A stretch of DNA of 64,000 nt from positions 41,357,880 to 41,421,879 of the forward strand of contig CP141132.1 of NCBI GenBank assembly GCA_035236585.1, given 5' to 3'. The notes below the pieces were generated by a model that was not told the origin of the DNA, ran no database searches, and saw only the letters and a list, made by a program, of their open reading frames with translations. Both the position numbers and the translations under genes were made by a program. The DNA is from Warburgia ugandensis (lineage: Eukaryota; Streptophyta; Magnoliopsida; Canellales; Canellaceae). Below are positions 1 to 64,000 of the stretch, piece by piece. Within the stretch, counting starts at the first letter, position 1; the number at the start of each line of letters is the position of its first letter.

Positions 1-433
1 TAAATATCTTTTCAATATCAATTAACCATTTTTCAGTTGTAGATGCTTCATCTTCTCCTGTGAATGAAGGAGCTAATTTCTGAAACCTTTCTAACTGAAC
101 CTCGGTTCTATCTATTGCTTTATCAGGGGAAGGATCTCGTGTCGTAGGGGTTTGGGTTTGTTGATTACTCATGTATTGTTCCATATGCTATAGGAATCGA
201 TGGAATAATTCAGCCATTCCATTGCCCGACCCAGTGGAGTCCACTGGTGGGGCTTCAGGTCTTGGAGCATCACTTACTTTCTTTCTAGGCATCTGTAAAT
301 CACAAGGTAATTCACAAGACCTTAGTATGTGTTATCATATTACCCCTTAATCTTTCATGGATGAAACTTGATTATAAGTTATTCTCCTCATAACTGGGCT
401 ATGAGTAACATCAAACCGGGCTCGGATACCAAC
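1..433 (-). pseudogene. Ty3/gypsy gag, 5' part, copy 1, with leader
   Basis: This is the start of a retrotransposon gag gene and its untranslated leader, read on the minus strand. The frame opens at ATG 290-292 (MPRKKVSDAPRPE...) and reaches the RFQKLAPSFTGEDEAS segment that begins the Retrotrans_gag domain before running off the left edge. An in-frame TAG interrupts it where a Gln probably stood, just before HMEQYMSNQQ. It aligns base for base, without gaps by eye, to 1524-1956, so both are copies of one element. Unlike that copy, it adjoins a short LTR at 434 instead of the 2.65 kb LTR. In an active element Gag would form the particle coat. This copy is a broken fragment. Confidence 0.8.
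419..431 (-). other. Primer binding site, initiator-Met tRNA type
   Basis: On the minus strand this reads TGGTATCCGAGCC, close to TGGTATCAGAGCC, the complement of the plant initiator-Met tRNA 3' end. Two bases separate it from the TGTGAC that opens the adjacent LTR. It would prime minus-strand DNA synthesis. Confidence 0.75.
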
Positions 434-667
434 TGTGACAGCCTGAGGCCCAGTGTGATATTGTCCGCTCTAGGCTGAGGCCCGAACGGTTTTAAAATGA
501 GTCACATTAGGGAGAGTCCATCGCGACTCTTATCAATAGCCCAGGAACTTTCCCCCTTCCGATGTGGGACTAACTCTCAAGCCTCACCTTGCCTAGAAGC
601 CTGCCAGCCTCCTGGGCCCGCCCACATCAGCCTGCCCTCATCAGCCAAGGCTAGCCATTCTAAGTTC
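434..667 (-). mobile_element. Short TRIM/SMART-like LTR
   Basis: A segment of about 234 bp that begins TGTGACAGCC directly after a primer binding site and could end with TTCA at 667. It carries hallmarks of a family of short plant LTRs: GATATTGTCCGCTCT, GGTTTTAAAA and GATGTGGGACTAA. It is much more GC-rich than its surroundings. The right boundary is uncertain. It resembles the units at 12931-14040 and 60067-61036. Assignment to TRIM/SMART rests on these remembered motifs and small size, not on a database match. Confidence 0.55.
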
Positions 668-1021
668 ATAAATTCTTTTTCCTTATGTTTTCTTACGTGT
701 TTAGGATAATATTTGTCATTAAAGACCTTTTTAAATTCTTCCCATCCTATTGTTTCTTGCTGGTCAAAATAAGTCCTTTCTGTTGTTTCCCACCATAAGG
801 TAGCCTATCCCCTAAACACAAACGTGGCCACGGGTACCTTTCTTTCTTCAGCTATGTTAATGGCTTTAAATATCTTTTCAATATCAATTAACAATTTTTC
901 AGCTATAGATGCTTCATCTTCTCCTGTGAATGAGGGAGCTAATTTCTGAAACCTTTCTAACTGAACCTCAGTCCTATCTATTGCTTTATCAGGGGAAGGA
1001 TCTCGTGTGGTAGGGGTTTGG
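668..1021 (-). pseudogene. Ty3/gypsy gag fragment, copy 2
   Basis: Second copy of the same gag segment, minus strand. It covers the central Retrotrans_gag region (KAINIAEERKVPVATFVFRG-type sequence, the WWETTERTYFDQQ region and FKKVFNDKYYPK) and the upstream TGEDEAS segment. It has neither start codon nor leader and stops abruptly at 1021, where an oppositely oriented protease fragment begins. Its left end abuts the short LTR at about 667. No unbroken reading frame of useful length is left. Confidence 0.7.
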
Positions 1022-1331
1022 GTATCTCCAAGATGTCCCCGTTTTGGTCAATCTTATTCACTTAGAGATGAATGACTTCGACGCCATCCTAGGTATGGAC
1101 TGGCTAGCCCTTCATCAAGCCTTTGTTGATTGCCACCAGAAACGTGTCACTTTTACCCTACCTAATGGAGACACTTCAACCCTCCAAGGAAGAAAGGATT
1201 ATTCTAGAGTGTGTGTTATTTCTGCCATGAAAGTAGTTAAGCACATTGCTCAGGGATGTCCCTTCTTCTTGGCCAAGATTGAATTTGTCGAGAGTCCCCA
1301 ACCAAAGCTAGAGGGTGTCGAGGTAGTCTAA
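1022..1331 (+). pseudogene. Ty3/gypsy aspartic protease fragment, inverted
   Basis: A plus-strand fragment of a chromovirus retropepsin, inverted relative to the gag copies on both sides. The frame contains LEMNDFDAILGMDWL, the conserved block of the Ty3/gypsy protease in which I-L-G-M-D-W is diagnostic, followed by VDCHQKRVTF. The catalytic D-S/T-G triad lies upstream in the family and is missing here, and no ATG precedes the block, so it cannot make a protease. The frame runs from about 1044 to a stop at 1331. The piece probably came from the same element by rearrangement. Confidence 0.75.
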
Positions 1332-1815
1332 GAATTTCCTTCTATTTTCTTTCGTGTTTAGGATAATATTTGTCATTAAAGACCTTTTTAAATTCTTCCC
1401 ATCCTATTGTTTCTTGTTGGTCAAAATAAGTCCTTTCCACCGTTTCCCACCAAAAGGTAGCCTCTCCCCTAAACACAAACATGGCCACTAGTACCTTTCT
1501 TGCTTCAGCTATGTTCATGGCTTTAAATATCTTTTCAATATCAATTAACCATTTTTCAGCTATAGATGCTTCATCTTCTCCTGTGAATGAGGGAGCTAAT
1601 TTCTGAAACCTTTCTAACTGAACCTCAGTCCTATCTATTGCTTTATCAGGAAAAGGATCATGTGCTGTAAGGGTTTGGATTTGTTGATTACTCATGTATT
1701 GTTCCATGTGCAGTAGGAATCACTGGAATAATTCAGCCATCCCATTGCCCGACCCAGTGGAGTCCACTGGTGGGGCTTCGGGTCTTGGAGCATCGCTTAC
1801 TTTCTTTCTAGGCAT
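1332..1815 (-). pseudogene. Ty3/gypsy gag, copy 3
   Basis: The longest of three gag copies, minus strand, starting at ATG 1813-1815 (MPRKKVSDAPRPE). A TGA after GMAELFQ breaks the N-terminus. From 1707 the frame is open for about 121 residues, through MEQYMSNQQIQ, VQLERFQKLAPSFTGEDEAS, EKWLIDIEKIF, FRGEATFWWETVE and FKKVFNDKYYPK, which is the core of the Retrotrans_gag domain. The rest of gag, including any zinc knuckle, and all of pol are absent. It follows its own leader, PBS and LTR in the correct order, so this is the true 5' end of the minus-strand element at 1957-4611. Confidence 0.85.
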
Positions 1816-1956
1816 CTGTAAATCACAAGGTAATTCACAAGACCTTAGTATGTGTTATCATATTACCCCTTAATCTTTCATGGACGAAACTTGCTTATAA
1901 GTTATTCTCCTCATAACTGGGCTGTGAGTAACGTCAAACCAGGCTCTAATACCAAC
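1816..1956 (-). other. Leader and initiator-Met PBS of Tekay-like element
   Basis: This is the untranslated leader between LTR and gag. The PBS, TGGTATTAGAGCC on the minus strand, is at 1942-1954, two bases from the LTR end at 1957. It differs from the initiator-Met complement by one C-to-T change. Confidence 0.8.
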
Positions 1957-2309
1957 TGTGACGACCCGAGTTTCATATGATGCAAATTTCATAAAAAGGC
2001 GAGATCTCTTGCTTTAGAAATATGAAATGCATGAAAATCTTTTGTTTTGGAAAGAAATCTTTCATATAAAACACCGAGTGTCAAAACACATTTTCAAATC
2101 ATATAGCCATGGCATAGTTTTAAATCAACTCTATTCCCAAGAAAGTGTTAGTCACAGCCCTAGCTACAGAGATTAACTACAATCAAGTAACATTCACTAA
2201 AAGATAAGGTAGGGGTTTACTTACTTGTACTTAATTTGGACGTTCTCTGTCATGGGTGTATCCTGTCCTTAAGTGTTTACTTGCATCTGAAAAATATTAA
2301 GGATTGGGT

Positions 2310-2326
2310 GAGTATACACTATACTC
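2310..2326 (-). other. Conserved LTR stem-loop
   Basis: GAGTATA-CAC-TATACTC, a perfect 7-bp stem with a 3-nt loop, about 350 bp from the LTR 3' end. The same stem with loop GTA is in the LTRs at 31391 and 40656. A role in RNA 3' processing is only a guess. Confidence 0.6.
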
Positions 2327-4194
2327 AGTAGGAGTCTATCACTACTAGTTTTACAATGCATGCTCTGTTTTAAACCATATGTTCTTTAAATCATGTGCAT
2401 GTTTGGACACTCATGTTTAATATCGATATTAAAAGCCATTGTCAAAATAGAATACTGACGACTTAAAGAATCACATAATCCAAGTCAAAAGTAACATAGA
2501 TATCATAAACATATACTATAATATGCATAAGATGCTCAATTGAATCCAACTCATGGATCTATTGTCGACCATACTCATGTCATGCCATATGCATGCAAGT
2601 AAATCCTCAAAAACATAGGGCACACTATGCCCACGACCTCAGCGCCATGTGGTCACCGGGTACCTAAGGACTTTCGATCATAGCCTCCATGGGGCATATG
2701 ACACTTTGACGGGTGCCGTGACACCTCCAGTGGTAGTCCTCGTTTACCACAGTAATCAAAGTGAGGACAAGCCTTTTTGGAATGGTACCCTTTCCATCTA
2801 TAGTGGTAGAGGCTGGGAGGCCACCCCGAACCTCTCGACATTGCGCCCATGAGCTTACTAGCCCAAATCATATACTATCAAGCCAGCAAGAACCTTTTTT
2901 TTTTTTCAAAACATGTCTATGCATGTAATCATGCAGACAAGAATCCTTTTTCAAAATATGTCAATGCATGTAACACATGTCTTGGCAATATATGTGCAAT
3001 GTATTTCTCATATGCATGCTAAGTTCATTTATGAATTCATGCTAAACAGGTCATGTGCATAAGGATGTAACATAAGTTTATATGATATACGCATAAAGAC
3101 AGGACATGTAACTTAAAAACTTAAAACATGCATTAGAAAAGCAACCATGACTCAAAACATTCATTCTCAAAGCAGCATGGGTTCTTTTTAAAAGTCTAGT
3201 AACGATAGGACACCTACCTGGTTTGATCGCGCTAGTCCCCCTGTCCTCGTATGTTCCTGGACATGGTTTAGGGGAAAAAGGTAGCTTGGCCTATTTCTAT
3301 AGGTTCTAGAATAGTTTACCTCACTACTTAGGCATTAAGGGTTCATTCCCATTCCTAAGGGCCTCCTAAGGTCCCTAACTGGGCCTTGCTACATTCAGGT
3401 TTGCAAAGGTTTAGTGGCCCCGCGCCACTATCATGGTTTAAGGGTCATGCTAGCCTTAGATAGGGCTTGATCAGGTATTTTATGGTTTAGGTGTGTCCGC
3501 GCTATCGATACAGACACAACGCCTCTCGTGGTGCCTCAATCGGAGTCCTAGAACTCAAGTTATGGGTATTTTAGTCTTAAGAATACATAGAAGGCCCAAA
3601 ACAGGCCCTGCGTCACCGCTCCCAGGACGCACCTGCGTCCCGGTCGAGCGACAACCGGCCCGCACGTGCAGTCGCACGCTCCCAGGCATCATCAGGCTGC
3701 ACGTTTCACTTACGCGGAACGCACAGCGTCACCGTCACAAGCCCACACAAGGCAGGTGCCCAGGACGCTAACACGTCCCGCGTCAGCGGTGCGCGCCCCA
3801 CAGGGCGCGTCCGCCGACGCACTAGACCTTCTCCCCTTTTCTCCTTTGCAGGCGGATCCACGGACGTGCCCATTGGTTTCCCTTTAACACACTGGGTACA
3901 TTTTGGTTCTATGGTGGCCAGGGCATCCTCGGGACGCCCTGGTTCGACCCTGTCGAACCAGAACGCCCCAAGCACCTGCCCTGGGTCTGTTGTGGCTCCT
4001 TCGAGCCCCATTTTGCATGATTTCTCGTGTAAAAACTCAGGGACATTCAACCTAAGACTGAGGGGGAGATGGGTTTGGAGTTGTTTAAGGCATACCTGGT
4101 TCATGGCTGGGTATTTTTCATGGTTTCTCCTCTTGCCTGCAACTCCAAGAGTGGTTTTTCCCAGGGTTTTGGACTGCCATTGGAGGCGCCCAAG

Positions 4195-4212
4195 AGCTCT
4201 ATTTATAGAGCT
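4195..4212 (-). promoter_or_regulatory. LTR TATA box within a palindrome
   Basis: TATAAATA on the minus strand (4200-4207) sits in a perfect 8-bp inverted repeat AGCTCTAT-TT-ATAGAGCT. It is the best candidate core promoter of this LTR, at roughly the position expected for the U3/R boundary. Confidence 0.55.
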
Positions 4213-4611
4213 TGAGGGTTCCAGAGGAGGGTTTCCACCGCCATTCCATGGCAATGGAGAAACCTCCAGAATGGCAGTGGTTTCCCCCCTGCACACCGAC
4301 ATTCTAGTGATGCAGTATGTTTGGGAAGAAGGGGGTGCCTGTATCAAAACGGGTCCCTATTTTCTCAGGCCAATTCACTTTAAATTTAATTATAATTTTG
4401 CCCTCGAACTTCAAAGGGCCATAACTTACTCATTTTAACTCTGTTTTGGGTGATTCTAGTCTTGTTGGATTCCTTTTTTTGAGACGCACCTAAGGCTATC
4501 ATTCTAAGGACCAAATTTCTAAGTCTAGTTAGAGTAAACAGTGAAAGGACCAAAATACCCTTATCTCAAAAAGTGAACTTTTCATTACCGACATGGGATT
4601 TCAAGGTTACA

Positions 4612-5897
4612 AAAATGGAGTCTTTACACCCATTGATTAGGTTAAGTCTTAATGAAATCAGTTTAGATTATGTAGTTCTTGGATAACATATCACCAACAA
4701 AATAAAATTGGAATAGAAGTAGGGATACAAAGGGAATCAAGATGAGGAACAAAGATGAAATTCTAATTAAAGGGTAAAAGAAAAAACTAGAATTTGAAGT
4801 GAAATTCATATTTAATTGAAATAGAATCAAGAAACCTGATGAGGATGACGGTGATGCCGGAGGATAGAGGGGGATCAAGCATCTGGTGCAGTGAAGAAGT
4901 GGGGGGCTATGCAATGGAGAGGCGTAGGTACAACCCGTGGAATACTAGCATTGGAGATGAACAGGAAGAGGGAAGACACAACAAATAGTGTCGGTGGAGA
5001 GTGAACGATAGTGCTGATGCATTATTGCTAGCAATGTGTGGTATGTCGATGAAGAGGATTAGGTGATGGTGCATTATTGGCTTAGACAGGAAGCAAAGGC
5101 AACTGGTGACAATACACGGTAAAGGCGTGCTGATCTGAGCAGTGAAGAGAGGAGGAGGATGACGCAGTTCCTATCTAGTGGGATAGAATAGAGGGGGTTA
5201 ATCTGGGCTACATGAAGTCAGAGTGGAGAACCGGGGTTGGAGAAGAAGACAAAGAAGGCCACAAGACAAGCGAATCGATGGTGATAGAGTGGTGCAATAG
5301 CCAACAGTGCTGTACAATGCTGAAGTGGAGAACAGAGATCAAGGGAGAGGGAATAAATAGGTGGGATGGTTTTTTTTATAAGAGGAAACTTGAGAGAAAT
5401 TATAAAGAGAGGGAGTGGTGAAGTGGGAAAGGTACGTTGGAAAGAGAGGGGTGTATAAGGGAAAGGGGTAGCCTACCTCCCCACCAGCTTCTAATTTTCC
5501 TTCTTCAACTTGCTTTCCTCCTTGGAGACTTCTATTATTAGGGCCTTCCAAATTTTCTCCATGTTTCCTTCAAAACAAAGTTTCCTTTAAGAAATCATTC
5601 TATCTTCACCATTAAATCTTTGTTGGGTGATCTACACCATTGAAATTTGATCTAACCCATCCAAGCCTATTTTGGTTGATCTGCAAGATATAAGACTATC
5701 TTAAAGACATCTAAATCATTCATTAAGCATTTGATTAGCTATGATGTTTAGCTAACCATTAAATTTGACAATTTATGGTTGGATGGTCAATTTGAGCTAA
5801 AATTCATATTTTATCTAAAAATCATCAAATTAATAAGTTAGTTGATCTAATTAAATGCTAAACTAGGGGTTTTTTGGCCAAAATTAAACACTTAACA
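4612..5897 (-). mobile_element. Truncated 3' LTR of Athila-like element
   Basis: On the minus strand the LTR starts at 5897 with TGTTAAGTGTTTAATTTTGG and can be followed to 4612, about 1.3 kb against about 2.0 kb for its partner at 10900-12930. The first 300 bases match the partner well by eye. The 4660-5560 part is strongly purine-rich on the plus strand, which corresponds to the pyrimidine-rich domain seen in the sense strand of all the Athila-like LTRs here. The downstream end is missing. Small frames such as 5212-5421 are by-products of the purine bias. Confidence 0.7.
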
Positions 5898-7537
5898 CAC
5901 ACCCCAACCATGATTTTGCTAGTTTCTAGTAAAACAAGCAAAAAATCATTTTACAAAAACTAATACAAAGTGCCACTTTCATAGGCACTCACAATTGCAT
6001 TTAGGACATGCTAAAAGCCATTGAACCCCTAGGTTAACCCTAGTGGACGAGTTAGGTCTTGTGAGGGAGAATCCTCATTCATTAGCAATTTACTAGTTTT
6101 TCACAACTTAATAAAGAAGCTTTGACAATTTTACACATCATACACATATTAAAAACATTTTATTTGAGTTAGTTCTCAGAGTGCATGTGTGTGTACAACC
6201 ACATAAATCTTGACTTTGAACTTGATATGCTTAAATTCCATTAGAAATATGTCTTGACTTCAAATCCTTATAAGTTTACTCTCAGATAAGAGTTTATACA
6301 TATTTCTCTCATTATGTGAATGAATCCTACGAACTAATAGTTCACATAAATCTTTTAAATGCTCATGAGACAAAGGAAACTAATCCCTAAGAGTCTATGT
6401 TATCACCAAGAATACTAAAGCTAGTTTACCTTAATTCCTTTTTTTATCTCCTCTTTAAGGCTATGTTCTACCTAAGATCAATAGGTCTTTAGTTAGGACG
6501 AAACCTAGGCTTAGGACAGGTTCAGAAAAGAAGGGTATAAGGATTTCAAAGTAGAGGTCTTCAATGACTATCTATTAGGACAACTTTTTGTTTTGGGTTG
6601 TACTTGAAGTGAATTTCTCTTTCAATTTCATATTTTTTTATCTTCTTTTGTATTCTTTCCTCTCTCTTTTTTTTCTTTTTTTTGCTTCTTTGGAAGAAAG
6701 ATAGCTAATTTTCACACTTCTTTGACTTTTTGTACTCTTTTTTGAATCTTTTCTACTAACTCTACTCATTTTGACAATGGGTAATGGATATTTATTTTAT
6801 TAGCTTGTTCTAGGATGAGGTAAGTAGGGTTAAGAAAGAAAAAGCTTAATAATAGGCTCAATGGAGCTAACTAGTGGGAAGATATACTGGGTAAGCTTTA
6901 TATCTCTAGGCTGAGTAGGGATGGCCTATATCATTTCTGAGGTTTCTAAAAGCCTATCAAATTTAATAAATTTTCTAGAATTAAGGCTATTACTCATATT
7001 TATTCTTGATGTTTGAACCAAAACAAGGATGACGGGGGCACACTAATTTATATCAGCTAAAGAAGTTGTGGAATTACTTATAATTCTATCGAAGAAGATA
7101 GTCCCTAAACTTATTGGGTTATAGGTCTCCACTAATTTTCCTCTGGGTCTCTAAGTCATACCTCTATTGGTCTTGATTATGTGCTATGTGAAAATGTTTT
7201 TCAAGAATTAACTTTCATAAAATGCTTCAACATATGAATGATATGCAAAACTAATCATATGAATTCCCATTAAGAGTGAAAATAGTGCAATTACTAAGTT
7301 CTGAACATCCAGTTCTCATCGTAGTAAGGAAACTCTACCTTAAAAGTTTTTTTTTAAGAAAAAAAAAAACTCAATAAAATCCAAAATTCCTATATGCCTC
7401 TACACCACCTAACCTGAATGAAACATTATCCCCAATGTTTGAAAACATAGGATCCTATGTGAAAATTGAGTGATGTAGACTCTAAAACCCTAGGTTGCCT
7501 CCCAGTAAGCACTAAGTTTAATGTCTTTAGTTGGACA
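5898..7537 (-). other. 3' noncoding internal region of Athila-like element
   Basis: About 1.6 kb between protease and 3' LTR with no coding capacity. It contains, on the minus strand, the Athila-type motif TGGGAGGCAACC (around 7492-7505) and a CATTGGGGATAATGTTT segment near 7420. Both have counterparts downstream of the protease in the nested element (26975 and 27055). Confidence 0.65.
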
Positions 7538-9969
7538 TTAACAATTGAATTTACAATGTGTCAGACAAGCCTCCAATGGATCAGAGGTAAATAATGGTGG
7601 TAGAACTTGTGGAATTAAATCTGTAGTCATGCTGCAAGAATCATCAAGATCTAATTGTTGATGATTGGCATTGAAGACACTGAGCTCACCTTTAATATTA
7701 CCAAAGGATAATTTTAATACACCATTTCTACAATTTATGATTGCATTGGATGTCACTAAGAATGGACATCCAAGAATCACTAGGATCTGACTACTAAGGT
7801 CTGCTACAGGTTGGGTATCTAGGATAATGAAATCAAGAGGGAAATAAAACTAATCTACCTGTATTAATACATCACCAACCATACCATAAGGAATCTTAAT
7901 GGATCTATTCGCTAATTGCAATGTGATGTTGGTTGGATTAAGCTCACCAAGCCCTAATTGCTCATAGACAGAACATGTCAATAGATTAACACTAGCCCAT
8001 AAGTCAAGTAATGCCCTATTTGTGACATAATCTCTTATAATGAAAGAAATTGTAGGACATGCTGGATCTCTAAATTTTGGTGGGGTCTTGTGTTGAATTA
8101 AAGAGCCCACCTTCTCAGTGAGGAAGGATTTCTTTTGCACTTTAACCTTTCACTTTGTAGTGTAGAGCTTTTCAAGAAATTTGGCATAAGAAAGAATATC
8201 CTTTATATCATTGAGTAATGGAATATTGATTTGTACATATTTAAACAATTTCATTATTTCATTAAAATATATTCCTTTCTTAGCCTTGTTGAGTAATTGA
8301 TGGAAGGGGCCTTTAGGCACATAGGGTGCCTCCACTATAGGTTCTACAGGTTTTTTCTATCTCTTCTCTTCCTCTTGTAATTTAGTTGCCTCTTTCTTCT
8401 CTGTAGTTTCCTTAGCCTATCTTACTTTGTTATCAATCTAACGACTGTTCCTAAGGGTGGTTATGGGCTTGGCAAACTCAAGAGGGTTTAGGGTTTGAGA
8501 ACTTGACCCTATCTCAAGTTGACCCTTAGGGTTCGGGATGGGTTGACTAGGGAACCAACCCTTTCCACTATTATGTAGTTAAGCTAACAATTGCTTACCT
8601 GCATCTCTAACTTGGCTATGGCTTGAGAGTTGACATTCGTTGAATGTCTACTCTCATTTTACAACTGGTGTAAGGCCTTTTATTGTCATCATTATCTTTT
8701 ATAATATTTTCTAGCATGGTATGGATATTTTCCTCTAAAGATGGTTTCTTTTGTTGTTGAAGTTGAAAGCCAAGTGGCTGTTAGGGAACTATAGTTCTTA
8801 ATGTTTTGGACAAGGAGATTTACAGATGGTCTCCCTTGGTGGTTATTCTTTGACCAAGACAAATTGGGATGCCTAGCCCATATAGGATTGTAGGTCTCAG
8901 AATATGGGTTGTTGCTAGTTTAGCAATATGCATTCAATGCATTTGCTTGGCCAACAAGATAGTCATTCAGCACTCTATTTGATGGACAAGATGAGGTGAT
9001 ATGGGCTAGGCTCGAACATATAGCACAAACCTCTTGTGGAGTTTTATGGGATAAAGTAGCAGGCATGAAAGTTTCAAACATGGTTTGAAGTTTGTCTATT
9101 CTTCCACCTAATTTTTCAACTACAGATTCAAGTTTATTAGATAGATCCGAATGCACTCATATCTCATAAAGACCCCCCTTCTTAGTGGGCTAGTTGGTTC
9201 ATTCTCTCCTATTTGAATAATCTCATTATTGAGAATTATCGGCCAATGTCTGAAAGAACTCCCATGCCTTACTTTCATCCTTTAGCATGAGAGTCCCTCC
9301 ACTCACTACACTTATCATTTGTCTATTTTGAGGCATCAATGCCTCATAGAAGTATTGAAGCTACTACCATTTCTCAAATCCATGATGAGGGTATTTCTAT
9401 AGTAGTTCATTTCATCTTTCCCAACATTCATAATATTGTTTATCATCCCTTTATTGGAAATTGATAATTTCATGACGAAGGGAATTTGTTTTCTAAATAG
9501 GGAAGAAATTTTTTTAAAAATTCTTAAACAATTGGTCCCATGTATGTATGGAACCTACCTCAAAGGAATTAAGCCATGACTTGGCTTTATCCTTAAGTGA
9601 GAATAGGAACAGCCAATGCCTAATAGAATCATCTAAAAAAAGTTGCAACCTAAATGTGGCACAAATATTAAGAAACTCATTGATATGAAAGTAGGGGTCA
9701 TCTTGGTCTTGACCATAAAATGTGCGGGGTAATTGAATGACTCCTAGATTTAACTCAAAGTGGTTGGCACTTGTGGAAGGTAAAGCTATGCAAGATGGGG
9801 TATTAAGTTGTAGAGGCAGATAGAAATCTTTAATTGTTTTACGCTCGACCTTTGCTGGTGGTTTAGCCATGGGGATAGGAATTAGGTTACTTTCCCCTTG
9901 TCTTTGGTTGTGTTGAATCTCTGAGTCAAAAGGTATTATCTCTAGGTTTTGAGATCGATGCCCTTCCAT
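7538..9969 (-). pseudogene. Athila-like gag-protease, decayed
   Basis: Minus-strand remnants of one gag-protease gene, split by stops and frameshifts. From 9969: MEGHRSQNLEIIPFDSE, then the gag core with TIKDFYLPLQLNTPSC, GVIQLPRTFYGQDQDDPYFH and LFLFSLKDKAKSWLN (to 9514). Next is a zinc knuckle CX2CX4HX4C (CAICSSLAHITSSC) in the 8920-9156 segment. Then follows the linker (8150-8335) and the protease (7538-8140) with ALLDLWASVNLL, YEQLGLGELNPT and ILGCPFLVTSNAIIN. The protease active-site D-L-G has become D-L-W, so the enzyme would be inactive even without the stops. The order matches 23636-26127 throughout. Confidence 0.85.
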
Positions 9970-10875
9970 AAAGTACCCTAATCTAAAATGTCCTAATCTA
10001 TTATGTGATGTGCAAAGAAAGGCATAATCAAATTATCTAAGGCTAATAAGAAGTAGTATTTTGACTTTCTTGAATTTATGTGGGGACAATGCTTTTAGAT
10101 GATCCAAATCTAGTGCTCCTCCTCTCTTTCAGATTTGACTACTATTTACCATTTAGGTTTTTCTCTAAGGTGGCTAATACAATCCTAGTGTCAGGAGGCA
10201 TTTAAACCTCAATTGACATCAACGAAAGATGTGGGAAAATCACTTGGATTTTGAGACACCCACTATAACCATAGTGCTCAAAAGCCACTGGAGTGATAAA
10301 AGATCATGCCCTATTAAGAGGGGCCTATGAGCATGTGATGGCACTATAGTTCTCTTCTAATTAATTTTAGATTCATTTGAAAGGTAGGGTTGTGCACTTG
10401 TGGTGATTATCCTAGGTGGGCCAAGAAGTGGTGATAAAATTTACCCTTGATCTTGTGGGGTCAGGTGCCCTTACTGATTGAGTTCTACACTCCATGAAGT
10501 TTGATCAACATATAAATCACCCTATATTATTACAAACCATTTAAAATTTAAATTGAAATAATTGCAAATCGCAGTGGGGCCTCACTACAAGTTTTACTCC
10601 AAAATTAAAAGTCCTATTCTAACAAAGCAGGGAAATCCTATTTAGCTAATGAAGATCCACTTGCCAATTTCTTTTTTTTTCCAATTTTTTGAAACATAAA
10701 AATATCAATAAGTACCAAATTCAAGAACAAGAGTGATTATGCACTAAGAAAAATTGAAAAATGCTCCTAAAAATGCTTAAAATACTAAAACAATGTAAAC
10801 CTTCAAAAAATTATTCTTTAATGTTTTTAGATATTTTTAATTTTTAATTAAAATTTATAAAAACTTCGTTGCAAG
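9970..10875 (-). other. 5' leader of Athila-like element
   Basis: Noncoding leader between PBS and gag. The part at about 10130-10500 is homologous to the leader of the nested element (about 23100-23400) and to a stray piece at 41195-41393, sharing segments such as GAGGCNTTTAAACCTC and ATCAACGAAAG. Confidence 0.65.
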
Positions 10876-10893
10876 TCCCCGGCAATAGTACCA
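10876..10893 (-). other. Degenerate PBS, tRNA-Asp type
   Basis: Reads TGGTACTATTGCCGGGGA on the minus strand. The plant tRNA-Asp(GTC) complement is TGGCGCCGTTGCCGGGGA. The four mismatches fall exactly on its two CpG pairs, each changed to TA. Confidence 0.75.
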
Positions 10894-10899
10894 AAAACA

Positions 10900-12930
10900 T
10901 GTTGTTAGCCACAAGTGCATGTGCTATTGTAATGTAGCGTATGTAAGTACAGGTCGATCCCACAATGACTCGCGTTAATAATTTGGTGTTTAAATAAAAT
11001 TTAATTGTTCAAAAATTAAAATTATGGGATAGAAATTAAATAAAAATGCAATCAAAATTCAGATATATTTAATTGAAAAAAATTATAGTGTTCTAAATTC
11101 CAAAAGATAGGAAATTGATTAAAAAAACATGAAATAACTACTTCCCTAGCTTAATCACATCGTTTTCTTCAAATATGACATCTTTAATTTTGATCAGCCT
11201 TCATCAGTTTCTTTCTAGTTCTTCTAATTAAAGATCAAACAAATGGATTAAGAAGCTTTTCCAAAATTTCAAAGATCTAGTGTAGATAATTATTTTGGGT
11301 TTTGATGGCTTCGATCTAAAGATTGAAGATCAAGAATGATAAACAGGCTATAAAATTTCCTAAAAACAAAATCTGGGAGTTGATTGAAAATCAGATGTGA
11401 AAAAGATGAGAAATTGAAGAAATTCTGTAGAACTGTTGATTTGGTTAAACTTTATTTAAAACAGAGATTGATAAAATAGTTCATGAATTCATCATGGAAT
11501 AATGTAGAACATAGATAAGCAAAATAGAAATAAAATAGAACATAAATAAGAATAGTAATAGGATTAAAATGTAATTGAAATTATTGTGCTATGGGAAAAA
11601 TTGGAATTTTCACCAAAAGTTCCTTCTTTTTCTAGTAAAAGAGATAAACTCAATGGAACAATGGAAGACAAAGATGTTGGAGAAGAGGCGTGATGGAGGG
11701 AAGTAAAGAAGGAAGAAGAAAGAAAATAAAATGGCATCCCGGTGCTAGTGGTTGCTTGCCAGTACTATGCAATGCTAGTTTGGTGTTGGTGAATAGATGA
11801 GGAGCAGGCTAGAGTGAGGTACGATAAAGAGGTGAGGCTGGCTCCTATAGTGAAGAAGACGAGGCTGAGAGAGAGAGAAATAGATGGGAAGCTACAGTGC
11901 CATCTGCTTGATGAGTGCCAATGGACAGAGGAAGGAGGAAAAGAGTGAGCAGGGAGAGGGGAGAGGGCAGGAATAGAGCTGAAGTGCAGTGATTTGTTGT
12001 GGAGGCGCAACAGGGAAGAAAAGAGATAAAAATAGAGGCTAGGTACATGAGACAAAGTGAAGAAGATAGGGGAAGAGAGAGAGAGAATGAGGGAAAGGAG
12101 GTGGGCTGGCTAGTGCAGTTCATCTCCTGTCTATGATTTAGAGTAGTGATAGAAATAGAAAAAAAGAAAGAATTATGAAAGTTTGATCGGTGAACAAAAA
12201 TAGAGAAAATAAATGACAATGAAACTAAATTGAAAAGAAAAGAAAATGAAGGACAAACAACTGAGGAAAGTGGAAGAATATGGGAACTGGAATGGTTACG
12301 ATCCAAAGGGGATGACTGATGGTAAAGTTCAGAGGTAGCCTTTATAGTCTTGCTTTTCTTCTAGGTTTCCTCTTTGGATCTCATTCTATTTTTCCGTTTC
12401 CAGCCCCTACAATCCTTCAAACTTTCCTTATAGTGAAGAGTTAGTTTCTCGTTACGAAAATTCTACCCCCTTTAATTATGCAACTTTTCATTCTAAAGTT
12501 GATCTCTTATTTAGAAAATCTTATCCATAATGTCCTTGCCTCTAATTAGAACTCATTTTCTTTTCAGAAACCATCCCATCTTGCTTTGTGAGTGGTCTAG
12601 TTCATTCAATGCCCTTTTGGATAATCTGCATAGTTGATTTTTGATATGACACTAATCAACACAATATGAGACATCTAATATCTAATCCAACTAATCTGTA
12701 CCATAGAATTAGCCATTCAAACCATGATTTGTTTGATCTGCAAAATATAAGACTAGATTAGAGTCCTCTAAATGATATATTAAGCATCTGATTAACTCTG
12801 ATGATCATCTGACCATTAAATTTGACAAATTAACAATTGGATGGCCATTTGAAGCTAAAATTCATATTTTATCCAAAAATTATCAAATTGCTAACTTTAG
12901 GGTATTTTGGCCAAAATTAAACACTTAAGA
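10900..12930 (-). mobile_element. 5' LTR of Athila-like element
   Basis: About 2.03 kb. On the minus strand it begins TTAAGTGTTTAATTTTGGCC at 12930 (the expected terminal TG is altered) and ends GGCTAACAACA at 10900, next to the PBS. The plus strand at 11640-12120 is purine-rich, so the sense strand is pyrimidine-rich as in the related LTRs. The minus-strand frames at 11765-12306 are serine/leucine-rich products of this bias and are not considered genes. No convincing TATA box was found. Confidence 0.75.
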
Positions 12931-14040
12931 CTAATGTCTAAGAGTGACTCTAAGAGTTAGTCCCACATTCACCAGGGAGAGAGAATTGGGCCAGTCATAA
13001 GAGTTCATGGAACTCTAATTGTCATGACACATTTTTCCTATGAGGAAGAGTAAGACGTCAGGCCATATGGGCAGCCAAAGCTAACAATATCATATCCCAA
13101 CTGTTACATTTGGTATCAGATCCGATTCCCCTCATGATGGTGGGTTAGCAGCTCATGGTACATGAAGATGAGGGTTCTCTAAGGGGAATGAGGAGGATAA
13201 GTGGTGCCATGCCTAGCTATTCTAGTTGTAAGAGACCGATGTCCAAGGTTGACACTGATAGTTAATGGCACATTGTCCAAGGAGATGGAACTGGACTAGT
13301 TATAAGAGTTTGTCAAAATCTAACTATCACTATGCATTTTCCCTACAAGGAAGAGCAAAGTCATGAGGCCTTATGGGCAGCCAAAGCAAACAATATCATG
13401 GTTGTTGGACACTGGCTATTACAATTAGTATTAGAGCTAGTTCCTCTCTTGATGGTGGACTAGCCGCCCATGGTCTACAATGATGTAAGTTACCTGAGTT
13501 GGGATCAGGAGGCTCAGTGGTGCCAAGCCTAGCAGTTCTATTAAATGAGACCAATGTTTGTGGGTGACTCTGAGAGTTAGTCCCACATTGCCCAAGGAGA
13601 TGAAGTTAAGCCAGTTATAAGGTTCATGGAACTCTAACTATCACGATGCATTTTCCTTATAAGGAAGAGTAAAACCATGATGTTGTATTGGCATCCAAAG
13701 CAAATAATATCGTGACTATTGGATTCTGGTTGTTACAATTAGTATCAGAGCTAGTTTCCATTGTGATGGTGGGCTAGTTGCTCATAGGCTGTGAGGATCA
13801 GATTTCGTGAGTGGGGATGAGGAGACTTAGTGATGTCAGGCCCAATGGTTTTAGTTTAAAAACACCAATATCTAAGAGTCACCCTTCATTGCCCGTGGAG
13901 AAGGAGCTGAGCTAGTTATAAGACATGCATGTGCTATTAGTGTGTATGTATTTTCCCTACAGGAAAGAACAAAATCATGCCACTTCAGCCAAAACAAACA
14001 ATATAGACACTGTTGTATCCTAGGTGTTACAATATGACTC
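12931..14040 (+). repeat. Tandem array of TRIM-like short-LTR units
   Basis: Three to four diverged tandem copies of a unit of about 300-310 bp, with equivalent points near 12940, 13240, 13555 and 13865. Each unit has a GAGAGTTAGTCCCACATT-like block, an AAGGAAGAG block, CAATATCATG, then GTTACA followed by TTAGTATCAGAGCTAG-type sequence that resembles an LTR 3' end plus initiator-Met PBS. Each unit therefore looks like one short LTR with part of its leader, repeated head to tail. No coding sequence is present. The array abuts the satellite at about 14040. Confidence 0.65.
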
Positions 14041-16702
14041 TACGAGATTTGATTTTGTGCCTTTGAATTTCCATGAACATGTAAGGTTTTGACATTGTGC
14101 ATTATGACTTACCATCATTTAATGGCTGGGACAATGTGTTAAGGATCAAGCAATGACTTGAAAAGTTTGGACATTGTGTTTGGCAACCCCCCATGACTCA
14201 AAGTGATTTTACTTTGAGCCTAGGCACTTCCAAGAACATCTATTATTTTGACATATTGTTTTGCGACTTCCCATGGTTGAAATGCTCTCTTATTGTGGCA
14301 AGGATAATCCAACGACTTGATATGTTTAGACATTTTGTTTGAAAACTTCCCATGACTTGAAGTGATTTCATTTTGTGCCTTGGGGCTATTGGGGACATGT
14401 AATGTTTGGACATTATGCTTTGGGAGTTCCCATTCTTAAAGTGCACAGACATTGTATCTAAGATCATACAAGGCTTGAAAAGTTTAAAAATTGTGTTGAA
14501 AACTTTCCAATACATGATGTGATTCAACTTTGTGCTTAGGGAATTCTAAGGACAAGTAATGTTTTGGGACATCCCAATTTTTATGCCTAGGTACTTTTGA
14601 GGATCATGCGATGGCTTGAAAAGTTAAGGCATTGTGTAGGAAACTTTCTAATAAATATTTGATTTTCTGCCCAGGGACTTCCTAGGACAAGTAAATTTTT
14701 GACATTGTGCTTTTGTAATTCCCAATGCTTTAAGTGTTTGAGCATTGTACCAAGGAACACTCAATGGCTTGACATGTTTAGACATTCTATTTGGAAACAT
14801 CTCAAGGCTTGAAATGTTTTAACATTGTGCCTTGGGAGTTCCCAATGCTTAAAGTACTCGAAGTTTTGCCCAGGATCATCCAACGACTTGGAAAATTTAG
14901 AAATTATTTTTGCTATCTTCCTCGAACTCAAGGTGATTTGAGATTTTTCTTGGGAAAATGTTTTGACATTGTGCTTGAGGACTTACCATCACTTAAAGTG
15001 CTTATAATATTTTGAGGATTAGACCAATGACTTGAAAAGCTAGAACATTGTGTTTGGAAACTTCCAGTGACTAGAAGTGATTTTACTATGAGCTTAGGCA
15101 CTTTCCAGAACATGTAATGTCTTGAAATAGTGCTTTAAGACTTCCTATGTTTGAAATTCCTAAGCATTATTCCAAGGATCATACAATGACTAAAAAAGTT
15201 TAGACATTGTGTTTGAAACTTCCCAAGACTTGAAGTTATTTGACATTGTGGTGTGGGACTTCCAAGGACATGTAATGTTTTGACATTGCATCTTATAATT
15301 TCCTAATGGTTAAAGTGCTTGAACATTGTGTTAAGGATTGATAATTTTAGACATTGTTTTGGGGAAATACTCAGGATATGAATTGATTTGACTTTGTGTC
15401 TAGGGACTTCTAAGTTCATGTAATATTTTAACATTGTCCCTTAGGTGTTTGTAGCACTTAAAGTGCTAGAAATTGTGTCAAGGATCATCAATCAGCTTGA
15501 AAATATCAACCATTGCCATTGGCAACACACTGGGATGCAAAGCTCTTTGACTTTGTGCTGAGGGACTTCGCAAGACATGTAATGTTTTAACATTGTACGT
15601 CAATACTTCTAAGCACGTAAAGTTCTCAAACATTGTTCCAAGGATCATCCAACAGTTTGAAAAGTTTAGACATTGTGTTTGGTATCCTTCCACAACTTGA
15701 AATGACTTGACTTTGAGTCTAGGTACTTTTGAGGACCTTCAATGTTTTGACATTGTTCATTGGGACTTCCCAGTGCTTAAAGTGCACTAATATTGTGTTG
15801 AGGATCATGCAATGGCTTGGAATGTTTAAGCATTGTGTATAGGAACTTTCCAAGACTTGAAGTGATTTGACTTTCTGCCTATGGACATCTAAGGTCATTT
15901 AGTATTTTGACATTGTTCCTTAGGAGTTTCTACCATTTAAAGTACACAATTACCAAAGCTCATCCACCATCTAGAAAAGTTCTACCATTGTGTTTGAGAA
16001 CTTCCCTGGACTTGAATTGATTTGACTTTGAACCTAAGTATTTTCAAGGACACATAAGGTTTGAACATTGTGGCTTGGGACTACCTAGCACTTAAAGTGC
16101 TCAAACATTGTGTCAAGGATCATCCAACAGCTTGAAAAGTTCACACATTGTGTTTGATTTGATAACTTTTCAAGACTCAAAGTAACTTGACTTTGTGACT
16201 ATGTGCCATATTCTGACATTATGTTTTGGGATTTCCCAATGCTTAAAGTGCCATGACATTGTGCCATGAAACATCCAACAACTTGAATAGATTGGCATTG
16301 TTTGGAAACTTCCCAAGACTCATAATAATTTAACTTTGTGTTTAGGTGCTTCCTAGGACATGTAATGTTTTAAAATTTCACTTGGGAGTTCATAGTGCTT
16401 AAAGTGGTAAGACATTGTGCTAAGGATCATACAAACACCTTGACTAGTTTAGACATTATGTTTGGAAAATTTTCCAAGACTCGAAGTGACTTGACTTTTT
16501 CCAAGAGACTTTCAACAACATTGTAATGTTCTAACACTATGTTTTGGGACTTCCTAGTGCTTAAAGTGCCGTGACATTGTGCCAGGTGTTCTAATGGCTT
16601 AAATAGATTAGGCACCATTTTGGAAACTCCCACGACTAGAAGTGATTTCACATTGAGCATGGGGGATTTCCATGGACAAGTAATGTTTCAACATTGTGCT
16701 TT
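14041..16702 (+). repeat. 160-bp satellite, block 1
   Basis: Roughly sixteen diverged copies of the 160-bp monomer described for the block at 43887-55143. Recognisable recurring pieces are GACATTGTG, AGGATCATCCAA, TTGAAAAGTTTAGACATTG and AAGGACATGTAATGTTTTGA. The block runs from the short-LTR array to an LTR-like insertion at 16703. Short frames on both strands here are by-products of the repeat. Confidence 0.9.
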
Positions 16703-17137
16703 TGTGATGACCCAGTTTTTGTAACACATTTTGTGATACATTTTCAAAGGCAGGTCACCCTTAGTAAAAAAAAATTGCAAAACAAAACAGCAAAAATTCT
16801 TTTCTTTAAAACTTGTTTTGAAAAACCCAAGTCATCACTCCATACATATCATAAGTATGAATTTTTATACAAGATAAAATTCCATTGAAGGAATACATTT
16901 TTATTAAATTCCAAAATCCATCTAGTGGTTCACAGTATAACCTAGTATCAATACAATACTTATCCAAATACATAATCCAAATTTCAATACTCACCATACA
17001 TTAAAAACTCTCAATACAATACAATGCTCTTAAATAAAAATACATTTCTTCAAAGAATATACTCTGATTGATTATTCTTCCAAATCTTCTTAAGTCTTCA
17101 ATAGTCTTGAGCTCCTAACCCTCATTCTCTATATCTG

Positions 17138-17171
17138 AGGTATTGTAAACATCGAAACATTTACAATACCT
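17138..17171 (-). other. 12-bp perfect inverted repeat
   Basis: AGGTATTGTAAA, a 10-nt spacer, then TTTACAATACCT. It lies about 440 bp from the LTR-like end, a position comparable to the 7-bp stem-loops at 2310, 31391 and 40656, but with an unrelated stem. Confidence 0.65.
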
Positions 17172-17937
17172 GAGCAAGGTATGCTTGGTAGGGGATATAA
17201 AAATATACTACTTCACTAATATAAGAATACATACCTCAATCATTATTCCATCATGGTTACCCACTCATGAGTTCTCTCAGCATAAAGTATATATGTTATT
17301 TATGTAGTATAGGATAAATTAATTAAAGTAGTGAAGATTGCTCAAAACTTGTTCCTTCCCCTGGCTATACCTCCACTTAGGAATTCAATATTCAGTCAAT
17401 CCTCATATGGGGATTTTCTTTCCAGAAACTCATGTAATGGCATCTCCTCATGCCCTAGCATTACATTATGCCTATCATATGTGCATCATAATGAAAAATA
17501 CATTAGGACTGCTATGCAACAGTCTCAATCCGTACAACGCGCCCGGATAACTGTATAATCCTTCACTGATACTAACTATGGAATAACAAATCCATGTCCT
17601 CATGGGGTGGACCATGGATGGCACAGTGGTGGCCTTCCCATTATTGGCCCACTCGACATTTAGTCTCTCTTTGGGCATGGTATCCATCATATAAGTTTCA
17701 GGAGTGGGTGGCCAAACCCTCATAACTTCCCTAGTCTCCAGCTCTGTGTAAAACAAAATCACAAGCCACCATGCTTGTGTGTAAAATACATTGTACATAT
17801 CAGACAATATGTCTATTTAACTAAAGTTGGAATATTTTCTATCCCCTATTCTTAGGGTTTCCTTAGTCTTCACATCTTGTTACCTTCACCTTATTTGATT
17901 TGATCCTTAGATTGGATCAATTGAATTAGATTATGAG

Positions 17938-18040
17938 GTTAGATCACTTTGTTAGATCATAGGGTTGGATCATAGGGTTGGATCACCTAGTTGGATCACT
18001 TAGTTAGATCATATGGTTGGTTTACTTAGTTGGATCATGA
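17938..18040. repeat. GTTGGATCAT-type short tandem repeat
   Basis: About seven imperfect 12-17 bp repeats around the core TTGGATCA or TTAGATCA, with spacers such as TAGGG and CCTAG. It lies inside the LTR-like sequence. Confidence 0.7.
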
Positions 18041-18510
18041 CTATGCTAAGATACTAAGCATACTTATATCATGAAGGTCTATAATTATAGACAAAGATCA
18101 CGTATGTACACACATGAATCCTTCATACATTCTTGTACATCCACCTACCTCAAACTAGTATCTTGAATAATACATCTCAAGTGGTATTCTTCCACATTGC
18201 CCATCTTGGTCTGGATTCATACATCTGTCAAATCATATGTATAAAGTTATTTCTCTATACAGGTATGTATTCCTATAAGGGATGACCTAATTTTTCCTTG
18301 AATCATGTTTGATCAAGGGTTTGGGTTTTCTATCTACATTTTTCTACATATACATACATAATTTCTACATATACATTAACAATACAACATTTGTATTCTT
18401 ATTGGTTTTGACCATTCAAGATCCTTCGAATCTTGTTTGATCTTTCTTATCTTTATTACAATTTTTATTAGGATTAGATGATTTACTAACCTTTTATGCT
18501 CTTATTATTA

Positions 18511-20362
18511 TGTAATGCCCGAGTAATTTACGCTATTTTTAACAAAAATTGGACATTCTATAGCAAATGTACTGTGTTGAATGTTTTATCTTATTTAAAA
18601 TAGTAAATAAAGGAATTTGTAAGGAAACTTGGTACCATTAGATTCTACTTGAAAAATGGAATCCAATGCCTCAAAGAACGCTGAAAACGGAGTTTGTATT
18701 AAGAAGTTACAGCCGTTTAAAGATTAGGGGTACTTCTGTAATTTGAATTTAAAATGAAAAAGGCAAAAAACACAGGGGGCCATTTTGATAATGGCACCCC
18801 ATTGTCTTCTTCCTCTAGATTTCTCCAGAAACCCTAGTTTCCAGAGAAATCTGCCACCACCAATGGTGTCACCACCATTGGCAACACTGCCATAGCAGGG
18901 CTATAAAAAGCCCTATCTCCCCCTCTCCAAGACAATTTTTCTGGCTCTTGTGAGACTGGGGTTTTCGGCAAAAATTGGAAACCCGTCTCTAGCATTCCCC
19001 TGCACATTCTGGCCAGCCCCGAGTTAGGCTGGCCATTCCCATCTCCCCACCTTCCCTCTTGTTCCTCTGGCCTCATCGGAAGTGGGGTTTTTCCCCTTCT
19101 TCATGGCTTCTGGCGACAAAGGGTTTTCAGGCGGAAAGAGGGAGCCGCACCACTCGAAGGAGGGCATCCCCGGCTACCCAGGTAAGCCCCTCCTTCTCTT
19201 CTCTTTGTTTCACTTCCCCCAGGCCAAGATTCATGTCGAATTTGGTCTTTTTCTAGCTGAATTTCCTGGCCGAAAAACAAACCAGCCGGTTCCAACCGGC
19301 TTTGCATGAACAAGGCGTCCCAAGGATGCCATGCTCCACGTGCGCCTAGGATAGGGTCCCTGGGACAGGTTTTAGGCGTATGACAGTGCGTACACTATCC
19401 TTGGTGCAGCCTTCGAGTGCGCATGCGACATGGGGCACGGGTCCTAGCTCGACCAGGATGCACGAGGTGCCCTGGGAGCTGAGACGCACCATGCTACACC
19501 AAAGGTGCGTCTGTGCGATGCCATCCGGGATGCGCATCATAGTGTGTCGCTTGAGCATGCATGTGCTATGCAAAACGCGGTCCCTGGAACGGCCTTTGGG
19601 CGCGCATGCACGTGAGGCGGTCACGGTTCAACCAGGATGCACGGGTGTCCTGGGAACTGGGACACACGGACCTAATGAGACTTTAAAGTTAGGATCAGAG
19701 GACAATTTATAGAGTTAACTATTGAATGGTAGATCCATATTATAGGATCTAGCCTGACAATGAATTAGGCAAGGACCCATGGACCCTAAAAGGCAAATCT
19801 AGCAATCTAATTTCTAAATAGATTGAAATTGATAAGGACTCCTTGTATCCATTCATATCCAGGAGTTTATAAATGAGACCCAGGGATAGGTTGAGTGATG
19901 AAGGATGCGAGTCTAAGAGACTTTGAGGTAGGTGCTCTATCGCTACTAGACTTTTTAAAAGAACTCATGATTGTTTTGAGAATGTGTGTTTTAAGTTTAA
20001 GTTATATGACTTGTTTAGCGCGACTTAATTTTATAAACGAATTCAGCTTGCATATGACAAATACATTATGCATAGACATGTTTTGCAAACAATTGCATAC
20101 ATTGTATGATTTGTAAGCATTGAGTTTTTGTAAAAATTGCATGTCCTTGAGGGGTACTAAAAGATGCTGGAGTGCCCAAAAGATGCTGGGTAGGCAGTTG
20201 TGAGGGCTAGGCGGTTGTGAGGGACCCAAAGAGGACAGGATTTTAAAAAGAGGTTTTTACTTGTTTGATTGTATATGATTTGGGCTATTAAGCTCGTGGG
20301 TGCTATGCCGAGAGGTCTGGGGTGGCCACCCAGCCTCTACCACTATTAGGTAGAATGGGTAC
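18511..20362 (+). mobile_element. 5' LTR of the LARD-like element, first part
   Basis: Matches 38381-40200 of the 3' LTR and is interrupted at 20362 by the nested Athila-like element. The sequence resumes at 30931 with a repeat of GGTAC. The 18840-19660 portion is GC-rich and contains chance frames on both strands that also occur in the other LTR copy. A TATA box is at 18901. Confidence 0.9.
18898..18915 (+). promoter_or_regulatory. LTR TATA box within a palindrome
   Basis: AGGGCT-ATAAAA-AGCCCT: the TATA element forms the loop of a 6-bp perfect inverted repeat. The same arrangement is in the 3' LTR near 38751. It is the likely core promoter of the element. Confidence 0.6.
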
Positions 20363-22459
20363 TGTTAAGTGTTTAATTTTGGTCAAAATTCCCCTAATTT
20401 AGCGTTTAGTTAGATCATCTAACTGTTCAATTTTACAAAACTTAGCTTGATTTTGAATATAAATCCAATTGACCATTCAAACCTTAATTTGTCAAAATCA
20501 ATGGTCAGATGATCATTAAAGCTCATTAGATGACTAATGTACGGTTCAGATGAGTCTAATTTAGTATATTCTTTTGCAAATCAACCAAAGGACACACGGA
20601 TGCCTGTGATTAAAAGATAACAGTGCAGATCATCTTAAAGGGCAATGGATGGATCAGATCACCCATGAAGATGGATATGATAGTTTCCTAGAAGACAATG
20701 GAGCTAAATTTAGAATCATGGAGAAAAAGGAAACCCTTTCCCCCACTTCTTTCTTTCCTTTTCTTTTTCTTTCTTTTCTTTCTTTTTCCTCCTTTTCCCT
20801 TTTTTTCCCTCTTTCCTTTCTTTTCCTTTTCCTTTTTCCTTTTTCCTCTTTCCTCTTTCCTTCCTTTTCTCTTTTCTTTCTTTTCCTTCCTTTTTCCTTT
20901 CCTTTTCCTTTTCCTTTTCCTTTTTCCTTCTTTCCTTTTTCTTTCTTTTTCCTTTTTCCCTTCCTCATTCTCACGTACCCACTTTCCTTATTACCTTCAC
21001 CATCAACGTACCCAACATTCTCACCATTCTCTCTTTCTCTCTTCTCATCTTCCTCTTTACTCCCTCCTCTCATCCACCACCTTTCTCTCCATTGTTTTTC
21101 TCAATCTTCTCCTTAGGCTGAAACGTTAGAGGTAGACCCCAACTCCCTTCTCTCTCTATCCCCCAGACCACCCTCTATCTCCCGCTCTCTTCACGCTCTT
21201 TTATCCCTCATTTCTGGTCTCTCTCTCTCTCTCATTTCTTCTTCTTCCAATCACACTCCCTCTCTGCGTCGCCACACTGCCCCAGCTCTCTTCTCCTCTC
21301 TCCCTCTCTCAGCTTTCTATTCTCACTCTCCTTCTCCATTCTCCATTCTCCCTGGTTCTCTCTTCTCTACCGCACCACCCCACCCCACTACGCACCTCTT
21401 CTCCAGCACCGCACCGCACCTGCACGAACCCAACACTACGCCCCAGTCCATTTTCTTTCTCCCCAGTCCTCCATCTTCACCGTCCAAAAACCCAGATGGC
21501 TGCGTCTCTCCCCAGTCCTGTTTTTCCCCTTGCCGGCCAGCTTCTCCTCCATCTTCTTCATCGGACAGCACCGGAGGAGAAAACCCATATTTGGGTTTGG
21601 GTTTCCTCCTTTTCCATTCCTTTTTCCCCTCTTTTCTCTTCTTTTCTACTTCCTCTTTTCCTCTCCTTCTTCCCCACTTTCTCCATCGGGTTTGTCTGGT
21701 TTTTCTCTTAAAAACCAGATTTTAACCAAAATTACAAATTTGCCCCTCCTCTTTAAACGAAATTACAAATCTGTTCTTTTTGGTTTATTCCATCTGTCTC
21801 CCATTTTATTCCGATTCTATTTTATCCATCTTTTTATTATCCAAGAACAGACAAATTCTAGACAGTTCAATTAAGGCCAAACCCATCAACGGTGTAGCCT
21901 TAATCAAAACCAAATCTCAATTTCTCCTTTATTTCTTAACGGAATTCAAATTAATTTTACAGGTTCATTCTTAGGACATTTCTACACATAACCAATACTT
22001 CTGATCTTAGATCTGAAATTCAAAAATCAATTTGAGCCATCCAAATCATGAAATCACAATTTAGCCTAGATCTTAACCATTTTGAAGAATCTGTCAAATC
22101 CGACCAGTGGATCACTAATTAAGAACGGCTTGAAGATATTTGTAAAGGCGGATCAGATTTTAGAATACCAGAAGTGATGATTTTGATAAAGATTGATCTA
22201 GGGAAGTAGTTTTTTCTCATTATTTGATTTTATTTGTTTTATTTCAAAACTGAAAATTCTGTATTTTTGAGAAGTTTATTAATCTGAACATTGATTCTCA
22301 TTTTAATAATTCCAGTAATTTTGAGTGATTTATTTTTAATTTTAAATAAATAGATTTTATTAAAATTCCATCATTTTAAATCAAGTCCTCATGGGATCGA
22401 CTCGTACTTGCATAAGCTGCACTATAATAGACCGTGCACTTGCGGTTAAACAATCAACA
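20363..22459 (+). mobile_element. 5' LTR of nested Athila-like element
   Basis: 2097 bp. It contains a pyrimidine tract of about 230 bp (20733-20965), a wider pyrimidine-rich domain to about 21700 with a (TC)8 run at 21218-21233, and an AT-rich 3' third ending in GCGGTTAAACAATCAACA. Frames on both strands in the tract (20649-21129) code only for phenylalanine/leucine/serine or lysine/glutamate runs and are not counted as genes. Confidence 0.92.
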
Positions 22460-22465
22460 AGTTTT

Positions 22466-22483
22466 TGGCGCCGTTGCCAGGGA
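22466..22483 (+). other. PBS, tRNA-Asp
   Basis: TGGCGCCGTTGCCAGGGA, matching the complement of the plant tRNA-Asp(GTC) 3' end with one mismatch (A for G). It lies six bases after the LTR end. Confidence 0.85.
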
Positions 22484-23635
22484 CTTGCAAAGGAGTTTTC
22501 ATAACATTTAATTAAAAAATCCAAAAAAATACATAAAATTACTAATTGCAATTTTTAACATTTTAGGAAATTTTAGGTGCATTTTTCAATTGTTTTTAGG
22601 TCATCATCACTTTGTTTCCTAAATTTGGTACTAATTTCTAAATTTTATTTTTCAGGAAATTGGAAAGTGGAGGAATTGGGCAAGTGGATCTTCACCAAAT
22701 TGGAAACTTCCCTGCTTTCCTAGAATAGGACTTTCTTTTTCCTTTTGAGTGAATCTTGTAGTGAGGATCCTTGTAAATTGCAATTTCCATTTTAAAATTT
22801 AAAGGGTTGTATAATACAGGGCAAGTGTGGGATAAGGTGGCCCACACTTGATCTTCATCAGAAACCCCACTGTGAGTTTCCTCACTCATTTATTTCCTAG
22901 ATTAGGATTTGCATTTAGAATAATTTGCATTGTTTGGTAGTGTAACTCATATAGAAGCATTTTTTATAATTGTTGCATTTTAGAATTTTGCATTAGTTTA
23001 CTGCTTTTAATTGCATTCTTGGGGCATGTTTAATGTTTTAAGGTGATTTATATGCTGATCGAATTTCCATGGTGTGTGAAAATTAATTAGTAAGGGCACC
23101 CTACCCCCATAAGATCAAGGGTGGATTTCATCACCACCTCTTGGCCTACTTAGGATAATCACCTCAAGCGGGCAAACCTTCCTTTCACGTTAATTTAAAA
23201 TCAATCAGAAGAGACCTATAGGGCCATCACATGCTCGTAGAACCCTCTTAATAGGACGTGATTTACTGTTAGTCCAGTGGCTTTTGATTACTGTGGTTAT
23301 TGGGGGTTACTTAATAGAGCCTCGCTCTTCCCCCACCTCCTATTAATGTTTGTTGAGGTCTAAACGCCTCCTTACACGAGGGTTGTATTAACCACTTTGG
23401 ACAGAACCCAACTGGTAAATAGTAATCAACTCCTAAAGAGAGGAGGAGCGCTAGTCTAGGGTAATAAAAGCATCATCCCCATAGAAAATCAAGAAAATCA
23501 AATATATTGCTGCTTATTAGCCTTAGGATTATTTGAGTGTGCCCTTTTGTTTGCACATCATTCTAGAAGTTAGGCTGCATCATTTAGGTTAGTTTTCTCA
23601 AAAAAAAAAACAAAAATAAAAGAAGCTTCCCTTGT
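22484..23635 (+). other. Leader of nested Athila-like element
   Basis: AT-rich noncoding leader of about 1.15 kb between PBS and gag. The segment at about 23100-23420 (complement of GTAAGGAGGCGTTTAGACC) is shared with the leader at 10130-10500 and with 41195-41393. A poly-A stretch at about 23600 precedes gag. Confidence 0.7.
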
Positions 23636-26127
23636 ATGCACTTTTGGAGACGCCACAAAACTGGAAGGTTAGTCAAGTACGACCAAAAAGACATACAACA
23701 ATATCAGGCCACATCTATGACTGATCAACTCTCCAGGGGTAATTCACCCCATGGAAGTCAAGGGGCTCCACTCATCATGAATGAGGACCCACCACCCTTG
23801 ATGGACGATGAATATCAACCTCCACCAAGGAGGAATAATCATCAACCAAATAGAGATTGGAGAAGAAACAATAGGGAGTGGGACCAACAGAGTGAACATG
23901 GAGATGATAATATTGAGGGTCATCAAAACTTTCGTGGTAGAACTTTAAAAGACTACCTTCAGCCTACACGCACCAGCACACCATCCTGTGTAATTCTTCC
24001 TCAAAATGATGGTGCATTAGAATTAAAAACTGGAGTAATCCAATTACTTCCCAAATTCTATGGTTTAGATAGTGAGAGTCCTTATTTGCACCTTAAAGAA
24101 TTTGATGAGGTATGTAGCACCCAATGAACACAAAATGTAGGTCTAGATACTGTCAGCCTTAAACTTTTTCCTTTCTCTTTAAAGGAAAAAGCAAAATGTG
24201 GTCTAATGCACTGCCATCAGGTTCCATAAGAACCTGGAATGAAATGACTAGGGAATTCTTAAAGAAGTTTTTCCCTACCCATAAAACCAATATACTTCGC
24301 CGCAAAATAATGAACTTTACCTAGAAGGATAAAGAATCATTCTATCAATGTTGGGAAAGGTTCAAAGAACTACAACTCACTTGCCCACATCATGGCTATG
24401 AACCATGGCGCATCCTCAGCTTCTTTTATGAAGGACTAAATTCTGACATGCGCCAGTTTTTACAGATGATGTGTAATGGTAGCTTTCTCAACAAACAACC
24501 AAATGAGGCAGAAGAGTATTTGGAATGGCTAGCTGAAACTGCACAAACCTGGACTGATTCAGAAAAAATAGAACATATAGATAGACCTAAGCCCAAGAAC
24601 ACCCATGTTAGGGGAGGCATGTATGCTATGTCTAAAAAAGATGATATCAATGCCAAAGTAGCATCCCTAGCGAGAAAAGTAGAAGCCATAGAAATGGGAA
24701 AGAAAAACTCAAATAAAGAAGAACAAGTGTGTAGCATTTGTGAAAGTACATCACATCTTACTCAAGAATGTCCTACAATCCCTGCTTTTCAAGATGTACT
24801 TCATGATCAAGCTAATGCACTTAACACATATAAAAGACCTTTCTCCCCATATTGAGACACTTATAATCCCAATTGGAGAAACCATCTAAATTTTAGTTGG
24901 AAAAATGGACCTATTGCTAATGTTCCACAACAAGGACAATATCAACCTCATCAACAAAACCAAGGACTTCTTACCTTACCTTATCAAACTCATCAACCTC
25001 CTTCTGGACCTTACTTGCCCCCACCTAAAAGGCATGTTGAGGATAATCAAAATATTCAAAACCAGGAAAGGAAAATTTCTCAATTAGAAAGTCAAATAAA
25101 ACAAACCAACGAGTCCATGAATGAATTAAAAAACATGATGAGTCAAATGATGCAAAGTATGGAAAAAGGAAAGTTCCCAGCTCAACCACAAGAAAACCCT
25201 AAGGGAGTGCATGCGGTTAGCACTAAAGCATCTAATGAAACATCTAGCTCTACCATGGAACAAACTAAGGCTGTGACCATTCTTAGGAGTGGTAGAAGAA
25301 TTGAGAAAGATGAGCCTCAAAAGACTGAAAATGTAGAAAATTCCACAAAAGTTAAAGAAAACTCTAAACAAAAGGACCTTATTTCTCCTGTTGATCCATG
25401 TCCTATACCTGCTCCATTTCCTCAAAGGTTGCGTCAAGCCCCAAAGTCTGCATCTAATGATGAGATTTTAGAGATTTTCAAGCAAGTCAAGATCAACATA
25501 CCGATCTTAGATGCTATAAAACAAATCCCATCATATGCCAAATTCTTAAAAGACTTATGCACCATAAAGAGAAAATTGAATGTCCAGAAGAAGGCATTTT
25601 TGACTGAACAGGTTAGTTCTATTCTTCAACACCATACACCACCAAAGTACAAAGATCCTAGTTGCCCCACTCTTACTTGCATTATTGGCAGCTATAAGAT
25701 TAACCAAGCTCTTCTTGATTTAGGATCTAGTGTAAACTTATTACCATACTTGGTATACGAACAGTTAGGTCTGGGTGAACTGAAACCTACATCTACCACG
25801 CTCCAACTAGCTGATCGTTCTATAAAAATACTGAGAGGGGTAATAGAGAATGTGTTAGTCCAGGTAGAACAATTTTGCTTCCCTGTCGATTTTTCAGTTC
25901 TAGATACACAACTGGTGGTGAATGAGAAGAATGAAATACCAGTCATCTTGGGACGACCATTTTTGGCTACGTCCAATGCCTTAATCAACTATAGAAATGG
26001 TCTCATGAAATTGTCCTTTGGCAATATGACATTAGAGCTAAACATCTTTAACATTTGTAAGCAACCTAGTGAAACTACTGATGATTTGCACAGTATTAAC
26101 ATGATCAATTCAGTTGTGCAAGATTAA
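23636..26127 (+). pseudogene. Athila-like gag-protease, broken
   Basis: Encodes Gag followed by an aspartic protease, which would assemble and process the particle. The N-terminal part (23636-24127) has the Athila-type Gag core: RTLKDYLQPTRTSTPSC, LELKTGVIQLLPKFYG and HLKEFDEVCSTQ. A TGA at 24125-24127 ends that frame, a one-base shift near 24195 moves to frame 1, and TAG 24322-24324 and TGA 24853-24855 are further stops. The Gag C-terminus follows, with FFYEGLNSDMRQFLQ and a CX2CX4HX4C zinc knuckle (CSICESTSHLTQEC, about 24730). The protease lies in 25015-26127 and has LLDLGSSVNLLPYLVYEQLG (active D-L-G) and VILGRPFLATSNALIN. It ends at TAA 26125-26127, probably a premature stop, because the same frame continues. 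A frame of 370 codons remains open over linker and protease. Confidence 0.9.
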
Positions 26128-26166
26128 TTTCAGTCGTCTTTCTTATCAGACCCACTGGAGGCCTGT

Positions 26167-26937
26167 TTGGCCCATTTTAATGAGTTTAATGAGGATGCAT
26201 TAATAGAGGAAGTTAATGCCCTCCTTGATTTTGTACCTATCATGGATACAGGAAAATGGAAACCTCATTTTGAGGAGCTTCCATTAAGTGAGATCACTTC
26301 CCTCCCATCATCTGTAGAACCCCTTACAGAGCCGAAAATTCAAATTGAGCCTTGTAACATTGAAGACGTACCTGATTGGGACCTACAAACCTTATTTGAA
26401 CAACCATTAGATAAGAAATTAGGCCCACCTGATTTGTTGCATGTGCTAATAGAACAGGAAAAGAAAGAGTTCATTGATATACTGTCCATACATCAACCAC
26501 CTCTAAGGTACACACTAGAAGATCATCAGGATATAAGCAAAACCATGCTTCCTCCTCTATTAATACAAGAACAACCTTTTTGGGAAGTGCATAGTCAGCT
26601 TATACGTCAATTTCATGAAAATGTAAGGGAAAAGGAGAATAATCGATCTTCATTTGGTTCAAAAGAATTTAAATTCACGGTAGTTCACATTGTCATGAAA
26701 ATTCCACCACCCAAGTTTTCTAGATGGAGGAGTTATATTGATTGCCATGAAATTTTGAAGATAGGAGATCATTCAAGTGGTCCCACTCAATTGACATTCG
26801 TGGTAGTCTACTGTGTTATAATTCTACCATCACAAAAAATTTCAGGGTGGATGAACTATATAGACTATCGTGAGATTTTGACGTGGCATGAGAAATCTTG
26901 CCATTTCATTATTGGAATCAGGAAAACACAAAGATAA
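26167..26937 (+). pseudogene. Downstream frame of Athila-like element
   Basis: A 256-codon frame in the same register as the protease and separated from it only by TAA at 26125, so it is probably the C-terminal continuation of one polyprotein. The DPLEACLAHF segment just upstream (26150) has its counterpart DPLEACLTH in the minus-strand element. It then reads MDTGKWKPHFEELPLSE, LLHVLIEQEKKEFID and LPPLLIQEQPFWE. No reverse transcriptase motif appears. The C-terminal 80 residues hold two related halves, MKIPPPKFSRWRSYIDCHEI and ILPSQKISGWMNYIDYREIL. I do not recognise a function. In full-length relatives reverse transcriptase would follow the protease, so this may be what is left of the linker. 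Confidence 0.65.
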
Positions 26938-28664
26938 ATGAGGATATGTCTGGCTGAAGATGTTAAACTTAGCGCTCACTGGGAGGCAACCCAGAGTTTT
27001 TCATTTTTGTTGTTTTCTACATCACTCATATTCATTTTAGGTCCTACTTTTTAAACATTGAGGACAATGTTTCTCTCAGGTTGGGGGGTGTAGAATTCTA
27101 GCAAATTCTAGTTTTTTTAGGTTTTTAGGTGTTTTCCTTGTTTAAGAAAAAAAAAATTGAAAGAAAAAGTTGAAAAATGTTAGGTCATTTCCTTTACTAT
27201 GATGAGAATTGGATTTTCTGAAGTATAATCTAGATAACTTTAGCTTATTAATGGAATTGAATATGATTAATTCATCTTTTTACTCATTTTCTAAGGAATT
27301 CTATGAAAACAAAGTCTCAGATCACATCTGTACACGCAGTTGCATATAGATAGTCTAGATTGATAAGTGGCTATAACTTAGAAATTCTGAAGAAATTCAG
27401 TGGAGACCTATAACCTAAGTGAGTTTTTTTAGCTATTCATCCTTTTTTGAGAGGTTATAAATATTCCTAATTTTCTTCAACGTGCTTAAAGAAAATTGAT
27501 CCCAAACTCTTAAATTTTGGCTAATTACCTAAATAATTAGAATATTATCTTTAAAATTCTAAACGTTCATTGAATTTGATGGATTATAGGAAACCTAGAA
27601 AATGATTTAGGCCATCCTTGTTAGAACCGAGAGACATAAAGCCTACCTAGAAGTATTTTTACCACTAGTTATCCAACTTGAGCCTTTAATATAAGCCTTT
27701 TCCTTTGCCACCCAAATTACCCTTTACCCATATGAACCCAGTATAAATTATCCATTACCCATTTTCTTTGAAAAATAAGTTAGAGGAGAATGAAGAAATC
27801 CCTTTTAGTTGCAATTGAAGTTGAAAAGTGTATATGAAGAAAAGAAATATTCTTCAAAGTGAGTCATAAGTACTGAAAAAGAAAGAAAAGATTCTGAAAA
27901 AAAAAAGAAAAAAAGTTTGAAGAATGCAAAGAAAAATGGAAACAAAAATATTCACTTTAGAAAAAAAGCAAAGAAAAAGAAGAATTGTCAACTTTAGTAG
28001 AAGACCTCTACCTAATTTTTGAAAACACTTTGAATATCCTTATACCCTTTCTTTGGTACCTTGTCCTAAGCCTACATTTCGTCCAGTTAAAGACCTATTG
28101 ATTTTAGGAGAAATATAGTCTTGATGAGGAAATGAATGGACAGGATATAAAAGAGTGGTATTTCTAAATATTCAAAGGTAATGGCATCTATTCTAAAGGG
28201 ATCAAAACAATGAAATTCCTTAGTAACTCCCATTTTTCACGAGTACATGTGAGAAAATTTTGCTTTTATTGACTCTTCTCACATAATTAAAAGAGAGATA
28301 TGATTTGACCCCTTTATCTGAGAGATTTTGTTTTTGAGCGTATGTCATTAGTGAGGATTGAGGTCAAAACATTTTTCGGATGGAGTTCAAAAGTTAGAAG
28401 TTTATTTAGAGATCAAGATGATTCCATATGTAAACTGTACATGCACACACTCACTCTGAGATTTGAGCTTAGTTGGAATTATTTTGGCATATGGGTAGGG
28501 TTTTGAATTTTTCAGTCATTTATATTAGTATGCTAAAGTTGATGTGATTTATTGAAGATAATTCTCTACGAAAAAAGAGGAGTTGACTTAAAAATAAAAA
28601 TAAATCTTGAAATTTGGTTTTTTGCATGTTTTGCTCGGGACTAGCAAAATGCTGGTAGAGGGTG
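26938..28664 (+). other. 3' internal region and PPT of nested element
   Basis: Noncoding. It contains CTGGGAGGCAACCCAG (about 26978), the ACATTGAGGACAATGTTTC motif (about 27054) followed by GGTTGGGGGGTG, and an A-rich stretch near 27880-27990. GGTAGAGGGTG at 28654-28664 directly precedes the 3' LTR and is the candidate polypurine tract. The first motifs are known from Athila-type elements and are shared with the minus-strand copy. Confidence 0.7.
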
Positions 28665-29588
28665 TGTTAAGTGTTTAATTTTGGTCAAAATTCCCCTAAT
28701 TTAGCATTCAATTAGATCATCTAACCGTTCAATTTTACAAAACATAGCTTGATTTTGAATATAAATCCAATTGACCATTCAAACCTTAATTTGTCAAAAT
28801 CAACGGTCAGATGATCATTAGAACTCATTAGATGACTAATGTACGGTTCAGATGAGTCTAATTTAGTCTATTCTTTTGCAGATCAACCAAAGGACACACG
28901 GATGGCTGTGATTAAAAGATAACGGTGTAGATCATCTTCAAGGGCAATGGATGGATCAGATCACCCATGAAGATGGATATGATAGTTTCCTAGAAGACAA
29001 TGGAGCTAAATTTAGAATCAGGGAGAAAAAGGAAACCCTTTCCCCCACTTCTTTCTTTCCTTTTCTTTTTCTTTCTTTTCTTTCTTTTTCCTCCTTTTCT
29101 ATCCTTTTCCTTTTTTTTCCTTCTTTCCTTTCTTTTCTTTTTCCTCCTTTTCCTTTTTCCTCTTTCCTTCCTTTTCTCTTTTCTTTCTTTTTCCTTCCTA
29201 TTCTCTTTTTCTTTCTTTCTTTTTCTTCCTTTTTCCTTTCCTTTTCCTTTTCCTTTTCCTTTTTTCCTTTTCCTTTTCCTTTTTCCTTCTTTCCTTTTTC
29301 TTTCTTTTTCCTTCTTTCCTTTTTCTTTTTCCCTTCCTCATTCTCACGTACCCACTTTCCTTATTACCTTCACCATCAGCGTACCCAGATTTCTCACCAT
29401 TCTCTCTTTCTCTCTTCTCATCTTCCTCTTTACTCCCTCCTCTCGTCCACCACCTTTCTCTCCATTTCTTTTCTCAATCTTCTCCTTGGGCTAAAACGTT
29501 AGAGGCAGACCCCAACTCCCTTCTCTCTCTATCCCCCAGACCACCCTCTATCTCCCACTCTCTTCTCACCCTTTTATCCCTCATTTCT

Positions 29589-29683
<95 letters not shown>

Positions 29684-30930
29684 TCTTCTTCTTCCAATCA
29701 CACTCTCTCTCTGCGTCGCCGCACTGCCCCAGCTCTCTTCTCCTCTCTCCCTCTCTCAGCTTTCTATTCTCACTCTCCTTCTCCATTCTCCCTTGTCACT
29801 GGTTCTCTCTTCTCTACCGCACCACCCCACCCCACTATGCACCTCTTCTCCAGCACCGCACCGCACCTGCACGAACCCAGCACTACGCCCCAGTCCATTT
29901 TCTTTCTCCCCAGTCCTCCATCTTCACCGCCCAGAAACCCAGACGGCTGTGTCTCTCCCCAGTCCACTTTTTCCCCTTGCCAGCCAGCCTCTCCTCCATC
30001 TTCTTCATCGGATGGCACCAGAGGAGAAAACCCAGATTTGGGTTTGGGTTTCCTCCTTTTCCATTCCTTTTTCCCCTCTTTTCTTTTCTTTTCTGCTTCC
30101 TCTTTTCCTCTCCTTCTTCCCCACTTTCTCCATCGGGTTTGTCTGGTTTTTCTCTTAAAAACCAAATTTTAACCAGAATTACAAATTTGCCCCTCCTCTT
30201 TAAATGAAATTACAAATCTGTTCTTTCTGGTTTATTCCATCTGTGTCCCCTTTTTAATTCCATCTGTGTCCCATTTTATTCCGGTTTTGTTTTATCCATC
30301 TTTTTATTATCCAGGAACAGACAAATTCTAGACAGTTCAATTAAGGCCAAACCCATCAACGATTTAGCCTTAATCAAAACCAAATCTCAATTTCTCCTTT
30401 GTTTCTTAACGGAATTCAAATTAATTTTATAGGTTCATTCTTAGGACATTTCTACACATAACCAATGCTTTTGATCTTAGATCTGAAATTCAGAAATCAA
30501 TCTGAGCCATCGAAATCATGAAATCACAATTTAGCCAAGATCTTGACCATTTTGAAGAATCTGTCAAAACCGACCAGTGGATTACTAATCAAGAACGGGT
30601 TGAAGATATTTGTAAAGGTGGATCAGATTTTAGAAAACCAGAAGTGAAGATTTTGATAAAGATTGATCTAGGGAAGTAGTTTTTTCTCATTATTTGATTT
30701 TATTTGTTTTATTTCAGAACTGGAAATTCTGTATTTTTGAGAAGTTTATTAGATATGACCATTGATTCTCATTTTAATAATTTCAGTAATTTTGAGTGAT
30801 TTATTTTTAATTTTAAATAAATAGATTTTATTGAAACTCCATCATTTTAAATCAAGTCCTCGTGGGATCGACCCGTACTTGCATAAGCTACACTATAATA
30901 GCCCGTGCACTTGCGGTTAAACAATCAACA
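28665..30930 (+). mobile_element. 3' LTR of nested Athila-like element
   Basis: 2266 bp, 169 bp longer than the 5' LTR. The excess lies in the pyrimidine tract (about 29030-29335), a (TC)45 run at 29591-29680 where the 5' LTR has (TC)8, and an extra copy of TTCCATCTGTGTCCC around 30235-30275. It ends CAATCAACA followed by the target duplication GGTAC. Confidence 0.92.
29591..29680. repeat. (TC)45 microsatellite
   Basis: Ninety bases of uninterrupted TC dinucleotide inside the 3' LTR. The other LTR has only eight units. Confidence 0.97.
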
Positions 30931-30935
30931 GGTAC

Positions 30936-31802
30936 CACGCCCAAAAAGGGCATGTCCCTGCTTCGACTACATGTGGTACAGGGGCTACCATTGGTGTCAC
31001 GGCACTAGGTCGAAGTGTCATATGCCCCATGGAGGCTATGACCCTGTGTCCCTAGGTACCTGGGGACCACACTGCCGCGAGGTCGTGGGCATAGTGGGCC
31101 CTATGGTTTGCGGATTTACTTGCATTGCATATGGCATGACATGAGGTTGGTCGACCATACCAGATATCCATGAGTTGGATTCAATTGAGCATCTTATGCA
31201 TATCATTATGTTTATATATATGGTACTTTCTACTTGGTTTGTGCGATTCTTTAAGTCGTCAGTATTCCGATTCGAGAATGGTTTTTAATATCGATATTGA
31301 GCATGGTTATTCGAACATGCACATGTTTTAAAGAGCATATGATTTTAAACACAACATGCATTGTAAAACTAGCAGTGATAGACTCCTACTGAGTATAGTA
31401 TATACTCACCCTATCCTTAAGATTTTTCAGGATAGCTCCATTCACGAGTAGAAGACGCCTATGTTAGTGCTACGAGCAAGTAAATCAAAAGGAGACAATC
31501 ATACATGTAAGTAAACACTTTACCCTTTGGACATGTATTTGTATTTATTTACAGTTTGGCTGTGAGTTGTGACTGGATACACCTGGGGAAAAACATTTAT
31601 GATTTTTGAAGTTTTTCAAAAACTACTTTGATTGTTGTGAAAGCAAATGACACTCGGGGTTTTCAAAATGAGTTTTAAACCTAAAGATTTTCTGCTGCAT
31701 TGCATGGGTTTTTATAAAATTGTTTTAAAATAGGGATGCATCCCGCCTTAGGAAATTTAGATCTTGCATTTAAAAATGCATGGGAAAACCCAAGTCATCA
31801 TA
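30936..31802 (+). mobile_element. 5' LTR of the LARD-like element, second part
   Basis: Continues the LTR interrupted at 20362 and matches 40200-41068. Its last two bases are TA where the 3' LTR has CA. It includes the GAGTATA stem-loop at 31391-31407 and the ATGACACTCGGGG-type block near 31650. Confidence 0.88.
31391..31407 (+). other. Conserved LTR stem-loop
   Basis: GAGTATA-GTA-TATACTC, about 410 bp from the LTR end and identical to 40656-40672. The minus-strand LTR has the same stem with a different loop (2310-2326). Confidence 0.6.
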
Positions 31803-31804
31803 GT

Positions 31805-31817
31805 TGGTATCAGAGCC
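31805..31817 (+). other. PBS, initiator-Met tRNA
   Basis: TGGTATCAGAGCC, an exact match to the plant initiator-Met complement. The following CAGGTTTTATCC extends the similarity to the tRNA T-arm complement with a few differences. Confidence 0.88.
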
Positions 31818-33084
31818 CAGGTTTTATCCTTTCACAGCCAGTCCAGCATGTCCAAGGGTCATAGACAATAGAGAAAATCAAGAAGAAGTAGTATAAATAG
31901 AAGTAGTAGATATGACTACTTCTATTTGAAGATTACAATATTAATGCTCAAGGCATTTCACCATAAACAATTAGGTGAAAAAAGATGGGTCTAGCAAATA
32001 CTTAGATATTGGATTGCTTGAATCCTATCAAAATCATAGGAAATAAGGATTATTGTACAGTAGTGCAAACAGGGAAACTCATATATGGATCATATTATGA
32101 TAAGAATGATGAAGGAAGATGTTAGTGAACTTCTTTAGTAGATAGTTCTGACTTGTAAGAGATCAATCTCACCAAAGATGAGAACATCGAAGAACCTAGA
32201 CGGCTATCTTACCATCATAAAGAATATCATAATATGAGTACATTATCATAAGGGATATGATATGAGTATGATAGGGGTTGTGAAAGACAGACTTTGAGAA
32301 AATTTTGATGATAATCTAAGAGGGATGAGAATGCAAGATGATATTAGGAGATAATTGTGACTCGTACTAGGTCACAAAGGTATGGATCCTGAAGGACTTA
32401 GCTCAATTTTGGATACCTGAATTGGAGTCTTATGAAGAGTAAAGTGCTATCGAATAATAATTACCTGAGTATTATGGAGCAAATCAGAAGAGGTATACAA
32501 GTGATAGATTATGAAATGAGAGAAACATAACACGAATATGATAGGGAAATGAATTCGACTAAGTTATCAAAAGATTTTGATGATAATATTAGGGATGATA
32601 GATATGTGAATAATAGATTGATCCTAACATGAACTTATAAGAGAAGTATAGCATGACCAAAAAATGTCAATGCCATCATTAAGACATTGTATGTATTTTT
32701 TTGAGGCTATAGGCAATTAAGGATTTCGATGATATTAGAAAACTTCAATATTTCCTAGAAGTATTAAGTTTCTCTTGACTGCCGCGTAGATCAAATATAT
32801 GCAACCACTCAAATGCAATCATTGATCTAGGTAGACAAAAATGAGGATTTTGAAGAAAAGAGAGAAAGAGATAGAGATGTAACTATAAGTATTCTATGAA
32901 TATTGAATATTCAAAAGAAAAAGGTCATGACTTTATTGAGGAAAGAATAGATACATACAAATCTTTCATCTTGAATCGAGTGGGAAGATAAACCAATCAA
33001 CTTTGAAGGAATGATGATAGCTGAGTTGGTAATTTCATTGTGAAAGCGTATAATAGAGATAAAGTAGATGGGATTTAAGACTTT
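31818..33084 (+). other. LARD-like internal region, 5' part
   Basis: A purine-rich, AT-rich stretch of about 1.27 kb without a reading frame of note and with no Gag motif. A 13-bp inverted repeat lies at 31895-31927. It runs up to the target duplication of the LINE. Confidence 0.6.
31895..31927 (+). other. 13-bp perfect inverted repeat near the PBS
   Basis: AAATAGAAGTAGT, loop AGATATG, ACTACTTCTATTT, starting 78 bases after the PBS. In an RNA it would form a strong hairpin in the leader, where packaging signals lie in retroelements. The role is inferred. Confidence 0.6.
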
Positions 33085-33092
33085 GAGTAGAG

Positions 33093-33267
33093 CATCGGAT
33101 CCTGGATGCGGTGAAAAATAGGCAAGGTTGTTAGGGCGTTCTCCCAGAAGCGACACACTACATCGGATCCCAGGTGTAGTGAAAAATGGGCAAGGACTGC
33201 TAGAGCGTCCCCTCGGAATCGATGCACTGCATCAGAACCCAGGTGCAGTGAAAAGTGGGCATGGGTT
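33093..33267 (+). repeat. 68-69 bp tandem repeat in LINE 5' region
   Basis: About 2.5 copies, starting at 33093, 33161 and 33230 with CATCGGATCC or CATCAGAACC, each containing GTGAAAAATGGGCAAGG-like sequence. It lies upstream of the endonuclease frame and resembles the repeated 5' untranslated regions of some LINEs. Confidence 0.75.
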
Positions 33268-36183
33268 CATACCATGGAGGTCAAGAAAGGCAATAGTAAA
33301 TAGGGTATCTCCAAAACATAAGATTCACATTGCTACATGGAATATAGGAACATTGACAGGTAAGAGTTTGGAGTTAGTAGACACCATGAAACGTAGGAGA
33401 GTCAACATTGCTTGTATCCAAGAAACCAAGTGAAAAGGAGCTAAAGCTAGAGAAATAGATGGGTATAAATTATGGTACATAGGAAAGGAAAATAATAGAA
33501 ATGGCGTAGGAATAATAGTGGATAAGGAATTAAAGGATAAAGTTGTGGACGTTAAAAGAATCAGTGATAGAATTATAATAATAAAAATGATTCTAGGAGA
33601 GCAGATTATAAATATTATAAGTGCATATGCACCACAAGTAGGGTTACAAGATATAATTAAGAGACAGTTTTGGGAAGATATGGATGGAGTCATGCAAGAA
33701 ATTGCCAACACTGAGGGGATATTTATAGGAGCAGACTTAAATGGCCATGTAGGGAAAGATAAGGAAGGATATGATAGAATACACGGAGGGTATGGTATAG
33801 GTGAATGAAATGAGATGGGGGAGAATATCCTCGATTTTGCTTTGTCATATAACCTATCCATTGCAAATACACTCTTTAAGAAGAGGGATGAACACTTAAT
33901 AACCTTTAAAAGTGGACTTCATAAAAGCCAAATAGACTTTTTTCTACTTAGGAATAATGAACGATCTATATGTAAGGATTGTAAGGTGATACCTGGTGAG
34001 AGTTTAACCTCACAACATAGGTAATGGTTATGGATATTCATATCAAAAGATGGAGTAAAAGAACTGAACTTAATACACATCCAAAAACTAAGTGGTGGAA
34101 CTTAAAAGGAGAGAAAATAACCTCATTCAAAAATAAGTTGATGGTAAAAGGAAATTGGAACTATGAAACAGAAGTAAATACCATGTGGACTAATATGGCT
34201 GAGTCCATTAAGAAAGTGGCAAAAGATGTCTTAGGAGTATCTAAAGGTAAAAGGCTATTAGCGAAGGAAACATGGTGGTGGAATGAAACAGTGCAAAAAG
34301 CTATTAAAGAAAAACGAATGCATTTTAAAGCATGGCAGAAGATTAGAAATAATGAAAACTATGAACAATATAAGAATGCTAAAAACGTTGCTAAGAGAAT
34401 AGTAAGTGAGGCTAAACTTAAAGCATATGATGAGCTCTATAATAGACTAGGAACAAGAGAAGGTGAGAAAGATGTGTTTAAACTTGCAAAAGTAAGAGAA
34501 CAGAAGGGTAAGGACTTAGAGCATGTTAGGTGCATTAGAAGCGATGATCAAAGGGTATTAGACAAAGATGATGAGATCAAACAAAGGTGGGAAATATACT
34601 TTCAAAAATTGTTAAATGACAATGGCCCTGAGAATATAGGGATTGAAAATACTATAAATCTAAATAACACTGGATATTATAGATATGAACGTAGGATTAG
34701 AATGCTTGAAGTAAAAGAGGCCTTGAGAAAGATGAAATCAAGAAAGGCCATGGGGCCTAATGGTATACCAATAGAGGTTTGGAAGCATATGGGAGATATT
34801 GGGGTAGTTTGGTTGACCAAGTTGTTTAACAAGATTATAAAATCAAAGAAAATGCCTGATGAGTCGAGGAAAAGCTCTATTGTACCAATCTATAAGAATA
34901 AAGGAGACATTCAAAGCTGCATTAATTATCGAGGGATCAAACTTATGAGCCACACCATGAAACTTTTTGAAAGAGTGATTGAGAAGAGGCTATGACATGA
35001 AACAAGTGTATCCGAGAATCAGTTTGGTTTCATACCTGGGAGGTCTACCATGGAAGCTATTTTCTTACTAAGACAATTAGTAGAGAAATATAGGGACAAG
35101 AGAAAAGACCTATACATGGTCTTTATTGACTTAGAGAAAGCTTACGATAGAGTCCCTAGAGAGTTAATATGGAGGGTGTTGGGTGTTAAAGGGGTTTTGC
35201 AGGGGTATATAGACATAATTAAAGATATGTATGAGGGAGCAGTAACAAATGTTAAGACCATTAATGGCGTGACTGGTGATTTTCCTGTCACTGTCGGATT
35301 GCACCAAGGATCCGCATTGAGTCCATACCTTTTCACATTAGTTATGGATGAGTTAACAAAACATTTGCATGAGGAGATTCCCTGGTGCATGCTATTTGCA
35401 AACGATATAGTCCTACTTGATGAGACAAGGAAGGGTGTAAACATAAAGCTAGAGCTATGGAGAGAAGCATTAGAATCGAAAGGATTTAAAATTAGCCGAA
35501 CTAAGACAGAATATATGGAATGTAATTTTAGCAAGGCGAGTAGGAGTGGAGCACCAGTCAAGATTGATAACCAAGAGGTCCCCATGAGAGACCACTTCCG
35601 ATACTTAGGATCATTGATCCATGAGAGTGAAGAGATTGAGAGGGAGGTTACCCAGAGAATCCAAGCGGATTGGAACAAATGGAGATGTGCATCGGGTGTT
35701 TTATGTGATCGGCGGGTGCCACTCAAACTAAAGGGAAAATTCTATAGGATGGCTATAAGGCCGGCCATGCTCTATGGATCAAAGTGTTGGGCAGTTAAGG
35801 AACATCATACTCATAGGCTGAGTGTCGCAGAAATGAGGATGTTGAGATGGATGAGTGGTAAGACAAGAAAGGATAGAATTAGAAATGAAAATATTAGAGG
35901 AAATTTAGGGATAGCACCAATAGGTAACAAGATGAGGGAGATTAGACTTAGATGGTTTGGACATGTTCAAAGGAGGCCAACAACAGCACCAATTAGAAGG
36001 AGTGAGGCAATACAAGTTGAAGGTTCTAAAAGGGCAAGGGGAAGGCCCAAGAGAACGTGGATAGAAGTAGTGAGGAAAGATTTAAAAACTTTGGCACTAA
36101 ATGAAGCCATGGTATTTAATAGAGTGGAATGGAGGAATAAGATTCATGTGGCCGAGCCCTAATTGGGATAAGGTCTTGATGAT
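33097..36183 (+). mobile_element. RTE-type LINE, near full length, inactive
   Basis: A non-LTR retrotransposon of about 3.1 kb inserted in the LARD-like internal region. It has a repeated 5' end, one endonuclease-reverse transcriptase frame and a short 3' tail: GTGGCCGAGCCCTAATTGGG then GATAAGGTCTTGATGATGA. This resembles plant RTE elements, which end in a GATAAGG segment and a simple triplet tail. The flanks repeat TGAGTAGAG followed by CATC (33084-33096) and TATC (36183-36195), a target duplication of 9 to 13 bp. The exact 5' edge is ambiguous by four bases because CATC also starts the 68-bp repeat. Confidence 0.88.
33128..36162 (+). pseudogene. LINE endonuclease-reverse transcriptase
   Basis: Would nick target DNA and copy the LINE RNA from the nick. 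The endonuclease (about 33316-34020) shows IHIATWNIGTLTGK, CIQETK, FIGADLNGHVG, SQIDFFLLR and SQHR, the metal-binding and catalytic blocks of APE-type endonucleases. The reverse transcriptase follows: NQFGFIPGRSTMEAI, VFIDLEKAYDRVPRELIW (motif A), GLHQGSALSPYLFTLVMDE (motif B), FANDIVLLDE (motif C) and FRYLGSLI. The C-terminus has LRWFGHVQRRP and ARGRPKRTWIEVVRKDL, typical of RTE. Defects: TGA at 33431 (probably TGG), TGA at 33806, a one-base frameshift near 34022, TGA at 34993 (probably CGA), and motif C FADD changed to FAND (AAC 35401-35403). The original start codon is not preserved. Confidence 0.92.
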
Positions 36184-36195
36184 GAGTAGAGTATC

Positions 36196-38365
36196 AAATT
36201 TAAGGACATTATGTTGCAAGAAATTTCCAAAGAAGAATGGTGACCAATTAGAAATTAAATTCTATAAGTGGTTTGATGGCTATATTTACTATTCCATTAA
36301 CGTATAAGAAACACTAGTGGTTGTAGTCCAGAAAAAGGAAAATTTGGTGATATCCTACTTTGCCACTACATGAGTACGTAAAGATCTATTGAGAAAGAAA
36401 ACAAGACAAGACAACAACTAGTCCATTTGTTTTTCTGCAACTCGGGTATGATCAAGGATCAATATGATGTCTTAGAGGAAGAGTGGAAGAGCAAGTATTT
36501 TAAGGCCATCAATTAGTCATTTCCTTTGGTGTATTGTTGACTAAATAAAGGTATCCCACCCTAATTAATCAAGTATGTTAGTATCTATGAGTTAGTAGTC
36601 GAAGTTATATATTCAAAGGAATATTATAAGTATTTAGACATAAGTTGTCCCTGAAAGAAGTACTTGTTAGACTAAGTCATTTGAGGGTATGAGACCAGTT
36701 GATTAGGCCACGTCATGAAGTTGATTAGGTCACATCATGAAGGAGCTACGAGTACGATGAGGACATAGCAACTAAGATAAGAGCAAACATAAGGAGCAAT
36801 CTCCACCAGTGAGACAGATTTTCCAAACCTGAATAGATACCATGACAAACCATAGAAATCACTGTGGGTCTGAAAGATGCTGCTGACTTGGATTGAAAAG
36901 AAAGGTAGATAAGTACCGATCACTTTGGAGACCCTTGAGCTTATGACAAAGATATATCTGGAAAGAGATCAATAGGTAATCAAATAAAGTCTATCTAGGA
37001 AAATGTTCCATGCTTACCTGAGTGTTTTTCAAATTTAATAATTTAACAGCTTCAACATAACTTGATGAAGTAGCTATTGAACGAGAACTGCTATTATAAG
37101 CTAAGTATGAGGAGGCACTTGAAAGATAAAATTTGAGGAATTAAGAAAATCACTACTTATGAGGATACCCCTTGACAATACAAACTGCATGGTTGACGAT
37201 AAACCCTTAATAAAAGATTGAACAATATATTGACATAGGGAACGGAAGGAGGAAAGGTGAGATTCTCTAGCACACTATAAGGTGAAGATTTAATGTTACG
37301 CTTCCTTTAGACAAATAGTTAGTTGTTATGAGGATATACCAAGTACGAAAAATCAATTGAAGGAATTTCCTAAGGACTAACCCTACTGGATTGAGCATAG
37401 AACTTTTGGACTGAAAGGTTACAAAGAAAACCATCAAGCAAAGAAAGGACAAAGAGGATGATGACCTAGTAAGGGTACTCGGTTATGAAAAGTGAGATAG
37501 GCCTCTGGACGAGAACATGTGACCCATGATGATGAATCGACCATTAACATTTGACATGAGTTTGGATAAAATCTTCGTGGAGAAAAGCGTTGAATGAATT
37601 CAATAATTATGAAACTGGATATAGAGTTAGGACATTTTACTTTCAAGTATATGATAAGGTCCTCGATGGAAGATGCTACTAATTGGCTTTCATGATTTTA
37701 TTTTGAATGTAACCTTGGTCGAGGAATCAAGTCACATATGAAAAATGACAGACAGTTGAAATTCGAAGTTAATCAAGGGTTTGGCTATAGAGCACATGAT
37801 ACCATGTTAGTGATTGAAGTATCTTGGGGACAAATATAAAAGATAAGAAGCAAAGTTAGACACAATAGAAAGAAGGTAATTTTTGGACTCTTACTAATGA
37901 CATATAACCAACCATTAGAAGGAGATGTGGATGATGAAGAGATCACTAGATGAAAGACAAGAAGAAAAAAGGATTATCCTATGATATTCAAAATGAAATA
38001 AGAGAAATAAGATCATATGATCTCAAAGAAGTATGGAGTAATTTATACATGAATAAAGAAGCATGATCCTACGAGGAGACTATCCTATACATGATGAGAA
38101 AAGTATAGGCATCTAAGGATTTCGAGATAGATGAATTATAGCTAGAAACCAGTATTGTTAAACTGGCACGTATGGGAGTATGCATTAGAGTACGCAGCTA
38201 AAGCGGCCCTTATTGGTAAGGCCTTGTAGAAGGAACAATAAAAATGATAATTAAGGATGAGCCTAGATTTGATTCCTAAGGGGGGATTTGATTCACTAAG
38301 AAGTTATCTAAGAGACAAAATACCTTGAAGATGATAATTTATGGAATTTCAAGGACGAAAATCAT
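36196..38365 (+). other. LARD-like internal region, 3' part
   Basis: About 2.2 kb with no frame longer than about 70 codons and no protease, reverse transcriptase, RNase H, integrase or chromodomain motif that I can see on either strand. It is purine-rich on the plus strand, as often in Ty3/gypsy sense strands, so it may be extremely decayed coding sequence. Confidence 0.55.
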
Positions 38366-38380
38366 TTAAGGGGATAATAA
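38366..38380 (+). other. Polypurine tract region
   Basis: TTAAGGGGATAATAA directly before the 3' LTR. Just upstream is GGAATTTCAAGGACGAAAAT (from about 38344), a segment that precedes the tract in Tekay-type chromoviruses. Confidence 0.75.
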
Positions 38381-41068
38381 TGTAATGCCCGAGCAATTTA
38401 CACTATTTTTAACAAAAATTGGACATTCTATAGGAAATGAACTATGTTGAATGTTTTACCTTATTTAAAACAGTAAATGAAGGAATTTGTAAGGAAACTT
38501 GGTACCATTAGATTTTACTCGAAAAATGGAATCCAACACCTCAAAGAATGCTGAAAACAGAGTTCGTATTAGAAGTTACGGCCGTTTAAAGATTAGGGGT
38601 ATTTCTGTAATTTGAATTAAAAACGAAAAAGGCAGAAAACACCGAGGGCCGTTTTGATAACGGCACCCCATCATCTTCTTCCTCTAGATTTCTCCAGAAG
38701 CCCTAGTTTCCAAAGAATTCTGCCACCGCCATTGGTAGCACCACCATAGCAGGGCTATAAAAAGCCCTATCTCCCCCTCTCCAAGACACGATTTTTTCGG
38801 CTATTTTGAGATTGGGGTTTCTGACAAAAATCAGAAACCCGTCTCTAGCATTCCCCTGGACATTCTGGCCAGGCCCTAGTCAGGCCGGCCATTCCCATCT
38901 CCCCACCTCCCCTCTTGTTCCTCTGGCTCATCGGAAGTGGGGTTTTTCCCCTTCTTCATGGGTTCCAGTGACAAAGGGTTTTCAGGCGGAAAGAGGGAGC
39001 CACACCACCCGAAGGAGGGCATCCCCGGCTACCCAGGTAAGCCCCTCCTTCGCTTCTCTCCGTTTCACTTCCCCCAGGCCAAGATCCATACCGGATCTGG
39101 TCTTTTTCCAGCCAGATTTCCTGGTCGAAAAATGACCCAGCTGGTTCCAACCGGCTTTGCACGAACAAGGCGTCCCAAGGATGCCATGCTCCATGTGTGC
39201 CTGGGACAAGGTCCCTGGGACGGGTTCCAGGTGTACGACAGTGCATACACTATCCCTGGTGCGGCCTTCGGGTGTGCACGAGACGTGGGGCACGGGTCCT
39301 GGCTCGACCAAGATGCACGGGATGCCTTGGGAGTTGATACGCGCCATGCTACACCAAAGGTACGTCCGTGCAATGCCATCCGGGATGCGCGTCATAGCGT
39401 GTCGCTTGAGCATGCATGTGCGCATGCAAAACGCGGTCCCTGGCATAGCCTTTGGGCGCGCACGCACGTGAGGCTGTCACGGTTCAACCAGGATGCACGG
39501 GTGTCCTAGGAACTGGGACACGCAGACCTAATGAGACTTTAAAGTTAGGATTAGAGGACAATTTACAGAGTTAACTATTGAATAGTAGATCCATATCATA
39601 GGATCTAGCCTGACAATGAATTAGGCAAGGACCCATGGACCCTAAAAGGAAAATCTAGCAATCTAATTTCTAGATAGATTGAAATTGATAAGGACTCCTT
39701 GTATCCATTCATATCTAGGAGTTTGTAAATGAGACCTAAGGACGGGTTGAGTGATGAAGGATGTGACTCCAGGAGACTTCGAGGTAGGTACTCTATCACT
39801 ACTAGACTTTTTAAAAGAACCCATGATTGTTTTGAGAATGCGTGTTTTAAGTTAAGTTATATGACTTGTTTAGCATGACTTAATTTTATAAACAAATTCA
39901 TCTTGCATATGACAAATACATTATGCATAGACATGTTTTGCAAACAATTGCATACATTGCATGATTTGTAAGCATTGAGTTTTTGTAAAAATTGCATGTC
40001 CTTGAGGTTACCAAAAGACGCTGGAGTGCCCAAAAGACACTGGGTAGGCAGTTGTGAGGAACCCAAAGAGGTCAGATTTTGAAAAAGAGGTTTTTGCTTG
40101 TTTGATCGTATATGATTTGGGCTAGTAAGCTCATGGGTGCTATGCCAAGAGGTTGGTGGTGGCCTCCCAGCCTCTACCACTATTAAGTGGAATGGGTACC
40201 AGGCCCAAAAAGGGCATGTCCCTGCTTCGACTGCATGTGGTACAGGGGGCTACCACTGGTGTCACGGCACTGGATCGAAGTGTCATATGCCCCGTGGAGG
40301 CTATGACCCTATGTCCCTAGGTATCCGGGGACCACACAGTAGCGAGGTCATGGGCATAGTGGGCCCTATGGTTTGCGGATTTACTTGCATTGCATATGGA
40401 ATGACATGAGGTTGGTCGACCATACCAGATATCCATGAGTTGAATTTAGTTGAGCATCTTATGCATATCATTATGTTTATATATATGGTACTTTCGACTT
40501 GGTTTGTGCGATTCTTTAAGTCGTCAGTATTCTGACTCAAGAATGGTTTTTAATATCTATATTGAACATGGTTGTTCGAACATGCACATGTTTTAAAGAG
40601 CATATGATTTTAAACACAACATGCATTGTAAAACTAGTAGTGATAGACTCCTACTGAGTATAGTATATACTCACCCTATCCTTAAGATTTTTCAGGATAG
40701 CTCCATTCACGAGTAGAAGACGCCTATGTTAGTGCTAGGAGCAAGTAAATCAAAAGGAGACAATCATACATGTAAGTAAACACTTTACCCTTTGGACATG
40801 TACTTGTATTTATTTATAGTTGGGCTGTGAACTATGATTGGATAGACCTGGGGAAAAACATTTATGATTTCTGAAGTTTTTCAAAAACTGCTTTGATTGT
40901 TGTGAAAGCAAATGACACTCAGGGTTTTCAAAATGAGTTTTAAAACTAAAGATTTTCCACTGCATTGCATGGGTTTTTATAAAATGGTTTTCAAATAGGG
41001 ATGCATCCCGCCTTAGGAAATTTAGATCTTGCATTTAAAAATTGCATGGGAAAACCCAAGTCGTCACA
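38381..41068 (+). mobile_element. 3' LTR of the LARD-like element
   Basis: 2688 bp, uninterrupted, and the reference for reconstructing the split 5' LTR. It carries the TATA palindrome at 38751-38768, the uninterrupted equivalent of the nested insertion site (GGGTACCAGG, about 40195), and the GAGTATA stem-loop at 40656-40672. It ends GTCGTCACA followed by TATTA. Long frames in the GC-rich part (38806-39509, both strands) recur in the other LTR copy with differences and match no known protein. Confidence 0.92.
38751..38768 (+). promoter_or_regulatory. LTR TATA box within a palindrome
   Basis: AGGGCT-ATAAAA-AGCCCT, the counterpart of 18898-18915 in the 5' LTR. Confidence 0.6.
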
Positions 41069-41194
41069 TATTATTACTCACCTAGTTAATGTTTTATAGG
41101 TTGAGGGTAGCTTATTTCATCCTATGTCTAGATAGCTCCTCTTATGTCAAATTGGCTAAGGCATACTAATTGAATGGCTGAACAAAAAATGGTT

Positions 41195-41393
41195 ACTTCA
41201 ATCCTCATGTAAGGAGGCGTTTAGACCTCACAAACATCAACGAAAGGTGGGGGAAGAGTGAGGCTCTATTGGAGAACCGTCTTAACCATCATATTCATCA
41301 TCCACTAGAATGACCCTAACTCAATCTTTCATAAGGTTCCTATGAGCATGTTAACCCTAAGTACTCTTTCTAATTGATTTTAATTAAATCCAT
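41195..41393 (-). repeat. Athila-like leader fragment
   Basis: Matches the complement of 23190-23400 in the nested element, including GTAAGGAGGCGTTTAGACCT and GGTGGGGGAAGAG, then CTATGAGCATGT. It sits inside the LTR-like sequence with neither the PBS nor the gag that flank it in complete copies. Confidence 0.7.
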
Positions 41394-42646
41394 GAATATT
41401 AAAATGTCATTCATGGAGTTTCATTATTCTCCTAATTTGGACCAAGGAATTTATATTCCTTATATTTTCGTACTAACTATAGTCCTTACTATCATTAAGT
41501 CCATGTCATACATTCCATGTAAATGTCCTTCCATTCTAATTTTATTTAATTACTTTTTCAATGTAATTTCCATTACATAAGCATTAAATCATAAATAATT
41601 AAATAAATAAACCTACAATTAAATCTAGTAAACAATAATAGAAAATTATAATAACATTCAATGATTTAAATGAAAGTCTAATATGTCATAACTATCCATC
41701 ATGATCCAACGGTCTTAGTTGATTCTTATTCATTTTTCATCTCTTTTAGGGTTTAGATCTTTATCTTTTATTTTCTTTTAGATCTAACACATCTTCTTGA
41801 TGTGATTTCATTATTAGATCATTGATGCACCTCATCAATTGATCTGATCATCCTTGATCTACCCGATCAAGGAGATCTTAAGTTATTTTATCCACTTTAA
41901 GGGCATAGATCTTGATCCATCCCAAATCATCATCAACCATTCCATAAATCTACATGATATTATCTTAATATCTTAATAAAAACACATCCATACTGTCAAA
42001 TCATCCTTGATCAACTTGATCATGGAGATTTCTATTCATTTTTTTTTTTATAGATTTTACTACTTTTAAAGCTAGATCTCTTAAGATCTACAAATTCAAT
42101 TACATCTAACCCATTAATTTAAGTTAGTACATTATTATATCATCATCCAACAAGGGTTGATTAGTTTGATCATTTTAGATCTTGTAGATCAAGGATGTTA
42201 GTACACTTATCTACTTAATTTCAGAAAATTTAATGAATTAAAATTATGATTTTATTGATTTAGTAGGTTCTACTCATTATAAGGAATCCATCCCAACTTT
42301 TCAATCTCAATTTGAATCCAATTGATATCAGAACTGAGATTTTAAGATTTTAGCTTGTTTTAAGGGTTGAATTTCAATTTTACTATTTTTTGTTTATTTT
42401 CTTGATCTAGAGACTCAAAAATTCTACTATGATCATGATCCTTGTTTTGGGACCCTCTAAACACATCCATTGGTTCAGATTTCCATTTTGGGGTCATCTT
42501 GATCATCATCCACTACTGTTATTACAGATTTTTGTGATTATCACACTTAAATACAATATAAAACATACATTTCATTAGTTCAGTACCTAAAACAAGTGAT
42601 AAGGAATCTACAGAAAGTTTCAAATCTAAAATCATAGTTATATCAA

Positions 42647-42955
42647 GCCCTTAATTGAAGATTTAAGTTTTCAATTAAAACAATGGATGGCTCAGATCAA
42701 ATCTGGGTGGTGCGGCTATAAGGACGACCAACGACCTGCGTCTCCATCATGGAGACACAGGCAGCATTGTTCCTATGCCAGGTGGCAGTTTGCACGTGAG
42801 CCCTTAATTGAATATTTAAGTTTTCAATTAAAACAATGGATGGCTCAGATCAAATTTGGGTGGTGCGGCTATAAGGATGACCAACGGCCTGTGTCTCCAT
42901 CATGGAGACACAGGCAGCGTTGTTCCTATGCCAGGTGGCAGTTTGCACGTGAGCA
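42647..42955 (+). repeat. 153-bp tandem duplication with hairpin
   Basis: Two copies, starting at 42647 and 42800 with GCCCTTAATTGAA, differ at only a few positions. Each contains CTCCATCATGGAG. In the second copy CCTGTGTCTCCAT-C-ATGGAGACACAGG (42888-42914) is a perfect 13-bp inverted repeat. Because 153 is a multiple of three, a 106-codon frame (42687-43007) runs through both as a 51-residue repeat. I do not count it as a gene. Confidence 0.9.
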
Positions 42956-43886
42956 CATGCGCAGGGGTGCACCCACAGGGAACATCCCTGCTTGCATTCC
43001 GCTCTAGCATGCTGGAACCCGATATATTAAATAAGCTTTAATACATCATATCTTTTCAATTTATAGGACCTGATCACCTCTTATCGGGTCCATCCATTCA
43101 ATTTTGGTACTTTTTAAGGTGGATCAGTAAATTAGAATCTAAAGTCTTCAATTGATTTCATTTCTTAGTGTTTTCCATTCTCTAGAATTCATCCATGGTG
43201 TCTGATCGGGGATCAGACATCAAAAAGTTACTGTGTAAACCAAAATCGATTGGACGGCTAAGACCGTCGATCTATTCACAGTCAATTTACATCTAAATTC
43301 ATTAATTTATCCTATATCGTAGTAATTTCAAGGAAGTATGATCTATTTGTGGTGTTTGATCAGCGATTGGACACCAAAATTTTACTGTATGAACAATACC
43401 CGATCAGACAACTGAGATCGTTCGATTGGTTTTATAGCCTATATCAAAAATCTACATTGATTATAAGGTTTCTTAGGTGTGCATTTACCTATCCCTAGGT
43501 TTAGATTAAGAAATGGACGATTAGATTGTCCATAAATCTAGATCTAGCATAAAACTAAACAGATTTAACAAGTTTAGCCAAATTAAGAATAGGGTTTTCT
43601 GAATCTCACCTCCTAAAAGCTCCACCGTATTTTTCCCAACTCAGGCATGCTAGATTGGCTCTGATTTGCCATGAAATGCCCCATCCTAGTCGTGCATGTA
43701 CTGTTCATGCCACAATCTACATTCGTTTCTTCTCTAATCGTAGTAAAAGCCACAAAACCAGAGGGGTTTTGCTCGTGGCTTCATGCTGAAGAGGATAGAC
43801 GGCTTGGATCATCGATCTAGGCTGCCATTTTCTTCAGCGACTGCTGCAAACTTCAGTGAGACCGAAACCCCTAAAGTGTTGTTACA

Positions 43887-46800
43887 ATGATACATGGATC
43901 ATCCAAGAACTTGAAAAGTTAATACATTGTGTTTGAGAACTTCCAAGGCCTAAAAGACATTTGATTTTGTGCCAAGGAACTTCCAAGCACATTTAAAAAT
44001 TTGAATTCTTTGTACTTCCCAAGACTCAAAATATTATGACATTGTGCTTTGGGAGTTTCTAAGGCCTAAAGTGCTCGAACATTGTGCCAAGGATCATCCA
44101 ATAGCTTGAAAAGTTTAGACATTGTTTTTGGGAGCTTCCTAGGACTCAAAGTTATTTGAGTTGGTGCATAGGGATTTCTAAGGACATAATGTTTTGAATT
44201 TGCACCATGGGACTTACTAGCACTTGAACATTGTGTCAAGGATCAGTATATGTCATGAAAAGTTTGGACATTGTATTTGGCATGACTCATAGTGATTTTA
44301 CGATGAGCCTAGGCACTTTCAAGAACATGTAATGTTATCACATTGTGCTTTGTAATGTCTCGGCTTGAAATGGTCAAAGTATTATGCGTAGGATAATCCA
44401 AGGGCTTGAAAAGTTTGGATAGTTTGGAAAGTTCCAAATACTTGAAGTGATTTAACTTTGTGCTAAGACACTTCCAAGGACATGTAACGTTTTGAAATTT
44501 TTCTTTGGGACATCCTAATGCAAAAAGTACATGGACATTGCTTAGGGACTTCCATGAACATGTAATGTTTTGACATTGTTCCTTGGGACTTCTTGGTGCC
44601 AAAAGTGTTCGGGCATTGTTTTAAGCATCATCCAATGGCTTGAAAAGTTTAGACATTGTGTTTGGGAACTTCCTAGGACTCGAAATAATTTGACTTTGTG
44701 CCAAGGATTTTTGAAGGATGTGTAATGCTTTGACATTGTGCCTTCAAATTTCCTAGTGCTTAAAGTGATTGGACATTATGTCAATAACCATCCAACAAAT
44801 TGATAATTTTAAACATTGTCTTTCGAAACTTCATGTGATGGAAAGTGACTTGATTTGTTCCAAGGACTTGCAAGGACATGTAATGCTTTCAACATTGTGC
44901 CTTAGGAGATCTCAGCACTTAAAGTTCTTGGACATTATGCTAAGGGATCATCCAATGTCTTGAAAATTATAGATATTGTCTTTGATAACTTCTTAGGATG
45001 CAAAGTTTTTTGACTTTATGTTTAGGGACTTCTAAGGACATGTAATATTTTGACATTGTGCATTGGGACTTCTCATCACTTAAAGTGCTCAAACATTGTT
45101 CCAAGGATCATCAAATGGTTTGAAAAGTTTCGACATTGTGTTTGGAACCATCCAAGACTTGAAGTGATTTGGCTTTGTGCCTAGGAACTTCAAAGGATAT
45201 GTAATGTTTTGACATTATGCCTTGGGAATTCCCAACACTTAAAGTCCTTGGACATTGTGCCAAGAATCATGAAACAATTGGAATTGTTAAGAAATTGTGT
45301 TTGGGAACTTTTACGTCTTGAAGTAATTTGACTTTATGCTTATAGATTTCTAATGACATGTAATGTCGTAACATTGTTAGGGACTTCCAAGGAAATTCAA
45401 TGTTTTGACATTGTACTTTGCCACTTCTTAGTGGTTCAAGTTCTCAAACATTGTGCCATGAAAAATTCTATAGCTTGAAAAGTATAAACATTGTGTTTAG
45501 GAACTTCACAGAAGTCAAAGTGATTTAAATTTGTCCTTAGGGACTTCCAAGGACATGCAATGTTTTGACATTATACTTTGACACTTTCAAGCACTTGAAA
45601 TTGCACCAACATTTGGCCAAAAATCATCCAATGCCTTGAAAAGTTTGGACATTGTGTTTAGAAACATCCCAAAACTAGAAGTGATTTGACTTTGTGCCTA
45701 GGGGACTACCAAGGACAAGCAATGTTTTGACATTGTTCCTTGGGACTTCTTAGAGTTAACATGCTCAAACGTTGAACAAAGTATAATCCAAAGGATTGAA
45801 AAGTTTAATGTATTTGGGAACTTCCAGGGACTTAAAGTTACTTGGATTTGTGCCTAGGTACTTTTAAGGACATGTAATGTTTTGACAATGTTCTTTGGGA
45901 CTTCGTAGCACATAAAGTTCTTGAACATCATACTAAGGATCATTCAAGAGCTTGAAAAGTCTAGTCATTGTGTTGAGGAACTCCTTAGGGGTCTTAGTGA
46001 TTTGACTTTGTGCCTAGGGAGATCAAAGCACATGTAATGTTTTGACATCACGCCTTGGGACTTCCCAGCACCTAACATGCTCCAAAATTATGCCAAGGAT
46101 GATTCAATGGCTAAAAAAGTTTAGACTTTGTGTTTGGCAACTTCCCAAGACTTGAAGAGACTTGACTCTGTGTCTACGTACTTCTTAGGACATGTAATGT
46201 TTTGACATTGTGCCTTAGGACTGTTTGGTGCTTTAAGTGCTCAGACATTGTGTCAAGAAACATCCAATAGCTTGAAAAGTGATTTGACTTTGTGCCTCTG
46301 GACTTCGATTGACAAGTTGTCTTTTAACATTGTGCCTTGGGTCTTGCTTAGGGACATCTAAGGGCATGTAATGATTTGGCTTTGCACTTCAGAACTTAGC
46401 AGCTCTTAAGGTGCTAAGGGATTGTTCCAAGATTATCTAATGTCCCAAAAGTTTAGATATTGTGTTTAAAAATTTCCTAAGACTCAAAGTGGTGTGAATT
46501 TATGCCTAGGGTCTTTCAAGGACTTATATTGTTTTAGCATTGTGCCTTGGGAGTTCATAGCACTAAAATTGATCGGGTGTTGAGCAAAGGATCATCCAAT
46601 GGCTTGAAATTTTTATTCATTGTGTTTGGGAACTTCCAAAGACTCGAAGTGACTTGAATATGAGCCTAGGCATTTCCAAGGATATTAAATGTTTTGACAT
46701 TATACCTTGGGACTTTCTAGTGCTTAAGTGCTCATAGATTATGCCAAGTATCTTACAATGGCTTGAAAATTTTAGACATTGTATTTTGAAACATCCATGG

Positions 46801-49800
46801 ACTCAAAGTTACTTGACTTTGTGCCTACCCAGTGCTCTGAAGTTGAGCCAAGGATCATCCAAAACTTGAAAATTATAGATTTTTTGTGTGGGAACTTCCT
46901 TAAACTCGAATTGATATGACTTTATGCCTAGGTATTTCAGAGAACAAGTAATGTTTTAACATTTTTCCATGGGAGTTCCCAATCTTAAAGTGCTTGGACG
47001 TTGTGTGAGCAATCATCCAATGGATTGAAAAATTTTGAGATTGTGTTTGGAAACTTCTCAAAACTTGAAGTGATTGATTTTGAGCCTCGGGACATCCAAG
47101 GACATGTAATGTTTTGACGTTGTGCCTTGAGACTCATAATGCTTAAAGTGCTTGAACATTATGCCAAGGATCATACAATGTTTTTGTGAACATCCCAAGA
47201 CTTGAAGTAGTTTGACTTTGATCCTAGTGATTTCCAAGGACATATAATGTTTTGACATTCCACCTTGGGCTTTCAGTGCTTAAAGTGCATGGACATTTTT
47301 CTAAGGATCATACAATATCTTGAAAAGTTTACACATTCTTTTTGGGAACTTCAAAATACTCAAAGTGGCTTGAGGTTGTGCTTAGGTACTTCTAAAGAAC
47401 ATGTAATATTTTGACATTGTGTTCTAGGAGTTCCAAGCACCAAGCACGTAAAGTGCTTGTAAATTGCACAAAGGAACATCCAACATCTTGAAAAGTATAT
47501 ACATTTTGCTTTGACACTTACCAGAACTTGAATTGGTATGAATTTGTAGTTAGGTACTTTGAAGGACATGTAACATTTTAACATTATGCTTTGGGACTTC
47601 CTAATATGTAAAGTTCTTGGACATTGGGTGAAGGAGCATCGACCAACTTGAAAAGTTAAGACATTGCTTTAGGAACTTCCTACAACTCGTAGTGATATGA
47701 CTTTGTGTATAAGTATTTCCATGGACATGTAAATGTTTTTACATTATTTCTTGGGACTTATCAACATTTAAAGTGCTCTGACATTGTGGTAAGGAACATC
47801 CAACATCTTGACAGTTTAGATAGTCTGTAGTCGAAAAGGAGAGTCATTAAAGGTTTTTCAAATCAAAATTCAAATTCAATTGTTATTTTCTTTCCAATCA
47901 TTTGGATGTGTTTGAGAACTTTCTATGGCTTGAAGTGATATGTCTTTATTCCTAGGGATAACTAAGGACATGTAATGTTTTGACATTGTGCCTCGGCCAT
48001 ACCAGTGATTAAAGTGCTTGGACATTGGGCTAAGGATCATAGAAGTGCTTTAAAAGTTTAATAATTTTGTTTGGAGAATTCATAGTGCTCATTGTGGTTT
48101 GACATTGTGTCTCAGAACTTCCATGAACATAATGATGTTCTGACATTGTTCCTTCGGAGTTCGCAGGACTCAAAATGATTTCACATTCAACCTGGGGACT
48201 TCCAAGGACACATAATGTTTTGAGATTGTGCTTTAGGAGTTCAAAGCACTTAAAGTCCTTAGATTTTGGGCAAAGGATCATCTAATGGCTTGAAAAGTTT
48301 AAACATTGTGTTTAGGAACTTGACAAGGCTCGAAGTGATTTCACTTTGTTCCTTGGGATCATCTGTGGGCTTGAACATTTTAGTCTTAGTATATAGGAAT
48401 TTCCCATGACTCATTGTGATTTGATATTGTGGCTAGGGAGTTACAAAGACATGTAACATTTTGAAACTATGCCATCGGAGTTCTTAGCACTTAAAGTGAT
48501 AGGAGGTTGTGCAAAGGATCATCCAATGGCTTGAACAGTTTTAACATTGTGTTAGGAGACTTTGTTTGGAAACTTCTTAGAACTCATAATGATTTAACTT
48601 TATATCCAAGGATTTCTAATGACATGTATAATTTTTTTTCATTGTTCCTTGGGAGTTCCCTACACTAAAAGTGCTTTGATGTTCTGCTAAGGATCATCCA
48701 ATGGCTTTAAAAATAAAGGCATTGTGTTTGAACTTCTTAGAACTCTAAGTGATATGACTTTATTCCTAGGTGTTTTTGAGGACATATAATGTTTTGACAT
48801 TGTGCCTTAGGCCTTACGAGCACTTAAAGTTCTCAGACATTGTGACAAGTACCATCAAACGACTTAAAAAGTTTAGACATTGTATTTGGAAACTTCCTAG
48901 GACTTGATGGGAGTTGACTTTATGCATAGGTACTTATAAGGACATGTAATATTTTAACATTGTGGTTCGGGACTCCCTAGCATTTAATGTGTTCGGACAT
49001 TGTGTTAACGATCATCCAAGGGCTTGAAATATTTATATAGTGTGATTAGGAATTTCATAGAACTCAAAGTGATTACAATTTGTTCATAGGGACTTGAAAA
49101 GACATGAAATGTTTTGACATTGTGCCTTGGGATTTCCTAGCACTTAATGTGCTTGACATTGTGCGAAGGATCATTCAATGACTTGAAAAGTTTAGATATT
49201 GTTTTTGAAAACTCCTAGTATTATAAGTGATATGACTTTGTGCCTCAGAATTTCCAAGGACATGTAATGTTTTGGCATCGTACCATAGGAGTTCCCTGAA
49301 CTTAAAGGGCTCCAACATCGTGCCAATGATCATCTAATAGCTTAAAAGTATAGAAATTCTGTTTGGGAACTTCCTAGGACTCAAGGTCACATGACTTTGG
49401 GCCTAGGTGTTTTCGAGGGCATGTAATGTTTTGACATTATGCCTTGGGACTTACTAGTGTTTAATGTGCTTAGACATTGTGCCAAGTACCATCCAATGGC
49501 TTGAAAACTTTAGACTTCTGTTTCAAAACTTCTTAGGACATGTAATGTTTTGACATTGTGCTTTGGGACTTTAAAGCACTTAACATGCTCGAACATTGTG
49601 CCTTAGGATCATCCAAGGGTTTCAAACATGTATACATTGTGTTTGGGAACTTCCCAAGACTTGAATTGATTTGATTTTGTACATAGGGACTTGAAAGGAC
49701 ATGAAATGTTCTGATATTGCGCTTTGGGATTTTCTAATACTTAATGTACTTGGACATTATGCACAGGATCATCCAATGGCTTGAAAAGTTTAGGTATTAT

Positions 49801-52800
49801 TTTCAAAAATTCTTATGATTGGTACTGATATGTCCTTGTGCCTAGGGATTTCCAAGGCATGCAATGTTTTAACATTGTGCATTGGAGCTTATCATTGCTT
49901 AAAGTGTTAAGACATTCTATTAGGGATCATCCAAGAACCTAAAAGGTTTAGTCACTATTTTTAGGAACTTCCTTGGACTCATTGTGATTTCTCTTTGAGT
50001 CTAGGTAGTCCCATGAACATGTAATGTTTTGACATTATGTCTGGGGGAGTTCCTGTTGCTTAAAGTGCTTGGGCGTTGTTCAAAGGATCATCCAACAGCT
50101 TGAAAATTTTAGACACTATATTTGAGAACTTCCTAGGACTCAAAATGATTTGACTTTGAACCTATGGATTTCCATGGACATGTACTGTTTTGACATGTGC
50201 TTTAGGAATTTCCAGGATCAATAATCACTTGGATTATAATTTGTGTCGAGGGATTTCTAAGGTGAACTATTGTTTGTTACTATGACTTGGTAGTTCCCAG
50301 TGCTTAAAATGCTAGATCATTGTACCAAGTATCATTTTCTGGCTTAAAAAGTTTAATTATTGTTCTTAACGACTTCTCAGGACTCATAACGATATGGCTT
50401 TGAGTCTAAGGGCTTCTTATGACAAGTAATGTTTTGACAATTTTCCTTGGGAGTTACCATCATTTAAAGTTCTCAGACGTTGTGCCAAAGATTGGCTTGA
50501 AAAGTTTATACATCGTGTTTGGGACATCCAAGGACATGAAGTGATATGACTTTATGCCTAGGTATTTCTAAGGACATGTAATGTCTTGACATAGTGCCTA
50601 GGTATTTTTGAGGACATGTAATGTTTTGACATAGTGCCTTGGGACTTATGAATGTTGAAAGTGTTCAAACATTGTTCCAAGGATCATCCAACATCTTGAA
50701 AAGCTCAAACATTGTGTTTGGGAACTTTCAAGGAGTCAAAGTGACATGACTTTATGCCTAAGTACTTCCAAAGATATGTAATGTTTCAACATTGTGCCTT
50801 CGAATTTATCAGGGCTTAAAATGCTTGAACATTGTGCCATGGAACATCCAATGCTTAAAAGTTTAGACTTTGTTTTTGAGAACTTCTTAGGACTCATAGT
50901 GATATGACTTTGTGCCTAGGGATTAATTAGGATATGTAATGTTTTGATGTTGTACCTTGGGACTTACCAACACTTAGACATTTGTACTAAGGGCTTGCAT
51001 ATTTTAGTCATTTTGTTTGGAAACATCCTTGGAATCATAGTGGTTTGACTTTATGTCTAGCAAATTTCAAGGGCAAGTAATGTTTTTGCATTATTCCTTG
51101 GGAGTTTGTAGTGCTAAATGAGCTTGAACATTGTTCCAAAGATCATAAACTAGTTTGAAATGTTTAGTCATCGTGTAGTGATTTAACTATGTCTAAAGAC
51201 TTCTAATGACAAGTAATGTTTTGACATTGTGCCTTGGGGGCTACTAAAGTTTATAGTAGTTAACATTGTGCCAAGGTTCATCTAACTGCTTGAAAATTTT
51301 AGGCAATGTGTTTGGGAACATCCCAAGACAAATTATTTCACTTTGTCCCTAGCAACTTCCAAGGACATCAAATGTTCTGACATTGTGCTTTAAGTTTCTC
51401 TATACTTAAATGTTCTTAGACATTATGCTAATGATCATCCAAGTGCTTGAAAAGTTTATACGCTATTTTCGAAAACTTCCTAAGACTGGATGTGGTTTGG
51501 GAACTTTTACAGGACTAAAGTGACTTAACATTGTACCTGGTGACTTCCAAGGACATCTAATGTTTTGACATTGTGCTTTGGGATTTCCCAATGCTTAAAT
51601 TGATCTTGGACATTGTGCAGTGGAACATCCAACAACTTGAAAAGTTTTGACATTTTTTTTGTATCTTCTTAGGACTTCAAGTGATTTTACTTTTAGAGGT
51701 AGGGATTTCCAAGGGCATAAAATGTTTCAACAATGTGCCTTAGGATCATCCAACTGCTTGAAAAGTTTACATTTGTGTTTGGGAACTTCCCAGGACTACC
51801 AGTTGATTTGACATTGTTCATAGGGACTTCCAAGGACATGTTGTTTTTACATTGTGCCTTGGGAGCTCCTAAAGCTTAAAATGGTTGAATGTTATGCAAA
51901 GTTTCATCCAATGGCTTGAAAAGTTTAACTATTGTGTTTAGGGACATTCCAAGACTCAAAGTGATTTCACTTTGTGCCTTAGGTCTTCCAAGGACATCTA
52001 ATGTTTTGACATTGTGCATTTTGGTTACCCAGCATTTAAGGTGCTCAAACATTATGCCAATGATCAACCAAGAACTTCAAAAGTTTATACACTGCTTAGG
52101 AACTTCCTAATGATTAAGGGCCTGTAATGTTTTAACATTATACCTTAGGAGTTCTCTATGATTAAAGTGACTGAACATTATGGCAAGGTTGATCCAATGG
52201 CATGGAAAGTTTAGACATTATGCATGGGAACTTCCTAGGATGAATTGATTTGACACAGTACCTAAAGACTTCTAAGGACATCTAATATTTTGAAATTGAG
52301 CTTTGGGACTCCCATCACTTAAAGTGCTTGAATATTGTGCAAAGGATCATCCAATGGCTTGAAAAGTTTAAACATTGTATATGGTAACTTCTTAGGACTA
52401 CAAGTGATTTGACATTGTGGCTAGGGATTTCTAAGGACATTTAATGTTTTGACCTTATACTTTGGACTTCACAGTATTTAAAGTTCTTGGACATTGTGCC
52501 ATGGAACATCTAACGGCTTGAAAAGTTTAAACACAATGTTTGGGAATTTCCTAGGGATCAAAGTAAATTGATTTTGTGCCTAGGGACTTCCAAGGTCATG
52601 TAATGATTTGATGTTGTACCTTGTGAGCTAATAGCACTAAAAGTGCTCAAAGATTGTGCAAAGGATCATCTAATAGCTTGAAAAGTTTAGACCTAGTATT
52701 TTAGAACTTCTTAAGACTCAAAGTAAATTGACTTTATGCCTAGGATTTTAATGGACATGTAATGTTTTGATACTCTTCCTTGGGACTTGCCAGTACTTGA

Positions 52801-55143
52801 ATTGCATGGGCATTGTGTCAAGGATCATCGAATGACATGAAAGATTAGACATTGTGTCTAGGAACTTCCCCAGGACTCAAAGTGACTTGACATTATACCT
52901 AAGGACTTCCCATGGCATGTAATGCTGTGATGCCCTAATTTGGGACTTCATCGCACTAAATGTGCTTGGATATTTTTCCAAGGAACATCCAACAACTTGA
53001 AAAGTCTAAACATTGTGTTTGGCAACTTCCCAGGATGCCTAGTGATTTGACTTTGAGTTTAGGGACTTCCAAGGGCATGCAATGTTTAGACATTATGCCT
53101 TCAGAGTTCCTAGCATTTAAAGTTCTCAAACATTGTGGGAAGGATCATCTAACAGCTTGAGAAGTTTAAACATTGTGTTTTGGAACTCCCCAATACTCAA
53201 AGTGTTTTATGTTTGTGCATATGTATAATCTAGATGTTTTTTAGCATTATGCTTTGGGAGTTCCCATCACTTAAAAAATTTTAAAGACAATTTTCAAAGA
53301 CTATCTTTAAAAACCATTTTTTTAATCTCTAAATATAGTGCTGAAAAAACTATCTTTTTGAAAGTCTATGTTTTTAAGGTCATTTATTGTGCAGACATTG
53401 TGACAAGAAACATCAAATGGTTTGAAAATTATAAGCATTATGTTTGAGAAATTCCCAAGACTAGAAGTTATGTGACTTTACACCTAGGGTCTTGTAAGGA
53501 GATGTAATATTTTGACATTTTTCTTGAGATTTCCTAGGGCCTAACATGCTCTTACACTTGGCAAGGGATCATACAATAGCTTCAAAAGTTTAGATATTTT
53601 TTTTTTGGAACTTCTCAAGACTCAAAGTGATATGACTTTGTGTCTAGGTATTTCTTAGGACATTTAATGTGTTGAAATTATACCTTGGGATTTAACGGTG
53701 TTTAAAGTCATCGGACATTGTGCCAAGGTTTATCCAAAGGCTAGAAAAGCTCAAAATTGTGTTTAAGAATTTTTAAAGACACAAAGTAACTTAACTTTGT
53801 GCCTAGGTACTTTCAAAGATGTGTAATCTTTGACATTGTGCTTGGGACATACTAGCTCTTAAAGTGGGATAGACACTATGCCAAAGGATCATCCAATGGC
53901 TTCAAAATGTTTAAACATTGTGTATGGAGACTTACTAGGACTAAAGTGATTTCACTTTGTACCTAAGGACTTCTGAGGCCATCTATTGTTTTGAATTTGT
54001 AACTTGGGAGTTCCTAATGATTAAAGTGCTCGATCAATGTGTCAAAGATCATCCAAAGGAGTAAAATATTTAGACATTGTGTTTGGAAACTTTCCTTGAA
54101 ATGATTTGGAATTATACATGTAGACTTCTAAGGAGATATAATATTTTGCATTTTACTTTGGGACTTCCTAGTGCTTAATGTTCTTGGACATTGTGAAAAG
54201 GAACATCCAATGGATTGATAAGTTTAGACATTGTGTTTGGGAGCATCCTAGGACTTCAAGTCATTTGACTTTGTGCCTATTGATTTCAAAGGGAATACAA
54301 TGCTTTGATAATGTGCCTTAGGACTTACAATCTTTTGAAGTCCTCAAACGTTGTTCTAAGATCATCCAATGGCTTGAAAAGTTTAGACATTGTGTTTGGG
54401 AACTTTGCAGTACCCGAAGTAATTTGACTTTGTGCCTAGGACTTCCTAGTGCTTAAACATGCCTTTATATTATGCCAAGGATCATCTGGTAGCATAAGAA
54501 GTTTAGACATTGTTTTTGGGAACTTCCAAGGACTCAAAGTGATATGACTTTATACATAGAGATTTCTAAAGATATGTAATGTTATGACAGTGTGCCTTGG
54601 ACTTGCCAACACTAAAAGTGCTTCAAGATTGTGCTAAGGATCATTCAATGGCTTGATTAGTTTACACATTCTTTTTTTATGACTTTCTCTATCTCTAAGT
54701 GATATGCCATTGTTCGTAGGGTTTTCCAAGGATATGTAATGTTTTGATATAGTCCCTTGGGACTTACTAGGGCTTAAAGTGCTCGAAATTTGGGCAAAGG
54801 ATCATCAAAGAGCTTGAAAAGTTTAATCATTGTGTTTGATAACTTCCAAGGACATGTTGTTATTTGATTGTCTTTGGATAATTCTAAGGACATTTAATAT
54901 TTTAACGTTGTGCCATGGGAGTTTCCAGTACTTAGACCTTGTGCAAAGGATCATCTAATGGTTTGAAAAGTTACGACATTGTGTTTGGGAACTACCTTGG
55001 ACTTAAAGTGATTTGACATTGTGCCTAGGGACTTCTAAAGATATACAATGTTTTAGCATTGTCTTTGGGGTTTCCCAATTCTTAACATGCTCAACATTGT
55101 GGCAAATGATCATCCAACCACTTGAAAAGTGGAGACATTGTGT
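43887..55143 (+). repeat. 160-bp satellite, main block
   Basis: About 70 copies of a monomer whose consensus I count as 160 bp. Equivalent points such as the GGATCAT sites at 44945, 45105 and 45264 are 160 and 159 apart. The monomer divides into four 40-bp quarters, each opening with ACATTGTGCC or a close variant (fourth ACTTTGTGCC). Quarter 1 ends near CTTAAAGTGCT, quarter 2 carries AAGGATCATCCAATGGCTTG, quarter 3 GGGAACTTCCCAAGACTCG and quarter 4 CAAGGACATGTAATGTTTTG. Copies are diverged and some are partial. Two unrelated spacers (about 47828-47902 and 53276-53388) interrupt it. All reading frames in it are repeat by-products. Confidence 0.93.
53276..53388. other. Non-satellite spacer within the array
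   Basis: An AT-rich insert of about 113 bp splitting a monomer between CTTAAA and GTGC. It contains two ACTATCTTT direct repeats and weak inverted similarity between its ends. It could be a small MITE-like insertion, but no clear terminal repeats or target duplication were seen. Confidence 0.4.
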
Positions 55144-57942
55144 TGTGACTTTAAGTTAAAACCCACAAGCACATGAATCAGTATAGTAATTCATGCGAAG
55201 GAGGTAGATTCCATGAGGAATCAAAGAATTGTGATATTAGTGGTCCTTACTTAAATTATCTAACCTTTCCAAAGTAATATTTTATCCTCAAATAAAAAAG
55301 AAAAATTAGCACATGAAATGTACTAAAACTAAAACATTATAAACTTAACAAATTTTCTAAAAACATACTTTCTAAAAGGAAAACTTTCTAAACATAAAAT
55401 TTAGCAACTACTATAAGGAAACAAATCAATCACTTTTCTAAACTAAAATTAAAAACTAAACTAAGATGCAAACTAGTAATTATTAGAATCTAAACTAAGA
55501 TCAATTACAATTAAAAATGAAAGATAAAGAAAAAATAAAAACTAATCAAGCAAGTAAAAGGGAGCTTCCCAAGTAACATGTGTGTGACCATAAAATGGTG
55601 TGCATGATTCATGGATTAGGAAGTGGCCCAAATAATTAATTTTAAAACTTAGCACATGTAATATAATTCAAGCATTGATTAAAAAATCTGACATTCTAAT
55701 TAAGTCTTTAAAAGAATCAAGTAAACATGAAATATAAGTTGTGAAAATTAAACATAAACATTCCTTCAAAAATTCTAATAGCATGCTATTTTTGAGCATC
55801 CAATCAATGAGACATGGAAAACATTGAACTGAACATTTTTCATGCAATCAAACATTCATGAATTGAGATATTTAACTACTAGAAATAAGTATCAACCAAA
55901 AACTCCAAATTACTTATTGAATCAAAGAAAAATCCATCAAAATACCACACATAATATAGGTATTCCAAATCTGAAAATTGTGTCCTATTACAATGAATGA
56001 GAGTTGATGGTAATCAACCCAAAAATACATGCTAAAACCTTCTTCAATCATCTAACATCAATCATAAGTAAGCGTCTATCAAGATCAATGGACAATCCAC
56101 TAGAAAGTAAAGGCAAAGCCTGAGGAACACTAAGAAATGCAAGTAGGAGATCAATGAAATCAAAGGCAAATCTAATGGTAATGAAAAGCAAAGAAAAGAG
56201 AGTATCATCAATAGATTCAAGGTGACTTTCCCCTAGCTATAACTTCAAGAGGAAAATAACATTGGATCTAAGCAAGAAGATGCAAAGGAATGGAAAGAGA
56301 AAATAAGAACTTCCTGTGCATGAAACTAAGAAGGATTTAGAAATAAAGAAGATAAAAAGATGAACAAGCTAATCTTTAATGGAAAAATAAAGGACAAGGG
56401 CTAGTAACCATAAATGGAACACAGAGAAGAGCATCCACCCAATGAAGAATGTGTTGAATGCTTAAAGAGGAAAGGAAAGAGGGGAAGAAAAGGGATGCCT
56501 CCTCTCTTTAGAGGAGGTATTCTTTTCCTCCAAAAGTGGGATGGTTTAATCCTTGTTGGGGTTCTTTTATACTTTATGCCCTAAGTTTTCAAGGGTGATT
56601 TGAAATAAAGGTAGGGTGGGGATGAGATAGGAAGAAGCATGAGTGGTTAGGATGAGAATAGGAATGACTACTTAGGGTTTATCAAAGAAGGAAACAAGTG
56701 GGAAGTTTTGGTGGGAGGCGCCTCTTTTTTAGGAGGGGTGTCACCCACTTGAAAAAATCATTAATGCCCTTTTAAAACCAGAAAGTTGGTTGGAGAGGTG
56801 AGGTAAGAAAGGGAGGGTGAGGTGGAGAGTAAAAATCATGGTGATTTGTTAGGCAAGAAGGAAATAAGGATAGTGGTGGAATGGATGAGGCGAGGGAAGG
56901 GAAGATCCTACTTTGTAGGTGTTTGACATGGATCTCTCTCCTTGAATGTTATTCATGTGGAATTCCTATAGGAATGGAAGGTGGGAGGAAAGAGAGGGAT
57001 AGGAAAAAAATGAGGAAGAGAGGTGAAATAGGAAAAGATAATTGGCTAAGTAGTTTCCTAAGAAGTGGGGATTGGTTGGATGATTGGAATGGAAGTTTAG
57101 GATGGTGGTAGAGTCTCAGAAAGAAAGGAATTTTGGATGGAAAGTTAAATTCGTAGTGCTCCTTTGTAGTGAGCTGGAAAGTGAGAAAAAAGTGAAAAAA
57201 ATCATAGAAAAATAATAAAAATGGAGAGGTATCTTCTTATTGGTCCACATGCTACCTTATCATAATGGATTTTCCCTCAATTATCATCAAAGTAAATCTA
57301 GAAATCCCAAGGATTTTTCTTTGCATTATCCTACAATCATGACCACCCATGTAGCTTGGATCATTTCACTTGATGGCTAACTTTGAGGGCTCAATTGGTT
57401 TGGCTTCATAGCTGGCTTTGATGGCTTTCTTGGCTTAGCTTAGTAACTCAAATACTTAGTAGTCTGTCACCTTCTTCATGGGCTAAATGGCTATGTGGTT
57501 TAAGTGTAACCCATGCAAAGATGGTGGGCTTTGCATGGCTTGTGCATGGGCCTACTTTGGCCACCTTTGACTCCTTCCATTCCATCTTAAAGTGACCTTA
57601 AGATGATCTGGATCTTGATCTCATTTTGATGTGCTGACATTGAGACTTTGACTCCATCTTTTGATCTTAATAGTCAATTTTCTTCTCGATCAATCCCGAC
57701 TATTAGATCATCATCCCGATTTCTATAAAAAGTGTAAAGTTTTAATTAAATCCTAAAAAGTATGATTAATCACATACCTACCTCAGCTTAGTCTCTAAAG
57801 CTACAAAACATCATATATTTGTTCTTCTATGTCAGAAATACATTTTTTACGACTTTTGGTCAAAAATCCTAATTTACCCCTATAAGTTATAACACAAGGG
57901 TAACTAATTGGGTGGTTTTCATGTAAAATTAAACACTTATCA
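55144..57942 (-). mobile_element. Athila-type solo LTR in the satellite
   Basis: 2799 bp bounded by TGTGAC and TTATCA on the plus strand. On the minus strand it starts TGATAAGTGTTTAATTTTAC, similar to the Athila-like LTRs here (TGTTAAGTGTTTAATTTT), and ends AAGTCACA. The flanks TGTGT (55139-55143) and CGTGT (57943-57947) are a target duplication with one mismatch, and the satellite continues in phase on both sides. No PBS or protein motif lies inside, so it is a solo LTR. AGTATAAAAG on the minus strand (about 56564-56573) is a candidate TATA box. Plus-strand purine-rich DNA at 56440-57180 corresponds to the pyrimidine-rich sense domain of its relatives. Confidence 0.75.
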
Positions 57943-60066
57943 CGTGTTTTGGGAACATTCTAGGACTCTAAGTGATTTGTATTTGTGCATAGAGACTTCA
58001 AAGGCAAGTAGCATCATGTCTTGAAAGTTGTTAGTGCATATACTACTCAAACATTGTGCCAAGGATCATCCAACAACTTGAAAAGTTTTGACATTGTGTT
58101 TGGGAGCTTCCCAAGACTACAAGTGATTTGACATTGTGACTAGGGACTTCTAAGGATGTGATGATTTGACATTGTGCATTTGGGACTTCTTAGTGCTAAA
58201 AGTCCTCGGACATTGAGCCAAGGATCATCCAACGGATGGAAAAGTTTAGATATTGTATTTGACAACTTCCCAAGACTCGAAGTGATATGACCTTGTGCTA
58301 AGGGACTTCCATGGATATGTCTTTAGCATTGTACCATGGGAGTTCACTACACTTGATCGAGTGTTGGTGAAAGGATCATCCAATGGCTTGAAAAGTTTTG
58401 ACATTGTGTTTGGTAACTTCCTAAGAATTGAAGTGATTTGACTTTGAGTCTAAGAATTTCCAAGGACATTAAATGTTTTGAAGTTGTGTCATGGGAATTT
58501 ATAGCACTTAAAGTTCTTGTACATTGTGACAAGGAACATACAATGGCTTGAAAAGTTTAGACATTGTGTTTGGGAACTTCCATAAACTCAAAGTGACTTG
58601 ATTTTGTGCCTACATGCAATGACATGTAATATTTTGACTTGTGCTTTTTAACTTCCAATCACTTAAGTGCTTGTACATTGTAACAAGGAACATCCAATGA
58701 CTTGAAAAGTTTAGGCATTGTGTTTGGGAACGTCCAATGAATCCAAGTGATTTGATTTTGTGTCTAGGATTTTCAAGGACATACAATATTTCGACATTGT
58801 CCCTTGGGACTTACCATTACTTAAAGTACTAGGACAATGTGTTAACAGTCATCCAATGGCTTAAAAAGTTTAGTCATTTTGTTTGGGAACTTGTTAGGAC
58901 TCATAGTGATTTAATGTTTTGACATTGTGCCTTGGGAGTTCCCTACACTTAAAGTGCTTTGATGTTGTGCTAAGGATCTTCCAATGGCTTAAAAAATGTA
59001 GACTTTTTGTTTGGGAACTTCCCTGGACTCAAAGTGATACAACTTTGTTCCATGATATTTCAAAGAACATGTAATGTTTTTAACATTGTGACTTAGGAGT
59101 TTCCTTGCATAAATTACTGAGAAGTTGTCCAAAGGATCTTCCAAAGGCTTAGAAATTTTAGGCCCTGTGTTACGAAAGTTCTTAGGAGTCAAAGTGATCA
59201 GACTTTGAGCCTAAGGATTTTCAAGGACATGTAATGTTTTGACATTGTACCTTGAGATTCACTAGTGCTTAAAGTACTCAGACATTGTAGGACTTGAAGT
59301 GGTTTGACTTTGTGCCTAGGCACTTGCAAGCAAATAATGTCTTGAAATTGTACTTTGTGTTTTCCAAGTGCATAGCTTAACTTGTTCAAACATTGTGCAA
59401 ATTATTGTCCCATCACTTGAAAAGTTTTGAAATTTTTTTGGGAAATTCCTAAAACTAAATGTGATATGATTTTATGCTTAGGGATTCCCAAGGACTTGAA
59501 TGTTTTGACATTGTTCTTTGGGACTTCCCAGCAATTAACCTGCTAGGACATTGTTCCAAGGATCATCCAAGGGCTTGAAATGTCTATACATTGTGTATCA
59601 TAATTTCCCAAGACTCAAGGTAATGTTTTGACATTGTGCTTTGGGATTGCCTAGCACTTAATGCACTCGGACATTGTGCTTAGGATCATCCAAGGGCTTG
59701 AAAAGTTTATACTTTGTGTTTGTAAACTCTTAAACTCGAAGTGATTTGACTTTGTGCTGCAAGGACATGTAATGTTTTGACTTTTGTGCCTTGGGATTTC
59801 TTGGGGCTTAGCATGCTCAAACATTGTGCAAAGGATCATCCAATGGCTTGAAAAGTTTAGATCTTTCTTATGGGAACTTCTTAAGACTCGAGGTGATATG
59901 AATTTATGCCTAGCGTTTTCCAAGGACATGTAATGTTTTAACATTGTCAATTGAGACTTGTCAGTTCTTAAAGTGCTCTGTCATTATTCCAAGGATCATC
60001 GAAGGGCTTGAAAAGTTTAGTCATTGTACTTGAGAACTTCTCTTAACACCTTGTGACTTGTCATGG
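57943..60066 (+). repeat. 160-bp satellite, block 3
   Basis: About thirteen copies of the monomer, continuing the main block after the solo LTR. A well-conserved copy lies near 58060-58260. It ends where short-LTR sequence starts at about 60067. Confidence 0.9.
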
Positions 60067-61036
60067 TCTCTAGGGATGTAACATCTAAGGTCCAATAGTC
60101 ACAATATTATCCACTTTGGCACAATGCGGACAGCTTTTGCTTTTATTGATAGGAAAAATGCGTCATGCCCATTAGAGTTCCGTGAATTATTATAACCAAC
60201 TAGCTCCCTCCATAGGTGATGTTGAGCTAACTCTGAGGGTCACCCATTACACAACCATCTTGTAGCTTGCCACCCTTATAGGGCTGCCCACCAGGACTAG
60301 CAAGATAGGGCCCCTGTAATGACTGGCCCCACAACAATGTTATTGTGAGATTTGGCCAAAGCCTCATAGTTTTGTTTTTCCCAATAGGAAAAGGCCTCAT
60401 TACTGAGAGATACCACCCATACCCTTATTGCTAGCCTAGTCCTTTCTCCCCAAGTGATGTGGGACTAAGTCTTAAGGCCACCTATAGCTCACCACCTAGT
60501 AGTTCATTAGCTTCTCTAGTCCATCCACAAAGGCTGGCCACTAGGCAGCCCTCTTTCTCCTTGTAAGAAACATGCATCCCCACTTGACCGTCTTTGGGTC
60601 AATGAGCATCCACGTTTGGCTAGCACTACCATTACGAGGGAAACTAGCTCTATACCAACTGTAAGGATCGGGTGTCCCATAGCAATGATATTGTCCACTC
60701 GGTCTAAGCCTCATGGTTTCATTTTTATCCCATAGGAAAAGGCCTCATTACTAACACCTGAGGATGCGTGTTCCCTGAGGAGGTAAGAGGGGACCTTGTC
60801 TCTCCAGTCATGGTGGGTGGCCCTGTAAGTGTGGCAAGGTAGAGGATGGCTGTGCAGTGGGTGACCATGAGGGTTAGTCCCACATCGCTCAGGGAGAGAG
60901 AATTGGGCCAAATATAAGAGTTTGTGAACATTTAATGGTCATGATACATTTTTCCCTATGGGGAAGAGCAAAATTTGTGAGTCCACTGTGCCAAAGTAGA
61001 TAATATTATGATTGTTGGACCCTAGTTGTTATAAGG
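60067..61036. mobile_element. Cluster of TRIM-like short-LTR pieces, both orientations
   Basis: About 1 kb between satellite blocks. Minus-orientation pieces occur at about 60067-60250 and 60640-60760, the latter with AGCTCTATACCAACTGTAAGG (an LTR end beside an initiator-Met-type PBS complement). A plus-orientation piece with GTTAGTCCCACATCGCTCAG starts at about 60870 and ends GTTGTTATAAGG at about 61036. Shared motifs with 434-667 and 12931-14040 include CAATGATATTGTCCACT and AGGAAAAGGCCTCATTA. Stretches between them show similar but more diverged sequence. No gene is present, and the short minus frames at 60516-60931 are incidental. Confidence 0.6.
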
Positions 61037-62849
61037 GAGTTCCAATGCTAGGAGTTCCTAGTGCTTAAAGTGATCAAACATTCCAATGGCTTAAAAAGTT
61101 TAGACATTGAGTTTGGGAACTTCCCACGACTTGAAGTGCTTTGACTTTGAGCATACATATTTGCAAGGATGTGCAATGTTTTTACATTGTACCTTGGGAC
61201 CTTTTAGGGCTTAAAGTGCTCAAACATTGTGCCTACTATCATACAATGGCTTGAAAAGTTTAGACATTGTGTTTGGGAACTTCACAAGACTTGAAGTGAC
61301 TTGACATTGTGCCTAGGTATTTCCAAAGACATGTAATATGTTGACATTGTTCTTTGGGACTTCCAAACACATAAACTGCTCGTACATTATGCAAAGGAAC
61401 ATCCAATAGCTAGGAAATTATAGACATTGAGCTTGCAAACTTCTAAGGACTTGAAATGATTGATTTTGTGGCTAGGGACTCCTAGAGACATGCAATATTT
61501 TGACATTATTCTTTGGAACTACCTAGCACTTAAAGTTCTTGGACATTGTATGAAGGAATATCCACTAGCTTGAAAAGTTAGACATTGCTTTTGGGACCAT
61601 CCTAGGACTTGGAGTGATATGACTTTGTGCCTAGGTATCCAAGGACATGTAAATGTTTTGACATTGTTCATTAGGACTTGTTGGCATTTAAAGTGGTTGG
61701 TCATTGTGCCAAGGATCATTCAACAGCTTAAAAAGTTCAAAAATTATGTTTGGAACCTTTCATGGACTTGAAGTGACTTAACTTTGTGCGTAGGTACTTT
61801 CAAAGACATACTATTTTGATATTGTGACTTGGGACCTACCAGCACTTAAACTGCCCGAACATTAGGCCAAGGAACATCCAATAGTTTGAAATTTTAAACA
61901 TTGTATTTGGGAACTTCGTAGGACTCAAAGTGATATGCCTTTGTTCATAAGGATAAAAACCAAGGACATGTTATGTTTGACATTCCACCTTGGAACTTAC
62001 CAATGCTTGGACATTGTGCCAAAGATCATGCTTGGAAAGTTTAGTCATTTTGCTTGGGTGCTTCACAAAACTTGATATGATTTGAATTTTGTCCCAAAAC
62101 TTCCAAGTACATGTATGTCTTGGTATTGTTTCTTGGGATTTCGTAGTGCTTAACGTTGTTGGATGTTGTGCAAAGGATCATCTAATGGCTTGAAAACTTT
62201 AGACATTGTGTTTGGAGACTTTTCAGGACTCGAGGTGATTTAACATTGTGATTAGCAACTTCCAAGGCAATAAAAGTTTAAACATTACACTTTAGGAATT
62301 CACAGTGATTAAAATGTTTGGACATTGTGCCAAAGAACATCCAACAGCTTGATAAGTTCAAACATTGTGTTTAGGAACTTGCCAAGACTCGAACTAATTA
62401 GACTTTTTGTCTAGGGACTTTCGAGGACAAGTATTGTTTTGACATTGTCCTTTGGGAGGTTCAAGAAATTAATGTTGTTGAACATTGTGTAAAGGATCCT
62501 CTAGTAGCTTGAAAAGTTTAAACATTGTGTTTAGGGACTTTTTGGGCTCAAAGTCATTTGATTTTGTTGCTAGTGATTCTAAGGGCATACAATTCTTTGA
62601 CATTGTTCCTTAGGACTTACCATCGGTTAACGTGCTCAAAAATTATTCGAAGGATCATCTAACACCTTGAATAGTATAGACATTGCATTTGAGAACTTCC
62701 TAAGACTCAAAATGTTATGACTTTGTGGATAGGTATTTCACAGGATAGAAATGTTTTGACATTGTGCCTTGGGACTTACCAATGCTTAAAGTGCTCTAGT
62801 ATTGTGCCAAAGACCATCCAATGGCATGAAATGTTAGACATTTTGTTTG
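61037..62849 (+). repeat. 160-bp satellite, block 4
   Basis: About eleven copies of the same monomer, ending at TTGTTTG where an LTR begins. Overall the four blocks sum to about 17.9 kb of satellite in the window. Confidence 0.9.
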
Positions 62850-64000
62850 TGTAGTAATCCTAATTTTTTAAAGCTTATTCAATTTAAATTTTATTGACAA
62901 GGAAGAAGAAAATAGAATTTTCAATTTTGGAATCCTAAGAAACAAATTTATTGTAGCCAAATCAAGTCTTAAAGCCTTAATATTTGGATTGTGGTCTAAA
63001 AAATAAATCTAAGAGCACTAATAATGCTGATCAAAGCTTAAGACGAAGAAGTTAGGAAATTTTGAAATAGAGAGGCATTTTGGTAAAAAGGCCCAAAATG
63101 GAGGGTATTTTTCATAATGACTAGATCTGCGAAGCGTCTTTGCATATGGGATCTCTCCCTTCTTCACTACTGGCGATGCAAGCAATTATTGGCAACGATT
63201 GCGTGGCAAAACACCTCATTGTCACGCGCCCTATTGGAAATACCACAACAGCCAGTAACGAGAGAACTCCTTCCTCCTCTTGCACTATCCCTTACCTGCC
63301 TCATCTCCATCTTTGGTTGCCAGAGAGAGTCGTTGGGAAACCGTCTTATTGTCAAACCCATGAAGCACATCCTCTTGCATGTAAAGTGCCACTGTAAAAG
63401 CCTCCGCCACTAATTGAGATGCCACCAGCCGATGCATGGTTTGGCCATGACACACCGCTTGACTGACAACCTTTTCCACCTCATTCTTTCCCCTCCTCCT
63501 CCGGTGTTTCCCTTCCACGCATTTTCTCTCCCACGCTCCTCTCATCTGCTCTCTTCCTTTTTGCTCCCTTTCCTTTGGCCACGCCTATGACTGCAAGATG
63601 GTGGCTGCTGCTGCTGATCGTGCTGCCCAAACCCATGAATCCCTTGCATGTGTTAACCCCCCTAACCCCATCCTCCGTCTTCTCCCTTCTAGATTTTTCT
63701 CTCTCTCATTACCGTGTTCAGCTCGTCATTGGCATGTTGCTTCCCACACCAACCCAAATCCGCCTTCTCTGGCCACTCACATTGAAACCCTTTCCTTTCC
63801 TTTTTCTTGGTTCTGGTCCCAAGCGCGTGACTGAGCCAAGGGCTACCGACCACTGCCGTAACCCACTTCCCATCTCCCTTTCTTTCTGTCTCTCGCTCTC
63901 TCTCCTTTGCTCTCCTCAGGCTGGCCCAGCCCGAACGGCTTGCCAGTCCTTTTCCCCCTTCCTCGCTCTACCAACAATAGCCGATTGAAGATCAAAACAT
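62850..64000 (+). mobile_element. Partial LTR, Tekay-like, plus strand
   Basis: Starts TGTAGTAATCCTAATTT exactly at the end of the satellite, comparable with the TGTAATGCCCGAG start at 18511. The first 270 bases are AT-rich with a CAAAATGGAGGG segment, then composition switches to GC- and pyrimidine-rich, as in the LTRs at 18511 and 38381. The element leaves the window, so its PBS and other LTR are unseen. Overlapping frames at 63117-63988 on both strands look like chance frames in this composition (a 137-codon one is rich in Leu, Pro and Ser) and match nothing I recognise. Confidence 0.45.

Follow-up and report, generated by a model that had tools for sequence, protein, structure and literature searches.

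The window analysed here spans 64,000 nucleotides (C7:41357880-41421879); the whole genome comprises 1,122,538,268 bases in 14 contigs (C1-C14). The window contains a long tandem repeat that a preliminary description read as a hierarchical satellite, with a 160-bp monomer made of four related 40-bp quarters. This raises the question of whether such a hierarchy holds, and of what the arrays are at present: a centromere, part of a transposon, a sequence kept by selection, or the remains of a satellite that is no longer maintained.

Period and extent of the satellite

Autocorrelation of positions 43887-54500 gave peaks at 40 (0.435), 80 (0.399), 160 (0.375) and 120 (0.352) bases over a shuffled mean of 0.272 (sd 0.0043), which bears out the 40-bp periodicity; the longer periods are presumably blurred in the raw autocorrelation by small insertions and deletions. 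A cyclic profile, which tolerates insertions and deletions, was trained on positions 43887-50500 and tested with 12 periods on four held-out stretches, including 14041-16702. The held-out log-odds per base were 0.403-0.451 for period 40, 0.464-0.537 for 80, 0.449-0.530 for 120, 0.548-0.628 for 160 and 0.517-0.581 for 320. In every one of the four stretches period 160 outscored the other 11, among them 159, 161, 200, 240 and 320, and the 160-bp repeat can be taken as real. That it was the unit of amplification, as previously proposed, is supported by the held-out profile, the parse and the analysis of the quarters. The commonest spacing of monomer starts in the window was 158-160 bases, and TRF reported periods of 153-160 in the longer arrays and of 40 or 80 in a few rows. 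A sub-period below 40 was also considered and rejected: a 20-state profile fitted poorly, and, apart from shifts of 40, 80 and 120, the consensus never matched itself at an identity above 0.42.

The parse with the cyclic profile (Table 1) assigned 17,593 bases of the window to the satellite, as compared with the ca. 17.9 kb given earlier, and set the limits at 14033-16702 and 43870-62849. The first block, which had been counted with the satellite from position 14041, does belong to the same family as the main array according to the held-out profile fit, and its longer segments are 0.79-0.80 identical to the consensus. In the second block, the profile left out four stretches longer than 30 bp (78, 116, 2803 and 971 bp) and several shorter ones. 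Since the satellite breaks off at profile column 101 before the 2.8-kb insertion and resumes at column 100 after it, and since the insertion has TG...CA ends and near-identical TGTGT/CGTGT flanks, it is probably a solo LTR or a similar element. No RNA family was detected in the window at gathering thresholds. The copies of one unit, arranged head to tail in long arrays and present in high number at many chromosomal places, are those of a satellite DNA.

Table 1 Coordinates of the features in the window and of one composite locus on C5
Feature	Position	Strand	Details
First satellite block	14033..16702	+	ca. 2.65 kb of 160-bp monomers; profile parse, held-out fit
Repeated segment pair	18504-20362 with 38374-40199		89%
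Repeated segment pair	20349-22462 with 28654-30933		87%
Repeated segment pair	30931-31800 with 40195-41068		95%
LINE reverse transcriptase	34996-36162		
Main satellite array, left part	43870..55144	+	profile parse; autocorrelation
Non-satellite stretch in array, 78 bp	47829..47906	.	profile parse
Non-satellite stretch in array, 116 bp	53276..53391	.	profile parse
Insertion in array, 2.8 kb (2803 bp)	55145..57947	.	profile parse
Main satellite array, middle part	57948..60077	+	profile parse
Insertion in array, 971 bp, inverted terminal similarity (by eye)	60078..61048	.	profile parse; sequence
Main satellite array, right part	61049..62849	+	profile parse; TRF period 159-160
Composite repeat, 595-bp satellite piece and ca. 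1.7 kb of other DNA	L061 (C5:58029500-58037499)		

The four quarters

The relatedness of the four quarters was confirmed: in the consensus they are 65-78% identical in pairwise comparisons and all four agree at 20 of the 40 positions, whereas shuffled quarters reached 26% on average and 52.5% at most (2000 shuffles of 6 pairs). The opening that recurs every 40 bp is, however, not common to all of them, since ACATTGTGCC is replaced by ACATTGTGTT in Q3 and by ACTTTGTGCC in Q4. Among the 743 monomers of a first set, 2877 of 2879 quarters fitted their own slot best, a count that is partly built in, as the quarters were placed by the same profile. A direct comparison of quarters across different window monomers, which avoids this circularity in part, gave identities of 0.687-0.720 for the same slot and of 0.485-0.572 for different slots, so that the quarters are distinct and yet stable between monomers, as had been described. 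Diverged subunits thus occur in a fixed order inside a larger repeated unit, as in a higher-order repeat. Quarters within one monomer were no more alike than those from different window monomers, and we therefore see no sign of sequence exchange between the quarters inside a monomer.

The order in which the quarters arose is less clear. The period-80 profile is clearly better than that of period 40, with period 120 about equal to 80, and the identity of the parse consensus to itself is 0.750 at a shift of 80 and 0.669 at 40 or 120. In 5000 column bootstraps of the 743-monomer consensus, the pairing Q1+Q3 / Q2+Q4 was recovered 2861 times, Q1+Q4 / Q2+Q3 1767 times and Q1+Q2 / Q3+Q4 once, with 371 ties. 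A 40-bp ancestor is supported, but its having been duplicated twice does not follow from such a split; the hierarchy proposed in the preliminary description is correct in outline.

Decay and near absence of homogenization

In all, 923 monomers were collected from the window and 28 fetched loci (rows covering at least 130 of the 160 columns, as in the first set of 743, shorter ones being dropped; L001-L008 contributed none); the fetched monomers are ca. 80% identical to the consensus. The mean identity over all pairs of the 743 monomers, 0.693, equals that obtained from independent column draws (0.693), and monomers of the same array (0.698) and neighbouring monomers (0.699) are hardly more alike than monomers on different chromosomes (0.692), which indicates that homogenization has nearly stopped. 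Neighbours in the window were 0.7002 identical versus 0.6970 in shuffled order, a value reached in 212 of 2000 shuffles, and, with L024 left out, monomers of the same cluster were 0.7052 identical versus 0.6929 for other clusters. Concerted evolution, by which monomers are more alike within than between arrays and which is a usual property of satellite DNA rather than a strict criterion, is thus visible as a slight excess at most. The successive units also lack the high identity of a higher-order repeat (mean 0.69-0.70), with the exception of L024 (C3 near 34.0 Mb), which holds internal block duplications of ca. 0.9 identity.

The decay is not perfectly star-like, because 56 pairs of columns separated by more than 5 positions show an association at p<1e-6 and the frequencies of variants change from locus to locus; those at columns 4, 43 and 109, for example, are infrequent in the window and on C12 but more frequent on C3, C10, C13 and C14. 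From these two features we infer at least two founder variants. Some clusters are also more alike inside than outside, by 0.023 on C12, 0.025 on C1 near 82.3 Mb and 0.071 on C13 near 27.1 Mb (13 monomers).

Substitutions in the 743 monomers were dominated by C to T (0.174) and G to A (0.170), versus 0.065 for A to G and 0.061 for T to C. The transition fraction fell from CG (0.484, 8 positions; inflated, since four ancestral bases were set by a rule favouring decayed C) to CHG (0.362, 6 positions), CHH (0.161, 60 positions) and A/T columns (0.046). Moreover, TA was below expectation at all four inferred CpG dyads (52 vs 171, 127 vs 200, 96 vs 166 and 30 vs 113, in 811 of the 923 monomers, with L024, L031, L034 and L036 omitted), as expected if the partner of a lost site no longer stands in a CpG; the check is independent in part, its dyads having been called by the same rule. 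Graded loss in the order CG, CHG and CHH is the pattern of methylated, silent plant DNA, and suggests that the satellite sits in methylated heterochromatin. Column conservation averaged 0.86-0.87 for A/T and 0.73-0.74 for C/G, with some columns above 0.9 and a maximum of 0.951. Transversion profiles disagreed between the quarters, except for Q3 with Q4 (r = 0.52).

Breaks inside the arrays tend to follow the 40-bp register. In the de-duplicated loci (L024, L031, L034 and L036 omitted), 149 kb of satellite contained 200 register breaks, 71 of which came no farther than 2 bp from a multiple of 40 (25 expected), with net skips most often of 40 (38), then of 120 (17) and 80 (15); with those four loci included, 89 of 225 breaks lay within 4 bp of such a multiple (50.6 expected). 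This preference points to quarters that still pair with each other during sequence loss. Several loci also carry satellite segments that are inverted and whose joins are flush or almost so, e.g. L020, L022, L027 and L028.

Distribution in the genome and flanking sequences

Searches with one window fragment and with the consensus rendered at least 343 and at least 768 matches, distributed, among the matches listed, over 11 of the 14 contigs (C1, C2, C3, C5, C7 and C9-C14); C4, C6 and C8 had no 160-bp match among those listed for the two queries. These genome-wide counts, like those for the 175-bp and composite repeats described below, are lower bounds, and the fetched loci are a part of the matches, picked from the best ones listed. 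The listed places, including those of the composite, occupy relative positions from about 0.21 to 0.80 along their contigs, and separate clusters are found within C1, C3, C5, C7 and C13, among the matches listed.

The first block of the window ends flush at an LTR-like sequence starting TGTGATGACCC, and this element is abundant, with 6538 first-look candidates of which 40 were scored. The idea of a transposon with a shared flank is weakened by these copies: the 39 scored outside the window start no earlier than base 60 of the query, of which bases 1-63 are satellite. No single common flank was found over 47 hand-picked array boundaries, although several share LTR-like ends, and the same outer flanks across arrays, as would mark a tandem repeat internal to a transposon, are thus lacking at these boundaries, with the collinear blocks (C13/C3 and C11/C1) as possible exceptions. 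At boundaries 14033, 60077, 61049, L027 8985 and L025 9242, similar element ends of the ATATTGT/ATATTAT..CTTTGG type abut the satellite as judged by eye, which may reflect an insertion preference.

Later block copying and a composite repeat

The array on C13 near 14.08 Mb has its monomers in the same order as the one on C3 near 21.69 Mb (16 monomers, 0.923), and a common order likewise links C11 and C1 (20 monomers, 0.859). Their collinearity scores were 3.01 and 2.24, versus 0.616 for the top of 528 shuffled scores, and across these two pairs collinear copies are found at 0.84-0.86. The C1/C3 comparison (0.72) scored just above that maximum, and C3/C13 near 22.39/14.28 Mb (0.58) just below it; weaker collinear copies on one chromosome stayed in the dataset. 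The C13/C3 match is 9.4 kb long at 89% and takes in non-satellite DNA as well. The two C3/C13 matches, for which a whole-genome duplication was considered as a possible source, have opposite relative orientations. Decayed arrays were thus later copied as blocks between chromosomes, and, since the collinear copies are far more alike than the monomers of an array, most of the decay preceded the copying. Among the loci compared, none was collinear with the window array at a score exceeding the shuffled maximum.

The first 721 bases of a 3.5-kb query from the C3 copy, ca. 120 of which are non-satellite, recur at 89-91% in at least 34 places, on C2, C3, C5, C11 and C13 among the matches listed; those that belong to one run mostly have the same orientation. 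The 8 kb fetched from C5 contain two full 595-bp satellite pieces, both with the same end columns (60 and 19), and a partial one, separated at irregular spacing by copies, some of them truncated, of a 1.7-kb sequence. On C13, 1741 bp of this 1.7-kb sequence are followed by 589 bp of satellite and then by the 1.7-kb sequence again, an arrangement that points to a composite unit of ca. 2.3 kb. This composite is a third level of repetition, absent from the first reading. At E 1e-5, nothing in the window matched its 1.7-kb non-satellite sequence.

Origin and present state of the satellite

The explanation that we favour, with a probability of about 0.78, is that of an old, decayed, non-coding satellite, pieces of which were later recopied, and which would now be passive heterochromatin with no current sequence-specific function. 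A 40-bp sequence would have multiplied and then diverged into four distinct quarters, giving the 160-bp unit, and at least two founder variants of this unit would afterwards have given rise to near-uniform arrays on many chromosomes, possibly by unequal exchange or rolling circles. In methylated heterochromatin, and with almost no exchange among them, these arrays would have decayed base by base, mainly through the loss of methylated C, of which the context gradient and the dyad deficit would be the traces. The recombination that remained would have removed 40-bp pieces between similar quarters, inverted segments and copied blocks, and transposons would also have inserted into the decaying arrays; for all of these it is the patterns that were observed. 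After most of the decay, pieces would have been copied between chromosomes, and a 595-bp piece together with ca. 1.7 kb of other DNA would have been re-amplified as a composite elsewhere in the genome. The satellite would have no sequence-specific function at present, and its effect would most likely be that of passive methylated heterochromatin.

That the arrays are, or recently were, a functional centromere appears unlikely. The 160-bp unit is of a size fit for a nucleosome, and the listed arrays lie inside the chromosomes, but none of the 28 fetched loci holds a homogeneous single-monomer array (the blocks of L024 reach ca. 0.9), and several contigs carry separate clusters. On C2, C3, C11, C13 and C14, a satellite of ca. 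175 bp lies no more than ca. 1.5 Mb from 160-bp arrays, which speaks for a centromere; it is itself diverged, however (74-80% matches), lies on C1 far from the listed 160-bp arrays (50.3 vs 77-82 Mb), and is present on C4, which has none of the listed 160-bp matches. Furthermore, 20 samples of 600 bp from C7 40.4-42.4 Mb hold no other satellite.

Spread by transposition, with the tandem repeat as the internal part of a transposon family, is quite improbable. It would account for the collinear copies on C1, C3, C11 and C13, for the non-satellite DNA in the C13/C3 match and for the recurrence of the composite, but not for the lack of a single common flank at the 47 boundaries (although several of these share LTR-like ends), for the abundance of the tested LTR-like family away from the satellite, or for the window array, which has neither a collinear partner among the loci compared nor a match to the non-satellite part of the composite. 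Very doubtful, finally, is a sequence-specific function by which selection would hold even the 160-bp order. The strict order of the quarters and the most conserved columns would be in line with it; on the other hand, the higher conservation of A/T than of C/G columns and the loss of C and G according to methylation context are what decay predicts, and the quarters, Q3 and Q4 excepted, do not share a transversion profile.

Within the account of a decayed satellite, we put forward, tentatively, that the dead satellite has served as raw material, amplified three times at three sizes with long quiet phases between: from 40 to 160 bp, as 160-bp arrays, and as the composite of a decayed 595-bp piece with ca. 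1.7 kb of other DNA. As neighbours hardly exchange sequence, the monomers would be nearly independent records of methylation-driven decay. If this is so, the arrays would amount to a built-in clock, and would also provide dated markers for the blocks that were later copied from one chromosome to another. Satellites have mostly been studied during homogenization, whereas here, in hundreds of monomers with hardly any exchange, decay in each cytosine context and recombination in steps of the 40-bp register can be counted directly, and the later copying of blocks between chromosomes can be dated in relative terms.

Relation to known satellites

In the higher-order repeats of alpha satellite, a short unit diverges and its multiple then becomes the unit of amplification, with copies that are highly alike. 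The first of these traits is shared by the present satellite, but its 160-bp units differ by ca. 31%. In Petunia, PSAT6 is a satellite of 77-78 bp with two 38/39-bp subrepeats of 65-70% identity and many degenerate copies (PMC10587573); subdivision into ca. 40-bp subrepeats and degenerate copies are common to both, although PSAT6 has two subrepeats instead of four, and the likeness is one of structure. The satellites of Vicia faba are diverse, some of them at centromeres, and eccDNA rolling circles, unequal exchange and segmental duplication are named as routes of their amplification (PMC5895790). The present satellite forms part of the same plant satellite diversity; its 160-bp monomer has internal subrepeats, which the long monomers of Vicia faba lack, with the one exception of VfSat8. 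The kind of satellite is therefore already known, subdivided plant satellites such as PSAT6 being similar, and what is unusual is that local homogenization is nearly absent, that decay clearly follows cytosine context and that pieces already decayed were used again. No paper matching the 160-bp satellite was found in the literature covered, which leaves out most subscription journals; within the same coverage, 158 papers contained at least one of three short stretches of the monomer sequence, and the ten listed of these were unrelated, none of them having the 20-base stretch.

Neighbouring repeats and elements

The second satellite mentioned above is AT-rich and diverged and was observed close to 160-bp arrays at L037 1-583 and L015 2256-4808; among the matches listed, it is present on C1, C2, C3, C4, C11, C13 and C14. 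In the window, an RVT_1 match and a weak Retrotrans_gag match below the cutoff represent retroelement remnants, and the relatives with a named species of the LINE reverse transcriptase (Table 1) are mostly from plants, with at most 66% identity among the best 120 listed. Repeated transposon-like segments occupy the region between the satellite blocks (18504-41068; pairs in Table 1). Two tandem copies of a 153-bp unit (42646-42954, 96% matches) lie ca. 0.9 kb before the main array. Adjoining the first block, TRF detected a tandem repeat of ca. 314 bp (12928-14032) with TGGTATCAGAGC-like sites. In LTR retrotransposons this sequence is the primer binding site for the initiator tRNA, so the repeat may consist of small LTR elements arranged in tandem.
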